Shown here one piece after another: positions 1 through 64,000 of a DNA stretch of 64,000 nucleotides (position 1 is its first letter; each line of letters starts with the position of its first letter). The DNA comes from Fidelibacterota bacterium (GTDB lineage Bacteria > Fidelibacterota > Marinisomatia > Marinisomatales > UBA1611). The position numbers were made by a program, and so were the translations under genes. The notes below the pieces were generated by a model. It did no database searches. It was given only the letters and a program-made list of their open reading frames with translations, and was not told the DNA's origin. Location: positions 1 through 64,000 of the forward strand of contig PAPB01000037.1 in assembly GCA_002708715.1 (NCBI GenBank), read 5' to 3'.

Positions 1-90
1 ATACTCATCATCTTCATACTCATCATCTTCATACTCATCATCTTCATATTCATCATCTTCATATTCATCATCTTCATATTCATCATCTTC
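1..90. repeat. 15-bp tandem repeat encoding EDDEY
   Basis: Six consecutive 15-base units (atactcatcatcttc, with a c/t variant at position 5) start at the first base of the window and probably continue beyond it. On the minus strand they encode GAAGATGATGARTAT, that is EDDEY, in the lipoprotein. The first three copies have C and the next three T at the variable base, which suggests block duplication. A separate TTC trinucleotide run (about 110-132) encodes the poly-Glu tract. Confidence 0.9.
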
Positions 91-477
91 ATACTCTTTA
101 TCCAGCCAATCTTCTTCTTCTTCTTCTTCTTCTGATTTTTGATTATCTTTCGTATCTATCATGTCTAAAATTGAAAATAAAAATTTTTGATTATCTATTT
201 CATCTCCATATTTTGAAATAATTAGTTCTATTGAATAATCTCCTGGATAATCAGGAGTAAAAATCATTTCTTTACCACTGTTAGATGTATTCAAATCTCG
301 TGAATTGATTAAGGAACCATCGGGCTGATGTTCTAAGGTCCAAAAATAATCAAAATCTTGTCCTTCTTCAGGGTCTAAAGCGGTTATAGTAATCGGCTCA
401 TTAACAAAACCCTCTAAACCGCCACTTCCACATGACCAGATTAAAAAAAGTGATAAAAATACAATTAAAGTGCGCAT
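1..477 (-). CDS. Acidic-repeat lipoprotein with PKD/Ig-like domain (3' end outside window)
   Basis: An open frame of 159 codons runs from an ATG at 477 off the left edge, so the C terminus is missing and the ORF track omits it. Residues 1-16 form a lipoprotein signal: a hydrophobic stretch ending in LIWSC, with Cys16 the likely lipidated residue. Residues of about 25-105 read like a PKD/Ig-type beta domain (FTPDYPGDYSIELIIS). This is followed by a run of seven Glu and then at least seven EDDEY-type units. Function is unknown; a surface-anchored, strongly anionic protein, possibly cation-binding, is an inference. It lies 12 bases beyond the ndk stop on the same strand and could be the last gene of that operon. 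Confidence 0.75.
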   Translation of the reverse strand, partial: MRTLIVFLSLFLIWSCGSGGLEGFVNEPITITALDPEEGQDFDYFWTLEHQPDGSLINSRDLNTSNSGKEMIFTPDYPGDYSIELIISKYGDEIDNQKFLFSILDMIDTKDNQKSEEEEEEEDWLDKEYEDDEYEDDEYEDDEYEDDEYEDDEYEDDEY

Positions 478-489
478 ATTTAGATTTTA

Positions 490-912
490 TTAGTTACTAA
501 GAAGTTCACTATCTATAAAGAAAAAGGCAATTTCTTTTTGGGCGTTTTCATCGCTGTCAGAACCGTGGACTGCATTTTCTTGAACATTGCTAGCAAAATC
601 CTTCCTTATTGTATCCTTAGCTGCTTTTTCAGGATTAGTGGCACCTATGGTATTCCTCCATGATTGTACAGCATTTTCTTTTTGTAAAGCTAAAACCATA
701 GAAGGGCCAGATGTCATAAAATGAATGAGATCATTAAAAAATGGTTTCTCTTTATGCACCGAATAAAATTCTTTTGCTATTTTTGGTGTCATGTGTAATA
801 ATTTGGCACCTATAATATTAAAATCAGCTTTTAATATTCTATCATAAATTTTGCCCGTATAACCTTTATTGACAGCATCTGGTTTTATGATTGCAAATGT
901 TTTGTCTTTCAT
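490..912 (-). CDS. ndk: Nucleoside diphosphate kinase
   Basis: The product transfers the gamma phosphate from ATP to other nucleoside diphosphates through a phospho-histidine. The 140-residue length is typical. The N terminus (FAIIKPDAV) and the active-site segment NAVHGSDS, with its catalytic His, are intact. It starts two bases after the sucD stop on the same strand, so it is almost certainly co-transcribed with succinyl-CoA synthetase. That pairing makes sense because SucCD yields ATP or GTP and Ndk equilibrates the nucleotide pools. Confidence 0.96.
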   Translation of the reverse strand: MKDKTFAIIKPDAVNKGYTGKIYDRILKADFNIIGAKLLHMTPKIAKEFYSVHKEKPFFNDLIHFMTSGPSMVLALQKENAVQSWRNTIGATNPEKAAKDTIRKDFASNVQENAVHGSDSDENAQKEIAFFFIDSELLSN

Positions 913-914
913 AT

Positions 915-1799
915 TTATCCTTTAGTTATCATTTTTTTTTTCATTAATTCGCCTATATCGGCAACCGATTCAGCTACATTAATTCCGCATTCATCCAAGA
1001 TCCTCATTTTTGCTTCTGCAGTATCATCTCCACCTGATACTATGGCGCCAGCGTGCCCCATTCTTCTTCCGGGAGGTGCAGTTTGTCCTGCTATGAATCC
1101 AACTACGGGCTTTGTCATATTAGTTTTTGCCCATCTAGCAGCTTCAATTTCCATTTGTCCTCCTATTTCACCTATTATAACTATTCCATTAGTCTCAGGA
1201 TCATTTTCAAATAATTCTAGGCAATCTTTCATAGTAGTCCCAATAATGGGATCACCTCCAATACCAATTGCTGTTGTTTGTCCTAAACCAACATTAACTA
1301 ATTGGTCAATAGCTTCATAAGTAAGGGTTCCAGATTTGGAGATAACACCAATATTTCCTTTTTTGCAAATAAAACTAGGCATAATACCCAGTTTACATTC
1401 ATCAACGGTAATGATTCCAGGACAATTTGGTCCAATCAACCTCGTTTCACGCTGATCCACTATTTTTTTGACTTTGACCATATCATGAATCGGTACACCT
1501 TCAGTAATGCATACTACCACATTAATTCCTGCGAAACTAGCTTCAATTATTGCATCAGCAGCAAAGGGAGGAGGAACAAAAATAATGGATGTATTAGCAC
1601 CAGTTAGGCTAACAGCTTCTTCAACTGAATTAAATACAGGTACGCTTTCATTTAATGTTTTTTGCCCACCTTTCCCAGGTGTTACACCTGCAACAATATT
1701 GGTACCATAATTCAGCATTTGTTGTCCATGGAATTGACCTTCTGATCCAGTAACACCTTGGATAACGACTTTTGAATCTTTATTGACTAAAATTGACAT
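915..1799 (-). CDS. sucD: Succinyl-CoA synthetase alpha subunit
   Basis: This is the CoA-binding and phospho-histidine subunit of the TCA-cycle enzyme that converts succinyl-CoA to succinate with substrate-level phosphorylation. The N-terminal Rossmann segment ([13 protein letters not shown]) and the phosphorylated-His loop ([14 protein letters not shown]) are both visible. The length of 294 residues is normal for the family. An AGGAG sits six bases before the ATG start. It lies 13 bases downstream of sucC on the minus strand. Confidence 0.97.
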
Positions 1800-1812
1800 T
1801 TACAATCTCCTA

Positions 1813-2988
1813 TTAGCTTAATGCAACTTTTACAACTTTTTTCGCTGCGTCTTTCATACCGACTGCAGGAATGATAGACACACCTGATTCACTAAGAATT
1901 TTTCGAGCTTCTTCAGCGTTGGTTCCTTCTAATCGGACTACTACGGGAACATCTAGTCCCAATTCTTTTACTGCTTGAACAACACCATTTGCCACACGAT
2001 CGCATCGGACAATACCACCAAAAATATTAATTAAAATAGCTTTAACATTTTCATCAGATAAAATAATTCTAAAACCATTTTTTACTGTTTCAGCAGAAGC
2101 AGTACCACCTACATCAAGAAAGTTTGCGGGTTCACCTCCAGCGAGTTTGATGATATCCATTGTAGCCATTGCGAGACCAGCTCCATTTACCATACAGCCA
2201 ACGTTTCCATCAAGCTTAATATAATTTAAATGGAATTTTCCAGCTTCAACTTCCATTGGGTCTTCTTCATCTAAATCTCGCATTTCAGCAATATCTTTGT
2301 GCCGGAAAAGAGCATTGTCATCAAAATTCATTTTTGAATCTAAAACAATAATTTTTTCATCATCCGTTAAAATTAATGGGTTTACTTCTACGATGGTGGC
2401 ATCAGTTGATTGATAGCATTTATACATTTGCATCAAAATTTTTAGTGCAGATTTAAATGCATCACCAGATAATCCTAATGCAAAAGCTAATTTTCTTGCT
2501 TGAAAGGTTTTCATTCCTAACATTGGATCAATCCATATTTTGGTAATCTTTTCAGGCGTTTCTTCAGCGACTTTTTCAATTTCTACGCCACCTTCTGTAG
2601 ATACCATAAAAACATCCATTCCTTTACTCCTGTCCAATGTAATCGCAGCATAAAATTCTTTAGCGATATCATATGCTTCTGTTACAAATACTTTTTTAAC
2701 TTGTTGACCTTTTTGACCAGTCTGATGTGTAACTAGATTCATATTAAAAATATTTTTGGCATTTTCTAATGCGCTGTCAAAATCAGGTGAATATTTTACC
2801 CCGCCACCTTTACCACGACCTCCAGCATGAATTTGTGCTTTTACGACCACATCTTTAGTCTTAAAATCTTTCTGAACTCGTTTAATTATTAATTCAGCAT
2901 TTTCTAATTTTTCAAAGACATATCCATTCTGTACGGGCATGCCATAATCAGAAAAAATTTTTTTACCTTGATATTCATGAACTTTCAT
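1813..2988 (-). CDS. sucC: Succinyl-CoA synthetase beta subunit
   Basis: This is the ATP-grasp, nucleotide-binding subunit that partners SucD. The N terminus MKVHEYQGKKIF is the standard family start. The ATP-grasp residues KAQIHAGGRGKGGG and the C-terminal helix-dipole segment NIFGGIVRCDRVA are intact. The length of 391 residues is typical. The ATG overlaps the arcC stop by four bases (ATGA), which indicates coupled translation in the order arcC-sucC-sucD. Confidence 0.97.
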   Translation of the reverse strand: MKVHEYQGKKIFSDYGMPVQNGYVFEKLENAELIIKRVQKDFKTKDVVVKAQIHAGGRGKGGGVKYSPDFDSALENAKNIFNMNLVTHQTGQKGQQVKKVFVTEAYDIAKEFYAAITLDRSKGMDVFMVSTEGGVEIEKVAEETPEKITKIWIDPMLGMKTFQARKLAFALGLSGDAFKSALKILMQMYKCYQSTDATIVEVNPLILTDDEKIIVLDSKMNFDDNALFRHKDIAEMRDLDEEDPMEVEAGKFHLNYIKLDGNVGCMVNGAGLAMATMDIIKLAGGEPANFLDVGGTASAETVKNGFRIILSDENVKAILINIFGGIVRCDRVANGVVQAVKELGLDVPVVVRLEGTNAEEARKILSESGVSIIPAVGMKDAAKKVVKVALS

Positions 2989-3935
2989 GCTTCATTCCTT
3001 ATTGTTGTACCTGCATTTCCATCTAATGCTTTTTTAATGCATGGAATTGATGTTATGATAACTCTCTCACCTTGATATTTTAAAAAGTGAATAGCAGCTT
3101 TTATTTTTGGTCCTATACTTCCTTTTTGAAATTCACCATTATTAAAATATTTCTCTAATTTATTTTTTGTAATAGAAACTATTTTTTCTTGTTTTGATGT
3201 ACCAAAATTTAAAAATATATTATCAACATCAGTTATAATCCATAATTCATTTGCTTTTATGATCCTACCCATTTTCGCTGCTGAATAATCTTTATCTATA
3301 ACTGCATCGATTCCTTCTAAATGTCCATCATTATTATTGAAAACGGGTATTCCACCACCGCCTGATGCAATAACAATTGTTCCTCTATCAACTAGTGCCT
3401 TAATTGATTTTCCATGCATAATATATTCAGGCATAGGAGAAGGGACAACCCTTCGCCATTTGTTTGGCTCTTGTTCTCTAATTTTCCAGTCAAATAATTT
3501 AGATAGTTCATTCGCTTTTTCTTTTGTATATCTTGGTCCAACAAATTTTTTTGGTTTAATTAAACCTGGATCCTTTGGGTCTACGATTACTTGTGTTACA
3601 AGAGTTACAACTTCACGATTAATATTCATATCTCTAAGTTTATTTTGCAATGATTGTTGAATCATGTATCCAATTGTACCTTGTGTAGCTGCTACGCAAA
3701 TTCCTAAAGGTAAGGGAGGTATTTTTTTATAAGTTAAATTCATGCGTAAAAGTTCATTGCCAACTTGAGGACCATTTCCATGATTTATACATATATTATA
3801 ATCTCGTAATATAAATTGACTTATGCCCTCAAGTGCATGTCGAGTATGAGCAAATTGCTGCTTAATTTCACCAGCTTCACCTTTTTGTGATAAACTATTG
3901 CCGCCCATAGCGATCATTGCTACAGGCTTCTTCAA
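2985..3935 (-). CDS. arcC: Carbamate kinase
   Basis: Catalyses carbamoyl phosphate + ADP to ATP + carbamate/ammonia, the energy-yielding last step of arginine/citrulline or allantoin breakdown. It belongs to the amino-acid kinase family, with N-terminal GGNSL, a central IASGGGGIPV segment and a length of 316 residues. The frame opens with TTG, placed in a TTGA overlap with the pruA stop. A later ATG at residue 7 is possible but would remove much of the first strand. No arcA or arcB is nearby, so the source of carbamoyl phosphate is not evident. Its position between pruA and sucC suggests an amino-acid catabolism operon. Confidence 0.92.
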   Translation of the reverse strand: MKKPVAMIAMGGNSLSQKGEAGEIKQQFAHTRHALEGISQFILRDYNICINHGNGPQVGNELLRMNLTYKKIPPLPLGICVAATQGTIGYMIQQSLQNKLRDMNINREVVTLVTQVIVDPKDPGLIKPKKFVGPRYTKEKANELSKLFDWKIREQEPNKWRRVVPSPMPEYIMHGKSIKALVDRGTIVIASGGGGIPVFNNNDGHLEGIDAVIDKDYSAAKMGRIIKANELWIITDVDNIFLNFGTSKQEKIVSITKNKLEKYFNNGEFQKGSIGPKIKAAIHFLKYQGERVIITSIPCIKKALDGNAGTTIRNEA

Positions 3936-5557
3936 TTATTTTTTTCTAAAAAAGGATAACGATAATCTTTAGGAGTATCAAAAGTTTCTTTTATTGTTCT
4001 TATTGAAACCCATCTTTGTAAGTTCATCTCTGAACCAGCTTTATCATTTGTCCCTGATGCTCTGCTACCTCCAAAGGGTTGTTGCCCGACTACAGCTCCT
4101 GTAGGTTTATCATTAATATAAAAATTTCCAGCTGAGTGTGTTAGATGATTTGTTGCATCTTTAAGTGCATTTTTATCTTTACCCATAACACAACCCGTTA
4201 GAGCATATGGAGAAGTATTATCAATTAAAGCGAGTGTCTCATTCCAATTAGATGGATTATATAAGTAAATTGTTAGGACTGGTCCAAAAATTTCTTCTTC
4301 CATTGTTTTAAAATGAGGGTCTGTTGTTAGAATGGTTGTAGGTTGAATGAAGTATCCTTTAGTATCATCAAATGTACCACCAGATATTATTTCAGCATGG
4401 TCAGAACTTCTAGCATATTCAATATATTTAGTGATTGAATCAAATGCTTTTTGATCTATAACTGCATTCATGAAATTTGTGTAATCTTTTGGAGATCCTA
4501 CTTTTACACTATCTAATTCAGATAAATATTTTAATTTTAATTTATCCCATATGGTTTCTGGTATATATGCTCTCGACATAGCTGAACATTTTTGTCCTTG
4601 AAATTCAAAAGCACCACGAATCATTGCTGTAGTTAATTCATCAAGGTCAACAGATTCATGAGCTAAACAAAAGTCTTTCCCACCAGTTTCACCAACTATT
4701 TTAGGATAAGTTTTATAACTTTCTATATGACTACCTATGGTTTTCCATATGTATTGAAATGTTTCAGTAGATCCTGTAAAATGTACTCCAGCCAGGTTTG
4801 GATTTTTAAGTACTGGATTCCCAACGGTTCCACCCGATCCTGGTAAAAAGTTAATAACGCCATCAGGAAGCCCAGCTTCTTTTAACATTTTCATTAAATA
4901 ATAGCAGGGTAAAATAGCACTTGAAGCAGGTTTCCAAAGTACAACATTACCCATTAATGCGGGAGCAGTTGGCAGGTTTGCAGCAATTGAAGTAAAATTA
5001 AAAGGAGTTATAGCAAATACGAAACCCTCTAAAGGGCGATACTCAAGATAATTATGAACACCTTCAGGAGAAATAAGAGGTTGATTTTGATAAATTTGTT
5101 CAGCATATTGACAATTAAAATTAAAAAAATCAATGAGCTCACATGCAGCATCGATTTCAGCCTGAAATACATTTTTACTTTGATTTAACATCGTAGCAGC
5201 ATTAATTATATCTCTCCATGGACCACTTAGTAATTCAGCTGCTTTTTTAAAAATTTGTATTCGTTTTGATAGAGGTGATTTAGACCAAGATTTCCAGGTT
5301 CTTAAAGAGTTAGATATTGCCATATTAACTTCGTTTTCCCTGGTTTTATGATAATTTGCGAGAATATGTTTATGATTGTGTGGCATTATACATGTACCAG
5401 TTATACCTGTCTTTAATTCTTTATCGCCAATAATTACAGGTATGTCGATTATTTCTTTAGACATTTGATCATATTTTTCTTGAAGTGTTTTTCTCTCTAT
5501 CGATCCAGGCTTATAAGATTTTATAGGTTCATTGATTGCTTTCATAATTTGTTTCAT
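3932..5557 (-). CDS. pruA: 1-pyrroline-5-carboxylate dehydrogenase
   Basis: Oxidises P5C/glutamate semialdehyde to glutamate with NAD+, in the proline and ornithine degradation route. It is a 541-residue aldehyde dehydrogenase of the stand-alone P5CDH type resembling mitochondrial ALDH4A1, not a PutA fusion. The segments FNFTSIAANLP, the general-base Glu region GETGGKDFC and the catalytic Cys region GQKCSAMSR are all present. It is the first gene of a minus-strand run with four-base overlaps into arcC and sucC. No proline dehydrogenase gene is in the window. Confidence 0.94.
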   Translation of the reverse strand: MKQIMKAINEPIKSYKPGSIERKTLQEKYDQMSKEIIDIPVIIGDKELKTGITGTCIMPHNHKHILANYHKTRENEVNMAISNSLRTWKSWSKSPLSKRIQIFKKAAELLSGPWRDIINAATMLNQSKNVFQAEIDAACELIDFFNFNCQYAEQIYQNQPLISPEGVHNYLEYRPLEGFVFAITPFNFTSIAANLPTAPALMGNVVLWKPASSAILPCYYLMKMLKEAGLPDGVINFLPGSGGTVGNPVLKNPNLAGVHFTGSTETFQYIWKTIGSHIESYKTYPKIVGETGGKDFCLAHESVDLDELTTAMIRGAFEFQGQKCSAMSRAYIPETIWDKLKLKYLSELDSVKVGSPKDYTNFMNAVIDQKAFDSITKYIEYARSSDHAEIISGGTFDDTKGYFIQPTTILTTDPHFKTMEEEIFGPVLTIYLYNPSNWNETLALIDNTSPYALTGCVMGKDKNALKDATNHLTHSAGNFYINDKPTGAVVGQQPFGGSRASGTNDKAGSEMNLQRWVSIRTIKETFDTPKDYRYPFLEKNN

Positions 5558-5600
5558 AGATAATAGTTTTTAGAATTTCTTAAACTTTAAAATAGTATGA

Positions 5601-5629
5601 AATTTACCTGACATTTATTTGCATCACAA
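5601..5629 (-). promoter_or_regulatory. Candidate sigma-70 promoter for pruA operon
   Basis: On the minus strand TTGTGA (5629-5624) and TAAATT (5606-5601) are separated by 17 bases, about 45 bases before the pruA start. Each hexamer matches consensus at four of six positions. In such AT-rich sequence chance matches are common, so this is a weak call. Confidence 0.3.
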
Positions 5630-5655
5630 GATAGACTATAAACACAATTAAGTCT

Positions 5656-6642
5656 TTATCTTTCTAAAGTTAAAACAAAATTTTTAAATTCTTTTAATGC
5701 TATTTTCATATCATCTAAAGTTGGCGCAGTAACTAAGGATTTTCTGAAACTTGCTGCTTTTGGAAAACCCCTTACATAATTTCCAAAATGTTTTCTCATA
5801 AGATTTGTTCCTATTTTTTCTCCACGACTTTCTAATAATAGATTGAAATGTCTTGTGCAAATATCTATAACATCATTTAAAGTAGGAGGGACGTAGTTTT
5901 GTTCACCTTTGAGTTTTGTGGTTGCTTCATAGAAAAACCAAGGATTCCCCTGTGCTACTCTACCAACCATTACTGCATCGCATCCTGTTTCATTAAACAT
6001 TTTTAACATATCATCTACTGTTTTCACATCGCCATTACCTATTATTGGAATAGAACAAGCTTCTTTGAGTTGCGTTATATAATTCCAGTTTGCTTTACCC
6101 GTGTAGCGTTGCTGGGTTGTTCTAGGATGAAGAGTTATTGCTTTAATGCCAATTTTTTGCAGCCTTTGACCAACTTTAGGAATGATTATGGAATTTTTAT
6201 CCCATCCTGCACGCATTTTTACTGTAACAGGTATATTGGTAGGTGTTGACTCTACAACTGCTGAAGTAATTTCATCCATAAGACATAAATCTTTTAGCGC
6301 TGCAGATCCACCGCCTTTTTTGGTTATTTTGGGTACTGGGCAACCATAATTTATATCTAATATATCAGGTTTGAATTTTTCAGTAACATATTTAGCTGCT
6401 TGTCCCATTATTTTTGGATTATTTCCAAAGATTTGTATCCCGATTGGCCGTTCAATTTCTTTAAAGTGTATCATATCTAATGTTTTCGTATTTTCTCTAA
6501 TGATACCTTCAGCAGATACAAATTCTGAATATACAATTCCCGCTCCCATTTCTTTGCATAATACTCTAAATGGATAATCAGTGACACCAGCCATTGGGGC
6601 TAGTATAATAGGTGTTTGAACTTTAATATTTCCAATTATCAT
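5656..6642 (-). CDS. dusB: tRNA-dihydrouridine synthase (DusB type)
   Basis: This FMN enzyme reduces uridine to dihydrouridine in tRNA D-loops. LAPMAGVTDYPFR near the N terminus, the catalytic-Cys segment DINYGCPVPK, the phosphate-binding segment IIGNGDV and VGRVAQGNPW support the assignment. The ORF track opens at a TTG at 6663. I moved the start to the ATG at 6642 because family members begin a few residues before this motif, giving 328 residues. The gene stands alone between the pruA promoter region and the divergent rpmB gene. Confidence 0.93.
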   Translation of the reverse strand: MIIGNIKVQTPIILAPMAGVTDYPFRVLCKEMGAGIVYSEFVSAEGIIRENTKTLDMIHFKEIERPIGIQIFGNNPKIMGQAAKYVTEKFKPDILDINYGCPVPKITKKGGGSAALKDLCLMDEITSAVVESTPTNIPVTVKMRAGWDKNSIIIPKVGQRLQKIGIKAITLHPRTTQQRYTGKANWNYITQLKEACSIPIIGNGDVKTVDDMLKMFNETGCDAVMVGRVAQGNPWFFYEATTKLKGEQNYVPPTLNDVIDICTRHFNLLLESRGEKIGTNLMRKHFGNYVRGFPKAASFRKSLVTAPTLDDMKIALKEFKNFVLTLER

Positions 6643-6700
6643 TTGATATAATACGAAATACAAATAATTAATTTTTAATGAATAATTATAATAATAGATT

Positions 6701-6720
6701 AGTTATAATAAGTTATAATA
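6701..6720. repeat. Direct repeat of AGTTATAATA between dusB and rpmB
   Basis: Two adjacent copies of the ten-base unit lie in the 155-base divergent spacer. Each holds a TATAAT-like core, so they may be overlapping -10 elements or simply AT-rich low-complexity DNA. No convincing -35 element was seen at 17 bases. Confidence 0.4.
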
Positions 6721-6797
6721 AAATTTTGGTTACTTATTAGTATTAGATTAAATTTGCCAACATTTTTTAAATTAAAATTAATTAATTGTAGTGAATA

Positions 6798-7034
6798 ATG
6801 AGTAGAGTTTGTCAAGTAACAGGTAAAAAGCCAATGTTTGGTAATAATGTAAGCCACGCGAATAATAAATCCAGGCGTAGGTTTAATGTTAATTTACAGA
6901 AAAAGAAATTCTGGTATCCTGATGAAAATAGATATGTGACACTTCGTGTTTCTATGCATGGTTTACGTATTATTAATAAAAAGGGTATCTCAAGCATAGT
7001 TAAAGAATTACGCAGTAAAGGTAATAAAATCTAG
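6798..7034 (+). CDS. rpmB: 50S ribosomal protein L28 (bL28)
   Basis: A small basic large-subunit protein of 78 residues. The start [20 protein letters not shown] and the following [11 protein letters not shown] are diagnostic of bL28. It is transcribed alone on the plus strand, divergent from dusB and convergent with ftsZ, and is followed by a strong terminator. rpmG, a frequent neighbour in other genomes, is absent here. No strong Shine-Dalgarno is seen before the ATG. Confidence 0.97.
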
Positions 7035-7056
7035 TAAAAATATAATTTAATTTTTA

Positions 7057-7088
7057 AAAGCCCCAATATATATTGGGGCTTTTTTTTA
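7057..7088 (+). terminator. Intrinsic terminator of rpmB (possibly bidirectional)
   Basis: A perfect 22-base palindrome (AGCCCCAATAT/ATATTGGGGCT, 7059-7080) sits 24 bases after the rpmB stop and is followed by an uninterrupted T run. On the opposite strand the same stem is followed only by TTTT and lies beyond the ftsZ stop, so it may also end the dcw transcript less efficiently. Confidence 0.9.
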
Positions 7089-7110
7089 TTTATTAATTAA
7101 TATGGTTTTA

Positions 7111-8328
7111 TTAATCATGCTGTCTTCTAATAAATGCTGGTATTTGAAGGTCATTACCATAAATAACAGGCTTATCATTAGTATCATCAAAAGTTAATAA
7201 TGGCTTTTCATCTTCTTTTTCTTTTTTCACGTCCTCTAAGGTTTCATTATTATCTTTTTGTGCATGTAGAGGTTTGTTTATCTGCTCTTGTAATTGTTGA
7301 GTAGGTGGTGTCTCAGTGGTCTTCATTTCAGGTCTACCATGAAGATTATCAGTATTTGAGATAGGTTTTGGAATATTAAACCCAGTAGCAATAACTGTAA
7401 CACGTATTTCATCTTTTAATGTAGGGTCAATTACAGCACCAAAAATAATATTTGCAGATACACCAGCTTCTTCAAAAATAATACTAGTTGCTTCATTGGC
7501 TTCCATTAGAGTGAGGTCATCTCCGCCAGTAATATTAACTAGGACACCTTGAGCTCCTTTTATCGATGCATCATCTAAAAGTGGACTTGATATTGCTTGT
7601 TGTGCTGCTAGAACAGCTCTTTCATCACCCGATGCAACTCCTGTACCCATAATCGCTTCACCCATATTTTTCATTATTGTTTCAACATCCGCAAAATCTA
7701 GATTTATAACTCCTTGAACATTAATTAGGTCGGAAATACCTTTAGCAGCTTGATGTAATATCGTATCTGCCATCTGAAATGCTTCAGGAAGTGTTGTGTT
7801 TTTATCTACTATAGACATAAGTTTTTGATTTGGAATGGCAATAAGGGTATCGCATGCTTTTTTCATTTCAGCCATACCTTCTAATGCTCTATTCATTCTT
7901 TTTGGCCCTTCAAAACTAAAAGGTAGAGTTACGATCCCAACAGTTAAGATCCCAAGTTCTCTGGATACTTGTGATATCACAGGTGCAGCACCTGTTCCAG
8001 TACCTCCGCCCATACCAGCTGTTATAAAAACCATATCGGCCCCTTCAATTAATGAAGTAACAGCCTCTTTATCTGCTTCTACTGCTTCTTTTCCAACATT
8101 GGATTTTGCTCCAGCGCCTAGACCTTTAGTTAAATTTTTTCCGATTTGGATTTTTTGTTCAGATGGATTGTTATCTAAATCTTGTGCATCTGTATTAATT
8201 GCTATGAAATCAACACCTTGCATTCCAGATGTTATCATTCTTGTTACGGCATTTCCGCCAGCGCCGCCAACTCCAACTACTTTTAGTTTTGCTTTTTGTT
8301 CACTTAGACTATCAAACTCAAATAGCAT
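7111..8328 (-). CDS. ftsZ: Cell division protein FtsZ
   Basis: This tubulin-like GTPase forms the division ring. VGVGGAGGNAVTRM at the N terminus, the GTP signature GGGTGTGAAP and the synergy-loop region NLDFADVETIM are intact. An acidic, Lys-rich linker leads to the conserved C-terminal peptide LQIPAFIRRQ, which binds FtsA/ZipA-type partners. The length is 405 residues. An ideal AAGGAG precedes the ATG, 25 bases after ftsA. It is the last gene of the dcw cluster and faces rpmB. Confidence 0.98.
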   Translation of the reverse strand: MLFEFDSLSEQKAKLKVVGVGGAGGNAVTRMITSGMQGVDFIAINTDAQDLDNNPSEQKIQIGKNLTKGLGAGAKSNVGKEAVEADKEAVTSLIEGADMVFITAGMGGGTGTGAAPVISQVSRELGILTVGIVTLPFSFEGPKRMNRALEGMAEMKKACDTLIAIPNQKLMSIVDKNTTLPEAFQMADTILHQAAKGISDLINVQGVINLDFADVETIMKNMGEAIMGTGVASGDERAVLAAQQAISSPLLDDASIKGAQGVLVNITGGDDLTLMEANEATSIIFEEAGVSANIIFGAVIDPTLKDEIRVTVIATGFNIPKPISNTDNLHGRPEMKTTETPPTQQLQEQINKPLHAQKDNNETLEDVKKEKEDEKPLLTFDDTNDKPVIYGNDLQIPAFIRRQHD

Positions 8329-8353
8329 GAGATTCTCCTTATTTTTGGTTTGG

Positions 8354-9631
8354 TTAAAACATGTTTTCGATGGTATGTCGAATTTTATTTATGATATTTT
8401 TTAAACTTCCTAAATTTGATTGATGTATACGAATATGGTCATTTGAATAAGTAGGCCAAAGCAGAAGTCCCATAACAGTTGTGAAATGAGGTTTATTTGC
8501 TATTTCGTGTGTGCCTTCAATTTTATTAGGATTACCTTTTCGTACTTTCACGCCTAAGGAATGTTCTGCTAAAGATATAATATTTCGTAATTCTGCACCT
8601 CCGCCTGTCATTACAATTCCATAGGTTAATGGGTCTTTAATATCTGCTCTTGATACCTCTCTTATTATCATTTGAAAAATTTCTTGTATTCTTGCTTCAA
8701 CATATTGCGATACTTTTTTTTCTGTTATAGATCTTTCTTTTGAATCATTATTTGATTGGAATTTTATATCTAATTTATCTGAAGACATTGAAGAAAGTGC
8801 GGAAGCATACTTCTTTTTAATATTTTCTGCTTCATTTATACTTATTTGAAGCATTACTGCTATATCATTTGTAATACTAGCTGAACCTATTGGAATGGTA
8901 GCAGAATGTCTTACTGCATTATTATAATAAACTGCAATATTAGTGGAATTAGATCCAAACTCTACGAGTGTTACTCCTAAGTCCATCTCATCTTTTTCTA
9001 AGGTAGCTAAAGCAGAGGCAAGAGGTTGAAAAACAAGGCCATCAACTGTTATACCTAATTCTTCTACACTGCTTACAAGATTATTAATGGCAGTAGAGGC
9101 AGCAGTAACTAAATGAACACGAGCTTCAAGTCTTCTTCCTGTCATTCCTATTGGATTTTTTATATTATTAAGAGTATCTACGATATACTCTTGAGGAATA
9201 GTATGCAAAATATCTCTATCTACTGGTAATGAAACGGCTTGTGCTAGGTTTAATACTTGATACATATCAGCATTTTCAATAGCACGATTATTAATACCAT
9301 TTATTGTGCCATTTACTCTATTTAATGCTATAGCAGCTTGTGTATTCATGCTGCGAATATTTTCACCAGTTATGGATAAAGTTACAGATTCAACTTTAAT
9401 ATTTGCCATGATTTCTGCATCAGTCAGTACTTTTTCTAAGGCTTCAATTAATTCGTCTCTATCAGTTATTACTCCATTTTGGATACCTCCACTTTGTACA
9501 CTTGATATCCCTAATAATTTTATTTTACCTTTCGGTTGAATAATTTGACCAATTGCACAACGAATTGTTGAAGAACCAATATCTAACCCAATGGTAATTG
9601 GATGATCATTAGTATTAGTAATTATATTCAT
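8354..9631 (-). CDS. ftsA: Cell division protein FtsA
   Basis: An actin-like ATPase that tethers FtsZ to the membrane. The phosphate-1 segment GLDIGSSTIRCAIG lies near the N terminus and the adenosine segment VMTGGGAEL lies late, with a SHS2-type insertion between. The C terminus (NIINKIRHTIENMF) looks like the amphipathic membrane-targeting helix. The length is 425 residues. The ATG overlaps the ftsQ stop by four bases. Confidence 0.96.
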   Translation of the reverse strand: MNIITNTNDHPITIGLDIGSSTIRCAIGQIIQPKGKIKLLGISSVQSGGIQNGVITDRDELIEALEKVLTDAEIMANIKVESVTLSITGENIRSMNTQAAIALNRVNGTINGINNRAIENADMYQVLNLAQAVSLPVDRDILHTIPQEYIVDTLNNIKNPIGMTGRRLEARVHLVTAASTAINNLVSSVEELGITVDGLVFQPLASALATLEKDEMDLGVTLVEFGSNSTNIAVYYNNAVRHSATIPIGSASITNDIAVMLQISINEAENIKKKYASALSSMSSDKLDIKFQSNNDSKERSITEKKVSQYVEARIQEIFQMIIREVSRADIKDPLTYGIVMTGGGAELRNIISLAEHSLGVKVRKGNPNKIEGTHEIANKPHFTTVMGLLLWPTYSNDHIRIHQSNLGSLKNIINKIRHTIENMF

Positions 9632-10383
9632 ATTTTACGATTCATTGCGATAATTTGATTTTTATATCTCATATCTAAATAACTAAAATTTGACAATTTT
9701 TTAGGGAATAATTCATTCTCAAACTTTTTTAATATTTTAATTTTTGGCCAAATATTTTTTTGACCTAAATATATATGAGTAGGATAATCTGATAAAATCA
9801 TATTAATATTATTATCAGATGTCATTTTCATTTCTGAAATATTTTCGTACAAGGAAGGAAATCCATTCTTTATTTTGTTTAGCCATAAGGCACTTTTTTC
9901 CACATTGATTGAAAGCACTTTTTTACCAAAAGGATACAAGCTGATATCAGAATTGAAATTTGTCATTATTGGTAAATTGAGATTTTTTTTAGATTCAATA
10001 TCTGGCATCACATATCCATCAGAATCAATTAAAACCATTGGTGTTATATTCAATAATGCTATAGGATCTCGCTCTATTATTTCAATTTTCACAGTAGAAG
10101 GATACCATTTGCTAATTCTTGTAGTTTTTATGTAGGGGTGCTCCTCAATAATTTTAGTCATATTATCGATATTCACTGTATGCATATTAGTTCCAATAAA
10201 TTCTTTTAAAAGATCATAATATTTTTCTTTATCTATAATATATGTTTCTGAAAGTAAAATTTTTTCTAGGAGCATCTTTTTATTTAATTGATTCCACCAA
10301 AAAGATAATTTTATAAATATTGTTAATATTATAGTGAGTGTTATAAAAAAGGCATAATTATTATAATATATATTTTTTTTCAT
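9628..10383 (-). CDS. ftsQ: Cell division protein FtsQ/DivIB
   Basis: A bitopic divisome protein of 251 residues. A short cytoplasmic tail is followed by one membrane helix (about residues 11-29), a POTRA-like segment (VNIDNMTKIIEEHPYIKTTRIS...VKIEIIERDP) and a beta domain. Sequence conservation is low, as is usual for the family, so the call relies on topology, the POTRA pattern and the fixed position between murB and ftsA. Confidence 0.9.
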   Translation of the reverse strand: MKKNIYYNNYAFFITLTIILTIFIKLSFWWNQLNKKMLLEKILLSETYIIDKEKYYDLLKEFIGTNMHTVNIDNMTKIIEEHPYIKTTRISKWYPSTVKIEIIERDPIALLNITPMVLIDSDGYVMPDIESKKNLNLPIMTNFNSDISLYPFGKKVLSINVEKSALWLNKIKNGFPSLYENISEMKMTSDNNINMILSDYPTHIYLGQKNIWPKIKILKKFENELFPKKLSNFSYLDMRYKNQIIAMNRKI

Positions 10384-10384
10384 T

Positions 10385-11299
10385 TTAATCTTTTTGGTAT
10401 TCTTTAAATCCCATCATCTGAATTTCTAATTCTAGTTTAATATTAAATTTTTCTTTTACTTTTGTTTTTGCTAATTCAATTAGTTTTAAAATATCAGTAG
10501 AAGAAGCTTTACCATGATTAATAAAAAAATTTGCATGGTGGTTTGATATTTCAGCATCTCCAATTTTAGTTCCTTTGAGACCAACTTGATCAATTAAATA
10601 TCCTGCCGCATAATTTTTTGGATTTTTAAAAACACTACCAGCAGAGCGATATTTCAAAGGTTGATTAGTTTTGCGACCTTTATTTGCATTATCTCTTTTT
10701 TCTTGAATTATTTTAGCATTCTCTTTTTTTAATATAAAATTTGCTGAAATAATGAATTCAGTATTTTTAAATGATGAAAATCGATATGAAAATTCAATAT
10801 CATTTGGATTATATGAAATTATATCACCTTCCATATTCATAATATTAACGCTTTTTAAATAGTTTGAAATTTCTCCTCCAAATGCTCCTGCATTCATTAC
10901 TAGGGCGCCTCCTAAAGTTCCTGGAACACCGATTAAACTTTCTAGTCCACTTAAATTTCTTTTAATTGATCCTCTTACTAATTTTCCAAGCATGACACCT
11001 GATTCTGCAAAAACATTGCAATCATTAAACTGAATTTTTCTTAGTGCTTTTCCTGGACTTAGAACAATACCATCGATTCCATCATCAGATACTAATAAAT
11101 TAGACCCAGAGCCAATAAAGTGTGTTGGGATTGAATATTTATTAGAATAACATAATATTTGTTTTAAATCAGTAAGGTCTTTAGGTGTAACATAAATAGA
11201 TGCTGGTCCACCAATTCCATAATATGTATGTTTTGACATTAATTCATTTTCTTTTATATCTCCTTTAATCATTGATTTTAATAATGTTAGGTCCTTCAA
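10385..11299 (-). CDS. murB: UDP-N-acetylenolpyruvoylglucosamine reductase
   Basis: This FAD enzyme reduces UDP-GlcNAc-enolpyruvate to UDP-MurNAc. The FAD-binding segment FIGSGSNLLVSD, the segment GVPGTLGGALVMNAGAFG and the catalytic Ser in RSAGSVFKNP are present. The length is 304 residues. The start is a TTG within a TTGA overlap with the murC stop. Its position between murC and ftsQ replaces the ddlB found there in E. coli. Confidence 0.96.
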   Translation of the reverse strand: MKDLTLLKSMIKGDIKENELMSKHTYYGIGGPASIYVTPKDLTDLKQILCYSNKYSIPTHFIGSGSNLLVSDDGIDGIVLSPGKALRKIQFNDCNVFAESGVMLGKLVRGSIKRNLSGLESLIGVPGTLGGALVMNAGAFGGEISNYLKSVNIMNMEGDIISYNPNDIEFSYRFSSFKNTEFIISANFILKKENAKIIQEKRDNANKGRKTNQPLKYRSAGSVFKNPKNYAAGYLIDQVGLKGTKIGDAEISNHHANFFINHGKASSTDILKLIELAKTKVKEKFNIKLELEIQMMGFKEYQKD

Positions 11300-12693
11300 T
11301 TTTGAGCCCTATTTGATAATAATTTGAGATTTTGAAAATAAGATTCACTATAACGCCATATACTCCCAGCACCCATAGTTATAACCATATCGCCTGGTTT
11401 TGAAATTTTAAGAAGTAAATTATTTAATTGATCGATATCAGGTAATAAAATGCAATTTTCTTTTAATATTTTATAAAGTTCATCATATATTATTTTAGAC
11501 GTAATATTGTATATTGGTTTTTCTCTAGCTGGATATATATCTGTTATAATTACAAAATCAGCTTCCTGCAAAGATTTAGCAAATTCTATATAAAAATCTC
11601 TAGTTCTACTATATAGATGAGGTTGAAAAATTGCCAAAATTCTTCTATTCCATCCATGTTTTGCAGCTTTTAAGGTTGCTTCAATTTCAGTGGGATGATG
11701 TGCATAATCATCTACGACCATAATATTATTTTTTATACCTTTAATATCAAATCGTCTTCTTACACCTGAAAAATCCATAATTCCTTTTTTTATAATATCA
11801 AAAGAAAGGCCCATTTCTAACCCTAGTGTGACAGCAGCCAAAGAGTTTAGTACATTATGTTCCCCAGGAACATTTAACTCAATTTCTCCCAGGCATTCCT
11901 CCGCACAAAAAACAGTGTATGTGGATTTTGTTTCATTAAATCGTAGGTTTTTTGCTCGGTAGGCCGCATCCCTAGACTGTCCATAGGTAGTCATAGGCCT
12001 TTCTATAAATGGTAAAATTTCTCGTACAGCAGGAGAATCAATACAAACAATTATTTCTCCATAAAAAGGTACGGATTTACAAAATTGTATGAATGCATTT
12101 TGTAAATCTTGAAGGTCGGAGTAACAATCTGTATGTTCTAATTCTATATTCGTAATAATACTAATAGTTGGTTTTAATGCTAAAAAACTGCGGTCAAATT
12201 CATCTGCTTCTACTACTATTATTTCGCCTTCACCTAAATTTGTATTTGTGTTTGAATTTTGCACTAGTCCACCTACGACAAGTGTAGGGTCTTTCTTTGC
12301 ATGATCAAGAATATCTCCAACCATAGATGAAGTAGTTGTTTTGCCATGAGTACCACCAACAGCAATACTAGTTTTCTTTAAAGATATTAATTCAGCCAAC
12401 ATTTCCGCTCTTCTTATTACAGGAATCTTGTTTTGACGTGCTTTTATTATTTCTGGGTTTTCCATAGGAATTGCACTTGAATAGACTAATGCATCAATAT
12501 CTTTTACATGTTCTGGATCGTGTCCAATATGTATTTTTATTCCAAGTTTTTTTAATCTTTTAACATTCTCATTGTTGGTCATATCAGATCCTAAAATATT
12601 AAAATCAAGTCTATATAAAAGTTCTGCAATACCACTCATTCCTATTCCACCAATTCCTACAAAAAAGATATTTTTAATTTTTCTGAATGTCAT
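11296..12693 (-). CDS. murC: UDP-N-acetylmuramate-L-alanine ligase
   Basis: The first Mur ligase, adding L-Ala to UDP-MurNAc with ATP. The N-terminal Rossmann start FVGIGGIGMSGIAELL, the P-loop GGTHGKTTTSSM at about residue 113, ELEHTDCY in the central domain and DDYAHHPTEI in the third domain match the family. The length is 465 residues. It overlaps murG by four bases. Confidence 0.97.
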   Translation of the reverse strand: MTFRKIKNIFFVGIGGIGMSGIAELLYRLDFNILGSDMTNNENVKRLKKLGIKIHIGHDPEHVKDIDALVYSSAIPMENPEIIKARQNKIPVIRRAEMLAELISLKKTSIAVGGTHGKTTTSSMVGDILDHAKKDPTLVVGGLVQNSNTNTNLGEGEIIVVEADEFDRSFLALKPTISIITNIELEHTDCYSDLQDLQNAFIQFCKSVPFYGEIIVCIDSPAVREILPFIERPMTTYGQSRDAAYRAKNLRFNETKSTYTVFCAEECLGEIELNVPGEHNVLNSLAAVTLGLEMGLSFDIIKKGIMDFSGVRRRFDIKGIKNNIMVVDDYAHHPTEIEATLKAAKHGWNRRILAIFQPHLYSRTRDFYIEFAKSLQEADFVIITDIYPAREKPIYNITSKIIYDELYKILKENCILLPDIDQLNNLLLKISKPGDMVITMGAGSIWRYSESYFQNLKLLSNRAQN

Positions 12694-13790
12694 AGTACAG
12701 TATCATAAATATTATCAACTATTATTTTAGTTGCATTTGGTTTTCCTATGAGCTTTGAAGCTTTACTCATATTATTAAGTTCTTTTTCATTGTGTATTAA
12801 ATTCATGATTGAATACATCAACTTTTTTTTATTTAGATTATTTTGAAAAAATATTTTTGCAGCTTTAGCTTTCACTAGAGTTTGAGCATTTTTTTTCTGA
12901 TGATTCCCAGCAGCATAGGGAAAAGGAATTAAAATGGAAGGTTTGCCACAAACTGTTATTTCAGCTAAAGTTAATGCACCACTCCTACAAATTATTAAAT
13001 CAGAAATAGCATATGCTTCAGCCATATTATTAATAAAAGGAGTTACATGAATATTAGATGAATTAAGATGAGCATAGTTTTCATATTCGGCATCTCCAGT
13101 TTGCCAAAGAATCTGGACACCTGCTTTTGCAATATTTTTCACAATACTATCAAGCATTTTATTTAAAAATGATGAACCTTGACTGCCTCCAAAAAGAAAA
13201 ATTGTTTTACATCTCTTTTTTAAATTGAAATTTTTATATCCAGATTCTTTTTCTCCTTTTGCAATTCCTGTCCTTATAGGGTTTCCAGTATGAATTATAT
13301 TAGCATTTAAGTTTGTATTTTTTTCGTTAAATGCAACACAGATTTTTTTGGCTTTTTTAGCAAACCATTTAGTAGTTAATCCAGGAAAAGAATTTTGCTC
13401 CTGAAGTATTATTGGAATTTTATTTTTTTTATTGGTTGCAATTAATAAAGGAACTGCTGATGCATAGCCACCTGTACCTATAACTATATTTGGCATGAAA
13501 TCATTATATATTTTTTTACATTTGTAAATAGAACGTATGATTCGGAATGGTAAAATAAAATTTCGGATCATATTATTGTAATGAAGTCCTCTTTGAAATC
13601 CTCTAATGGGCAATAAAGTATGCCAAACATCTTTAATAGGGAATACTTTAGCTTCTAAACCAAATTGTGATCCTATGTAATGTATTTTAGTTTTTGGGTT
13701 GCGACTAATAATTTCTTCTCCAATTGCTAAAGCGGGAAATAAGTGCCCACCTGTGCCACCTCCTGCTATGATAATTCTCAATTTATCCAT
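12690..13790 (-). CDS. murG: UDP-GlcNAc:lipid I N-acetylglucosamine transferase MurG
   Basis: A GT28 transferase that converts lipid I to lipid II at the inner membrane face. The glycine-rich loop GGGTGGHLFPALAI at residues 10-23, a second loop LFGGSQGSSFLN and the donor-binding region CRSGALTLAEIT are intact. The length is 366 residues. It overlaps ftsW by eight bases. Confidence 0.96.
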   Translation of the reverse strand: MDKLRIIIAGGGTGGHLFPALAIGEEIISRNPKTKIHYIGSQFGLEAKVFPIKDVWHTLLPIRGFQRGLHYNNMIRNFILPFRIIRSIYKCKKIYNDFMPNIVIGTGGYASAVPLLIATNKKNKIPIILQEQNSFPGLTTKWFAKKAKKICVAFNEKNTNLNANIIHTGNPIRTGIAKGEKESGYKNFNLKKRCKTIFLFGGSQGSSFLNKMLDSIVKNIAKAGVQILWQTGDAEYENYAHLNSSNIHVTPFINNMAEAYAISDLIICRSGALTLAEITVCGKPSILIPFPYAAGNHQKKNAQTLVKAKAAKIFFQNNLNKKKLMYSIMNLIHNEKELNNMSKASKLIGKPNATKIIVDNIYDTVL

Positions 13791-14931
13791 AAACAGTATT
13801 GCTCCAATAATTATTGTTTATCATTTTTTTATTCTGAGAAATATTTAATATTATACCGATTAAAGCCATATTGATAATCATGCCAGATCCTCCATAACTC
13901 ACCAATGGCATCGGTAGTCCAGTTACAGGGAATAAACCAGTGACAACTGCAGCATTTACAAATGCATATAAAATCAAATTTGAAGATATTCCAATTGCTA
14001 ATAAAACACCAAATGGATCAGTACAGTTTTTAGCAATTTTTATTCCTCTTAAGAAGATAAATAAAAACAGAGTAAGTACTGGAACGGTACCGATTAAAAA
14101 ACCAAGCTCTTCTCCTATAATTGCAAAAATAAAATCTGTGTGTGGAGTTGGTAAAAAGTGATTTTTTTCAATACTATTACCTAAACCAACGCCTACTAAT
14201 CCTCCATTGCCTAAACTAATTAAGGATTGATTGGCTTGATAGCCAACATCAGGGTTATCTCCAATACCAAAAAATGATAATATTCTTTGGCGTCTGTATT
14301 CCCTTGAAAGAAGTATAGGTATGCCTACTAATAAAGCCGCTGAACATGAAAGTGAAATTTGAGATAATTTAGCTCCTCCTATAAATAAGATTAACATTCC
14401 CAAAACCCCAATCATTAATGCGGTGCTATAGTCTGGCTGAATAATTATTAAGGCCATAATTGCACTCAAAATAATTAATGCAGGCAAAAGACCTGTTTGA
14501 AAGTTTTTTAACTCGTCTCGTTTTTTATCTACATAATATGCCATAAAGATAATTATTGAGAACCTAGCTACATCTGAAGTTTGCAGCGAAAAAGATCCTA
14601 GATAAAGCCATCTTGATGGTTTATACCAAGAATACCCATTAATTAAATAAATTGATTTTGTCAAAATTAAAAGGAATATGGATAAAATTATTAAATATGG
14701 AGCAAATTGTTTTAGAATTCGATAGTCTATAAAAAGGAACAAAATCAAAATAAAAATCCCTATTAAAAGTCTTATCAGATGATTTTTTAGGAATAGCATT
14801 TCTGTAACACCATCAGTTGATAAAAATGATTCATACCAGCTGGCACTATAAAGCATAATGGTGCCTGTCGCAGCTAATAATAGTAAGTAGATCACTAATT
14901 TTTTATCATATTTTTTTAGAATCATATTCAT
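13783..14931 (-). CDS. ftsW: SEDS peptidoglycan glycosyltransferase FtsW
   Basis: A polytopic SEDS-family enzyme that polymerises lipid II in the divisome together with the FtsI transpeptidase. About ten membrane helices are seen across 382 residues. The conserved segments include SLQTSDVARFSIIIFMAYYV, LIIIQPDYSTAL, HTDFIFAIIGEELG and GLPMPLVSYGGSGM. FtsW is preferred to RodA because of its place between murD and murG. ATGs exist at residues 1 and 3, and either may be used. Confidence 0.95.
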   Translation of the reverse strand: MNMILKKYDKKLVIYLLLLAATGTIMLYSASWYESFLSTDGVTEMLFLKNHLIRLLIGIFILILFLFIDYRILKQFAPYLIILSIFLLILTKSIYLINGYSWYKPSRWLYLGSFSLQTSDVARFSIIIFMAYYVDKKRDELKNFQTGLLPALIILSAIMALIIIQPDYSTALMIGVLGMLILFIGGAKLSQISLSCSAALLVGIPILLSREYRRQRILSFFGIGDNPDVGYQANQSLISLGNGGLVGVGLGNSIEKNHFLPTPHTDFIFAIIGEELGFLIGTVPVLTLFLFIFLRGIKIAKNCTDPFGVLLAIGISSNLILYAFVNAAVVTGLFPVTGLPMPLVSYGGSGMIINMALIGIILNISQNKKMINNNYWSNTVYG

Positions 14932-16316
14932 GGTTTTTTTTCTAGTTTTTTAACAATTGATTTGAAAAAAAATCCACGTTCTTCAAAATTTGAGAATTGG
15001 TCAAAACTAGCGCAACCCGGAGATAATAATACTATATCTCCGGATTTTGCTATAGAATGGGCTTTTTGTACTGCAGAGTTAAGATCAATTATTTTTATTG
15101 ATCTTACCGCATCCCCTAATGCAGTAATGATTTGCCCACTGGCTTCCCCATAAGCGATAACTGCTTTTACATTATTAGAATTAATATATGGAAGGAGAAG
15201 TTCGAAATTTGCTCCTTTATTATAACCACCAAGTATTAATATTAATGGTTGTGAATATGTCTGGAGTGCTACTATTACTGAATTTATATTTGTAGCTTTA
15301 GAGTCATTTATAAATTTTATATCATTTATGGTAGATATGTGCTCTAATCTATGTTCTACACCTCCAAATGTTTCTAGTACTTTTTTTATGGCATTATTTT
15401 TAATACCATATAAACTAGCGCATGTAGCTGCACAGATTAGGTTATATAAATTATGGTTACCTTGTAAACTTATATTACTAATTTTAGTGATAGCTTGTTT
15501 AGATGAATAATGATATATCTTATCATTATTAATTTGAAAAATTGTATCGTTTGATTTAATACTAAATGTGTTTTTATTGATTTTTTTATTAGCGAAAGCA
15601 TTGGTTAATATATTATCATCCTGATTATAGATTACTAAGCTCCCGTTTTTAAAATTTTTCACTAATCTTAATTTCATTGCGATATATTCAGACATTGAGT
15701 GATGACGATCAATATGATCTTCAGAGATATTTGTATATAGAGCGATATAAGGGCATAAATGCTTTGTAAACTCTAATTGGAAACTTGATATTTCTAATAT
15801 ATAAACTGTTTTTTTAGGTTCTATTATTTCGCTTAGAACAGATTCCGAGAATGAGATTCCCATGTTTCCAGCCATAATTACATTTATATTTTTTGTTTGA
15901 CACATTTCGTATAAAACATGAGCAGTAGTTGTTTTACCATTAGAACCAGTAATAGCTATTATTTTTGAATTTGTATACCAACTTGCAAATTCTATTTCAC
16001 TAACAATTGGTATATTTTTTTTCACTGCTTTTTTCACAAGATGAGAATCTTTTGCTATACCAGGCGATAGAATCCATAGATCACTATGAAAAATTTTTGA
16101 GCTATGGATTCCAGTCTCTATTGCAATATGTTGATTTTGCATTAGACGTAATGCATTTGTACCTATTTCAATATTTGAATTAATGTCACTTGCAAATACT
16201 TTTGCACCAAGATGATTTGCAAGTTTTGCAGCTCCTATTCCACTTAATCCTAATCCGATTACTGTAACCTTTTTATTATAGATATCTATTTTATTTTTAT
16301 TTTCGATATTTATCAT
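14928..16316 (-). CDS. murD: UDP-N-acetylmuramoylalanine-D-glutamate ligase
   Basis: The second Mur ligase, adding D-Glu. VTVIGLGLSGIGAAKLA in the first domain, the P-loop ITGSNGKTTTAH at about residue 118, ISEDHIDRHHS in the central domain and FINDSKATNINS in the third domain are diagnostic. The length is 462 residues. It overlaps mraY by an ATGA and ftsW by four bases. Confidence 0.96.
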   Translation of the reverse strand: MINIENKNKIDIYNKKVTVIGLGLSGIGAAKLANHLGAKVFASDINSNIEIGTNALRLMQNQHIAIETGIHSSKIFHSDLWILSPGIAKDSHLVKKAVKKNIPIVSEIEFASWYTNSKIIAITGSNGKTTTAHVLYEMCQTKNINVIMAGNMGISFSESVLSEIIEPKKTVYILEISSFQLEFTKHLCPYIALYTNISEDHIDRHHSMSEYIAMKLRLVKNFKNGSLVIYNQDDNILTNAFANKKINKNTFSIKSNDTIFQINNDKIYHYSSKQAITKISNISLQGNHNLYNLICAATCASLYGIKNNAIKKVLETFGGVEHRLEHISTINDIKFINDSKATNINSVIVALQTYSQPLILILGGYNKGANFELLLPYINSNNVKAVIAYGEASGQIITALGDAVRSIKIIDLNSAVQKAHSIAKSGDIVLLSPGCASFDQFSNFEERGFFFKSIVKKLEKKP

Positions 16317-17416
16317 CGTATTTTAAAAGTTGTTAAAGAAAAGAGAGCAAGTAATAGGCCGATTATCCAAAATCTGATAACTACTTTTGTTTCATGCCAC
16401 CCTGCAAGTTCAAAATGATGATGTATGGGTGCCATTTTAAAAAATCGTTTGCCATTGCCTGTTTTTATTTTTGTCAAACGAAAATAAAATATTTGAATTA
16501 TTACGCTCATAGCTTCGAAAACAAAGACTCCGCCAATAATAAAAAGTAATAATTCTTTTTTTAAAAGTACTGCAATAGCACCTAAAGCAGCACCCGTAGA
16601 TAATGACCCTGTATCACCCATGAATATCTGTGCTGGGGATGCATTATACCATAAGTAGCCTATGCAAGCACCTGCCATAGCAGAGCAGAAAATTGATAAT
16701 TCGCCTGAGCCTGGTATGTAAAGAATATTTAAATAATTAGAATAATCTATTCGTCCAGTTATATATGCAATAGCCGCGAAAACTGTAAAGCAAATTGCTA
16801 AAAGTCCAGCTGCTAGACCATCAAGCCCATCAGTTAGATTAACTGCATTAGATGTTCCTGAAATAACTAATACTACCATTAGCGGATATAGTAAACCGAG
16901 ATCAAGTTCTACATTTTTTAAAAATGGAATAGATATTTTTGTACTAATAGTTGAAAATTCTGGTAATTGAAAAATCCAATAACTAATAATGCAGCCAAGT
17001 AAAATTTGCCCTGCCATTTTATACCTAGCTATTAAACCTTTTTTTATTTTTTTAAATACTTTTAAATAATCATCCGCAGCACCTATTATCCCCATCCAAA
17101 TAGTTGAAAAAAGAATAATCTGGATTAAAGGACTATTTAATTTTGAAAAAAGAAGGGTAGGGAGGAGTACAGACATTAATATTATCACTCCTCCCATTGT
17201 AGGCGTGCCCTTTTTCTTCATATGAGATTTAGGCCCTGTTAGGCGAATTTCTTCACCTATTTGGTTTTTATGTAGTATGTGGATAACCCAAGGACCTGTT
17301 ATGAAGCTTAATAAAAGCGCTAAGATTGCAGAGATTCCTGCACGAAATGTGATATACTCAAATATATTGAAAAATGAGTATGAATCTTTTAAACTTGTAA
17401 AAATTTGATGAATCAT
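16313..17416 (-). CDS. mraY: Phospho-N-acetylmuramoyl-pentapeptide transferase
   Basis: An integral-membrane transferase that loads phospho-MurNAc-pentapeptide onto undecaprenyl phosphate to give lipid I. TPTMGGVIIL, the Asp-rich DDYLKV, NAVNLTDGLDGLAAG and the HHHFELAGWHE segment identify MraY among related transferases. The length is 367 residues with about ten membrane helices. It begins on the last base of the murF stop codon. Confidence 0.97.
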   Translation of the reverse strand: MIHQIFTSLKDSYSFFNIFEYITFRAGISAILALLLSFITGPWVIHILHKNQIGEEIRLTGPKSHMKKKGTPTMGGVIILMSVLLPTLLFSKLNSPLIQIILFSTIWMGIIGAADDYLKVFKKIKKGLIARYKMAGQILLGCIISYWIFQLPEFSTISTKISIPFLKNVELDLGLLYPLMVVLVISGTSNAVNLTDGLDGLAAGLLAICFTVFAAIAYITGRIDYSNYLNILYIPGSGELSIFCSAMAGACIGYLWYNASPAQIFMGDTGSLSTGAALGAIAVLLKKELLLFIIGGVFVFEAMSVIIQIFYFRLTKIKTGNGKRFFKMAPIHHHFELAGWHETKVVIRFWIIGLLLALFSLTTFKIR

Positions 17417-18756
17417 TATGTTTCAAAAACTCCTTCGATAATTTTTTCCATTTTCATTCCTCTAGATCCTTTAAAAAGAATTTTATCTCCAGTAGTAATT
17501 ATTGCTTTTAAAGATTTAATTAAGTCTGTTTTTGACTTGAAATGTTTATTCATTATTTCATCATTAATTTTAGAGTGTACGTGTATTGTTTTTTCTCCTA
17601 TTGTAAAAACAATATCAATTTTTAGATCAGAGCATTTGGTGCCTATATCTTGATGTTGCTCTTTGGCTGCCTGCCCAAGTTCAAGCATATCACCAAACAC
17701 AAATATTTTACGACCATCATTTGAAAATGCATTTAAATACTCTAATGATGCAATAGATGAAGCAAGATTCGCATTATATGTATCATCAATAATTGTAATA
17801 TTATCTTTTTGGTTTACAAAGCATCTGCCTAGAGGTGGAGAGAAATTTTGTAATTTTTTAGCTAATCTATCCCATTTTATACCTAAGGTGATAGAAATAG
17901 CAGAGACAGGAATACAATTTTTTAAAAATGAAAAATTATGGGAATTAGTAGGTATTTCATATGTATCTAAAATTAATGTAAGCGTTCCATCTTTTTCTTG
18001 ATATATATCTGCTGGAAAATCACACTCTGGTGTAAGACCATAAGTTATCTTTTCCCCTAATATTGATATTTGAGAAATATATTTATCTGCCATATTTACA
18101 AATGCGATACCATTTTCTAATGCCTTAAATAAAAACCCTTTCTCTCTGGCTATATTTTCAAGAGACCCAAATCCTTCTAAATGGGCTGATGCAATATTTG
18201 TGATTATACCATGAGTTGGCTCTGCAATTTTACATAAAGCTTCAATCTCTCCTGATTTACTTGCTCCAAGTTCTAAAATTGCAATTTCATGAAAAGACCG
18301 CAGCTCAAACATTGTAAGGCAGAGGCCTAAAAGTGTATTATAATTACCTTTCGTTGCAAGCACTTTAAATTCATCTATTAAAACATGGGCTAGAAGATCT
18401 TTTGTAGATGTTTTCCCATTTGAACCTGTAATTGCGATTATAGGGATGTCAAAATTTCTTCTCCATCTATTTGCTATCATTGCAATGGTATCTAAAGGGT
18501 TTGAAACTATTATTTGTTCTAAATTGACTTTTTTGACCTTATGATTTACTAATGCAGCATTAGCCCCTTTTTTTGATGCTTCAGTTAAAAAATTATGTCC
18601 GTCAGTATTTTCTCCTTCCAATGCAATATATAGATCTCCTTGCTTTACTTTTCTACTATCATTTGAGATACCAGTAATCGGACGATTAATTTTTGAAGAA
18701 GTAATTTTTTCAAAAATTGTGGTGAACATCTCAGAATTTGCTATTTCAATCCTCAA
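17416..18756 (-). CDS. murF: UDP-MurNAc-tripeptide-D-Ala-D-Ala ligase
   Basis: Adds the D-Ala-D-Ala dipeptide to complete the pentapeptide precursor. GISNDSRKVKQGDLYIAL near the N terminus, the P-loop ITGSNGKTSTKDL at about residue 105 and IIDDTYNANLAS in the third domain are typical. The length is 446 residues. The start is a TTG in a TTGA overlap with the murE stop. A good AGGAG six bases ahead supports it over the ATG at residue 10. Confidence 0.96.
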   Translation of the reverse strand: MRIEIANSEMFTTIFEKITSSKINRPITGISNDSRKVKQGDLYIALEGENTDGHNFLTEASKKGANAALVNHKVKKVNLEQIIVSNPLDTIAMIANRWRRNFDIPIIAITGSNGKTSTKDLLAHVLIDEFKVLATKGNYNTLLGLCLTMFELRSFHEIAILELGASKSGEIEALCKIAEPTHGIITNIASAHLEGFGSLENIAREKGFLFKALENGIAFVNMADKYISQISILGEKITYGLTPECDFPADIYQEKDGTLTLILDTYEIPTNSHNFSFLKNCIPVSAISITLGIKWDRLAKKLQNFSPPLGRCFVNQKDNITIIDDTYNANLASSIASLEYLNAFSNDGRKIFVFGDMLELGQAAKEQHQDIGTKCSDLKIDIVFTIGEKTIHVHSKINDEIMNKHFKSKTDLIKSLKAIITTGDKILFKGSRGMKMEKIIEGVFET

Positions 18757-20201
18757 TTAAATCTCCTAATAACTTTTAAATCTGAATATGGTATTTTCTG
18801 CCCTAGTATATCTTGATAATTTTCTCTTCCTTTACCTAAAATTGCGACAATATCATTTCTTTTTGCTTTTTTTAATGCTGTCTCTAATCCCTCTTCACGA
18901 TTTTTATAAATCGAGAATTTGTCTGCTTTGAACCCTGAAATAATTTGATTATTTATATCACTTTGTTTCTCAAATCTTGGATTATCTGGTGTTATATATA
19001 TATGCTTTGCATATTCTTCAACAATTTGTGCCATCTTTGGACGTTTTTCTTTATCTCTATCTCCTCCAGCTCCAAAAACAACGTACAGGTCTCCGCCATC
19101 ATTATGCTGTAATTTTTTTAAAGTTTCCATTACTTTTTTATATGAATCAGGAGTATGGGCATAATCAATAATTGCTTTAATTTGATTTTTTAGGTGGTGC
19201 ACTTCCATTCGTCCAGGAATTATTGCGCATTTAGCTATACCTGTTTCAATAGAGTTTTGATTGAGCCCTAGCGCTTTTGATACTCCAACCGCTGCTAGAA
19301 TGTTTTCTGAATTAAATTTTCCTATTAAATTTGATTTAATCTTATAATTAAAATTTTCTGTATTAATAACGCCTGATATTCCATTTATTGATATATTTAA
19401 AGATTTAAAATGAATTGTATTTGATTTATCATTTGAAAAGGGAATAGTAGATGACTCTAGTATTGATAGAAGTTTTTCCCCAAAAGGATCAGAAACATTA
19501 ATAATTGATATTGCGTTATTTTTAAGCATTTTGAATAATTTTAATTTTGTTAAGCAATAAGATTTAAAGCTTTTATGGTAATCTAAATGCTCAGGTGTAA
19601 TATTTGTAAAAACAGCTAAATCAAAATCTATATTATCTACTCTTGATTGATCTAATGCATGGGATGAAACTTCCATAACTACATGAGAGAAATTAGCTTT
19701 TAAAAGGTCTGCAAATAATTTTTGAAGTAAAAGAGCATCAGGTGTAGTTAATGTTGCTTGATGATTAATCTCATTAGCTATCAAACCTAAAGTGCCAAAT
19801 TGTGCAACTTTAATATTGGCCTGTTCTAATATGGATTTGATTATAGATGCTGTTGTTGTTTTTCCATTAGTACCAGTTATTCCAATTACTGTTAAATTTT
19901 TTGATGGGTTTCCATAATATTCAGAGGCAATTATTGATAAAGCTTTTCGTGTATTAAGAACTTTTATTTGGGGTACAGAACATTTAATAATGTCATATTG
20001 ATTAGTTATTATTGCAACAGCACCATAATCTATCGCTTCTTTTATATAATCATGCCCATCGTATTTTTCACCTTTTATGGCAATAAATAAATCACCTTTA
20101 TTTACATTCTTTGAATTAGTTGAGATACCCTTAAATAAGACGTCAGGTATTTTAGACCCTAAGATTTTTATTGGATCTAATATTTTTGTTAAAGGTCTCA
20201 T
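18753..20201 (-). CDS. murE: UDP-MurNAc-L-Ala-D-Glu:meso-diaminopimelate ligase
   Basis: The third Mur ligase. The P-loop ITGTNGKTTTAS lies at about residue 111. The C-terminal domain carries DNPR at about residue 405, which in this family marks the use of meso-diaminopimelate and not lysine, so a Gram-negative-type wall is expected. The length is 482 residues. It overlaps both ftsI and murF by four bases. Confidence 0.96.
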   Translation of the reverse strand: MRPLTKILDPIKILGSKIPDVLFKGISTNSKNVNKGDLFIAIKGEKYDGHDYIKEAIDYGAVAIITNQYDIIKCSVPQIKVLNTRKALSIIASEYYGNPSKNLTVIGITGTNGKTTTASIIKSILEQANIKVAQFGTLGLIANEINHQATLTTPDALLLQKLFADLLKANFSHVVMEVSSHALDQSRVDNIDFDLAVFTNITPEHLDYHKSFKSYCLTKLKLFKMLKNNAISIINVSDPFGEKLLSILESSTIPFSNDKSNTIHFKSLNISINGISGVINTENFNYKIKSNLIGKFNSENILAAVGVSKALGLNQNSIETGIAKCAIIPGRMEVHHLKNQIKAIIDYAHTPDSYKKVMETLKKLQHNDGGDLYVVFGAGGDRDKEKRPKMAQIVEEYAKHIYITPDNPRFEKQSDINNQIISGFKADKFSIYKNREEGLETALKKAKRNDIVAILGKGRENYQDILGQKIPYSDLKVIRRFN

Positions 20202-22186
20202 AATTTTAACTCAACATAGCAAATTGTTTTTTGATTTACTATTGAACCAGGAATAGGATTTTGCCGAATAACTTTACCACTACCATTGATTTTATACTTG
20301 ACACCTTTTTTATTTAGTACCTCCATGGCTTTTCTCATGCTTAGCCCTTTTAATTCTGGAATTTTAATAATATTATTTGAATAATGTTTTTCTATCGAAA
20401 GGTCTATAGGGAGCATTGATTCTTGAGTCAGTGTATTCTTTTTAATTTTTTGCGCTACTTGACTAATATAAGGGTGGTTTTTTTGCTGATCTAAAATTGT
20501 GGGCGGTATAATATAGTCATCCATATTTATTATTCTTTTAATAATGCGTTTAAATGCTACAGCAGCACCTTGTCCACCCCAATGGTATGGTTGTTTAGGC
20601 TCATCAATTAATATTAAAGATAGTAGTTGAGGATTATCAATAGGGAAAAATCCTACAAAGTTTGAAATGAATTTTTCATTTGAATATTTTCCATTTATCC
20701 ATTTTTGAGCCGTACCTGTTTTACCCGCTATTTTCCATCCTGCTATTTGCGCATTATTTCCTGTACCATTGATAATTACATCTCTAAGCATCATTTTTAC
20801 TTGATCCATTGTTTTTTCATTAGCAATCTTTCTAATTATCGAGGGACCTTCAGAATAAATTGTTGAGTTTTGGTCATTTATTATTTGTTTAATAATTCGA
20901 GGTTTTAATAAATAACCCCCATTAGCAATGGCACAGTATGCCATCGCTAATTGAATGGCAGTTACTCCAACTTCATGGCCCATTGCTATTTGACCTAATG
21001 ATACAGCACTCCAAATTGGGAAAGGGTTTAAAGTCCCAGAGACTTCGCCTTCAATATCAATTCCAGTTTTTGAACCAAATCCAAAATCTCTACTAGTATT
21101 ATGCAGAATTTTAGGACCAACATTTTCAATTATCTTTATAATACCAATATTGCTTGAGAATTGTATTATTTGAGAAGCTGATAGGATACCATATTTTTCA
21201 TGATCCTTAATTGGAATGGTGTAGTACTCGTATTGCCCGTTTTCACAATTAAATTCATCTTGTGGAGTTATTTTATTATTGTATAATGCAGAAACAGCTG
21301 ATACAACTTTGTATGTAGATCCTGGTTCAAATTGATCAGTGATTGCACGTATTCGGTGATAACTAGGATCAGATTTAGAAAAATTATTATTATTAAACCC
21401 AGGAGTCGTAGCTAAGGCTAAAATCTCTCCTGTTTGAGGATCTATAATGATTCCAGTTGCAGACAGAGCATTAGTTTCTAATTGGCGTTGATATAATTCC
21501 TCTTCAAGAATTGATTGGTAATTTAAATCCAATGTTAATTGGATATTATTTCCATTTATCGACTTTTTAAATGGCATACCACTTTTATGTTGTATTTTAC
21601 CGCTATACCCTGTGGTCTTATGAATCCATCCAGGTTTACCTTTTAAATATTTATTAAAAGATTTTTCTAATCCTGATATACCTTCATTATCATGATTGGT
21701 ATATCCTAATAATTGAGCAGCAATTTGATTATGGGGGTAATAGCGTCGATTTAATTTTTCTATTTCTAACCCTTGATAACTTTTTATTTGCAAATCACCT
21801 AGGTCTTTTTTTTGCAAATTGCGTTCAATGTATGCAAACTTAGATTTAGAATTAAATTTTTTCATATATTTATTAACTGAATGGCCTGTCAATGAGCTAA
21901 GATCTTTAGCTAGGGCATATTTATCTAATATTTTTGATGGATTAACTGAAAGGGTATAATGAATAATATTTCTTGTTAACGGCCGATTATGTCTATCGAA
22001 AATATTTCCACGAGTAGGTAAAATAATTTGTTTTTTTTGAGATTGATTTAAGACTTGAGTTTGATATTCAGCTCCATTTAAAACTTGAATTTGGAATAAT
22101 CTTAGGCAAAGAGAAATCCATGAGAAGAAGACAAAACTAATTAATATATTTGATCGTAACCTAATTTTTTTATACGTTTTTGTCAC
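20198..22186 (-). CDS. ftsI: Penicillin-binding protein 3-type transpeptidase (FtsI) with C-terminal PASTA domain
   Basis: The septal D,D-transpeptidase that cross-links new peptidoglycan. One membrane helix near residues 10-30 is followed by a dimerisation domain and a transpeptidase domain with GSTYK (catalytic Ser, about residue 287), SSN in FSSNIGIIKI and KTG in AGKTGTAQ. Residues of about 610-662 form one PASTA domain (IPELKGLSMRKAMEVL...), so the 662-residue protein is closer to the SpoVD/Bacteroidota layout than to E. coli PBP3. The start is a GTG overlapping the ftsL stop. Confidence 0.95.
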   Translation of the reverse strand: MTKTYKKIRLRSNILISFVFFSWISLCLRLFQIQVLNGAEYQTQVLNQSQKKQIILPTRGNIFDRHNRPLTRNIIHYTLSVNPSKILDKYALAKDLSSLTGHSVNKYMKKFNSKSKFAYIERNLQKKDLGDLQIKSYQGLEIEKLNRRYYPHNQIAAQLLGYTNHDNEGISGLEKSFNKYLKGKPGWIHKTTGYSGKIQHKSGMPFKKSINGNNIQLTLDLNYQSILEEELYQRQLETNALSATGIIIDPQTGEILALATTPGFNNNNFSKSDPSYHRIRAITDQFEPGSTYKVVSAVSALYNNKITPQDEFNCENGQYEYYTIPIKDHEKYGILSASQIIQFSSNIGIIKIIENVGPKILHNTSRDFGFGSKTGIDIEGEVSGTLNPFPIWSAVSLGQIAMGHEVGVTAIQLAMAYCAIANGGYLLKPRIIKQIINDQNSTIYSEGPSIIRKIANEKTMDQVKMMLRDVIINGTGNNAQIAGWKIAGKTGTAQKWINGKYSNEKFISNFVGFFPIDNPQLLSLILIDEPKQPYHWGGQGAAVAFKRIIKRIINMDDYIIPPTILDQQKNHPYISQVAQKIKKNTLTQESMLPIDLSIEKHYSNNIIKIPELKGLSMRKAMEVLNKKGVKYKINGSGKVIRQNPIPGSIVNQKTICYVELKL

Positions 22187-22506
22187 AATGTAATCCCATC
22201 TGAAGATTCAATAACAACATTAAGAGTTTCAGGCTCTGTGAAACCCATTTTCAATTCATCTTTTGCTCGTTTAGCAATTGCATCTGCTCGATTAAGAGAC
22301 TCTATAAGACTTTTTAGTTCGTAGATTTCATTATTTAATTCTTTCACAGTAGAATTTTGAATTTCAATATATAATACAGTTTCATCAATTTCAGTATAAA
22401 CCCATAAGTACATTATTAAACAAGATATAGTCGCAATTGCTGAAAGAAAAAATAACAAGCTATTAATAATGCTTTGATTTTTCTTAGATAATCTTTTCCT
22501 TGCCAT
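22183..22506 (-). CDS. ftsL: FtsL-like divisome protein
   Basis: A 107-residue bitopic protein: a basic cytoplasmic start (MARKRLSKKNQ), one membrane helix at about residues 15-35, and a periplasmic leucine-zipper-like coiled coil (VKELNNEIYELKSLIESL). There is little sequence conservation in this family. The call rests on this topology and on its place between rsmH and ftsI. Confidence 0.82.
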   Translation of the reverse strand: MARKRLSKKNQSIINSLLFFLSAIATISCLIMYLWVYTEIDETVLYIEIQNSTVKELNNEIYELKSLIESLNRADAIAKRAKDELKMGFTEPETLNVVIESSDGITL

Positions 22507-22508
22507 TA

Positions 22509-23402
22509 TTAAATCTTTTCCGCTACTCGTAACTTTGCACTTCTACAGCGACTATTTTTAATCTGTTCTTCTTTACTAGGGACCCTAGGCTTTTTTGTAA
22601 TTATATCAATTTTATTTTTGATCGATAGATTTTTGAAAGCATGCTTAACTAGTCTATCTTCTAGAGAATGAAAACTTATTATAATGATTCTCCCACCGTT
22701 TGATAAACAATTATAGAAGGATGAAAGAAATTTTTCTAAAATGTCTAATTCATTGTTAACTTTTATTCTTAAAGATTGAAAAACACGAGCAACAGTTCGA
22801 TCTCGCATTTTTGGAGGAGTAGACAGCCTAATTGCTTCAACTAAATGAAATGTTGTCCTAATGGGTCGCATGCTTACAATACGTTTTGCTATAGAGCGAG
22901 AACGTTTCTCACCTCCATAATTAAAAATAATATTAGCCAAATCGCTCGTAGAGTAAGAGTTCAGAATATCAACTGCTTTCAATTTTTGAGTTGAATCAAA
23001 ACGCATATCTAGTTTTGAATCAATTTTAAACGAAAAACCACGTATCGTAGAATCTAATTGCATAGAAGAAAGCCCTAGATCTAGCACAATACCATCCACT
23101 TTTTCAATATTTGATTCTTTAATGATATCTGGCAGGTAATGGTACGAGTCTTTAAAAAGGGAGATACTTTTAGTACTGAAGAGACTTTTTTTACAATATT
23201 CAATAGCCTCATCATCTTTGTCAATTCCTATTAAACGTCCTTTGGTTGAAAGATGTTTCAAAATATGAAATGCGTGGCCGCCGTAACCTATTGTGCAATC
23301 TGCGTATGTCCCAGATTGATTTATATTGAGGTAGTTCACTACATCCTCTACCATAATAGGTATATGGGGTTTTATTCCTGTTTTTGCAGGGATTTTGGTC
23401 AC
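22509..23402 (-). CDS. rsmH: 16S rRNA (cytosine(1402)-N4)-methyltransferase
   Basis: A SAM-dependent enzyme that methylates C1402 in the ribosomal P site. HIPIMVEDVVNYL at the N terminus, the SAM motif DCTIGYGGHAFHIL, DLGLSSMQLD and the later FQSLRIKVNNELD and IISFHSLEDRLVK are all family hallmarks. The length is 297 residues. The start is a GTG in a GTGA overlap with the mraZ stop. Confidence 0.97.
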   Translation of the reverse strand: MTKIPAKTGIKPHIPIMVEDVVNYLNINQSGTYADCTIGYGGHAFHILKHLSTKGRLIGIDKDDEAIEYCKKSLFSTKSISLFKDSYHYLPDIIKESNIEKVDGIVLDLGLSSMQLDSTIRGFSFKIDSKLDMRFDSTQKLKAVDILNSYSTSDLANIIFNYGGEKRSRSIAKRIVSMRPIRTTFHLVEAIRLSTPPKMRDRTVARVFQSLRIKVNNELDILEKFLSSFYNCLSNGGRIIIISFHSLEDRLVKHAFKNLSIKNKIDIITKKPRVPSKEEQIKNSRCRSAKLRVAEKI

Positions 23403-23863
23403 AATACAATTTTATCGGAAAGGGCATCGTATTCTTCTGGATTAATTTTTGAAATATTAGTGTCAACATTATTAAGTTGAATTGGATCCCATATCTCAAT
23501 TTTATTTACCATTCCTATAATTAATATTTCTTTTTTAAGAAAGGAATATTCAACTAGGGACGGAGTTAATTTAATCCGTCCCTGTTTATCGTATGTGGAA
23601 GGGGTGGCATATCGTGCTGTATTTCGAACGAAAGCCCTATGAATTTTTGAAAGGGAAGATAAACTTTTTAAATCTTTTTCTATTTGTTGCCATTGTATTA
23701 GTGGATAAACCCAGATACATGGATCAAGACCACGTGTTATTACAAAAGTTTCAAGATTGTCTTCTGACATTGCCTGTCTAAATTTAGATGGTATATTGAT
23801 ACGTCCTTTAGAATCTAAAGAATAGGAATATTCGCCTATGAATGTGTTTTTTGTTAATGTCAT
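23399..23863 (-). CDS. mraZ: Transcriptional regulator MraZ
   Basis: An AbrB-like DNA-binding protein that controls the dcw operon and forms ring-shaped oligomers. Two tandem SpoVT/AbrB-type halves are visible: GEYSYSLDSKGRINIPSKFR and, later, TYDKQGRIKLTPSLVEYSFL. The ORF track starts at a TTG at 23890. I use the ATG at 23863 (154 residues) because it matches the family start, and because the TTG falls within the likely promoter start site and operator. It is the first gene of the dcw cluster. Confidence 0.95.
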   Translation of the reverse strand: MTLTKNTFIGEYSYSLDSKGRINIPSKFRQAMSEDNLETFVITRGLDPCIWVYPLIQWQQIEKDLKSLSSLSKIHRAFVRNTARYATPSTYDKQGRIKLTPSLVEYSFLKKEILIIGMVNKIEIWDPIQLNNVDTNISKINPEEYDALSDKIVL

Positions 23864-23872
23864 CTCAAATTT

Positions 23873-23897
23873 TGGGTAATTAACCCACAACTACCCA
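23873..23897 (-). promoter_or_regulatory. MraZ operator: direct TGGGT repeats with 10-base period
   Basis: On the minus strand TGGGT occurs at 23897-23893 and again at 23887-23883 (TGGGT-N5-TGGGT). A third, inverted TGGGT lies on the plus strand at 23873-23877. MraZ of E. coli binds TGGGN direct repeats with five-base spacers upstream of its own gene. Here the repeats sit immediately after the -10 element, a position suited to repression. Confidence 0.8.
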
Positions 23898-23899
23898 CA

Positions 23900-23928
23900 A
23901 TTTTACTTCAAAGACAGAATAATGTCAA
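23900..23928 (-). promoter_or_regulatory. Sigma-70 promoter of the dcw operon
   Basis: On the minus strand a perfect TTGACA (23928-23923) and TAAAAT (23905-23900) are separated by exactly 17 bases. Transcription would start near 23893, about 30 bases before the mraZ ATG and inside the MraZ repeats. This is the clearest promoter in the window. Confidence 0.8.
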
Positions 23929-24023
23929 TAATATATACTAATATGATGTTTACATATTGATTTTTATGTAATATTGGAATATATCATAAAACTTACGAGA
24001 ATAGTATACTAGTAATTAACTAG

Positions 24024-24038
24024 TGGTTAAAAGTGGGT
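24024..24038 (+). promoter_or_regulatory. Possible second MraZ box pair
   Basis: TGGTT (24024-24028) and TGGGT (24034-24038) on the plus strand have the same five-base spacer and 10-base period as the operator at 23873-23897, in opposite orientation and about 140 bases away. It lies just beyond the stop of the RodZ-like gene. One unit deviates from TGGGN, so the call is tentative. Confidence 0.4.
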
Positions 24039-24043
24039 AAATA

Positions 24044-24853
24044 TTAAAAAATAGGTTTATATCTTTCGATTGCTAAAGAAGGCGGAGTAGGTTCGAATAC
24101 TATACGTATAGGGGAAGAGTAACCCGAAATTTGTTTTAATTCAGTAGCATTAATAAATAAACTTAATCCATTTGTTGCATTGAATATAATTTCTGATTTT
24201 TCAATAAATGCATTTAAATCTAATTCTCGATTGGGATTGAGAATATTGCTTATTGGAGGTAAGGTGTCATTTTTAAATGTATAAGCAATTTGATTGATAG
24301 TTTTTAGTTTTACAAAGAAAGGAGGGGAGACAGAAAGAAGCTCTTGACTTGAGTGATCTTGAACATAGTCTTTAATTAAATCATCATAAGTTAAAGGAAC
24401 AATTCTTTTTACAATTATAGGCCCGTCGCTACTACCTATTGCGTTACTTTCTTGATTGAATATTTTTTGAAAAATAAAAATTGAAAATATAAAAATAAGA
24501 GAGAAAGATCCTGCAATTAAATATTCATGCCTTAATTGTTTATTGGATATAAAATTATTTTGAAATTGTTTAATCTCACTAATGCTCTGTGAATTTTCAT
24601 TATTACTTATTAAAGGTATTTTATTTCCTAAATATGAATCTAATTGTTCAAGTGCTCTACCAGAGTCACTACCAATTTCTTCAGCATATGCCCTCAAAAA
24701 GAGTCTTAGATAAGGTGTCTCAATATCTGCGAAATTTCCATTTTCGATATCAAGCAAGTATTGAACATTAATTTTTGTTCTCTCACTTATTTCATCTAGG
24801 GAAATTTTATGAGATTTGCGCAGCTCTTTTAATTCTTTATAAAATTGTGTCAA
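24044..24853 (-). CDS. RodZ-like helix-turn-helix membrane protein
   Basis: The N-terminal HTH_25-type domain (LKELRKSHKISLDEISERTKINVQYLLDIE, about residues 7-70) is followed by one membrane helix at about residues 112-131 and a beta-rich outer domain to residue 269. This is the layout of RodZ, which links MreB to the elongasome. The C-terminal domain is too divergent to assign firmly, so a RodZ-family label is safer than the symbol. It lies directly upstream of the dcw promoter on the same strand. No mreB is in the window. Confidence 0.75.
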   Translation of the reverse strand: MTQFYKELKELRKSHKISLDEISERTKINVQYLLDIENGNFADIETPYLRLFLRAYAEEIGSDSGRALEQLDSYLGNKIPLISNNENSQSISEIKQFQNNFISNKQLRHEYLIAGSFSLIFIFSIFIFQKIFNQESNAIGSSDGPIIVKRIVPLTYDDLIKDYVQDHSSQELLSVSPPFFVKLKTINQIAYTFKNDTLPPISNILNPNRELDLNAFIEKSEIIFNATNGLSLFINATELKQISGYSSPIRIVFEPTPPSLAIERYKPIF

Positions 24854-24895
24854 AACTATTAATAATAATTAGCAAAATTACATATTGAAAGTTAA

Positions 24896-24938
24896 AAATA
24901 AATAGTTTTATGATTGTTGGTTGTAAAACTATTTATTT
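24896..24938 (-). terminator. AT-rich hairpin downstream of maf
   Basis: A perfect 15-base inverted repeat (AAATAAATAGTTTTA with its complement at 24924-24938) encloses a 13-base loop, 34 bases past the maf stop. On the minus strand it is followed by a short T run. With one G-C pair per stem it would be a weak terminator. A binding site for a dimeric regulator ahead of the RodZ-like gene is an alternative. Confidence 0.4.
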
Positions 24939-24971
24939 GATAATTGAACTTATTATAAATAATAAATTATT

Positions 24972-25544
24972 TTAGGTATTTTGAAAAAGTGTACAATAAT
25001 TTTTATAAAATGAAGAAAGAGGGAATCCCATTACATTATAGTAACATCCATTTATTCTATTAATATGAATAGAAAATCCATCTTGAATACCATAGCTTCC
25101 TGCTTTGTCATAAGGTTGATATTTGTTCACATACGATAAAATATCTTTATCGGATAGAGGTAAAAAAGAAACATAAGTTCGTTCATTAAATGTACAATCT
25201 ATTTTTTGATTTAGTTTTAAAATTGATACTCCTGTAATAACCTCATGGGTTTTTCCAGATAAAGATTTTAGTATATTAAAACTTTCATTTTTATCTTTTG
25301 GTTTGCCTATTATTTTATTTCCAAAAAACACAATTGTATCTGCTCCAATCACAATCTTATCATTATAAGTCTGTGCTATTTTTAAAGCTTTTTCTCGTGC
25401 AAGACTTTCTGTTAATGCTTCTGGTGGAATATTACTATTGTTATATTCAACAATATGACTGGGTATCACAGAAAATTGAAATCCAATTTGATTTAATAAC
25501 ATTTTACGCCTTGGTGATTCAGACGCTAATATATTTTCTCTCAT
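24972..25544 (-). CDS. maf: Maf-family nucleoside triphosphate pyrophosphatase
   Basis: Hydrolyses non-canonical or excess (d)NTPs such as dTTP/UTP and is linked to septum control. The family start LASESPRRKMLLNQIGF, KIVIGADTIVFFGNKIIGKPKD and YDKAGSYGIQ are present. The length is 190 residues. An AAAGGA precedes the ATG, and the gene begins 12 bases after the porU-like stop, so the two are probably co-transcribed. Confidence 0.93.
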   Translation of the reverse strand: MRENILASESPRRKMLLNQIGFQFSVIPSHIVEYNNSNIPPEALTESLAREKALKIAQTYNDKIVIGADTIVFFGNKIIGKPKDKNESFNILKSLSGKTHEVITGVSILKLNQKIDCTFNERTYVSFLPLSDKDILSYVNKYQPYDKAGSYGIQDGFSIHINRINGCYYNVMGFPLSSFYKNYCTLFQNT

Positions 25545-25556
25545 TTAATTTTTCCT

Positions 25557-28500
25557 TTATTTAAATTTAGCACACCTTCCTATAAAAGAATTTGCTCCAT
25601 TCTCATCTGTAGCTTTTAGTCGGTACAGATATACACCATTTGCAATATTATCACCAAAAGTGTCCAAACCATTCCAATTGATTATATTAAATCCAATTTG
25701 TGAATTATTTCTTTTTATACTTTTTATCTTTTTCCCGCCTAATGTATAGATTTCTATGCTTATATCAGCAGTCTTGGTTAGTTCAAAAGTAAATTGAGTT
25801 GATATTGTGAAAGGATTAGGGTAATTATATACATTATAGATTTTTAATTTATTAATTTCAGTTCTATAAAGAATTATGTTTTTTTCATTTGGATTATTAG
25901 CATTGTCCCAAGCTTTTACTTTTAAGTTTAATTCATTATTGTTAGTAGGGTAATTTATTGTTCCAGTTATAATACTATTAGTATCATAATAAAATTTATT
26001 AGTCAGGTTATTTGTTTCTTCATTATTTAAATCTGTTAGAATAATTTCATGACCAGGCTCATTTGTAAGATTTATTCCTAAAGGATCTGATATCCTTATA
26101 ATGAGATTATTATTTATAGTTAAATGATCACCATCCTCTAATCTTACGCCAGATGAAGTTTCAAATATTATATTTGGCCCTTGATTATCTTGGGTATTAG
26201 CACCGCCTATTAATGGTATTGAGTTTATAATTCCAATTGCATCTTTTTTATCATTATTTATATACAAAAGTAATTTTGATGGATCATTTGAATAAGAGAT
26301 ATCTTGTGGAATACGTAACGTACCTTCGAAATTAGAATTTGAAATTGAGAATTTTCCTCTAAACAAAGTAGCACCTGGTAATAAGAATGATAGACTATAT
26401 GTCTCAGATGATATTTCATAATCACGAGTAACAGATCTGTCAGCATCAATTAAATGTATATAGCCAATTCCATCATTAGATATAATGTTTTGCAATCCAT
26501 AAAAAGTACCCTTTTCTAGTGTTTCTAATGTATCAGGTGTAATTGATAAGGATAATACAGTATCTTTTGGTAGAGGAACTAACATTGCAGGGTCCCCAAA
26601 CAATTGGAAATATTGTGATTCTGAACTACCATCTTTAATAGATTGAAGGATGGAACCTATGGAAAGGTTGCTGACATTCCCATTATAAAAAATATTTTCG
26701 AATAAATTTTTAGTGTATCTTTCATTTCCAACAACTGTGATTGGTCGTGTCGTTGATATTACCATTGCAGCTGCATTCATTTTAGCTCGTATTAATTCTT
26801 CTGCAAAAGATTCATTTAAAGGATCATCAAACCAGCCAAAAGAACAAGTCCCGACTATCCATAAAGGAAGCGTCTTATCTATATTTATTTGGTTAATATC
26901 TCCGCGATTAAGATCAAGTAGTTTTTCTTGTGCAAGTTGGTAGGGAGAACCATGTCCGATGTATGAAATAATTCCTGTCCCACTATTTAAACTATTAAAC
27001 AATGCTTGGGTTGCAGCGGGTTTAATTACTCCATATGCAGATGCATCACTTACCTCTGGATATTCGATCATATATAATTTTTCAATATTTATAAAAGATG
27101 GTATAAGATTAGCGATTTCTTCAGAATTGATTGTATGTGATTGTCCTGTTGCAATTGAGCCATGGTTGGGCTCAGGTCTAGCTGCATCATCTGCAATTAA
27201 AGTGACTTTTTGTCTCCATGGGCCAAACATAGGATTTGTTTCTATTTCTTCAACTTTTTCAATAAAATCATATACTTCTTGAATATTTTTAGCTGGGTAC
27301 CGACCAGTCGATATTTCTGGTATATTACCATATGTAGTTGCTAGAAGATCATCAGTGGCATAACTGCGGTTTGATTGAACTTGAATTGTTGGTACCACTA
27401 TTGATGAGTTACCATTTATATTTCTATAGTCATATCCTCCATCACCTAATAATAATGCATTGTTTGGTCTAGGCATTATCCATTGCTCTTGAGTCCATTG
27501 AATAAAACTGCGAATAGCCATGGGATCTGGGTTTCCAGCAGAAAATTCAGTATATATATTTTCTAAACTTGCATATATTGCTGGATTTCTTAATTCAAGT
27601 AAGTTTGTTGTTGCAGTTCTAAATTCATCAGGTCCAATAATTATGTAATCAGCTTGGATATTTGTTTGTCTTAGATTATTAAATTGGTGATTATTTTTTA
27701 ATTGAATATTATCAATACTGATAATATTGTCTGAGTTAAATAGTACAAAGCGTTTAGTGTGATTTGTAGAATTAGATACATTAGAAAAATTAGATTCATC
27801 TATATTTAACATTTTTATATTTTCATGGTCTGTTATATTCCAAAAATTTATATTATCTGGTTTGAGACCACTAAAATTAAATCTTATATCTTGATTCTGT
27901 ACGGGTGAAAAGAAAGTGTAATTCTCTTCATATGATAATTCTCTCGCATATGTTATTTCAAAAAAATCTAAATAAGGTAGTGAATTAGGATCTGTTGTAG
28001 AATTAAGTAAATAAAATATATTTGTTCCATTAATAAGATTAGTGGCTTGATTATTTGCCAAAATAGTTCTAAATGAATTACCAGACCAATTTATAGTTTC
28101 TCCAATTTGAATTCCATTTAAATTATTAAAAAAAATTTTTATTTCATGAGATGAAGAAGACCCATTATTAGAATTTCCTTTTATCTTAGCTATTAAGTTA
28201 AAAGTACTTCCTAATTTAGGTTTAGATAGATTTATAATTATTGGTTTTGATGTTCCTGGAGCTATTGGATCACTAAGCCATTCTAAGCCCGATGCATTTA
28301 AATTTGTTATATCTATTTCAATATGATCAGATAATATTCCATAATCAATTAATAATCCTGTTTCAGGCTGATCCTCTTGTAGAATCCTTTTTCCTCTTAG
28401 ATTTATATCATCTGGTATAAATAGCCAGCAGGAGTTAGTATTGAAATATAAATTTTGATGCCATTCAATATTATTTTGAATAATATCAAAGCCAGAAGCT

Positions 28501-29279
28501 CCTTTGCCATAAAAAATGATTTGATCCTCTGGATCAAATGAGCCATCTTCTTCTCCTTTAATAAGTAATGAAATTTCTTTGAGATTATCTGGGATAGGTT
28601 GATTTAATTCTTGAGTTCTAGATCGACCCAATTCATTGTTCATAAAAATAGAAATAGACCTTGGATCAATAATTGATATTTCTCCATAAGCATTAGATAA
28701 TAATTCGTAAGATATTGAGTAAACATCATCATTCTCTATAAAGAATTGGAACCATTTTCCTTCATATGTTGTAGTGGTCAGATTATTTATTCTTTGGTTT
28801 TTTAAAATCCATGATTTAGCAACATCCCAATTTATAATACGATTTTTTAAAAATTGTTTTTCAGATGCATTCGCAGTCCTATAACTTTTTCTAGTTTTCT
28901 GAAAATCAATAGAGATTTTTATTTTTTTAAAGTAATAATTTGTATCTGAAAATGGAGAAATACTTAAAGTTGCTATTTGTAAATTTTTTAGTTTTTGTTT
29001 GTTAATCCAATTAAAGCCAGATTGTTCATTATGCTTAGATTTAAAAGGAATTAAGGATTTGTTGAAATATTCAATATTTGTAGATGGTAGTTCATTATTT
29101 GGTAACCCTATAATTAGACTAGTGTTATATAGGTCTGCTTCTGTTAATGCGTCTATATGTAATTCTATAATAAGTTTTTGATTATTATTTTCAATTAATT
29201 TTTTTGAAACTGTTGCAAATAAAAAATCGATTGCAAATAATAATAATAATATATTATAGACTAATAATTGATTTAACAT
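25557..29279 (-). CDS. PorU-like C25 (gingipain-family) protease/sortase with FlgD-like C-terminal domain
   Basis: A 1240-residue secreted protein. It has a hydrophobic signal peptide (about residues 5-22), a long pro-region, and a C25 caspase-fold domain with the catalytic His in SYIGHGSPYQ (about residue 776) and Cys in VGTCSFGWFDDP (about residue 811). The LFGDPAM segment is typical of PorU. The C terminus has YNYPNPFTISTQFTF...GVYLYRLKA, a FlgD/T9SS-type sorting domain. In Bacteroidota, PorU is the type IX sortase that cleaves sorting domains and attaches cargo to lipopolysaccharide. A C25 effector protease is the alternative. No other T9SS genes are in the window. Confidence 0.83.
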   Translation of the reverse strand: MLNQLLVYNILLLLFAIDFLFATVSKKLIENNNQKLIIELHIDALTEADLYNTSLIIGLPNNELPSTNIEYFNKSLIPFKSKHNEQSGFNWINKQKLKNLQIATLSISPFSDTNYYFKKIKISIDFQKTRKSYRTANASEKQFLKNRIINWDVAKSWILKNQRINNLTTTTYEGKWFQFFIENDDVYSISYELLSNAYGEISIIDPRSISIFMNNELGRSRTQELNQPIPDNLKEISLLIKGEEDGSFDPEDQIIFYGKGASGFDIIQNNIEWHQNLYFNTNSCWLFIPDDINLRGKRILQEDQPETGLLIDYGILSDHIEIDITNLNASGLEWLSDPIAPGTSKPIIINLSKPKLGSTFNLIAKIKGNSNNGSSSSHEIKIFFNNLNGIQIGETINWSGNSFRTILANNQATNLINGTNIFYLLNSTTDPNSLPYLDFFEITYARELSYEENYTFFSPVQNQDIRFNFSGLKPDNINFWNITDHENIKMLNIDESNFSNVSNSTNHTKRFVLFNSDNIISIDNIQLKNNHQFNNLRQTNIQADYIIIGPDEFRTATTNLLELRNPAIYASLENIYTEFSAGNPDPMAIRSFIQWTQEQWIMPRPNNALLLGDGGYDYRNINGNSSIVVPTIQVQSNRSYATDDLLATTYGNIPEISTGRYPAKNIQEVYDFIEKVEEIETNPMFGPWRQKVTLIADDAARPEPNHGSIATGQSHTINSEEIANLIPSFINIEKLYMIEYPEVSDASAYGVIKPAATQALFNSLNSGTGIISYIGHGSPYQLAQEKLLDLNRGDINQINIDKTLPLWIVGTCSFGWFDDPLNESFAEELIRAKMNAAAMVISTTRPITVVGNERYTKNLFENIFYNGNVSNLSIGSILQSIKDGSSESQYFQLFGDPAMLVPLPKDTVLSLSITPDTLETLEKGTFYGLQNIISNDGIGYIHLIDADRSVTRDYEISSETYSLSFLLPGATLFRGKFSISNSNFEGTLRIPQDISYSNDPSKLLLYINNDKKDAIGIINSIPLIGGANTQDNQGPNIIFETSSGVRLEDGDHLTINNNLIIRISDPLGINLTNEPGHEIILTDLNNEETNNLTNKFYYDTNSIITGTINYPTNNNELNLKVKAWDNANNPNEKNIILYRTEINKLKIYNVYNYPNPFTISTQFTFELTKTADISIEIYTLGGKKIKSIKRNNSQIGFNIINWNGLDTFGDNIANGVYLYRLKATDENGANSFIGRCAKFK

Positions 29280-29405
29280 AAAAAAATAATTTTACTAGGT
29301 TGGTAAGTTTAATTGAATTCAAGTAAATTATGATAGGCCATTTATAATAAAATTTTAGGATTAAGTTCCTCAAAATCTATACTTTAATTAATAGGAAAAA
29401 AATAT

Positions 29406-31664
29406 ATGTTTGATTTGAGAATGATACAAAATGTTTATGAAAAAATGAATCAAAACATTAAGGTCATTCGTAATCTTTTGGAAAGGCCACTAACGTTGAC
29501 AGAAAAAATATTATATTCACATATCTACTCTAATAACATAGATGAGATATATGAAAGAGGTGAATCTTATGTAGAGTTTTCTCCTGATAGAGTAGCAATG
29601 CAGGATGCTACTGCTCAAATGGCTCTTTTACAATTTATGATGGCAGGAAAAAATAAGGTTGCCGTACCTTCAACAGTTCATTGTGACCATTTGATTCAAG
29701 CAAAAAATAATGCTGGATTAGATTTAAAAAGTGCATTAGATGTTAATGGAGAAGTTTATGAATTTCTTGAATCTGTATCTAGTAAATATGGTATTGGCTT
29801 TTGGAAACCAGGAGCTGGTATTATTCATCAAGTTGTATTAGAAAATTATGCATTTCCTGGTGGGATGATGATTGGTACTGATAGTCACACTGTTAATGCA
29901 GGTGGGCTTGGTATGGTGGCAATTGGTGTTGGCGGTGCAGATGCTGTAGATGTTATGGCAGGGATGCCATGGGGATTGAAATTTCCTAAATTGATAGGAA
30001 TAAAATTAGATGGAGAAATGAATGGGTGGACTTCTGCTAAGGATATTATTCTCAAAGTTGCAGGCATTCTGACAGCTAAAGGTGGTACTGGCTCTATTGT
30101 TGAATATTTTGGATCAGGATCAGATAAACTGTCCTGTACTGGAAAAGGTACTATTTGTAATATGGGTGCTGAAATAGGTGCGACAACATCAATTTTTGGC
30201 TATGACAAAAATATGTCAAAATATTTAAGAGCAACTGGTAGATCAGTGGTAGCTGATTTAGCAGATAAAATACAAAGTGATTTATGCTCTGATAGTGAGG
30301 TTATTGATAATCCATATAGATATTATGATGAAGTAATTGAAATTGATCTTAATAGTTTGGAGCCCTACATTAATGGACCATTTACACCTGATAAAGCAAC
30401 GCCTATTTCACAAATGAAAGCTGAAGCAGAAAAGTATAATTGGCCTATAAAAGTTGACGTTGGTTTAATAGGTTCTTGTACTAACTCTTCTTATGAAGAT
30501 ATTTCACGAGCTGCATCTATTGCTGATCAGGCTGTTAAAAATGAAATACCTATTAAGTCAAAGTTTACGATTACTCCAGGATCAGAACAAGTTAGGTTTA
30601 CAACCCAAAGAGATGGTTTTATTGAGATTTTTGAGGAATTAGGTGCTGAAGTCTTTGCTAATGCTTGTGGACCATGTATCGGACAATGGGCAAGGCAAGG
30701 AGCAGAAAATAGTGAGAAGAATTCAATTATTCATTCTTTTAATAGGAATTTCGCAAAACGAGCAGATGGAAATCCTAATACCCATGCTTTTGTTGCTTCG
30801 CCAGAGGTTGTTACAGCTCTAGCTATTTCAGGTGATTTAACTTTTAATCCTTTGGAATCATATTTGGTTAATAAGCATGGAAAAAAAATAAAATTAGCTC
30901 CACCATCTGGTATAGATTTACCGAAAAATGGTTTTGATGTTGATGATTTAGGATACAAACCTCCAGCAGAAGATGGATCAGATATCATTATAAAAGTTGA
31001 TTCACAATCAAAAAGATTACAATTATTAAAACCATTTTCACCATGGAATGGTCAAAACTTGATGAATTTAAAGTTGTTAATTAAAGCTAAAGGTAAATGT
31101 ACTACAGATCATATATCTATGGCTGGACCATGGCTACGATTTAGAGGTCATTTAGATAATATTTCTGATAATATGTTGACAGGTGCTATAAATTATTTTA
31201 ATGGTAAAGCAAATCATGTTAAGAATCAATTGACAAATGAATTTGGACCAGTTCCATCAACTCAAAGGTTTTATAAAAAACATTTGATATCTTCAATTGT
31301 TGTTGGAGATGAAAATTATGGTGAAGGATCTTCAAGAGAGCATGCAGCAATGGAACCTCGTCATCTTGGAGTAAAAGTAATTCTGGTTAAATCTTTTGCA
31401 AGAATTCATGAGACTAATCTAAAAAAACAAGGTATGTTGGCTTTAACATTTAATAAAAAATCAGATTACGAGAAAATAATGGAAGATGACACTTTTAATT
31501 TAAAAGATCTTGATAATTTTAAAGAGGGTTGTCAGATAACATTGGAAACTATTCATAGTGATGGTTCTATAGATATTATAATTTGCAATCATAGTTATAA
31601 TCAATCTCAAATAGAATGGTATAAATCTGGATCTGCTTTAAATCTTATCAGTAAAAATATTTAG
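29406..31664 (+). CDS. Aconitate hydratase (mitochondrial-type)
   Basis: Interconverts citrate and isocitrate using a [4Fe-4S] cluster. Cluster ligands are seen as one Cys in [10 protein letters not shown] (about residue 358) and two in ACGPCIGQW (about residues 420-423). [17 protein letters not shown] marks the swivelling C-terminal domain. The 752-residue length fits the mitochondrial Aco2-like group. An AGGAAAA precedes the ATG. The gene is divergent from the porU-like gene across a 126-base spacer with no convincing promoter. Confidence 0.96.
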
Positions 31665-31747
31665 TTGTTTTTTTAAAATATTTATTATACTGTAGAAGGC
31701 TATAATAATAGTAGATATACATAAAAATAACGACTTTTTTTATTTTA

Positions 31748-31757
31748 AGGTTAACCT
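31748..31757. promoter_or_regulatory. Short perfect palindrome AGGTTAACCT
   Basis: This ten-base palindrome lies 35 bases before the start of the coiled-coil gene, in the 127-base gap after aconitase. It could be an operator half-site or chance; no partner copy was found nearby. Confidence 0.25.
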
Positions 31758-31791
31758 AAACTATAAAATTATATATATAAGGTGAATTATT

Positions 31792-32205
31792 ATGTCAAAA
31801 CTTTGGGATGATCTCAAGGATAATATGAAAGATTGGAGTGTCTCTGCAGTAGAAAAAGCAGAAGAAATGAGTAAAATTGCTGTAGCAAAAACTGAGGAGA
31901 TGACTCGTATATCAAAGGTCAAATTTGAAATTCATCAGTTATATAGAGAGATGGATAAAATATATGCAGATTTAGGTAAGCTAGTTTATGAGCATACTAA
32001 GAATGACCATATGGCTTCATTTTCAGGGAATAAAGATTTCTTTGAGCTAGTTAGCAAAATTGAAAACATAAAAATAAAAATAAATTCTAAAGAAAGCCAA
32101 ATTGTAGTTATAAAAAAGGATTATGATGCTGATGATAGAGATGAGCAGGAAAGTAAAGACACAATTGAACATGATTTTCCTGAAATACCAAAAAATAGCG
32201 AATAA
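31792..32205 (+). CDS. Hypothetical coiled-coil protein
   Basis: A 137-residue soluble protein without signal peptide or membrane helix. It is rich in charged residues, with heptad-like helices (EEMSKIAVAKTEEMTRISKVKFEIHQLYREMDKIY, then IENIKIKINSKESQIVVIKK) and an acidic tail. I do not recognise a named family. A clear AAGGTGA precedes the ATG, which supports expression. The next gene, an M23 peptidase with its own coiled coil, starts 53 bases on, so an envelope-related role is possible but not shown. Confidence 0.7.
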   Translation: MSKLWDDLKDNMKDWSVSAVEKAEEMSKIAVAKTEEMTRISKVKFEIHQLYREMDKIYADLGKLVYEHTKNDHMASFSGNKDFFELVSKIENIKIKINSKESQIVVIKKDYDADDRDEQESKDTIEHDFPEIPKNSE

Positions 32206-32258
32206 TTGAATACGCAAGATTAATATTATAGATTCAATCCATTGAAATAGGTAAGTAA

Positions 32259-33167
32259 TTGAATAATTTCATAATACAAAGAGAATCTGATGATAAGGTA
32301 TCTCAGTGGCGTTTAGATAGAAGGCAAACAGTGTTATTTGTTTCTTTATTATCAATAATCCTATTATCATTTATTTTTTTATCAGCAGATATACTTAGTC
32401 ATTATTTTTATGAAAAAAGGTTAGATAATTATAAAGAAAACTATAATCAAATATCAAATAATCTGCAACAATTACAGCTTAAATTAAAGCAATTAGATAA
32501 TAAGTTAGATAAAATTGAGGAGAAGGATCGAGCAGTAAGGGTTTATGCAGGAATGCCTAATATTGATAAGGATATAAGAAAGTTAGGTACCGGTGGTCAT
32601 ATATTAAAATCTAATATATTATCAGATAACTTAGCTCCAGCAATAAATAAAGAATTAGTTGCTCTTGAATTGGATATTGAAAAAATATCGCGTCATGTAA
32701 ATTTAGAATTGAATAGCTATAGTGATATATATGAAAAAGTGAAAGAAGATGTTGAACGAATATCAAAAATCCCATCTATAAGACCAGTAAAAGGTGGTTT
32801 TTTGAATTCATCTTATGGATATAGAAAAGACCCTATTGATAATGTAATGCGATTTCATCAAGGACAAGACATTACAGTAAAATCTGGAACTCCAATATAT
32901 GCTCCAGCTGATGGAATTGTTAAAAGAGCTTATTATGCAGGAGGGTTTGGCAACCATATCAAATTAGATCATGGAAATGGATATTCTACACTTTTTGCAC
33001 ATCTATCTAAGATAAAAGTTAAACATGGACAAAAGGTGAAAAGAGGAGATGTTATTGGTCACACTGGAAATACTGGAAGATCTACAGCTCCACACCTTCA
33101 TTATGAAATTCATTATTATGGTGAATCAAAAAACCCATTGGATTATTTTTTTCATAACATGCAATAA
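32259..33167 (+). CDS. M23/LytM-family metallopeptidase, membrane anchored
   Basis: A 302-residue protein with a membrane helix at about residues 26-46, a coiled coil (QISNNLQQLQLKLKQLDNKLDKIEEKD) and a C-terminal LytM domain. The zinc ligands look intact: HxxxD in FHQGQD (about residue 200) and HLH (about residues 279-281). It is therefore probably an active peptidoglycan endopeptidase, not an EnvC-like degenerate activator. The frame opens with TTG after a weak AGGTAAG. Confidence 0.9.
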   Translation: MNNFIIQRESDDKVSQWRLDRRQTVLFVSLLSIILLSFIFLSADILSHYFYEKRLDNYKENYNQISNNLQQLQLKLKQLDNKLDKIEEKDRAVRVYAGMPNIDKDIRKLGTGGHILKSNILSDNLAPAINKELVALELDIEKISRHVNLELNSYSDIYEKVKEDVERISKIPSIRPVKGGFLNSSYGYRKDPIDNVMRFHQGQDITVKSGTPIYAPADGIVKRAYYAGGFGNHIKLDHGNGYSTLFAHLSKIKVKHGQKVKRGDVIGHTGNTGRSTAPHLHYEIHYYGESKNPLDYFFHNMQ

Positions 33168-33221
33168 TTATTTTTAATAATGATTTAAAACACCAATGTT
33201 ATAGTCAGTCGCAGTTATATT

Positions 33222-34595
33222 ATGGAATTATCTCAAGTAAAAGAAAAACAAATATTTAAAGAAAAAAGATCGTATAGGAAGAAGTACTATATAGAGACTT
33301 ATGGTTGTCAAATGAATGTTGCTGATTCTGAATTAATAGAAGCAATGTTAGAAAATGAAGGTTACATTGTATCAAATGATCCATGGAAATCTGATGTTAT
33401 ATTTATTAATACGTGCTCAATAAGAGAAAAAGCGGAAGAGAAAATCCATTCACAACTTGGCCGATGGGATTTAATTAAGAAACAAAAGCCTGAAATACTA
33501 ATTGGTGTGCTTGGGTGCATGGCACAAAATTTAAAGCAAGATTTATTAGAGAATAGACCATTTGTTGATATTGTTTTAGGTCCAGACTCATATCGTAACC
33601 TTCCTACTTTATTAAAAAGAAAATTAAAAGATCGTAATAGTATTGTTGATACTAAGCTTTCAAGATTTGAAGTTTATGAAGGACTTTTCCCAAATAGGAG
33701 AAATGGTATTAATGCGTGGATTTCAATTATGAGAGGCTGTGATAAATTTTGCACCTTTTGTATAGTACCGTTTACTAGAGGAAGAGAAAGAAGTCGAAGT
33801 CTAGATAGTATCCTTTTTGAAGCTAAACAGGCTATAAAAGATGGTTTCAGAGAAATAACTCTTTTGGGTCAAAATGTAAATTCATATAATTATAACCAAT
33901 ATAAATTTCATAACTTGCTTGAAAGAGTAGCTAAAATTCCTGGAGTAGATAGGATAAGGTATACTTCACCACATCCTCAAGATATTACAGATGACTTGCT
34001 TCAAGTGATGTCTCAATATGATAATATAAGTAACTATATTCATCTTCCATTACAATCTGGTAATAATAGAATCCTTAAAAGAATGCATCGTTCATATACC
34101 CAAAATGATTTTTTGGTTTTAGTAGAAAAAATTAGAGAAAATTTACCTGGAGTTGGGATTTCTACGGATATTATTGTTGGTTTCCCAGGTGAAACGGAGG
34201 AGGAGTTTCTTGATACGATTTATGTTATGGAAAAAGTTAAATTTGACTCTGCATTTACATTTAAATATTCACCTCGACTAGGTACAAAAGCCTATGAATA
34301 TGATGACCAAATATCTGAAAATATTAAAAAATGTCGTTTAGAGAAAATAATTAAATTGCAAAAAGAACATTCTCTTATAAGGAATTCTAAACTCTTAGGA
34401 ACTATTCAAACAATATTAGTAGAAAAAGAATCAAAAATGTCCAAAAAACAATGGGCTGGTAGGACAGATTCTAATAAATGGGTTATATTTGATAAAGGTA
34501 ATGTTAATGTAAATGATTTAGTTAAAGTAGACATAAAAGATGCAAAGGGTATATCGCTCCGTGGGGAGTTAATTAATGAGGTAAAAGCAGCATAA
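33222..34595 (+). CDS. miaB: tRNA-2-methylthio-N6-dimethylallyladenosine synthase
   Basis: A radical-SAM methylthiotransferase acting on i6A37 of tRNAs that read UNN codons. The N-terminal cluster Cys are in YGCQMNVAD, NTCSIREKAE and VLGCMAQN. The radical-SAM motif CDKFCTFC lies at about residues 173-180, and a TRAM domain ends the 457-residue protein. MiaB is preferred to RimO/MtaB because of the N-terminal motif set. Confidence 0.96.
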   Translation: MELSQVKEKQIFKEKRSYRKKYYIETYGCQMNVADSELIEAMLENEGYIVSNDPWKSDVIFINTCSIREKAEEKIHSQLGRWDLIKKQKPEILIGVLGCMAQNLKQDLLENRPFVDIVLGPDSYRNLPTLLKRKLKDRNSIVDTKLSRFEVYEGLFPNRRNGINAWISIMRGCDKFCTFCIVPFTRGRERSRSLDSILFEAKQAIKDGFREITLLGQNVNSYNYNQYKFHNLLERVAKIPGVDRIRYTSPHPQDITDDLLQVMSQYDNISNYIHLPLQSGNNRILKRMHRSYTQNDFLVLVEKIRENLPGVGISTDIIVGFPGETEEEFLDTIYVMEKVKFDSAFTFKYSPRLGTKAYEYDDQISENIKKCRLEKIIKLQKEHSLIRNSKLLGTIQTILVEKESKMSKKQWAGRTDSNKWVIFDKGNVNVNDLVKVDIKDAKGISLRGELINEVKAA

Positions 34596-34909
34596 TGAAA
34601 TTAATTAAAACATTTTTTATAATTATCATAATTCTTTTTATAGTTTATTTTCTTAGTATGAACAGTGCAACTGCGGATATTGATCTTCTTTTTAAAAAAT
34701 TTAATAATGTGTCAATAGCTATGATAATATTCAGCACTCTATCAATAGGTATTTTGTTTGGTTATATTTTAGCTGTTTTTTCAGTATTATCTTCAAAAGC
34801 TAAAAATCGTAGTTTGCAAAATAAGATAAAAAGTTTATCAGATGAATTGAATGATCTTCGTAATGTAGCCGTAGATGAAAATATCTATGAAAAAGATGGG
34901 GTGAATTGA
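34595..34909 (+). CDS. LapA-domain inner-membrane protein
   Basis: A 104-residue protein with two membrane helices (about 4-22 and 40-64) and a short cytoplasmic coiled coil (LQNKIKSLSDELNDLR), as in LapA/YciS (DUF1049). It starts on the last base of the miaB stop and overlaps the TPR gene by four bases. A LapA-TPR pair recalls LapA-LapB of E. coli, which controls lipopolysaccharide synthesis, but equivalence is an inference. Confidence 0.8.
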   Translation: MKLIKTFFIIIIILFIVYFLSMNSATADIDLLFKKFNNVSIAMIIFSTLSIGILFGYILAVFSVLSSKAKNRSLQNKIKSLSDELNDLRNVAVDENIYEKDGVN

Positions 34910-35961
34910 ATTTAGTTGCTCTTTATATAATATTTACAATAATAACTTTAGGAATTATTGCATTATATTTTTTTTATCTTAGAAAATCTAAAAAGATTCC
35001 ACAAACTGACACTCTTTTTACTGATGCACTTAATGCAATGATTAGTGGCAATGATAGCAAGGCTATTTTGTTATTACGCCAGGTGGTTAAGCAAGATACG
35101 AACCACGTAAAAGCATATCTTCAACTTGGTAATCTTTTAAGAAAAGAAAATTCTGAACAAGCTATAAAAATACATCAGTCCTTAACAGTACGTCCAAATT
35201 TAAATTCTGATTTAAAAGTTGATATTCATAAGTCTTTAGCTAAAGATTATATAGAAATTGGATATATAGAGAATGCGATAAAAGAAGCAAAGGAAATTTT
35301 GACTTTAGAGAAACGAAACCTTTGGGCGATCGAATTTTTGATTAAAACAGCTGAGGATGATCAAAATTGGGAAGAAGCTGCTGTGTGGAGTAGGCATCTA
35401 CAAAAGGTTACAGGTAAAAAGAAAACAGATAATGTTGCGCGTTTTGATGTTTATAAAGGTTTAGATTCTTTTGGAAATGGAGAATTTGATGAAGCTAAAT
35501 CTTTTTTTAAAAAAGCCATTAAAATTTCACCCAATTATAATTTGTCTTTTAGATATTTAGGTGATGTATATGAAAAAAAACGTGATTTAGTCAAAGCTGT
35601 GGAAAATTGGCAAATATATGCCACTAAAGAACTTGAATTAGGAGTGTCTGTATATCATAAAATTGAATCGGCATTGTTTGATCTTGGTCGTTATAGTGAA
35701 GTAGAGAACTTTTATAGAAAAATTATTGATTTAGATAAAGGTAATCTAGAAGCTGTAATTAAACTTGCAAATGTTCTTGAGGAAAAAGGTGAAACAGATT
35801 CTGCTTTAAGTCTTATTGAAGATTCTATTAAGAATGGTAATAGAGATATACGTGCTGATATTATGAAACTTAAATTATCTCTTCAAATAGCAACACCATT
35901 AGATCTTGGGCATCAAATAGACCTTATAATTAATAAATTATCAAAAAATGATAATGATTAA
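34906..35961 (+). CDS. Membrane-anchored TPR protein (LapB-like)
   Basis: One N-terminal membrane helix (about residues 3-23) is followed by a series of tetratricopeptide repeats, for example AYLQLGNLLRKENSEQAI and AKSFFKKAIKISPNYNLSFRYLGDVYEK, over 351 residues. The arrangement behind a LapA-domain gene resembles LapB/YciM. The C-terminal rubredoxin-like zinc Cys pairs of LapB are not present, so it is LapB-like at best. The start is a TTG in a TTGA overlap. Confidence 0.75.
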   Translation: MNLVALYIIFTIITLGIIALYFFYLRKSKKIPQTDTLFTDALNAMISGNDSKAILLLRQVVKQDTNHVKAYLQLGNLLRKENSEQAIKIHQSLTVRPNLNSDLKVDIHKSLAKDYIEIGYIENAIKEAKEILTLEKRNLWAIEFLIKTAEDDQNWEEAAVWSRHLQKVTGKKKTDNVARFDVYKGLDSFGNGEFDEAKSFFKKAIKISPNYNLSFRYLGDVYEKKRDLVKAVENWQIYATKELELGVSVYHKIESALFDLGRYSEVENFYRKIIDLDKGNLEAVIKLANVLEEKGETDSALSLIEDSIKNGNRDIRADIMKLKLSLQIATPLDLGHQIDLIINKLSKNDND

Positions 35962-36733
35962 GTTTTTTTATTTTTTTTTATCGATCTTTATCTATAGTCA
36001 AAATATAGATATGTATTTATCATTAATTCATGAAGGTCAGACTGAAACTGTTAAAGAAAATTTACCGAAATTAATCTCAAAATATCCTAATGATGCTGGA
36101 GTGATCTATTTAAGTGCTCTTTTAACAAAAGATGGGTTGAAATCTATAGATTCATATAATTTGATAATTGAAAAATTTCCTGAATCTAAATATGCAAGTG
36201 ATGCAGCGATAAAAATAGGTGAATATTTTTATTCTCGTGGATTATACTCACAAGCATGTAGACAACTATCATACTTCCCAAGGAAATATCCTCGATTTCG
36301 AGATATGCAAAGACCAATGGATTTAATGGTCAGTTCATTCAAAGCTATTGGTGAAAGTGATTCGGCAAAATATTATATTAGTATATATCAAGGTATGTTT
36401 CCATATCTAGATATGGAAAAATATGGTTTTGAAACTAAGATTATTAATCAAAGTAGTAATTTGGGCAATGTTAGTAAAAATAATGAAAAATATCCATACG
36501 TAATTCAAATAGGAGCTTTTGGTAATATTAAAAATGCAAAAAGATTAAAACTTCAAGCAAGTCAGATTGGCTATAAAGTTGAAATTGTTCAAGTTCAAAC
36601 TAATGGTAAAGGATTACATGCAGTACGAATTATACGCTATAAATCTAAATCATCTGCAGAAAAAGTAGGTCAGGTTGTTAAAAGAAAATTAGGGGTAGAT
36701 TATAGAGTTTTATATCGTCCTCCTAATGGATAG
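35948..36733 (+). CDS. SPOR-domain protein with TPR-like repeats
   Basis: A 261-residue exported protein. A short signal peptide (FFYFFLSIFIYSQ) is followed by helical repeats resembling outer-membrane BamD/YbgF-type TPRs (ISKYPNDAGVIYLSALL, IEKFPESKYASDAAIKIGEYF). Residues of about 187-258 form a SPOR domain (YPYVIQIGAFGNIKNAKRL...). SPOR domains bind denuded peptidoglycan at septa, so a role in division or wall remodelling is likely. It overlaps the TPR gene by 14 bases. ATGs at residues 1 and 3 are both possible. Confidence 0.82.
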   Translation: MIMIKFFYFFLSIFIYSQNIDMYLSLIHEGQTETVKENLPKLISKYPNDAGVIYLSALLTKDGLKSIDSYNLIIEKFPESKYASDAAIKIGEYFYSRGLYSQACRQLSYFPRKYPRFRDMQRPMDLMVSSFKAIGESDSAKYYISIYQGMFPYLDMEKYGFETKIINQSSNLGNVSKNNEKYPYVIQIGAFGNIKNAKRLKLQASQIGYKVEIVQVQTNGKGLHAVRIIRYKSKSSAEKVGQVVKRKLGVDYRVLYRPPNG

Positions 36734-36744
36734 TAGATTATTTT

Positions 36745-36837
36745 GGGAATGATTGAGTAGCTGGTGCTCTCCGCGGCCTTCAAAGCCGTTGTCTGCAGAT
36801 ATTCTGCAGAGCTGGGTTCGATTCCCAGGCGTTCCCG
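36745..36837 (+). tRNA. selC: tRNA-Sec (anticodon UCA)
   Basis: The 93-base gene folds into the selenocysteine-tRNA form. It has an acceptor stem of seven pairs plus an A-G mismatch (GGGAATGA/GCGTTCCC), a D arm of six pairs with one bulged T and a TGGT loop, and an anticodon loop CTTCAAA (UCA). The extra arm is long (CTGCAGA-TAT-TCTGCAG), and a five-pair T stem encloses TTCGATT. G is the discriminator base and CCA is not encoded. It decodes UGA as selenocysteine with SelA/SelB/SelD, none of which is in the window. No selenoprotein was recognised here. Confidence 0.93.
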
Positions 36838-36898
36838 CATATCATTTTATATTAATTATGTTAAAATTGAATTATAATCGCTATTATTGTTTAGTTCT

Positions 36899-36908
36899 AA
36901 GAGCGCTT
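36899..36908. repeat. Intergenic motif AAGAGCGCTT, copy 1
   Basis: This GC-rich ten-mer with a palindromic AGCGCT core stands out in AT-rich non-coding DNA upstream of the epimerase gene, the first gene of the polysaccharide region. The same ten bases recur at 52645. Its role is unknown. Confidence 0.35.
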
Positions 36909-36992
36909 TTATAATGGCGGTTATTTTGAGGATAGAATAATTCAATTTTTATTCATTTAAAATAGAAAAATTATTATTTGGTATTGTAATGA

Positions 36993-38033
36993 TTGATAAA
37001 AATAAAACTGTGGAGATTAAATATTAGTAAAACAAAAAAAATTGCTTTGATTGGAGGCGCTGGATTTATTGGTCATAATTTAGCTCTTTCATTAAAAGCA
37101 CAAGGCCACATGCCTATTATTATTGATAATCTTTCGGTAAATAATATTCTATCTTTTGCGAATATAGAAACTAAAGATAGAAAATTATATTGGTCTATAT
37201 TGAATAAAAGACTAGAGTTGCTACATAAGAACAAAATAGATGTAAATATTGAAGACGCTAGAAATTATAATGCTGTTTCTATGATCCTTAATGATTACAG
37301 TCCTGATATTATTATTCATTTAGCAGCTGTCTCACATGCTAATAAATCTAATAAAGATCCACATACAACTTTTGATCATAGCCTTAGGACTCTTGAAAAT
37401 GTTTTGGATATTTGTAATAATATGGGATCTAGATTTATATATTTTTCATCAAGTATGGTTTATGGAAATTTTTTAGATAGTTCTGTGACTGAAGACACTC
37501 AATGTAATCCTATTGGTATTTATGGTGCTTTAAAATATTCTGGTGAATTAATTATCAAAGCTTATCATAGGGTTTTTGATTTACCTTATACTATTATTAG
37601 GCCATCTGCGTTATATGGAAATCGTTGTGTAAGCCGTAGGGTTGGACAGATTTTTATTGAAAATGCTATTCAAGGTTTAGATATTAATATTCAAGGAGAT
37701 GGAACCAGCATGTTGGATTTTACTTATATTAATGATTTAACTGATGGACTTGGATTGGTTATAGATAACCCAAAAGCAATAAATGAAACTTTTAATCTTA
37801 CTTATGGTGAAGCTAGAAGCGTGCGAGCAATGTTGGAAATTTTACAAGAGCATTTTGATGGATTAAAAATTAATTATATTGATAAAGATTTATTATTGCC
37901 TGAAAGAGGAACTTTAAATATTGATAAAGCTCGAAATTTGATTGGTTATAAACCTAATTATTCACTTGACATAGGGTATCCAAAATATATCAAGTGGTAT
38001 AAAAAATTTTGGGAAACAATATCAAATTATTGA
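36993..38033 (+). CDS. NAD-dependent epimerase/dehydratase (nucleotide-sugar, extended SDR)
   Basis: An extended short-chain dehydrogenase acting on nucleotide sugars. The Rossmann start IALIGGAGFIGHNLALSL, the SSSMVYG strand, the YGALK catalytic Tyr/Lys pair (about residues 177-181) and RPSALYG are all seen. The length is 346 residues and the substrate cannot be read from sequence. The TTG start used here leaves a 15-residue leader. GGAG at 37012-37015 lies seven bases before an in-frame ATT (37023), which could be the real start. It opens the polysaccharide region just after tRNA-Sec. Confidence 0.85.
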   Translation: MIKIKLWRLNISKTKKIALIGGAGFIGHNLALSLKAQGHMPIIIDNLSVNNILSFANIETKDRKLYWSILNKRLELLHKNKIDVNIEDARNYNAVSMILNDYSPDIIIHLAAVSHANKSNKDPHTTFDHSLRTLENVLDICNNMGSRFIYFSSSMVYGNFLDSSVTEDTQCNPIGIYGALKYSGELIIKAYHRVFDLPYTIIRPSALYGNRCVSRRVGQIFIENAIQGLDINIQGDGTSMLDFTYINDLTDGLGLVIDNPKAINETFNLTYGEARSVRAMLEILQEHFDGLKINYIDKDLLLPERGTLNIDKARNLIGYKPNYSLDIGYPKYIKWYKKFWETISNY

Positions 38034-38059
38034 TTTTTTATATAATGTGTTTTAATCTA

Positions 38060-38995
38060 TCATATAAAGATATTTTTTAAATGCCAGCCGAAAATTTTTC
38101 GTAATTCATTCGGTGACCTTTTAAACTCTAAACCAAGCTCGATTTCTGCAATATTATAATGTGATTTATCATTATAATTTTCCCAAAGTAATTGCGGATA
38201 TAAACTTGAATAGAATTTATATGGATATTGTTCATTTAATGTGGGATCATTTTTTGCATTAATTAATAAGGAACGACCATATATGAAAACCTTTTTACGC
38301 ATTATTAAACTATAAAAGATTGCACTTGAAAATGATTCAGATGACACATATTCATGTTTATTAATGCATTTAATAAAATTAAATAAAAAATTGGGGTTAT
38401 TATCTCTATACCCCATAGTTACTACTGAGATTCCTTGATGTTTAAAAAGGTTCACAATTGTTTTATTTTCATATTCTCTCCAGCCTAGAGAAACGGTAAT
38501 AGATTTAAATAAAGGCAGAATTTTTTTTAAATCTTCAATATATCTTTTATGAATATCAATTGTATCATGAAAACCATCATGCTCTGATGTGTGCACTGGA
38601 AATAGGATTAGAGTCTTAGGTTTATAATTATTGTTAATATATAAATTTTTTGGCAGATAAAGAAATGGTGCGCCAATTGCCACAACATTTTTATAGCCAT
38701 ATTTAATACTCTTTTTCTTATTATATTTATTTATAACATAATATCTTTTAAGCTTTTCTTCTTTATTATGTAGAAAAGGATTGGCTGCAATACCATGTCC
38801 ATATGACCAACCATGTTGTACTTCACCATTAATTTTATAAGGTAGTATAGTTTTTGTATATTGTTTTAATATGTGATAATGACCATAATAAAGATTATCT
38901 ATATTAGTTTCCCAAAAATTATTTTGGAAAGGTTTTGGGATCTTTTTAATTTTTTTTTTCAGTAAATATAATTTTGTTTTTGTATTACTCAGCAA
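38060..38995 (-). CDS. Putative polysaccharide biosynthesis protein, GT-B-like
   Basis: A 311-residue protein I cannot assign to a named family. The segments EVQHGWSYGHGI, NVVAIGAPFLYLP, LILFPVHTSEHDGFHD and CINKHEYVSSESFSSAIFYSLIMRKKVFIYG recall the second half of CDP-glycerol-phosphotransferase or capsule-type GT-B enzymes. No signal peptide or membrane helix is seen. The only in-frame start is a TTG without a clear ribosome site. It is inserted on the minus strand between the epimerase and the sugar operon, so its context is surface polysaccharide synthesis. Confidence 0.6.
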   Translation of the reverse strand: MLSNTKTKLYLLKKKIKKIPKPFQNNFWETNIDNLYYGHYHILKQYTKTILPYKINGEVQHGWSYGHGIAANPFLHNKEEKLKRYYVINKYNKKKSIKYGYKNVVAIGAPFLYLPKNLYINNNYKPKTLILFPVHTSEHDGFHDTIDIHKRYIEDLKKILPLFKSITVSLGWREYENKTIVNLFKHQGISVVTMGYRDNNPNFLFNFIKCINKHEYVSSESFSSAIFYSLIMRKKVFIYGRSLLINAKNDPTLNEQYPYKFYSSLYPQLLWENYNDKSHYNIAEIELGLEFKRSPNELRKIFGWHLKNIFI

Positions 38996-39183
38996 AAGAG
39001 TGACTCCAAAAAGATTAAATTAGTGTTAAAAATTAACTTTTATTTAGGTAAGCAAATGACAATATTATCAAAAATAGATATAAAGTATATTAAGATTCAA
39101 TTCAAACAAAAAATTATTGTATTTAATGTCCTATAATTTTTGAATAAATTTAGTTTTTAAGATAAGGTATTATCAGATTTATG

Positions 39184-39212
39184 TTGACTATTATAAAAAA
39201 TCAGTCTTTAAA
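39184..39212 (+). promoter_or_regulatory. Candidate promoter for the nonulosonate-type operon
   Basis: TTGACT (39184-39189) and TTTAAA (39207-39212) are separated by 17 bases, about 50 bases ahead of the first operon gene. The 268-base gap before that gene otherwise shows only AT-rich DNA. Confidence 0.3.
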
Positions 39213-39263
39213 TTATTCCATTTTTAGAAATCAATGGATTATTTGTTTTAGGTAATTTATTAG

Positions 39264-39929
39264 ATGAATATTGCCATTATTATTCAAGCCAGAATGGAAT
39301 CAAGTCGTTTACCAAATAAAGTTTTAAAAAAAATTAACGATAAACCTTTATTAGAATATTTGATTGAACAGATACGCATTAAAAATGATGGATTACCTAT
39401 TATTATCGCTACTTCGAGGAGCATAACTGATGAAAAAATTATCGATTATTGCACAAATAATGATATTGAATTTTATCAAGGCAGTTTTCATAATGTAGCC
39501 TCACGATTTTTTAATATCATTAAAATAAATAACCTTGATTATTTTATTCGAATTTGTGCAGATAGTCCACTTTTTGATGGTGATCTTATTAGAAAATCTG
39601 TTGATTTAATTGATAATGAATTAGATCTCATTACAAATATCTACCCAAGGACTTTTCCGAAAGGTCAATCAGTAGAAATTATAAAATCAAAGACATTTAA
39701 AAATATTTTTCGAAACTTTTTTAAAAAATCTCATTTTGAGCATGTAACAAATTATTTTTATGAAAATATCGATAATTTTAAAATAAAAAGCTTAATAAAT
39801 AATACAAATATGGAACATGTAAATTTGGCTGTTGATACAAAAGCGGATTTTAAAAATGTTAAAAATATTATTTATAAAATGAAAAAACCCCATTATAAAT
39901 ATTCTTTTGAAGATCTATTAAAGTTATGA
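39264..39929 (+). CDS. SpsF-like cytidylyltransferase
   Basis: A 221-residue member of the CMP-sugar cytidylyltransferase superfamily (SpsF/NeuA-like). The nucleotide-binding N terminus IIIQARMESSRLPNKVLKKI and the metal-site segment RICADSPLFDGDLI are clear. Such enzymes activate nonulosonic acids as CMP sugars. It is the first gene of a tightly overlapping set that ends in a NeuB/SpsE-type synthase, which supports that role. The length and motif set are closer to SpsF than to NeuA. Confidence 0.8.
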   Translation: MNIAIIIQARMESSRLPNKVLKKINDKPLLEYLIEQIRIKNDGLPIIIATSRSITDEKIIDYCTNNDIEFYQGSFHNVASRFFNIIKINNLDYFIRICADSPLFDGDLIRKSVDLIDNELDLITNIYPRTFPKGQSVEIIKSKTFKNIFRNFFKKSHFEHVTNYFYENIDNFKIKSLINNTNMEHVNLAVDTKADFKNVKNIIYKMKKPHYKYSFEDLLKL

Positions 39930-40954
39930 GAAAATTCAATAAGAAGATTTTAAATGTTTCAGTAATAGGAATGGGCATTGGTGAAAAGCATGTTCAAATT
40001 TATTTAGAAAATATATATTGTAATCTGGTAAGTATATGTGAATTTGATATACAAAAATTAAAAAAATTAAAAAATAAATACCCTGAGGTAAAAATTTATG
40101 ATAATTCTCAGCATATATTTAATGATCCTAATATCGATTTAGTTTCGATAGCGAGTTATGATAATTATCATTCTGAACAGGTTATCGCTGCAATTAAAAA
40201 TAATAAACATGTTATGATTGAAAAACCTTTATGTTTAAATGAAAATGAATTTAAAAGAATTCATAGAACACATATTGCAAACAAGAGAATCAATATGTCC
40301 TCCAATTTTGTATTAAGGTCAAATGATAGATTTAAAAAAATTAAAAAAGAGATACATAGTAATGATTTTGGAGATATTTTATTTATTGATTGTGATTATT
40401 TGTGGGGAAGAAAAGAAAAGCTTTTTGGGTGGCGTGCAGATATGGACTTTTATTCAATAATATTAGGAGCAGCTATTCATATGATTGATTTAGTAATGTG
40501 GATGATGCAATCTAAGCCCAAAACCGTTTATGCAGCTGGCAATAAGATTGGTATGGAAGGTAGTAATATCAATAATAATTGTTTTGCAATCCTTATATTA
40601 AAATTTAATAATGGTGTTATCGCTAAGATTACTGGTAATGGAAGTTGTGTGCATCCTCATTTCCATGGTATTAAAATTTTTGGATCAAAACAAACAGCTA
40701 TTCATGATTTAGATGATGCGTATTTTTTAAATAAGTCTCAATCAGGTTTTAAAAGAAAAATGATAATTGAGCCATATCCTCAGAAGGAAACACGTAAGGA
40801 AATAATTAATAGTTTTGTAGATTCAATTGTGAATAGTCAATTAAATGCTCTTGTAACACAGCAAGATGTATACAATGTCATGTCTGTAGGTTTAGCTGCA
40901 GAAAAATCAATAAAAACACAAAAAGAGATTAATATAGATTATCTTCAATTATGA
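39926..40954 (+). CDS. Gfo/Idh/MocA-family oxidoreductase
   Basis: A 342-residue NAD(P)-dependent sugar oxidoreductase. It has an N-terminal Rossmann domain (VSVIGMGIGEKHVQIYLENI), EKPLCLNENEF at about residue 98 and a C-terminal alpha/beta domain (GAAIHMIDLVMWMM). In sugar pathways such enzymes (for example WlbA) oxidise C3 and feed a DegT aminotransferase, which is exactly the next gene. It overlaps both neighbours by four bases. Confidence 0.85.
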   Translation: MRKFNKKILNVSVIGMGIGEKHVQIYLENIYCNLVSICEFDIQKLKKLKNKYPEVKIYDNSQHIFNDPNIDLVSIASYDNYHSEQVIAAIKNNKHVMIEKPLCLNENEFKRIHRTHIANKRINMSSNFVLRSNDRFKKIKKEIHSNDFGDILFIDCDYLWGRKEKLFGWRADMDFYSIILGAAIHMIDLVMWMMQSKPKTVYAAGNKIGMEGSNINNNCFAILILKFNNGVIAKITGNGSCVHPHFHGIKIFGSKQTAIHDLDDAYFLNKSQSGFKRKMIIEPYPQKETRKEIINSFVDSIVNSQLNALVTQQDVYNVMSVGLAAEKSIKTQKEINIDYLQL

Positions 40955-42075
40955 AAAATATTTCTTTTTCTAGTCCAGATATTATTAATGAGGATATCCA
41001 AGCAGTCATTGAAGTGATCAAAAGTGGATGGTTAATTCATGGTAAATATTCAAAAACACTTGAAGAGCTCTTTTGTGAATTTACTGGAGCAAACTATGCG
41101 GCTACTGTATCTAATTGTACTGCTGGTTTACATCTAAGTTGTTTATCTGCAGGGTTTGGTAAAGGAGATGAAGTTATAATACCTGCTCAAACTCATACTG
41201 CGACTGCTCATGCAATTGAGTATACAGGAGCAAAACCAATTTTTGCTGATGTCGATACTATTTCTGGAAATATTTGTGTAGATGATTTAGAATCAAAATT
41301 AACTGAAAAAACTAAAGGAATTATTCCTGTGCATATGGCTGGATATCCATGTGACATGGAAAGAATAAAAAAGATATCTATCAATAATAATTTGATTTTA
41401 ATTGAAGATTGTGCTCATTCTATTGGTACAACATTTGATAATAAACATGTTGGTACTTTTGGTCAAGCTGGGTGTTTTTCTTTTTATCCTACTAAGCAAA
41501 TTACCACTGGAGAGGGAGGTATAGTAATTACAAATGAAAAAATTTTTATTGAAAAGATAAATAAATTAAAAGCGTTTGGAATAGATGCTCCACCAAAACA
41601 AAGATCAATGCCTGGTTTATATGATGTGAAAGAGTTAGGATATAATTATAGGATGACGGATTTTCAAGCTGCTTTAGGTGTGGGGCAAATGAAAAGATAT
41701 TCAACTAATCTTCAAATCAGGAAAAAGAATGCAAAGTTATATTGTGATTTATTAAAAAATGAAGATAAAATATTATTAAATAACTTTCATGATGATTGTT
41801 CATATTTTCTTTATCAAATCGTTTTGTCTCATGATGTAAATAGAGATCAGGTTTTATTATATTTAAAAGAGAATGGTATTGGAGTAAGTATTCATTATGC
41901 TAATCCTGTTCCTTTAATGAGTTATTATAAAAATAAATATGGTTATTCAAAGGGAAATTTTATTAATGCTGAATATTACTCAAACAAAAACATATCTTTA
42001 CCAGTGCATGCAAAGTTATCAAATGAAGATATTAAATATATTTGTAGAGTTATTAGTGCAGCACTTAGGCTTTAG
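40951..42075 (+). CDS. DegT/DnrJ/EryC1-family sugar aminotransferase
   Basis: A PLP enzyme that transfers an amino group to a keto sugar. The PLP Lys lies in FSFYPTKQITTGEGG (about residue 182), with EDCAHSIG for the cofactor Asp/His region and NYRMTDFQAALGVGQ. The 374-residue length is typical. Following a Gfo/Idh/MocA gene, it probably installs an amino group at the newly formed ketone, and the next gene could then formylate it. Confidence 0.9.
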   Translation: MKNISFSSPDIINEDIQAVIEVIKSGWLIHGKYSKTLEELFCEFTGANYAATVSNCTAGLHLSCLSAGFGKGDEVIIPAQTHTATAHAIEYTGAKPIFADVDTISGNICVDDLESKLTEKTKGIIPVHMAGYPCDMERIKKISINNNLILIEDCAHSIGTTFDNKHVGTFGQAGCFSFYPTKQITTGEGGIVITNEKIFIEKINKLKAFGIDAPPKQRSMPGLYDVKELGYNYRMTDFQAALGVGQMKRYSTNLQIRKKNAKLYCDLLKNEDKILLNNFHDDCSYFLYQIVLSHDVNRDQVLLYLKENGIGVSIHYANPVPLMSYYKNKYGYSKGNFINAEYYSNKNISLPVHAKLSNEDIKYICRVISAALRL

Positions 42076-42081
42076 AATATA

Positions 42082-43044
42082 ATGGATATAATTTTTTTTG
42101 GAAATGGAGCCCGTTCACTGCCATGTTTAAAAGTAATCAAAAACTCATCGCATACTATTAAAGCAATTATAACTCATCCAAAAATTGAGAGTAAATGGTT
42201 TGCTCAATTAAGTCAGATTGCGGAAATATCAAATATTCCTTTGTTTTCACCAAAAAACCCTAATGAAAAAGTTTTTGAAAATACATTGAAATTTTTTCAT
42301 GCAGACTTATTTATTTTAGCGGGATATGGGAAAATCCTAAAAAATAATATTATTCAAATACCAAAAATTATGTGTTTAAATCTTCATGGCGGTAAATTGC
42401 CAAAATATAGAGGATCTTCACCTATGAATTGGGCATTGATCAATGGAGAAGATTTTTTCACTTTATCTATAATACAACTTGTGAAATTAATTGATGGTGG
42501 TCCTGTTTTAATGGAAAAAACATTTGATATCAATGAGAATACTACGATAGTTGATTTACATAAAATTGCTAACCATGAATTTCCTAAAATGCTTGTTCAT
42601 GTTTTAGAAAATATTGAAAGCGATACATTAAAAATTTCAAAACAGGATGAAAAAAATGCTTCATACTATCCTATAAGAGTACCTGAAGATGGATTTATAT
42701 TGTGGGATGTATTTAATGCGAAAGAGATTCATAATCGTATACGAGCATTAACGGCTCCATATCCCTGTGCTTTTAGTTTTTTCCAAAATAAAAAAATAAA
42801 GTTTATAAGTTCAGAATTAAATAAGAAATCTTTTTTTGGAGAACCTGGAAGGATATATAAAATAAAAGATGATAGATTTTTAGTTTCTACAAAGGAAGGC
42901 TCTCTATGGATTACCGAAGCCTTTTTTGATGAAAGCAGGTTGCCCTTTTTACCTGTTGGAAATAGATATGAAAGTTTTAGTACGATTAAAGAGATTGGGT
43001 TAAATATCTACAAAAATAAAAATCTAGATGAAAATAAAAAATAA
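42082..43044 (+). CDS. Sugar N-formyltransferase (methionyl-tRNA formyltransferase family)
   Basis: A 320-residue formyltransferase-fold protein using N10-formyl-tetrahydrofolate. The catalytic triad is visible as Asn and His in LNLHGGKLPKYRG (about residues 100-102) and Asp in LIDGGPVL (about residue 137). A C-terminal domain follows (RIRALTAPYPCAF). The location between a sugar aminotransferase and a NeuB homologue argues for an amino-sugar formyltransferase like ArnA-N, VioF or QdtF and against housekeeping Fmt. Confidence 0.85.
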   Translation: MDIIFFGNGARSLPCLKVIKNSSHTIKAIITHPKIESKWFAQLSQIAEISNIPLFSPKNPNEKVFENTLKFFHADLFILAGYGKILKNNIIQIPKIMCLNLHGGKLPKYRGSSPMNWALINGEDFFTLSIIQLVKLIDGGPVLMEKTFDINENTTIVDLHKIANHEFPKMLVHVLENIESDTLKISKQDEKNASYYPIRVPEDGFILWDVFNAKEIHNRIRALTAPYPCAFSFFQNKKIKFISSELNKKSFFGEPGRIYKIKDDRFLVSTKEGSLWITEAFFDESRLPFLPVGNRYESFSTIKEIGLNIYKNKNLDENKK

Positions 43045-44038
43045 AGATACTAATGATAATGTATTGATAATTGCTGAGATTGGTAATAATCATGAGGGAG
43101 ATTTTTCTCTTGCTAAGGAAATGATTTATCTTGCTGCTGAATCTGGTGTTGATGCAGTAAAGTTTCAAACATTTAAAACAGAATCCTTTATTAGTACGTT
43201 AGACAATAAAAGATTTAAGCAATTAAAGTCTTTTGAGTTAACCTATGAGCAATTTAATGAACTTAGTATAATCGCAAAAAAACAAGGGTTGGTTTTTATA
43301 TCTACACCACTAGATATTGATACTGCAAAATTTTTACCAACTATAGTTGATGCTATAAAGATTTCATCGGGTGATAATAACTTTGTTCAATTATTAAGAA
43401 CAGTCTCCAAACTTAACAAACCTTTAATTTTATCTTCTGGTTTAATGAATCTTAAGCAAATAATAAAGTCTGTAAATATTATCCAAAATTCATCTAAAAA
43501 AATAAAAAATAAAGATGAATTAGCTATTCTGCATTGTGTCACTTCTTACCCTGTTGAGCCTGTAGATGCTAACCTTAGAGCAATTCAAACTTTATCTAAT
43601 ACTTTTGATTATACAATCGGTTATTCAGATCATACTATAGGGATTAATGCTGCTATTTCTGCTGTTAGTCTAGGTGCTAGAATAATTGAAAAACATTTTA
43701 CATCAGATCATAATTTTTCTGATTTTCGGGATCATCAACTTTCTGCTGATTTGGATGAAATGACAAATATGGTATCTATAATTCGTGAAATTGAGCAGAT
43801 GTTTGGAACGGGGGAAAAAAATCTTCAAAAATCAGAAGAAGATATTATTAAAGCTGTTAGAAGATCTATTGTTGCGAAAAAAGATCTTCTAAAAGGTCAC
43901 ATTATAGGATATAATGATTTAACTTATCTTCGACCAGGTGATGGTTTAGAACCTGCGCAGGAAATACAAATTATTGGAAAAAAATTAAAACACAATGTAG
44001 CCATGGGTACTAAAATTTTATTAAAAAGTATAGAATAA
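43028..44038 (+). CDS. NeuB/SpsE-family nonulosonic acid synthase
   Basis: Condenses phosphoenolpyruvate with a six-carbon N-acyl sugar to form a nine-carbon acid. It has an N-terminal TIM-barrel (IAEIGNNHEGDFSLAKEM, DAVKFQTFK, HCVTSYPV, IGYSDHT, EKHFT) and a C-terminal SAF antifreeze-like domain (SIVAKKDLLKGHIIGYNDL) in 336 residues. Whether it makes a sialic, legionaminic, pseudaminic or other acid cannot be told from sequence. It starts 17 bases inside the formyltransferase gene, so the two are translationally coupled. Confidence 0.92.
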   Translation: MKIKNKDTNDNVLIIAEIGNNHEGDFSLAKEMIYLAAESGVDAVKFQTFKTESFISTLDNKRFKQLKSFELTYEQFNELSIIAKKQGLVFISTPLDIDTAKFLPTIVDAIKISSGDNNFVQLLRTVSKLNKPLILSSGLMNLKQIIKSVNIIQNSSKKIKNKDELAILHCVTSYPVEPVDANLRAIQTLSNTFDYTIGYSDHTIGINAAISAVSLGARIIEKHFTSDHNFSDFRDHQLSADLDEMTNMVSIIREIEQMFGTGEKNLQKSEEDIIKAVRRSIVAKKDLLKGHIIGYNDLTYLRPGDGLEPAQEIQIIGKKLKHNVAMGTKILLKSIE

Positions 44039-44131
44039 TTTTGATTAATATATGAATATTGATTAATAAAAAAGGATTTATTTTTTAAACATTAGTACGA
44101 ATTCAGCTTAACATATATTATATGCAATATA

Positions 44132-44620
44132 TCAGTTATCATTAGAATTATTTAATTTTTTTAAATCTTCGACATCATGTTTATTGAAATATAATTCAAT
44201 AAATGAATTAAGAAGTGTTTTTGATAAGTTTACATTCTTATGATCAATGGTTTGCTTACATTTCATTGTGGAAACAAGCAATTTGTGTAAGGTGGCAACT
44301 TTTTCTGAGTAGTTTTTTGAATTTTCTTTAATACGTTGAGTTAAAAAATATTCTGAACATATTTCTTGAATATTTTGAGCATGTTCCTCCTTTTTTACTA
44401 TCCATCTATTAATTTGATTTTGTGCTAAAGGATCTGATTGGTTAGATAAATCTTTTATTTTTTGCATAGCTTTAGAAATTGTTTTTAGATCTTCATTAAT
44501 TATAGTTATTCTTAATTTATCATCATAGATACCACAAGGTACTTGGCAGTGACCAAATACTAACTCTTGCATCATTAAAATAATTAGAATAAATACAAAT
44601 TTTATTTTTAAGTATTTCAT
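44132..44620 (-). CDS. sodN: Nickel superoxide dismutase with Sec signal peptide
   Basis: Dismutates superoxide at a nickel site built by the N-terminal hook of the mature protein. The precursor (162 residues) has a signal peptide of about 23 residues ending VFG, followed by HCQVPCGIY. The hook residues His1, Cys2 and Cys6 of the HCxxPCGxY motif are therefore all present if signal peptidase cuts after Gly23. Other NiSODs carry a short pro-sequence removed by SodX; none is seen here. The mature part is longer than the classic Streptomyces enzyme. AAAGG precedes the ATG. It is a lone minus-strand gene between polysaccharide blocks. Confidence 0.93.
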   Translation of the reverse strand: MKYLKIKFVFILIILMMQELVFGHCQVPCGIYDDKLRITIINEDLKTISKAMQKIKDLSNQSDPLAQNQINRWIVKKEEHAQNIQEICSEYFLTQRIKENSKNYSEKVATLHKLLVSTMKCKQTIDHKNVNLSKTLLNSFIELYFNKHDVEDLKKLNNSNDN

Positions 44621-44634
44621 TTTTCAACCTTTAA

Positions 44635-44669
44635 ATATCATTGATATAATAGCATATGTATATATGCTA
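44635..44669. promoter_or_regulatory. Two operator-like dyads upstream of sodN
   Basis: ATATCA-T-TGATAT (44635-44647) is a 6-1-6 inverted repeat, and TAGCATAT-GTAT-ATATGCTA (44650-44669) is an 8-4-8 inverted repeat. They lie side by side 15-50 bases before the sodN start. Nickel-responsive Nur (Fur family) or NikR controls sodN in other bacteria. The sites do not match a consensus I can name with certainty. Confidence 0.5.
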
Positions 44670-44812
44670 AATTAAAATAAAAATATGATAATTCAATTTT
44701 TACTAATCTCTTGCTTTTCTTCTTGCTTTACTATATAATTAATTAATAAGATTGGCTAAGCGCGGAGTTCCAACATGTTATGTATTACATGGCTAATGCC
44801 TGACATGATATT

Positions 44813-45775
44813 ATGATAAAAATATTTAAAAAATTTAGTTTAATATTCCTATTAAGCACATTGTTTGCTTTGCATGGTAAAATTGTATTTTATGATGGTA
44901 CTTATGTTATTGGTAAAGTGACAAAAGTTGATGAGGCTTCGGTATATATTATACCAGTAGGTTTAGATACTGCTGAGGGTGTTCTTGTTGGTAATATTGA
45001 CTCTCTGAATATGGAAAATGGGATGGTTCCTGTATTAAATAGCGCTGTAAAATATTTTTATCAAGCTGGAAATTTCATTCCAAATAATGATGATTGGATG
45101 GCGGAACAAACCCAACAAAACTACAGAGAACATATTGATCTTAATGAAGAATATCAGACAAAATACAAACCTAAAAAGCCATGGAAATATTATAATTTTT
45201 CGTTGTTAGGTGGCGTACCTCTTTTTGTTGCTAACTCATTAAAAGAAGTTGATACTCAAAAGATGGCTAAAATGGGGGCGAATATTGGTCTTAATCTTCA
45301 ATTTCCATATTTTCCTATAGGTCCAATAGATGTTTCAGCTGGTATAAGATTTATGACATATAGTTTTGAAGCAAATCATTTAGGTGCTTTAAAAGCATTA
45401 TCAATAGGAGGGTTCTCAAATTTTGATTTAAATCCTGTTTTATTTTTTCTACCTGAAAATCTTCATTTTGTTATTGAAGCTGGTTTGAATTATAATTTAG
45501 CGACTGATTTGGATCAAAATTTCGAGACATACAATATTGATACTCCTTTAGGTATAACCGATTTATCTGGTCAAAAATATGCTGGACCAGGACTTATTCT
45601 TGGCACTTCATTAGATTATTGGCTTCAAAACCTTCCTATTGCGTTTAAATTATTTATGAATGGGAATGTCGTTCCTCAGACACCGCCTTTTACAAGTACT
45701 TATACATTTTTTGGCAATGTTGGTCTATCAATGGTAATAGTGATGAAAAGATCTACTAATAATAATCCTAGATAG
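44813..45775 (+). CDS. Hypothetical outer-membrane beta-barrel-like protein
   Basis: A 320-residue exported protein with a signal peptide (MIKIFKKFSLIFLLSTLFALHG). A short SH3-like or Hfq-like N-terminal segment (KIVFYDGTYVIGKVTKVDEASVYI) is followed by alternating hydrophobic strands with aromatic ends (YNFSLLGGVPLFVA, IDVSAGIRFMTYSF, LHFVIEAGLNYNLA) ending in YTFFGNVGLSMVIVM. I recognise no specific family. An outer-membrane barrel at the head of the export gene block is the likeliest reading. Confidence 0.65.
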   Translation: MIKIFKKFSLIFLLSTLFALHGKIVFYDGTYVIGKVTKVDEASVYIIPVGLDTAEGVLVGNIDSLNMENGMVPVLNSAVKYFYQAGNFIPNNDDWMAEQTQQNYREHIDLNEEYQTKYKPKKPWKYYNFSLLGGVPLFVANSLKEVDTQKMAKMGANIGLNLQFPYFPIGPIDVSAGIRFMTYSFEANHLGALKALSIGGFSNFDLNPVLFFLPENLHFVIEAGLNYNLATDLDQNFETYNIDTPLGITDLSGQKYAGPGLILGTSLDYWLQNLPIAFKLFMNGNVVPQTPPFTSTYTFFGNVGLSMVIVMKRSTNNNPR

Positions 45776-45825
45776 GATACATTAGACTTCTTTAATAATT
45801 TTTAATTTATATTTCTTATATTAGT

Positions 45826-46551
45826 ATGATAGATATCCATAATCATATTTTTCCAAACATTGATGATGGTTCTAAATCTAAAGAGATGTCCATTGAAATG
45901 TTAAAAAATGCGTATAAACAAGGAATTACTGATGTAGTAAATACTGTACACTATCAACATCCTATGTTTCAAGATATTGATTTATCCTTTGATAGTATTT
46001 ATAAAGTTTCTCAGGATCTGCAGAATGAAATTAATCAAATAGGTATAAATATAAAGATTCATATTGCATCTGAAGTATTTTACTATGATAATTTATTAAA
46101 GATTAAAAATAATAAATTGACTACTATGGGTAATGGTAAATACATGTTAATTGAATTTCACCCAAATAATATACCTGTAAGTCAAAAAGAAGTTCTTTAC
46201 AACTTAAAGATAGAAGGAGTAACTCCAATAATCGCTCATCCTGAACGTTATAGGCAAGTTCAAAAAGATATTAATTATGTATATGATTGGTTAAACTCTG
46301 GCTGTCTTATTCAAATTGATGCTGGTAGCTTAATAGGCTTACTTGGAGAGAATTGTATGAAAACTTCTAGGTTGATTATTCAAGAGAATTTATGTCAAAT
46401 TTTGGCATCTGATGCCCATAATAATGCAAAAAGGAATTTTTGTTTAAAAGATGGTCATATTTATACTAAAAGTATTTTAGGAGATAAAGCGGATCTTTTA
46501 GTATATCATTATCCTAAAGTTATAATTGAGGGAGGTAACATTTCTTTATAG
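45826..46551 (+). CDS. CpsB/CapC-type PHP tyrosine phosphatase
   Basis: A 241-residue PHP-fold metal phosphatase that dephosphorylates BY-kinases of polysaccharide systems. MIDIHNHIFPNIDDGSKS, AHPERYRQVQKD and ASDAHNN hold the metal ligands. The usual TPH motif reads TVH here, with the His kept. The partner kinase lies two genes downstream, which supports a phosphorylation cycle controlling chain length or export. Confidence 0.88.
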   Translation: MIDIHNHIFPNIDDGSKSKEMSIEMLKNAYKQGITDVVNTVHYQHPMFQDIDLSFDSIYKVSQDLQNEINQIGINIKIHIASEVFYYDNLLKIKNNKLTTMGNGKYMLIEFHPNNIPVSQKEVLYNLKIEGVTPIIAHPERYRQVQKDINYVYDWLNSGCLIQIDAGSLIGLLGENCMKTSRLIIQENLCQILASDAHNNAKRNFCLKDGHIYTKSILGDKADLLVYHYPKVIIEGGNISL

Positions 46552-46591
46552 TGAAAATATTTTAAGATATTTTCTTGGACTAAAAAATAAT

Positions 46592-47098
46592 ATGAAAAAA
46601 ATACATAATATTAATTTCTTCATCTTTTTTATTTGTTTTACATTTTTAAAGAGTCAATCAGAAGATAATAAATTACAACCTTTTGAAGATTTTCAAATGT
46701 CCAATGAAAGGTATGTGCCTACTGGAGATGGTAAATTTTATATAAAAGTAAATATTTGGGGGTCTGTAGGAAAAGCAGGAGTAATCCAAGTCTATGATGG
46801 TATAGATTTAGCATCATTATTATCTTTGGTTGGAGGTCCAGATGAGAAAGCAAATTTAAAAAAAGTGAAATTATATAGAGAAAAACCTGATGAAAATGGT
46901 CAATTAGTATATATGATTAATTTAGATCATTTTGTAAAAACGGGTGATAGATCTAAATTTATTAAAATAAAACCAAATGATACGATAATAGTACCTGCAA
47001 AACTATCAATGGTTGTAATACAGCAAATTGGTACGATAAATACACTATTTTCACTTTTGAGTCTTTATATACAATTAAATAGTCTTTTCAGTTCATGA
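46592..47098 (+). CDS. SLBB-domain export protein (minimal Wza-like)
   Basis: The likely start is the ATG at 46592, giving 168 residues with a signal peptide (MKKIHNINFFIFFICFTFLKSQ). The ORF-track start at 46526 is a TTG inside the phosphatase gene and is less likely. One SLBB domain is present (FYIKVNIWGSVGKAGVIQV...LASLLSLVGGPDEKANLKKVKLYR), ending in IKIKPNDTIIVP, followed by a hydrophobic C terminus. The N-terminal poly_export domain of Wza is absent. It overlaps the kinase gene by four bases. Confidence 0.8.
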   Translation: MKKIHNINFFIFFICFTFLKSQSEDNKLQPFEDFQMSNERYVPTGDGKFYIKVNIWGSVGKAGVIQVYDGIDLASLLSLVGGPDEKANLKKVKLYREKPDENGQLVYMINLDHFVKTGDRSKFIKIKPNDTIIVPAKLSMVVIQQIGTINTLFSLLSLYIQLNSLFSS

Positions 47099-49464
47099 AG
47101 AATAATCATTTAGCTTTTAAAGAGGATAATCACAATTATCATAATATAGAAAATGAACTATACCTTAAGGATTATTTTTTATTACTAAGGATTCATTTAA
47201 GAAAATTAATCTATTGTGTAATATTATTTCTTTTAATTGGATTTTATACGACCATTAATAAAACTCCGATGTACAGTTCGAAGGGTACTATGATTGTCAG
47301 AGTTAGTCCAGGGGCTAATACTGTTGCAGATATAACCAAACAAAAAAATAATAACCAAATAAGAAATAAAATAGAGTTATTACGTTCTAGGACTTTGGCT
47401 GAAGATGTAGTTAGGTCTTTTTATGATTCAAAAAGAAGGAATAATCTTTTTTTATTTGGTACAAGAAAATATTATCCTAAGGGACAAAGGATTAGAACTT
47501 TATTTAAAGAAATTTTTACTTTAGGGCTCTATGATGCTCAAGATGCATTGAAAGTTTCTACTCTTGAGGGACCGCTAACCTATGAACGTCTTGATGATTT
47601 TTCTAAAAGAATTAAAAATCATCTTACTGTTAAACATATTCCAAATACAAATTTAATTGAAGTTAGTTATCGTTCAAAAAATGCAGATGAAGCGCGACGT
47701 ATAGTAAATAGAACTATGGGAATATTTTCTGTTAAGGATAAGGAATGGTCAAATCAATATGCCTTAAATTCAGTTTCATTTTTAGATTCATTGGTTAATG
47801 TACAAGAAAAGATTCTCCAAAATACCGATAGTCTAAAAATGGACTTTTTGTTAGAAAATAAATTGCATAGTATGGAAGCAAAATCAGATGATATTATTAA
47901 AAGAATTAATGGATACGAAGGTGAATTATATAATATCAAAACGCAGAAAAGCATTAATAAACAAAAAATTGAATTTCTTAGTTCTAAGCTATCTTCTGAA
48001 GAAAAAGATCTTGCTGATAAAATAGTTGGGAATATTAATATACAATTATCTGCACTTAGAGATGAGGCAGCAAAACTTGAATCGCAAATTATTACAAATT
48101 CTAGTATTTATGGGGAAACACATGAATTTGTGCAAGATTTAAAAAAGAAATTAAATAATTTGACAGTTGCAATAGATGAAAGAGTGACAAAACTTGCATT
48201 AAAAGGTATAGCACCGCAAGATCCTTTGCGGGAAAGACAGGAGATTATTTCAGAAATATTAAATTTAGAAAATAATATTTATTATTTGAATATTACTGAA
48301 AATGAAACCCAAAAAGAGTTGGATAGATTTAATGAAAAGTTAAGATCTATACCAGAAACAAAGATGCAAATGGATCGCTTTGAAAGACAGGAGATGATAT
48401 TACGTGATTATTATTTAGCCTTAATAAATAAACTCGAAGAGACAAAGCTTAATAATGCAATTTTGGTAGGTGATGTCCGTATAGTAGATTTAGCAAAATT
48501 ACCAAAAATACCATACAGCCCTAATCATCAAAAAGATATTTTGATGTTTTTATTTTTTGGTATTGCAATTGGACTTTTTATTATTTTTGTTATTGAAGTA
48601 TTGGATAGTTCAATAAAAACAATTGATGAAATTGAAAAATATGATAAGAATGTAATTGGTGTCATCCCAGCGATTGGGAAGATGAAATCACAAAATTTTA
48701 TAATGAGATATTTCGATGATAAAACTGTAAATATTTTAGGTGGTGAAAAAGGTATAAAAAGAAAGATTATAACAAAGGATAATCCTAAATCACCGATTTC
48801 TGAATCTTACAGAGGATTACGTACAAATATTTTATTATCCAATGATAAAGAAATTAAATCTATGTTAGTATCTAGCGCTGGACCAGGGGAAGGTAAGACT
48901 ACAACAGTTGCTAATTTAGCTATTACTTTTGCTAATTTAGGTAAGAAGACACTCCTTGTTGATACAGATTTGCGTAGGCCTGTTATTCATTCAGTATTTG
49001 AATTGAAACGAGATCCTGGTGTAACAACATTTTTATCTGGGCAAACTGATGATTATAAAACTTTATTACAAGCTGGAGAAGTTGATAATCTGTTTATTAT
49101 GACTTCAGGTATTATCCCTCCTAATCCTTCTGAATTACTAGGTTCAAAAAGAATGATTCATTTAGTTAGAGAATTAGAAGACGATTTTGATATGGTTTTA
49201 TTTGATAGTCCACCTTTGGTGGCTGTTACAGATGCTAATATGATTTCAAGGGAGATTGATCGCATATTACTTGTTATTAAAGCTGGTCAAACTGATAAAA
49301 AAGCCTTTCATCATACTATGATGAACTTAAAGAATATTAATGCTCCACTAGAAGGAATAGTGATGAATGCGGTTACAAGCAAGAGTAATTATGGTTCATA
49401 TTATTACTATTACTATCATCAGTATTATCATTATTATAGTTCTAGTGAGGATGATGAAAAATAA
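47095..49464 (+). CDS. Wzc-like polysaccharide co-polymerase with BY-kinase domain
   Basis: A 789-residue fusion of a Wzz/GumC-type chain-length domain and a bacterial tyrosine autokinase. Membrane helices lie at about residues 38-58 and 479-500, with a long periplasmic coiled coil between. The kinase has Walker A SSAGPGEGKTTT (about residue 595), LLVDTDLRRP (Walker A') and DMVLFDSPP (Walker B). The C-terminal cluster NYGSYYYYYYHQYYHYY supplies the phosphorylation sites. The next gene begins inside its end. Confidence 0.93.
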   Translation: MKNNHLAFKEDNHNYHNIENELYLKDYFLLLRIHLRKLIYCVILFLLIGFYTTINKTPMYSSKGTMIVRVSPGANTVADITKQKNNNQIRNKIELLRSRTLAEDVVRSFYDSKRRNNLFLFGTRKYYPKGQRIRTLFKEIFTLGLYDAQDALKVSTLEGPLTYERLDDFSKRIKNHLTVKHIPNTNLIEVSYRSKNADEARRIVNRTMGIFSVKDKEWSNQYALNSVSFLDSLVNVQEKILQNTDSLKMDFLLENKLHSMEAKSDDIIKRINGYEGELYNIKTQKSINKQKIEFLSSKLSSEEKDLADKIVGNINIQLSALRDEAAKLESQIITNSSIYGETHEFVQDLKKKLNNLTVAIDERVTKLALKGIAPQDPLRERQEIISEILNLENNIYYLNITENETQKELDRFNEKLRSIPETKMQMDRFERQEMILRDYYLALINKLEETKLNNAILVGDVRIVDLAKLPKIPYSPNHQKDILMFLFFGIAIGLFIIFVIEVLDSSIKTIDEIEKYDKNVIGVIPAIGKMKSQNFIMRYFDDKTVNILGGEKGIKRKIITKDNPKSPISESYRGLRTNILLSNDKEIKSMLVSSAGPGEGKTTTVANLAITFANLGKKTLLVDTDLRRPVIHSVFELKRDPGVTTFLSGQTDDYKTLLQAGEVDNLFIMTSGIIPPNPSELLGSKRMIHLVRELEDDFDMVLFDSPPLVAVTDANMISREIDRILLVIKAGQTDKKAFHHTMMNLKNINAPLEGIVMNAVTSKSNYGSYYYYYYHQYYHYYSSSEDDEK

Positions 49465-50302
49465 AAGAGATTGGGATTTAATAATATCTTCCGAAAGACC
49501 TTGGCTAGCCCTTGAATTAAAAGATGTTTGGCTTTATAGAGATTTAATTTCTTTCTTTGTTAGAAGAGATATATTAACTGAATATAAACAAACAATATTA
49601 GGTGTATTATACTATATCATAAATCCAGTATTTGGTACTCTAATAAAGGTTCTTATATTTAGTAAAATAGCAAAATTATCTACGGATGGGATACCAGACT
49701 TTTTATTTTACTTTTCTGGGGGATTATTATGGACATATTTTGCAAAATGTTTATCTATAGGTAGTGGAGTTTTTTTAAGTAATCGAGATTTATATTCACA
49801 GGTTTATTTCCCAAGATTATCTGTTCCAATTGCTAATAATATTACTGAATTATTTAGATCTTCAATTCAAATTATATTATTTACAATATTTTACATATAT
49901 TTTCAAATCAATGGCTCCAATATGAACCCTTCATGGGGATTAATATTATTACCCGTTATTTTTCTACAATGTAGTTTGTTAGGATTTGGTTTTGGCTTAA
50001 TATTATCATCATTGACAACAAGATACAGGGATTTAAATTTTTTAGGTGGATATATTAATTCATTTTGGATGTATATTAGTCCTATTGTATATCCTTTATC
50101 AGTAATTCCCGAAAAATGGCATTTTATTCTAAGTTTTAATCCTATGGTAGGTTTAGTTGAATTATTAAGGTTTTTATTATTTGGGCAGAGCTCTTTTCAT
50201 TTAGCACAAATAACAAATGGATTATTCACTACGATATTGTTGTTAATAATTGGTTTATTATTATTTAATAAAACAGAAAAAACTTTTTTAGATACTGTTT
50301 GA
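49454..50302 (+). CDS. ABC-2 type polysaccharide export permease (Wzm-like)
   Basis: The membrane subunit of an O-antigen/capsule exporter, with six predicted helices. It has ILTEYKQTILGVLYYIINPVFG near the N terminus and YRDLNFLGGYINSFWMYISPIVYP later. I place the start at the ATG at 49454 (282 residues), just after GTGAGG. The longer ORF-track frame would read through the tyrosine-rich tail of the kinase gene. Adjacent ATGs at 49451 and 49454 cannot be separated. It overlaps the kinase gene by 11 bases. Confidence 0.88.
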   Translation: MKNKRDWDLIISSERPWLALELKDVWLYRDLISFFVRRDILTEYKQTILGVLYYIINPVFGTLIKVLIFSKIAKLSTDGIPDFLFYFSGGLLWTYFAKCLSIGSGVFLSNRDLYSQVYFPRLSVPIANNITELFRSSIQIILFTIFYIYFQINGSNMNPSWGLILLPVIFLQCSLLGFGFGLILSSLTTRYRDLNFLGGYINSFWMYISPIVYPLSVIPEKWHFILSFNPMVGLVELLRFLLFGQSSFHLAQITNGLFTTILLLIIGLLLFNKTEKTFLDTV

Positions 50303-50308
50303 CTTATA

Positions 50309-51574
50309 ATGAGATCAGTCATAAAAATTGAGAATTTATATAAAGAGTATCGTTTGGGTACTATTGGGTATGCGACACTTCGAGAAGATTTACAAATGTT
50401 GTTTGCTTCAATACAAGGTAAGCCTGACCCAAATTCGATCATTGGCAGTGAGAATATTGAAAAAAATACAAATAGAATTTTAGCTTTAAACAACTTAAAT
50501 CTTGATGTAGAACAAGGTGAAAGGTTAGCCATTGTTGGAGCAAATGGAGCAGGTAAATCTACCTTGTTAAAAGTTATTTCGAGAATATCAGCTCCATCAA
50601 AAGGTACCGTAAAAATAAAAGGTAGAATTGCAAGCTTAATCGCTCTAGGTACTGGATTTCATGCAGAGCTTACTGGAAGAGATAATATATATCTTAATGG
50701 TGCTATATTAGGTTTAAGGAAGAAAGAAATAGATAATAAATTCCAGAAAATTATTAATTTTGCTGGAATAAATAAATTTTTAGATACTCCAGTCAAGAGA
50801 TATTCTTCTGGAATGTATGTAAGACTTGGTTTTTCAGTCGCTGCTCATTTAGACCCAGATATTTTAATAACAGATGAAGTTTTGGCCGTTGCTGATTTAG
50901 AGTTTAGAAAAAAAAGTCTTGAAAGATTAAACCAAATATCTGCTGAAGGTAAAACTATAATATTTGTATCACATAATTTAAATAGTGTGAAAAAATTGTG
51001 TGATAAAGGAATTTTACTAGATAAAGGAACAATATTATTAAAAGATAAAATTGAAAATGTCTTATCTGAGTATATTGCTTTAAATAAAAAAAGGATTATT
51101 TATTCAAAGAATCATCCAAAAGATAATCATATTGATTCTATTAAAGTCATTGGTGTTGATATCATTAATCATAATAAAAATTTAGAAGATGTATTTCATG
51201 TTAATGAGAAAATTGGAATAAATATTACTTTTGAAGTTAAAAAACAGATAAGTGATACTTTTACTGAGATTGAATTATTATCTTCATCAAAAATTCATAT
51301 TTTTAGTTCTATTGATAAAAATCATTCCATTTTTGATAAAGTAGGAATTATGAGTAGGACTGTATGGATTGGACCAAATATATTAAATAAAGGTCTTTAT
51401 TTTATTAATATTAATCTGTTATCATCAATTGGGGATAAGATTAAAAGGTTCCTTGTTATTGATAATGCGGCAAGTTTTGAAACTATTTTTCCTAATAATG
51501 GAACAACCTTAAAAAATACTTTTCCAGATAAACGTGAGGGTTTAATTGCTCCAAAACTTACATGGACTAGTTAA
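50309..51574 (+). CDS. ABC transporter ATPase for polysaccharide export (Wzt-like) with C-terminal domain
   Basis: A 421-residue protein. Its nucleotide-binding domain has Walker A GANGAGKST (residues 77-85), signature YSSGMYVRLGF, Walker B ILITDEVLAVAD and switch His in VSHN. Residues of about 265-421 form an extra beta domain like the Wzt C-terminal carbohydrate-binding domain, which in O-antigen systems recognises the chain terminus. It follows the permease by six bases. Confidence 0.93.
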   Translation: MRSVIKIENLYKEYRLGTIGYATLREDLQMLFASIQGKPDPNSIIGSENIEKNTNRILALNNLNLDVEQGERLAIVGANGAGKSTLLKVISRISAPSKGTVKIKGRIASLIALGTGFHAELTGRDNIYLNGAILGLRKKEIDNKFQKIINFAGINKFLDTPVKRYSSGMYVRLGFSVAAHLDPDILITDEVLAVADLEFRKKSLERLNQISAEGKTIIFVSHNLNSVKKLCDKGILLDKGTILLKDKIENVLSEYIALNKKRIIYSKNHPKDNHIDSIKVIGVDIINHNKNLEDVFHVNEKIGINITFEVKKQISDTFTEIELLSSSKIHIFSSIDKNHSIFDKVGIMSRTVWIGPNILNKGLYFININLLSSIGDKIKRFLVIDNAASFETIFPNNGTTLKNTFPDKREGLIAPKLTWTS

Positions 51575-51616
51575 ATTGATTTTTTATAATATAAAACTAT
51601 AGAAAGAATCAAAATT

Positions 51617-52603
51617 GTGAAAAATTATTTATATAGATTAAAAAAAAGGATGTGGCCTAAATTAGTTATTTTATGTTATCATCGAGTTAAGAATTATAAA
51701 TCTGATCCAGTAAATATTACAGTCTCTAATGAAAATTTTTTAAATCAGATTAAATTTTTAAAATACAATGCTAAAATAATTCATCCTCAGCAGTTATTTG
51801 ATTCATTAAAGCATAGACAAAACCTTCCAAAACGTTCAGTGTTATTAACATTTGATGATGGGTACTCTAGTTATGGCGAGACTATGCAAACTTTAATTGA
51901 TAATTCTATTTCTGCAATTTTTTTTATATCTTCAAGAAAATATAAATTTTGGTGGGATGTTTTATCTTCTAGATTATTAGAAGCTAAAACTATTAAGGAT
52001 ATAGATTATAAAATATTTAATAAATTAATAAAAATGGCAGGGGGAAATTTTAAGTTAGAAAAAGAATTAGACATCAAAGCATTATCAAAGATAAATCAAT
52101 GGAAAATTGAAGATCCAAATTTCCCTTATAATAGATGCAGGGCTTATAAAATCATTGCAAAAAAAATGGATGAAATTAATCCCTATGAAAAAAATGAATT
52201 TTTTTTTATGATTAATAATATTACAAAGGAAAAAAGAAATTTTTCTTATTTATTTAATAATAATTTGATTAAATATCATACAATTGGCGCACATACAATC
52301 GGCCATTATGATTTAGCTAACTTATCTTATGAAAATCAAAAAGAAGAAATAGAGGGCAATAAGTCATTTCTAGAAACTCATATTAAAGAAAAAGTGAATG
52401 TTTTTTCTTATCCATTTGGTATGCAATATAATTATAATGATGATACAATTAATTTAGTTAAAAATAATTTCCAATTTGCTTTTTCAGGTTTTCAAGGATT
52501 AGTACACAAAGATTCAAATATGTTTGAGTTGCCTAGGTTTTTAGTAAGAGATTGGTCTAAAAATGAGTTTCAAGTGAGATTGAATAAATTTTTTAATATT
52601 TAA
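51617..52603 (+). CDS. Polysaccharide deacetylase family protein
   Basis: A 328-residue NodB-type carbohydrate esterase. SVLLTFDDGYSSYGETM (about residues 74-90) supplies the metal Asp pair and IGAHTIGHYDL the His motif. FSYPFGMQYNYNDDTINLV is a late conserved segment. No signal peptide is seen, so it probably acts in the cytoplasm or at the membrane on lipid-linked or nucleotide-activated sugar. It starts with GTG. Confidence 0.88.
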   Translation: MKNYLYRLKKRMWPKLVILCYHRVKNYKSDPVNITVSNENFLNQIKFLKYNAKIIHPQQLFDSLKHRQNLPKRSVLLTFDDGYSSYGETMQTLIDNSISAIFFISSRKYKFWWDVLSSRLLEAKTIKDIDYKIFNKLIKMAGGNFKLEKELDIKALSKINQWKIEDPNFPYNRCRAYKIIAKKMDEINPYEKNEFFFMINNITKEKRNFSYLFNNNLIKYHTIGAHTIGHYDLANLSYENQKEEIEGNKSFLETHIKEKVNVFSYPFGMQYNYNDDTINLVKNNFQFAFSGFQGLVHKDSNMFELPRFLVRDWSKNEFQVRLNKFFNI

Positions 52604-52644
52604 ATATTGGTAATTATCATTTACCTATTATAATTGATTATGAA

Positions 52645-52654
52645 AAGAGCGCTT
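52645..52654. repeat. Intergenic motif AAGAGCGCTT, copy 2
   Basis: Exact second copy of the ten-mer at 36899, again in non-coding DNA shortly before a sugar-transfer gene. The 123-base gap that holds it otherwise shows only a TTGACA at 52696 with no acceptable -10 partner. Confidence 0.35.
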
Positions 52655-52726
52655 AATTTCAAATATTCAATAGTTCGATTAAATAATTTTTTAAATTGAC
52701 AAAAATAGTAATTCTAAAATTTTTGT

Positions 52727-53599
52727 ATGATAACGATATTTTGCACCCCAAAAAATTTTGAAGGTATTTTTGATGTTATTCAAAAAAATGCAATAAGAAG
52801 TTGGCGAAAAGTCTCATCTGAAATAGAAATTATTATTTTTGGTGATTCATTTGGAGCAAAAGAAATAGCAAGTGAAGTTAATGGAATATACTATCCCAAA
52901 ATAAAATGTTCAAAAAATGGAGTTCCATTTTTATCGGATCTATTTGACAAAGCAAATAAAATCAGTGTAAACGATACTTTAATGTTTATTAATGCAGATA
53001 TTATCATCCCTAAAAATATTTTTGATCCAATAAAAATTATAAGAAATCAATTTCAAAATTTTTTATCTGTTGGATCTAGGTGGGATTTAGATGTCGATCA
53101 GTCAATTAATTTTGAGAAAGAAGATATTGTAAAATTATTTTGGGAAAAGGCAAATAATTATAGTGTTAGGAGCTCACCTGCAGCAATTGATTATTTTATT
53201 TTCAATAAAAATAGTATAAAAAAAATACCAGATTTTGTTATTGGGAGGCCAGGATATGATAATTGGCTTTTATGGTATGCAAGACGGAATCTAATTCCAT
53301 TGATTGATCTTTCGAATGAAATTAGAGTAATACATCAAAACCATCATTTTAATTTTCATAATATAAAACAGGATCCGAAAATATATTATGAAGAAGATGG
53401 ACTAAATAATAGAAAAATTCATGGTAATAAGGTTTTGAATTTATTAGATGCTAATTATGAATTAATAAATGGTATGATTAACAAAAAAAAATCTAAAGAA
53501 TGGTTTGATAGAAATCTTAGAAGTCTTCCGCAAATATTTCCCGAAATTTCTTTCGTATTGAAATTGTATAGAAAAATATATCGTAAGTATTTGATTTAA
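52727..53599 (+). CDS. Putative glycosyltransferase, GT-A-like, unassigned family
   Basis: A 290-residue protein without signal peptide. TIFCTPKNFEGIFDVIQKNAIRSW, VNDTLMFINADIIIP (an N-A-D in place of DxD) and GRPGYDNWLLWYARRN suggest a nucleotide-diphospho-sugar transferase fold, but I cannot match it to a numbered family. It sits between the deacetylase and a GT2 gene, so an assembly role for the surface polymer is the best reading. Confidence 0.6.
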   Translation: MITIFCTPKNFEGIFDVIQKNAIRSWRKVSSEIEIIIFGDSFGAKEIASEVNGIYYPKIKCSKNGVPFLSDLFDKANKISVNDTLMFINADIIIPKNIFDPIKIIRNQFQNFLSVGSRWDLDVDQSINFEKEDIVKLFWEKANNYSVRSSPAAIDYFIFNKNSIKKIPDFVIGRPGYDNWLLWYARRNLIPLIDLSNEIRVIHQNHHFNFHNIKQDPKIYYEEDGLNNRKIHGNKVLNLLDANYELINGMINKKKSKEWFDRNLRSLPQIFPEISFVLKLYRKIYRKYLI

Positions 53600-53642
53600 T
53601 AATATATAAGTATAAAATTTTTTTATAATATGCAATTAAATC

Positions 53643-54554
53643 GTGAAAAATAAAACAATGTCTGATATCAAAATATCCGTTGGCATTACTTTATTCACCA
53701 ATCCTGATTATATTTTTGAGGCTATTGATTCTTTAATAAATCAATCAGAAGATGCATGGGAAGGTATTCTCTTACTTGATAAAGGGGCTAGTATTAAAAC
53801 TATACAAATTTTTGATAATTTTAATCATTCAAAATTTAAAAAATTTAAATCTCCAATTCATCTCGGTCCTGAACAAGCACGGGCTAAAGCCATAGAATTG
53901 GCAACTACAAATTGGTATTTTCAATTAGATAGTGATGATGTTTTACCTGTTAATGCTATTTCTGATGTATTGAATGCTATAAAAAAAAGCCCTAAAGCAG
54001 AATTTATTTATGGATCAACGCTACATTTTTCAAAAGAATCTTATTATGTTATGCCACCTTCAAATGATCCAGAAGTTTTAGTTACCTCTTCCTTATTCTC
54101 ATCTATGTTACCTATAAAAATTTCAATGTATAATCGATTGGGAGGATACTCAAAAAAATTAAAGTATTTTGCAGCAGATTGGGATTTTTGGTTATCAGTA
54201 TACGAAAAAAAAATATTAGGTGCGGATACAGATACTGTGCTGTATCATAGAAGAAATCATAATAATAATGTAATCAATCGAAATATTGAACAATGGCCTG
54301 AAGTACTTACTAAAATTATTAATCGACACCCAAAATTTTTTAATTTTAATCATAGGAAGAGGAAAGCAAGATATCATGTATTTGAAAGGTTAGCCAGACA
54401 TTACCGAACAATTAGAGAAAGAAATAAAGCTGCTTATTACGCGAAAATTGCTCTTGAGAATGGGAATGAAACGGTAACACTTTTAGAAATTTTAAAAGAA
54501 CAAAAAATGTCTAAAATAAGATATTTTTTAAGATATATAGGGAAACTACTTTAA
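53643..54554 (+). CDS. Family 2 glycosyltransferase
   Basis: A GT-A inverting transferase of 303 residues. ISVGITLFTNPDYIFEAIDSLINQ at the N terminus, HLGPEQARAKAIELATTNW and the DxD-type FQLDSDDVLP are present. A helical C-terminal extension follows. The frame opens with GTG. An in-frame ATG five codons later (53658) gives MSDIKISVGI, which fits the family equally well. Confidence 0.86.
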   Translation: MKNKTMSDIKISVGITLFTNPDYIFEAIDSLINQSEDAWEGILLLDKGASIKTIQIFDNFNHSKFKKFKSPIHLGPEQARAKAIELATTNWYFQLDSDDVLPVNAISDVLNAIKKSPKAEFIYGSTLHFSKESYYVMPPSNDPEVLVTSSLFSSMLPIKISMYNRLGGYSKKLKYFAADWDFWLSVYEKKILGADTDTVLYHRRNHNNNVINRNIEQWPEVLTKIINRHPKFFNFNHRKRKARYHVFERLARHYRTIRERNKAAYYAKIALENGNETVTLLEILKEQKMSKIRYFLRYIGKLL

Positions 54555-54598
54555 GAATAAATTCCTTTTGGAATTTTATGGTTCAAAGATAAAAATAT

Positions 54599-55663
54599 AT
54601 GCAGAAATTGTCTCATCAAAATATGCTTTTAATAGGTCGCAATTGGAGTACGCGAGGAAATAATAATGATTTTGAACATTTTTTAAATTTTTTTCCTGGT
54701 TCTATATCCTCAACAAGTAAAGAATTAAATAGCTTTGATAATAGATTTTTTCGATGTGTAAAAAATAAAACATTGAATAGTTGTTACTCTTCATTGAGTG
54801 TTGCGCTAGAGTATAATGCTTTTATTAAATTTATTAATCATGATATAAAGTTGGTCCATTATTGGTTTGGAGACCATGATTATTATTATGGATATTGGTT
54901 TAAGAGAATTTTTGGGGCAAAAATTGTAATTAATCTTTTTTTTTCATTAGAAGAGCTTCAAAGACGTATGCCAAATAAATTTCATTTACAAAATGCTGAT
55001 TTAATAACATGTTCTGGGAAAGCTCAGCTTGAGTATTTAAAACAATTTATTGATAAAAAGAAGTTAGCTTATTTACCTCTCGGAGTTGATACAAATTTTT
55101 TTACTTTACCTAAAAATAATAATTACCGAGATAAAGATTTAATAATTTGTATAGGTAATAATCGAAGAGATTATAAAATATTAAAAAAAGTTTATTTAAG
55201 GTTAAAATCAATCAAACCAAATATTAAATTAAAATTAGCTGGATCAGAGCCAGGTAAATCATTTTTTACTGATTTACCTGAAGTAGAATTTTTTCCTTTC
55301 CTTGATGATCTTAAGTTCAGAAAACTATACAGAAAAGCTAGTCTATTAGTATTGCCTCTTTTAGAAGGAGGGTCTAGTCAAACATTAAATGAAGCGCTTG
55401 CTTGTGGTCTCCCTATTATAACTAATAAATTTCCAAATCTATCTGACTATACAAAAACAAATGCTGTGATTCAACACACACCAGGTGATTATATAGGAAT
55501 GAGCGATACTTGTCTTGAAGTTCTAGATAATAAAAAAAAACATCTTGAAATGTCTAATGCAGCAAGACGTCATATTTTAAAATTTGATTTTGTTAACATA
55601 AAAGACAAACTAATAAATATTTATTCTGATTATTTAGATCTTAATATTGTGGTGGATAACTAA
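54599..55663 (+). CDS. Family 4-type glycosyltransferase
   Basis: A 354-residue GT-B enzyme. The C-terminal donor half has ADLITCSGKAQLEYL, LAYLPLGVDTNFF and LLEGGSSQTLNEALACGLPIITN, where the E-x7-E-type motif is partly kept. The acceptor half is divergent. The last base of its stop is the first base of the next ATG. Confidence 0.85.
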   Translation: MQKLSHQNMLLIGRNWSTRGNNNDFEHFLNFFPGSISSTSKELNSFDNRFFRCVKNKTLNSCYSSLSVALEYNAFIKFINHDIKLVHYWFGDHDYYYGYWFKRIFGAKIVINLFFSLEELQRRMPNKFHLQNADLITCSGKAQLEYLKQFIDKKKLAYLPLGVDTNFFTLPKNNNYRDKDLIICIGNNRRDYKILKKVYLRLKSIKPNIKLKLAGSEPGKSFFTDLPEVEFFPFLDDLKFRKLYRKASLLVLPLLEGGSSQTLNEALACGLPIITNKFPNLSDYTKTNAVIQHTPGDYIGMSDTCLEVLDNKKKHLEMSNAARRHILKFDFVNIKDKLINIYSDYLDLNIVVDN

Positions 55664-57531
55664 TGTGTGGAATTTTAGGAGAATTTGGTAAAGTAATTTC
55701 TTCAAAAAATCAATTTTCTGATTTATTGAAACTTAGTGTGAAAAGAGGATCAGATATGATAGGTTATTATAATAATATTCCTCAAGAATCTTCCCAAAAA
55801 CCATTAGCCCAATTTGGATTTAATAGATTAGCAATTATGGATTTAAGAGATATTGCTAATCAACCAATGATATCTAAATCTAAACGATATGTAGTAATGT
55901 GTAATGGTGAGATTGTAAATCATCTGAATCTTAAAGAAAAAATAGGTATTACCAATAATGATTTAAGAACTACCTCTGATACGGAAATAGTATGTCATGC
56001 GTTAGATACATTTGGTTTTCATCGCACAATAAATCTTTTAAATGGTATGTATGCTATGAGTGTTTATGATTTACAAAATAATGTTTTACATTTAGTTAGA
56101 GATCCAGCAGGCATAAAACCACTTTATTATGCTCGAACAGATTTTGGTTGGATATTTGCTTCACAATATGATCAAATTTTTAAACATCCATGGTTTTTAC
56201 CGAAATTAAAGATTAATCCAGAGGCTTTAACTGATTATTTAAGATTAGGCTATGTCCCAGCACCTGCCGCTTTATTTGAGAAATCGTGGCTACTTGAACC
56301 AGGATCATATTTAACAATACAGTCTGATTTTAATGCGTATAGTGGACAGTATTATGTTTTAGATAGTATAGAAAAATTTAAAGAAACTAATGAAGAGACA
56401 GTCGCCGAATTAACAAATATTTTACAAAATACATTTTCAGATTATATTCATTCAGATGTTCCTCTAGGATCATTTTTATCTGGAGGTGTTGACTCACCAA
56501 TTGTAAATGCAATTTTATCAAAATCTCTTCCAGATCTTAAAGCGTTCACAATATCAAACAGTGATTTTGATTTTGATGAATCTAGTCAGGCAAAAATGAT
56601 TAGTAGCCATTTAGGTATTGAGCATCATGTTGAACATTTAAGTGAATTAAAAGTAGCGAATATCATCGATAAACAATTTTTGGCATTTTCTGAGCCATTT
56701 GCTGATTATTCATCAATCCCTACATATATATTGTGTTCGGAAGCGTCTAAATATTATAAAGTTTTGTTATCTGGAGATGGTGGAGATGAACTTTTTTGGG
56801 GATATCCTAGATTCTTATCTACAATTGATTATCAAAAATGGTTTAATTATCCTAAATCCATCAGATTATTATGGGCTGGAATATTAAGGCAATTTGGTAT
56901 GCGGATTTCTTCAGGTATAGAATTGGATAATATAGGAGAATGGGTTTTTGAGCGCCAAAGCCCTAATTGGCATTCAGATGTTGCGAGAATGGTTCCTAAT
57001 TCAAATCATTCATTCTCTACAAAAGCACTATATTCGTCACCATATTCAGATTGTAGTTCTGTTGATTTATTGATGTGGCTAAGAAAAAATGAATTTTATG
57101 GGCATATGCAACGGGTATTGCTTAAGGTTGACCGTGCTTCTATGGCGCATAATTTAGAAGTGCGTGTACCATTTTTAGATAAAAGAATTATTAATTTTAG
57201 TTCTTATATCAAACCAGAATTGGGCATTAAGCATAGACAAACAAAATATTTATTAAAGCAAGTTTTAAATAAATATGTTCCACAAAATTATTACCTTAAC
57301 GAAAAAAGAGGATTTTCTTTTAACCTATCTAAATTATTAGATACAGAATTAAAAGAAAATATTCAGGATACATTAATGAGTAATAATTTATTTGGTTCAG
57401 AATTAATTGAAAAAAATATTATACATAAAACAGTCAATAAATTTTATGGTCAAAATGAAATAAGAAATGAATGGGGCCTATGGGTATTATTTTCTTTACA
57501 AAAATGGGCTAATCTGTTTTATAATAAGTAA
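55663..57531 (+). CDS. Asparagine synthetase-like amidotransferase, copy 1
   Basis: A 622-residue two-domain enzyme. The class II glutaminase domain begins MCGILGEFG (nucleophile Cys2), with FNRLAIMDL, CNGEIVNH and SDTEIV. The synthetase domain has the PP-loop FLSGGVDSP (about residue 270), LSGDGGDELFWGY and LKVDRASMAHNLEVRVPFLD. AsnB makes asparagine, but homologues in polysaccharide loci are thought to amidate uronic acids. Linkage to glycosyltransferases favours the latter here. Confidence 0.88.
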   Translation: MCGILGEFGKVISSKNQFSDLLKLSVKRGSDMIGYYNNIPQESSQKPLAQFGFNRLAIMDLRDIANQPMISKSKRYVVMCNGEIVNHLNLKEKIGITNNDLRTTSDTEIVCHALDTFGFHRTINLLNGMYAMSVYDLQNNVLHLVRDPAGIKPLYYARTDFGWIFASQYDQIFKHPWFLPKLKINPEALTDYLRLGYVPAPAALFEKSWLLEPGSYLTIQSDFNAYSGQYYVLDSIEKFKETNEETVAELTNILQNTFSDYIHSDVPLGSFLSGGVDSPIVNAILSKSLPDLKAFTISNSDFDFDESSQAKMISSHLGIEHHVEHLSELKVANIIDKQFLAFSEPFADYSSIPTYILCSEASKYYKVLLSGDGGDELFWGYPRFLSTIDYQKWFNYPKSIRLLWAGILRQFGMRISSGIELDNIGEWVFERQSPNWHSDVARMVPNSNHSFSTKALYSSPYSDCSSVDLLMWLRKNEFYGHMQRVLLKVDRASMAHNLEVRVPFLDKRIINFSSYIKPELGIKHRQTKYLLKQVLNKYVPQNYYLNEKRGFSFNLSKLLDTELKENIQDTLMSNNLFGSELIEKNIIHKTVNKFYGQNEIRNEWGLWVLFSLQKWANLFYNK

Positions 57532-57641
57532 TTTAAATAATCTATTAATAATTATAATATTAGTTTTTATGTAATAATCAACCAAATATTACTATTTTTA
57601 ATGAATTTTATATTACAAACAATAAGGATTAATAAAATAAA

Positions 57642-59495
57642 TTGTGTGGAATCTTAGGCCAATTTTCTTTAAATAATAATTTAATACCTAAAGAACAATT
57701 TCAGAATATATTAGCGCTTTCAAAAAGTAGAGGCCCTGATCAAACATGCGTCGAAATTGTTCCGAAAAGAGTGCAATTTGGATTTAATCGATTATCTGTA
57801 TTAGACCTCTCAAATAAAGGTTCACAACCTATTTGGTCTCCATCAGGCCGTTATTTAATTGCATTTAATGGAGAAATTTATAATCATCAATCGCTAAGAT
57901 TAGAATTGGGTGGCATAGAAAAACAAATAAAAAGTCATGGTGATACTGCCACCCTTGCATATAGTATTGATGCGAATGGGGTTATCAATACTATTAAAAA
58001 ATTAGAAGGTATGTTTGCTATTGCTGTATGGGATAAGCTTAAAGATTGTATATTTTTATCACGAGATTTTGCTGGTATTAAACCTCTTTTTTATGGATGG
58101 GATGGGTTCAATCTTGTATTCGCAAGTCAATATAATCAAATCAGTAATTATCCTCATTATAGAAATGAAAAGATAAATCATTCTGTTTTAAAACTTTATT
58201 TGTATCAGCATTTTATTCCACCACCATTTGGTATCCTTGAAAACACTTTTGCAGTTTTTCCAGGGGAAATTATTAGGATTAATAAACACGGTGAATTAGA
58301 AAAAATAAATCATTGGAGTTTTCCTGATTTTGATGATACAATAACTAATGAGCAGGATGCCCAAGACATGATTGAAAATGAAATTCGTATTTCAGTTCGT
58401 GAACAACTAAATTCAGATGTTCCTTTAGGCTCCTTTTTATCTGGAGGTGTAGATTCCCCGTTAATTTCTAGTTATATGAATAATTATTTGTCTGATAGAA
58501 TAAATACATTTTCTATTGGTTCAGATAGTATTATACATGATGAATCATATTTATCAAAAATGTATTCAAAGGAATTGAAATCAAAACATTACCAAATGCA
58601 AATGACTGCAGAAAACTCCATTGAATACCTTGATAAGGCATTAATTAGTGTTGGAGAACCTTTTGGTGATCATTCTATAATTCCATCTTGGAAATTAAGT
58701 AATATGGCTAGTTCGAAAGTTACTGTTTTATTATCTGGTGATGGTGGTGACGAAATTTTTTTTGGATATGAACGTTTTAGGTCTATTGCTAAAAACTATT
58801 GGTTGTGGAATTATCCTTTCTTTTTTAGGTACTTAGTACGAGGAATAGATAGATTGGTTTCTAATGAAAAATATATCAATGAATGTATTTTATCTTCTAC
58901 ACCTGGGGAAGCACATTTTGGGTTACATAGTCATCAATCAAAAAATTTAATTAATGAATTAATCCCATCATTATCTACTGTTACATTTCCTGATATTTTT
59001 AATTTATATAAATATACAAAACCAGACAGTGTGAATAAATTATTCCACATTATGAGGAGGGTAGAGTTTTATGGAATGTTACAAAAGACTCTTGCAAAGG
59101 TGGATAGAGCATCTATGGCTAATAGTATTGAAGTAAGAGTTCCATTCCTTAAGAAAAAAATTATTGAGCAAGTGATTAAAACTGGTATACAAGTACACCA
59201 ACCGATGACTACAAGAAAAAAGATACTCAATAATTTATTGCAAAAATCTTATGGTAATATCAAATCAGAATCATCAAAAAAAGGTTTTTCGGTACCAATA
59301 TCAGAATGGATCAGGACATCTTATAAAGAATTATTTCATGAGAAATTATTAGATAGAAATTTTTGCCAATCTTTTGGTATTAATATGAAAAAGATTGAAC
59401 AAATATTAGATCAACATATAAATGGAAAAATTGACTTAAAGGCACCTCTTTTTACACTTTATAGTTTATCAATTTGGAATGCTGCAAGAAAATAA
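57642..59495 (+). CDS. Asparagine synthetase-like amidotransferase, copy 2
   Basis: A 617-residue paralogue of the preceding gene, with the same two domains: Cys2 in MCGILGQFS, FNGEIYNHQSLR, PP-loop FLSGGVDSP (about residue 266), LSGDGGDEIFFGY and LAKVDRASMANSIEVRVPFL. The start must be TTG because the second codon has to be the nucleophile Cys; an AAGGA lies 13 bases ahead. The 110-base gap to copy 1 shows only AT-rich DNA. Divergence from copy 1 is large, so their substrates may differ. Confidence 0.88.
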   Translation: MCGILGQFSLNNNLIPKEQFQNILALSKSRGPDQTCVEIVPKRVQFGFNRLSVLDLSNKGSQPIWSPSGRYLIAFNGEIYNHQSLRLELGGIEKQIKSHGDTATLAYSIDANGVINTIKKLEGMFAIAVWDKLKDCIFLSRDFAGIKPLFYGWDGFNLVFASQYNQISNYPHYRNEKINHSVLKLYLYQHFIPPPFGILENTFAVFPGEIIRINKHGELEKINHWSFPDFDDTITNEQDAQDMIENEIRISVREQLNSDVPLGSFLSGGVDSPLISSYMNNYLSDRINTFSIGSDSIIHDESYLSKMYSKELKSKHYQMQMTAENSIEYLDKALISVGEPFGDHSIIPSWKLSNMASSKVTVLLSGDGGDEIFFGYERFRSIAKNYWLWNYPFFFRYLVRGIDRLVSNEKYINECILSSTPGEAHFGLHSHQSKNLINELIPSLSTVTFPDIFNLYKYTKPDSVNKLFHIMRRVEFYGMLQKTLAKVDRASMANSIEVRVPFLKKKIIEQVIKTGIQVHQPMTTRKKILNNLLQKSYGNIKSESSKKGFSVPISEWIRTSYKELFHEKLLDRNFCQSFGINMKKIEQILDQHINGKIDLKAPLFTLYSLSIWNAARK

Positions 59496-59521
59496 CCAAA
59501 TGGATTATATAATTTTTAGAT

Positions 59522-60655
59522 TTGAATCGTCATAAATTGAAAAATCTAAAAACTATATTATTTACTATCCCAAATTTTGATACAGCTGGTAGCGGAAAAG
59601 CTCTATTAAATATAGCTTCTCGTTTAGATAGAAATTATTTTAATCCTCAAATTTGTTGTAGTCATAATAAAGGAAAATTTTTTGAAAATGTTTCTCGTTC
59701 AGGAATTAAAGTTCATTTAAAAGAGAGCACTGTTGATATGAAGCAAAGATTGGGAGGAATGATACAATGTTTTAGGTTGGCAAATTATTTTAGAAGTTTA
59801 AAAATTGATTTAATTCATTCATTTCACTATGGTCCTGATTATTCAGAAGCGCTTGCGGCATTATTAGCTGGAATTCCTTGGATTTATACAAAAAAAAATA
59901 TGAATTGGGGCGGTAAATCAAAAAATGGGTGGAAACTTAGATCATTATTATCAAAACATGTGATTGTACAAAATAGTGATATGATAAAACAATTTTTCTA
60001 TAATAAAAGTAATGTTTCAATAGTCCCAAGGGGAATTGATTTGGAAGAGTTTAAACCCAGAAAAAAAAAGCAGGACCTTTTAAACCAATACAATATTAAT
60101 AAAAATGATTTAGTTATTATTACTGTTGCAAATTTAGTTCCAGTAAAAGGTATTGAAATGTTAATTGATGTATTTGATCAAATATCTAAAAAATATAACA
60201 ATCTTAGGTTGTTTATTGTAGGTGATAATAACAACCAATATGGCAAAAAACTTAATGTTAAGACAAAAAAATTAAATACTTATAGTAAAATACATTTTAC
60301 TGGAAAAATAATTAATGTTTCTGATTATTATTCTATAGCTGATTTATTTGTCCTTAATACTTTAGATGAAGGAAGGAGGGAAGGTTGTCCTGTTGCACTT
60401 TTAGAAGCGATGGCATGTGGGTTGCCTGTTATCGGTAGCGATATTCCTGGAATCCGTGATATACTTAAACCATTTTCAAAAAATCTTTTTCAAGCAGGTG
60501 ATATTGAAGAATTAAAAATAGCTATAATGAATAACTTAAATCATGGAAATAAAAAATTAAGAGAAGATTTTCAATCAAGAATATCAAAATATTATGATAT
60601 TTCAATTGAGGTCTCTAATCATGAATCTATTTATAAACAATGCCTCAACCTTTAA
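59522..60655 (+). CDS. Family 4 glycosyltransferase
   Basis: A 377-residue retaining GT-B transferase. ILFTIPNFDTAGSGKALLNIASRL at the N terminus, VSIVPRGIDLEEF, VITVANLVPVKGIEMLIDVF and EGRREGCPVALLEAMACGLPVIGSDI are diagnostic. It starts with TTG, 26 bases after copy 2 of the asparagine-synthetase-like gene, and overlaps the next gene by 16 bases. Confidence 0.92.
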   Translation: MNRHKLKNLKTILFTIPNFDTAGSGKALLNIASRLDRNYFNPQICCSHNKGKFFENVSRSGIKVHLKESTVDMKQRLGGMIQCFRLANYFRSLKIDLIHSFHYGPDYSEALAALLAGIPWIYTKKNMNWGGKSKNGWKLRSLLSKHVIVQNSDMIKQFFYNKSNVSIVPRGIDLEEFKPRKKKQDLLNQYNINKNDLVIITVANLVPVKGIEMLIDVFDQISKKYNNLRLFIVGDNNNQYGKKLNVKTKKLNTYSKIHFTGKIINVSDYYSIADLFVLNTLDEGRREGCPVALLEAMACGLPVIGSDIPGIRDILKPFSKNLFQAGDIEELKIAIMNNLNHGNKKLREDFQSRISKYYDISIEVSNHESIYKQCLNL

Positions 60656-61638
60656 TATCAATAATAATCCCTGTTTTCAATGGCGAATCATTTCTTGATA
60701 ATTGTTTTTCTAATTTAGATAAACAGTTATATGATAATCTTGAAATAATCTTTATTGATAATAATTCTACGGATCAAACCTATTCGAGGATTAAGAAATA
60801 TTGTTTGACTAGAAATAATGTTCAATTATTAACTTGTAAAAAAAGAGGCCCAGCTGCAGCGCGGAATATCGGTTTAAAGACCTCTTTGGGTGAGTATATA
60901 ACATTTTTAGATGTAGATGATGAAATTTTGCCTAATAAATTTTTTTCATTATTAAGAGTTTTTGAGAAATATCCTTCTATTGGAATGGCATGTGGCTTGA
61001 TAGAGAAAAAATACGATAATGGTACAAGCGTCAAGTCTGATTTAGGTCATTTAAAGACAGGTGTTAATGTCCATCCTGAAGCTGGACTTTTTTGGTTGCA
61101 ACAGTTTCAACATGTACCTCCTATTAATTCCGTGATGTATAAGAAAAAAATTGTTGGAAATAAAATATATTTCCCAGAAAATTTATTTTTTGGTGAAGAT
61201 GTGGCTCTAAATGTAATATTGGGCTTATTATTTGATGTTGTAAAAGTGGATGAGCCAGTTGGTGTGTATAATAGGCATGGAAACTCTTCATTATCTCAAT
61301 CTAATAGATTAATATCCATTGAAGAACGTTATTTACAATTTTATGAGAAATTTGCGATTCCATATTTTTTAAAGTTAAATGCAAATAATATTCATATGTT
61401 AGCATTAGAGGTATCAAGAAATATGGCTTTCCGATTAAGAATGAAACTATTATTCTCAAGAAAAAACACTGATAGTATTGCAGAGTTTAATATTAAAGAT
61501 TTTTATAATATAAATAAGTATCATTTATTTTTTTTGTTATTTAAAGTTTTACCCTATAGATATATATTATATATCTATGACTCTTTTCATAGAATTACTA
61601 TTAGAAGACTAAAGAAAAGATTATTTTTTAATAAATAA
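60640..61638 (+). CDS. Family 2 glycosyltransferase
   Basis: A 332-residue GT-A enzyme. LISIIIPVFNGESFLDNCFSNL at the N terminus, GPAAARNIGLKTSLGEYITFLDVDDE (with the DVDD metal site) and FFGEDVALNV are typical. Its ATG lies inside the previous gene, which suggests coupled translation. The C terminus is basic (RRLKKRLF), possibly for membrane association. Confidence 0.92.
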   Translation: MPQPLISIIIPVFNGESFLDNCFSNLDKQLYDNLEIIFIDNNSTDQTYSRIKKYCLTRNNVQLLTCKKRGPAAARNIGLKTSLGEYITFLDVDDEILPNKFFSLLRVFEKYPSIGMACGLIEKKYDNGTSVKSDLGHLKTGVNVHPEAGLFWLQQFQHVPPINSVMYKKKIVGNKIYFPENLFFGEDVALNVILGLLFDVVKVDEPVGVYNRHGNSSLSQSNRLISIEERYLQFYEKFAIPYFLKLNANNIHMLALEVSRNMAFRLRMKLLFSRKNTDSIAEFNIKDFYNINKYHLFFLLFKVLPYRYILYIYDSFHRITIRRLKKRLFFNK

Positions 61639-61751
61639 TGTTTTAACTATTAAGTCTAACCACCTTCTATTTAGTTTGACTTACACTATAATTCCAACTT
61701 AATAATAATTTCATTAAGTATGTAGATTATCAGAATAAAAGTAGTATCATA

Positions 61752-63101
61752 ATGAAAAGAAAATTTATTATTCAAAGTGAACTTGAAAACAATTTCAATC
61801 ATTATTCTCATGAGATTGATTTTTCTTCAATCGCAGAATGGATGGCTTGTGGTTTTTTCCTAGGAAATAATGATTTCACAAAAACAAAGTTTGGTTCAAA
61901 AACAACATATAGTTTGGAGTCAAATTGGTATTATGCTCCAAGGGATCTCACCTTTAATCAGGCTTCTGATGAGTTTTCAGAAATTTTTGAAAGATTAATT
62001 AAAGAGAAAATTAAAAATCGTAAAATAATTTTGCCTCTTTCTGGTGGGCTTGATTCAAGAACACTAGCGGCGGCATTAAGAAATGAAAAAAATCTCGTAT
62101 CATATTCATATGAATTTGTTGGAGGTATTAGAGAAACAGATTATGCAAAGCAAATCAGTAATAGTATGGGATGGGAATTTTATAAATTTTATATTGAGAA
62201 AGGATATCTTTGGAATAAGATTGATGAACTGGCAGATATTAATCTATGTCAATCTGATTTTACCCATCCAAGACAGATGGCAGTTATTAATAAAATTGCT
62301 GAATTAGGTAATCTCATTTTATCAGGTCAATGGGGTGATGTACTTTTTGATTTACCAAGAATTAGAAAAAATACAAGTATAGATGAATTGAGTTATATTG
62401 TAATAAATAAAATAACAAAGTTAGGTGGTCTTGAACTTGCAAATAGATTATGGGAAGAATGGGGCCTTTCTAATAAATTTGAAGAAATGCTATTTGGTCA
62501 TATTCAAAAATTACTTTTAGAAATTAATATTGATAATCCAAGTAGGCGATTACAAGCTTTTAAATCATTACATTGGGCAGTAAGATGGGCTAATCCTAAT
62601 CTGAAAATTTTTAATAATAGCTGTGAGCTTTTTTCGCCATATTATCAAGATAAAATGTGTGATTTTATCTGTACGATTCCAGATAAATATTTAATGAATA
62701 GAAAAATGCAAATTAATTATTTGAAAAACAAAGCACCAAATCTTTCGGAGATACCTTGGCAAGTATATGATTTAAATCTGTATAATTATAAATATTTTAA
62801 TAGTATCTATTTACCTAGGAGAATATTTAGATTTTTAAAGCGCCAAGTAAAAGAGCATATTTTATTTCAATCTCCTGTTATCCAAAGAAATTGGGAGTTG
62901 CAATTCCTTGGAAAAAAAAATGAGGACAAACTAAGATATTGGCTTTTTGAAACAAAAAACCTAAATAATATTGTGTCAAAAAATTTAGTAAATGAATTTT
63001 ATAACAAATTTCAAAATCATGATAGAGTAAAATATAGTCATCCAATTAGTATGTTATTAACACTCTCGGTTTGGTGCGAAAAGTTTTGGAAAAAAAGATA
63101 A
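61752..63101 (+). CDS. Asparagine synthetase C-terminal-domain protein, no glutaminase domain
   Basis: A 449-residue protein with the adenylating PP-loop ILPLSGGLDSRTLAAAL (about residue 97) and later GQWGDVLFDLPR in place of the usual SGDGGDE. The N-terminal glutaminase is replaced by about 70 residues with WMACGFFLGNN. Such proteins cannot generate ammonia from glutamine themselves. They may use a partner or a different nucleophile, as in beta-lactam synthetase or lasso-peptide cyclase relatives. A TATAAT lies about 60 bases ahead, in the 113-base gap. Confidence 0.75.
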   Translation: MKRKFIIQSELENNFNHYSHEIDFSSIAEWMACGFFLGNNDFTKTKFGSKTTYSLESNWYYAPRDLTFNQASDEFSEIFERLIKEKIKNRKIILPLSGGLDSRTLAAALRNEKNLVSYSYEFVGGIRETDYAKQISNSMGWEFYKFYIEKGYLWNKIDELADINLCQSDFTHPRQMAVINKIAELGNLILSGQWGDVLFDLPRIRKNTSIDELSYIVINKITKLGGLELANRLWEEWGLSNKFEEMLFGHIQKLLLEINIDNPSRRLQAFKSLHWAVRWANPNLKIFNNSCELFSPYYQDKMCDFICTIPDKYLMNRKMQINYLKNKAPNLSEIPWQVYDLNLYNYKYFNSIYLPRRIFRFLKRQVKEHILFQSPVIQRNWELQFLGKKNEDKLRYWLFETKNLNNIVSKNLVNEFYNKFQNHDRVKYSHPISMLLTLSVWCEKFWKKR

Positions 63102-64000
63102 TTATAGCTATCTATTCAGGAATTATACCAGGATCAGTTTTTATTGAGAACTTGGTAAGGTTAGTAGCGACTAAATCAGTTAAAGTATTAATATTTGGTA
63201 AAGGGAAAAATATCGATTATAGAAATAAAAATATAACAGTATATAAAACACCAGAAAATTTTTTCAAGAAATCAATTTTTATTATTTATCAATTACTTTT
63301 TTTATTAATAATAAGACCGCAAAGGTTAATTAAGTTAATTAAAAAATATAAATATATACCAAAATCTTCATCAATAATAGATATGTTAAGCAAAATTCTT
63401 CCTGTTATTAATCATTTGCCAGATATTTTTCATATTCAGTGGGCTAAATCATTACCATATTGGTTTTTTTTAAAAGAAATTTTTGGTGTTAAGATTATTT
63501 TAAGTTTAAGAGGATCACATATAAACTATTCTCCTATTGCTGATAAAAATCTCGCTAAAAAATATAAGTATTTTTTCCCAAATATTGATTATATGCATGC
63601 GGTTTCAAAAACAATTGGTTCTAAGGCAATGCTTTATGGAGCAGATCAAAATAGAATAAAAATTATATTTTCTTGTTTGAATCATGATTTAATTAAAAAC
63701 TATTATAAAAGTGAAACAATTATCCATAAACCCTACAGATTATTAACTGTAGGTAGATTTCATTGGATTAAAGGTTATCATTATAGTCTTACTGCAATTT
63801 ATAATTTGATAAAGAAAAATATTCCCATTGAATATACCATCATCAGTAATAATTTGCCTTCTGAAGAGTTCCTTTTTCAAATTTCTGATTTATCTTTACA
63901 TGATAATGTCGTTGTTTTAAACCTTTCATCTCAAGAAGAAGTTTATAATAAAATGATTGAGTCTGATTGTTTTCTTATACCAAGTATTGAAGAAGGTATT
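63074..64000 (+). CDS. Family 4-type glycosyltransferase (3' end outside window)
   Basis: An open frame of 309 codons running to the window edge, missed by the ORF track for lack of a stop. KIIIAIYSGIIPGSVFIENLVRLVA at the N terminus, DIFHIQWAKSLPYWF, KIILSLRGSHINYSP, YRLLTVGRFHWIKGYHYSL and CFLIPSIEEGI fit a GT4 GT-B enzyme. The start is uncertain: GTG at 63074 (used here) or TTG at 63086, both inside the end of the preceding gene. Confidence 0.8.
   Translation, partial: MRKVLEKKIIIAIYSGIIPGSVFIENLVRLVATKSVKVLIFGKGKNIDYRNKNITVYKTPENFFKKSIFIIYQLLFLLIIRPQRLIKLIKKYKYIPKSSSIIDMLSKILPVINHLPDIFHIQWAKSLPYWFFLKEIFGVKIILSLRGSHINYSPIADKNLAKKYKYFFPNIDYMHAVSKTIGSKAMLYGADQNRIKIIFSCLNHDLIKNYYKSETIIHKPYRLLTVGRFHWIKGYHYSLTAIYNLIKKNIPIEYTIISNNLPSEEFLFQISDLSLHDNVVVLNLSSQEEVYNKMIESDCFLIPSIEEGI

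Follow-up and report, generated by a model that had tools for sequence, protein, structure and literature searches.

A conserved six-gene cassette that may encode a CMP-nonulosonic acid pathway with sugar N-formylation outside the Neu, Leg, and Pse gene sets

Nonulosonic acids form part of the coat of many bacteria, where they shape phage and host recognition, and their types are assigned from gene content. We analyzed a window of 64,000 nucleotides (contig PAPB01000037.1) from a Fidelibacterota bacterium, for which an initial annotation had proposed a nonulosonic-acid-type pathway with sugar N-formylation, outside the standard Neu, Leg, and Pse sets. Our results support this proposal. Judging from the sequences, we assign a probability of about 0.6 to a dedicated six-gene cassette (SpsF, Gfo, DegT, SDR, N-acyltransferase, and NeuB) that would lead to a CMP-nonulosonic acid outside those sets.

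The five genes originally described as overlapping or nearly abutting were confirmed by their plus-strand ORF coordinates and Pfam domains (Table 1), with overlaps of 4, 4, and 17 bases and one 6-base gap between the successive ORFs from 39264 to 44038. However, they are not the complete set, which comprises at least six genes, the SDR having been overlooked. Besides PF01408, the Gfo protein matched two C-terminal GFO_IDH_MocA domain models (Pfam). The window NeuB is the sole NeuB in its genome (89% complete). Capsule/O-antigen export genes adjoin the cassette, and the polysaccharide deacetylase is possibly linked to N-deacetylation/formylation; formyltransferase-deacetylase neighbors were also observed in loci L051, L108, and L109.

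Table 1. Predicted genes of the cassette and its neighborhood, in window coordinates
Feature	Position	Strand	Basis or remark
SDR, NDP-sugar extended, epimerase-like	36993..38033	+	Motif SSSMVYG ... YGALK; absent from first gene set
ORF between SDR and remaining cassette genes	38060-38995	minus	
SpsF/KdsB-type cytidylyltransferase, proposed CMP-nonulosonate synthetase	39264..39929	+	PF02348 CTP_transf_3, 72 bits
Gfo/Idh/MocA oxidoreductase, proposed sugar dehydrogenase feeding aminotransferase	39926..40954	+	PF01408, 67 bits
DegT/PLP sugar aminotransferase	40951..42075	+	PF01041 DegT_DnrJ_EryC1, 381 bits
Predicted sugar N-formyltransferase, ArnA/Fmt fold, own clade	42082..43044	+	Formyl_trans_N and _C
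NeuB/SpsE-type nonulosonate synthase	43028..44038	+	PF03102, 227 bits; SAF PF08666
CpsB-type protein, SLBB export protein, Wzz/Wzc-type protein, ABC-2 permease	45826..50302	+	PF19567, SLBB, Wzz/GNVR, ABC2_membrane
ABC transporter ATPase, polysaccharide export	50309..51574	+	PF00005; weak PF14524 (Wzt C-terminal)
Polysaccharide deacetylase	51617..52603	+	PF01522
Two AsnB-type amidotransferases	55663-57531, 57642-59495	+	PF00733

A search for this gene order in other genomes, as the initial annotation had advised, recovered it with the SDR and an acetyltransferase included. In a sister species and on an Azospirillum brasilense plasmid, the order is SpsF-Gfo-DegT-SDR-GNAT (acetyltransferase)-NeuB, and most of the close alphaproteobacterial loci repeat it, leaving a few tens of bases between genes. 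SpsF is the first cassette gene in most close relatives, and the SDR, separated from the other cassette genes in the window by a minus-strand ORF, is contiguous with them in both the sister species and Alphaproteobacteria. Since another phylum has these genes in an identical order, the cassette is not a chance assembly. Among 18 loci compared, NeuB, Gfo, and SpsF were each found in 18 and AsnB and DegT each in 17, counts that are conditioned on the SDR, through which all 18 loci were picked. L125 has no DegT between Gfo and SDR, and a rearranged order is seen in the more distant loci and in L108. Flagellar loci with Maf, which transfers nonulosonates to flagellin (PMC4065374, PMC11339370), house the cassette in some Alphaproteobacteria; Maf adjoins it in L120 and L121, and FlgK in L120. 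A contig scan of genomes with NeuB alone as the query returned no relatives, a scan with a two-row Gfo alignment returned, apart from the sister species, only distantly related Gfo proteins, and NeuB gave three weak matches against phage records. No description of the gene set was found in the open-licence literature. The cassette is apparently a CMP-nonulosonate cassette of an undescribed type, and on the best reading the window carries an N-formylated version that serves a capsule/O-antigen-like locus.

The window NeuB is a NeuB-family synthase with catalytic residues and a SAF domain: Glu17, His223, and SAF Arg302 align with Glu25, His236, and Arg314 of Neisseria NeuB. The cassette NeuBs are compatible with a single clade (p = 0.51). 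Joining the window and sister NeuB proteins to the Pse synthases was rejected (AU p = 0.0117), as was joining them to the Leg synthases, a clade of two references only, labelled by gene context (AU p = 0.0005); a plain PseI or LegI was set aside on these AU tests. The cassette NeuB did not fall with Neisseria NeuB in the tree, yet such a grouping was not rejected (p = 0.115; long branch). Thus, a firm grouping with a known type, which had been named as evidence against the proposal, was not found.

The same holds for the formyltransferase, for which grouping with Fmt had been named. It carries the catalytic Asn-His-Asp set (NLHGG...SPMNW...DGG) in a sugar gene context, as befits an N-formyltransferase, and groups with cassette formyltransferases (99/95) and not with the Fmt proteins, whose clade (100/99) includes the genome's own Fmt (G000:C22, L062); identity with Fmt is ruled out by this position. 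Its nearest relative (44%), in locus L124, sits at the acetyltransferase's position, making two loci with a formyltransferase in that place. The cassette GNATs are WecD-like, with scores of up to 66 bits that stay below the cut-off. Because most relatives have an acetyltransferase at that place, the window copy is a substitution of acetyltransferase by formyltransferase and not a lone oddity. Hence, the absence of an acetyltransferase stood for the window cassette but not as a trait of the cassette, whose acyl step is normally assigned to an acetyltransferase.

The family scores of the cassette proteins all lie below the curated equivalog cut-offs, which counts against the proposed pathway. 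The window SDR is 64% identical to its counterpart in the sister species' cassette and 53% to that of A. brasilense. It keeps the Tyr/Lys residues and lacks the Asp/Glu(Lys) acid-base residues of LegB, PseB, and RffG, that is, the acid/base pair of 4,6-dehydratases. It scored 18.6 against the PseB model (cut-off, 407.75), with SSM instead of TDK, and 88 bits against the LegB model (cut-off, 475), with SSM where LegB has TSE and the acid residue absent. Given scores this far below the cut-offs and the missing acid-base residues, a LegB/PseB dehydratase was set aside. The Gfo protein is 51% identical to the sister copy, and the cassette Gfo copies keep the EKP lysine and the GxxxH histidine; because these are typical of dehydrogenases, an NAD-dependent glycosidase replacing the hydrolase is not favored. 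AlphaFold models were too poor for a structure search (pLDDT of 57 for Gfo and 42 for the ORF at 38060-38995). The cassette DegT proteins form one clade (98/97), and the best equivalog model for the window protein is PseC, below its cut-off (348 versus 423.5). Since a further DegT encoded on this contig likewise matches PseC best, the assignment of amination to C4 is weak. The PF02348 protein SpsF scored below all equivalog cut-offs and matched a solved "Cytidylyltransferase" (6oew) with 96 bits.

Neither PseG (at 1e-8) nor a NeuC/LegG-type hydrolysing epimerase was found in the window genome (G000, 89% complete), whose only PF02350 protein is a non-hydrolysing WecB (337 bits versus 84 for NeuC). 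The PF02350 and PseG families are both absent from three other cassette genomes (G001, G489, and G341), and PF02350 is also absent from cassette genome G301. A hydrolase hidden in the cassette was set aside, as no hydrolase family recurs across the 18 loci compared.

From gene content, conserved order, clade membership, and active-site motifs, we infer all reactions, sugar positions, and the step order. Gfo would turn a hexosamine derivative into a keto sugar by oxidation, which DegT would then aminate, with C4 as the likeliest position, and the formyltransferase, or the WecD-like acetyltransferase of the relatives, would acylate the new amine. The SDR may act as an epimerase inverting one center, NeuB would condense the six-carbon sugar with PEP, SpsF would add CMP, and the product could enter the capsule/O-antigen-like polysaccharide encoded downstream. 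The originally suggested sequence of oxidation, amination, formylation, condensation, and activation is plausible, and genetic data from B. subtilis favor SpsF as the enzyme of activation (PMC7439481). Tentatively, the Gfo dehydrogenase might replace the 4,6-dehydratase and yield a 5,7-diamino-3,5,7-trideoxy-nonulosonate that keeps its 9-hydroxyl, without a known NDP-sugar hydrolase, the sugar being 7-formamido here and 7-acetamido in the relatives. Under this same tentative version, it would never be nucleotide-bound or would be released by an unrecognized cassette enzyme.

A less probable reading is that an ordinary Leg/Pse-like pathway works in trans. The initial annotation reported no 4,6-dehydratase, which is true of the cassette alone: elsewhere on the same contig (C37, about 79 kb) lies a FlaA1/PglF-type enzyme that is fused to a sugar transferase and could act for the cassette. 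It would supply a 4-keto-6-deoxy sugar, from which the cassette DegT and formyltransferase would make a 2,4-diamido-trideoxy hexose; Gfo and SDR would be tailoring enzymes, and the product a Leg/Pse isomer, 9-deoxy with a 7-formamido group. In keeping with this, 12 of 13 cassette genomes have PF02719 dehydratases, the one on the window's contig among them, as is also the existence of a 7-formamido nonulosonate in Pseudoalteromonas distincta, known here through its citation in PMC7281560. However, the dehydratase on the contig adjoins its own aminotransferase, like a PglF/PglE-type pair, and genome G489 carries the cassette with no PF02719 match at 1e-40. The hydrolase searches described above and a NeuB that joins neither Leg nor Pse also argue against it.

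We consider it improbable that a simple nonulosonate is first formed by NeuB and SpsF and its side chain (C7 or C8) then oxidized and aminated by Gfo and DegT and N-formylated, in the manner of Kdo8N synthesis or of C8 epimerization by EpaA/EpaB. Pse is indeed converted to 8-epi-Pse by EpaA, a CTP_transf_3 and aldo-keto reductase protein, together with the SDR EpaB (PMC12053666), and the solved relatives of DegT include an 8-amino-Kdo transaminase (154 bits). Nevertheless, QdtB, ArnB, and PseC-type transaminases score higher, and the four genomes without PF02350 would still require a hexose source for NeuB. Gfo and DegT pairs commonly make amino sugars, which lends some weight to two side-by-side pathways, where Gfo, DegT, SDR, and formyltransferase would supply the same polysaccharide with an N-formyl amino sugar unrelated to the nonulosonate, which SpsF and NeuB alone would serve. 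The Gfo-DegT-SDR-spsF block on the opposite strand from NeuB in L120/L121 and further DegT and SpsF copies in some loci point the same way. We regard this arrangement as very improbable given the interleaved, near-overlapping SpsF-Gfo-DegT-SDR-acyltransferase-NeuB order across phyla, the constant presence of NeuB in the loci compared, and a NeuB group specific to the cassette.

A dedicated cassette, found in Neomarinimicrobiota and Alphaproteobacteria, would escape all three rules by which types are read from gene content, and it lacks their dehydratase and hydrolase. If this is true, one class of surface sugars goes unseen or is mispredicted at present. That acetyl- and formyltransferase interchange at a single position provides a natural test of acyl group choice, and the occurrence of the acetyl version in Azospirillum, which is culturable, makes the chemistry testable.

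Among known systems, the Shewanella sfm cluster was considered as a possible precedent; its enzymes differ apart from NeuB. EpaA/EpaB likewise place a CTP_transf_3 protein and an oxidoreductase in nonulosonate biosynthesis (PMC12053666), but use an aldo-keto reductase and a short SDR, with no Gfo or DegT. E. coli ArnA formyltransferase and ArnB have the same folds as the cassette enzymes, and ArnA shares the P-x-NW motif; formylation of a 4-amino sugar nucleotide would be a further common feature, whereas in each of the two trees the cassette enzymes stand in a clade of their own. The B. subtilis sps legionaminic pathway (SpsM-C-D-G-E-F; PMC7439481) shares an SpsF-type cytidylyltransferase, DegT, a NeuB-type synthase, and, with the cassette relatives, an acetyltransferase. 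It requires the SpsM 4,6-dehydratase and SpsG, both absent from the cassette, and has no Gfo, and SpsE falls outside the cassette NeuB group. The pseudaminic pathway (PseB-C-H-G-I-F) has aminotransferase, synthase, and cytidylyltransferase in common with the cassette, and its N-acyltransferase can be replaced by a formyltransferase (PseJ, PDB 6ci2), as in the cassette; the differences are the lack of the PseB motif and PseG, a NeuB apart from PseI (p = 0.012), and a window formyltransferase that matches PseJ with only 21.6 bits. Finally, although its SDR has SSM in place of the LegB TSE, no LegG-type hydrolase is found, and grouping of its NeuB with Leg was rejected (p = 0.0005), the cassette shares its overall logic and enzyme classes with the legionaminic pathway (LegB-C-H-G-I-F).

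The five genes initially annotated as an operon for a possibly formylated, nonulosonic-acid-like sugar are packed in operon-like fashion: three junctions overlap, by 4, 4 and 17 bases, and the remaining one is a gap of 6 bases. Pfam assigned them to the proposed families: cytidylyltransferase, Gfo/Idh/MocA oxidoreductase, DegT aminotransferase, formyltransferase, and NeuB with a SAF domain. That gene list was correct but incomplete, as it omitted an SDR gene whose product is 64% identical to the cassette SDR of the sister species. There, at the same genomic site (same upstream genes), the order is SpsF-Gfo-DegT-SDR-GNAT-NeuB-formyltransferase-deacetylase. The first six genes follow in identical order on an Azospirillum brasilense plasmid (annotated as NTP transferase, Gfo/Idh/MocA, DegT, NAD(P)-dependent oxidoreductase, GNAT, and N-acetylneuraminate synthase family protein), with an SDR 53% identical to that of the window. 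None of the five proteins reached an NCBIfam equivalog cut-off; the best equivalogs were PseC for DegT (348 of 423.5 bits), NeuB_NnaB for NeuB (311 of 399.7 bits), and ArnA and fmt for the formyltransferase.

Features of the cassette and its surroundings
Sequence	Coordinates	Strand	Feature
Window	25557-29279	-	Peptidase C25 (gingipain-type) protein, 1240 aa; weak C-terminal FlgD-Ig-like match, below cut-off
Window	36993-38033	+	Cassette SDR
Window	38060-38995	-	311-aa protein between the SDR and the other cassette genes; no Pfam match; poor single-sequence fold prediction (pLDDT 42)
Window	39264-44038	+	SpsF-Gfo-DegT-formyltransferase-NeuB
Window	44132-44620	-	Nickel superoxide dismutase-like protein, directly 3' of NeuB; PF09055 102 bits; TIGR02753 44 bits, below cut-off 90
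L051	3885-4226		Small conserved protein (example; relatives elsewhere)
L139	14757-15143		Small conserved protein (example; relatives elsewhere)

With the SDR as query, 22 of 385 alphaproteobacterial genomes gave matches, ten at 53 to 61% identity and twelve near 37 to 41%; in a sample of 399 Pseudomonadota, two genomes reached the higher level. The cassette appears to have spread laterally, because a NeuB search of 245 genomes from the window's own phylum identified a close relative in the sister species alone. Most close loci read SpsF-Gfo-DegT-SDR-acyltransferase-NeuB, the genes lying tens of bases apart, and continue with AsnB and an N-acetyl-sugar amidotransferase. The order departs from this in L108 (Gfo and GNAT relocated), L125 (DegT missing at that place), L109 (formyltransferase 3' of NeuB) and L110 (genes scattered). 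More distant loci retain Gfo-DegT-SDR-spsF, with NeuB nearby if the contig is long enough. In the 18 loci compared, the window among them, NeuB, Gfo and SpsF occur in all and AsnB and DegT in 17, counts conditioned on the SDR by which the loci were picked. The gene order noted initially recurs in the sister species, A. brasilense and other Alphaproteobacteria, with the SDR and usually an acetyltransferase. A small protein of about 113 to 139 aa (start like MKFxEKxPPRxF), without Pfam match and absent from the window, lies beside the amidotransferase in 11 of the 18 loci. At the same chromosomal site, a genome of the same genus (G002) carries a Pse-like set (PseB, PseG, a PseI-clade NeuB and an SpsF-containing fusion); therefore, the site shared by window, sister and G002 swaps nonulosonate cassettes.

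The window NeuB, the only one in its genome, was placed in a tree alongside four solved enzymes of the NeuB family and Pse and Leg synthases labelled by gene context. Cassette NeuBs split into a subgroup of 12 rows and one of 7, both supported, which joined at 92/99 together with one long-branched extra row, and constraining them to one group was not rejected (p 0.513). Of the known types with which NeuB might have grouped, Pse (p 0.0117) and Leg (p 0.0005) were rejected for the window and sister enzymes, and Neisseria NeuB was not (p 0.115). Since the deep branches are weak, an "own type" here means neither Leg nor Pse; the cassette NeuBs may have a distant tie to Neu. The SAF arginine is kept, Arg302 aligning with Neisseria Arg314, a residue that contacts the N-acetyl group of ManNAc, suggesting a 2-acylamino sugar as substrate.

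Nucleotide-sugar 4,6-dehydratases depend on two residues next to a conserved Thr/Ser: an acid, which is typically Asp, and a base, which is Glu or Lys (PMC8987622). Our controls showed TDE in RffG, TSE in LegB and ArnA, and TDK in PseB; the cassette SDR has SSM at that site (SST in the more distant group) and keeps Tyr and Lys. Lacking the acid/base pair, it looks like an epimerase, although Pal of B. thuringiensis has Met at the same place, which calls for caution in reading the motif. PseG was not found in the window genome (89% complete), whose sole PF02350 protein is a non-hydrolysing WecB (337 bits versus 84 for NeuC); neither family was found in the sister genome (86% complete), G489 or G341, and no hydrolase-like family recurs in the 18 loci. 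The initial view that a 4,6-dehydratase is missing holds for the cassette but not for the contig: a FlaA1/PglF-type dehydratase, present in 12 of 13 cassette genomes, lies on the window's own contig and could supply the cassette, although there it is fused to a sugar transferase and adjoins its own DegT.

The acyltransferase varies across loci: a GNAT (closest to WecD, below its cut-off), a short formyltransferase (L051, L108, L109, L116), or an ArnA/Fmt-like formyltransferase (window and L124, 44% identical; a related enzyme stands beside Gfo in L112). Grouping with Fmt, considered at the outset, did not occur: the window enzyme falls with cassette formyltransferases in a 99/95 clade, outside the 100/99 Fmt clade holding the genome's own Fmt, and its NLHGG, SPMNW and DGG motifs are close to those of ArnA. 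Because the window and L124 have formyltransferases where relatives have a GNAT, formyl is predicted to take the place of acetyl at one position. Such an exchange has a precedent in PseJ instead of PseH. A PseJ structure is available (PDB 6ci2), and a report of a 7-formamido nonulosonate in a marine Pseudoalteromonas is cited in PMC7281560.

In L051, L108 and L109, the short formyltransferase adjoins a gene for a polysaccharide deacetylase; the PF01522 match was confirmed for L051 and L109, and such a neighbour is also suspected in L116 and L119. This pairing suggests N-deacetylation followed by N-formylation, or formylation and deformylation as in ArnA/ArnD. Other NeuB clusters with formyltransferase and Gfo/Idh/MocA genes were seen on a Halorussus caseinilyticus plasmid (L137, archaeal, also with PIG-L deacetylase and NeuC) and in Azospirillum lipoferum 4B (L133); formylated nonulosonates may be more widespread than currently recognised. 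The aminated carbon may be C4, by likeness to PseC/ArnB, WecD and ArnA; nevertheless, the PseC model is also the best match for another DegT on the contig, and the top solved relative of the cassette DegT is QdtB, a C3 enzyme.

The cassette is followed 3' by genes for CpsB, SLBB export, Wzz/Wzc-type proteins, an ABC permease and ATPase, a deacetylase, glycosyltransferases and AsnB-type proteins; past the window end, the contig encodes further glycosyltransferases, an O-antigen-ligase-type protein and the FlaA1/PglF-type dehydratase. Maf, an enzyme type that transfers nonulosonates to flagellin (PMC4065374, PMC11339370), adjoins the cassette in two alphaproteobacterial loci, one with FlgK also confirmed. 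Elsewhere in the window, the Peptidase C25 protein is perhaps type IX secretion-like cargo.

Overall, sequence comparisons indicate that the cassette is a real, conserved variant of nonulosonate biosynthesis, present in the window in a formyl version, and apparently not previously described with this gene set. It belongs with the NeuB-based nonulosonate pathways and would work like the Leg and Pse routes, while standing outside both families by the tree, motif and hydrolase tests.
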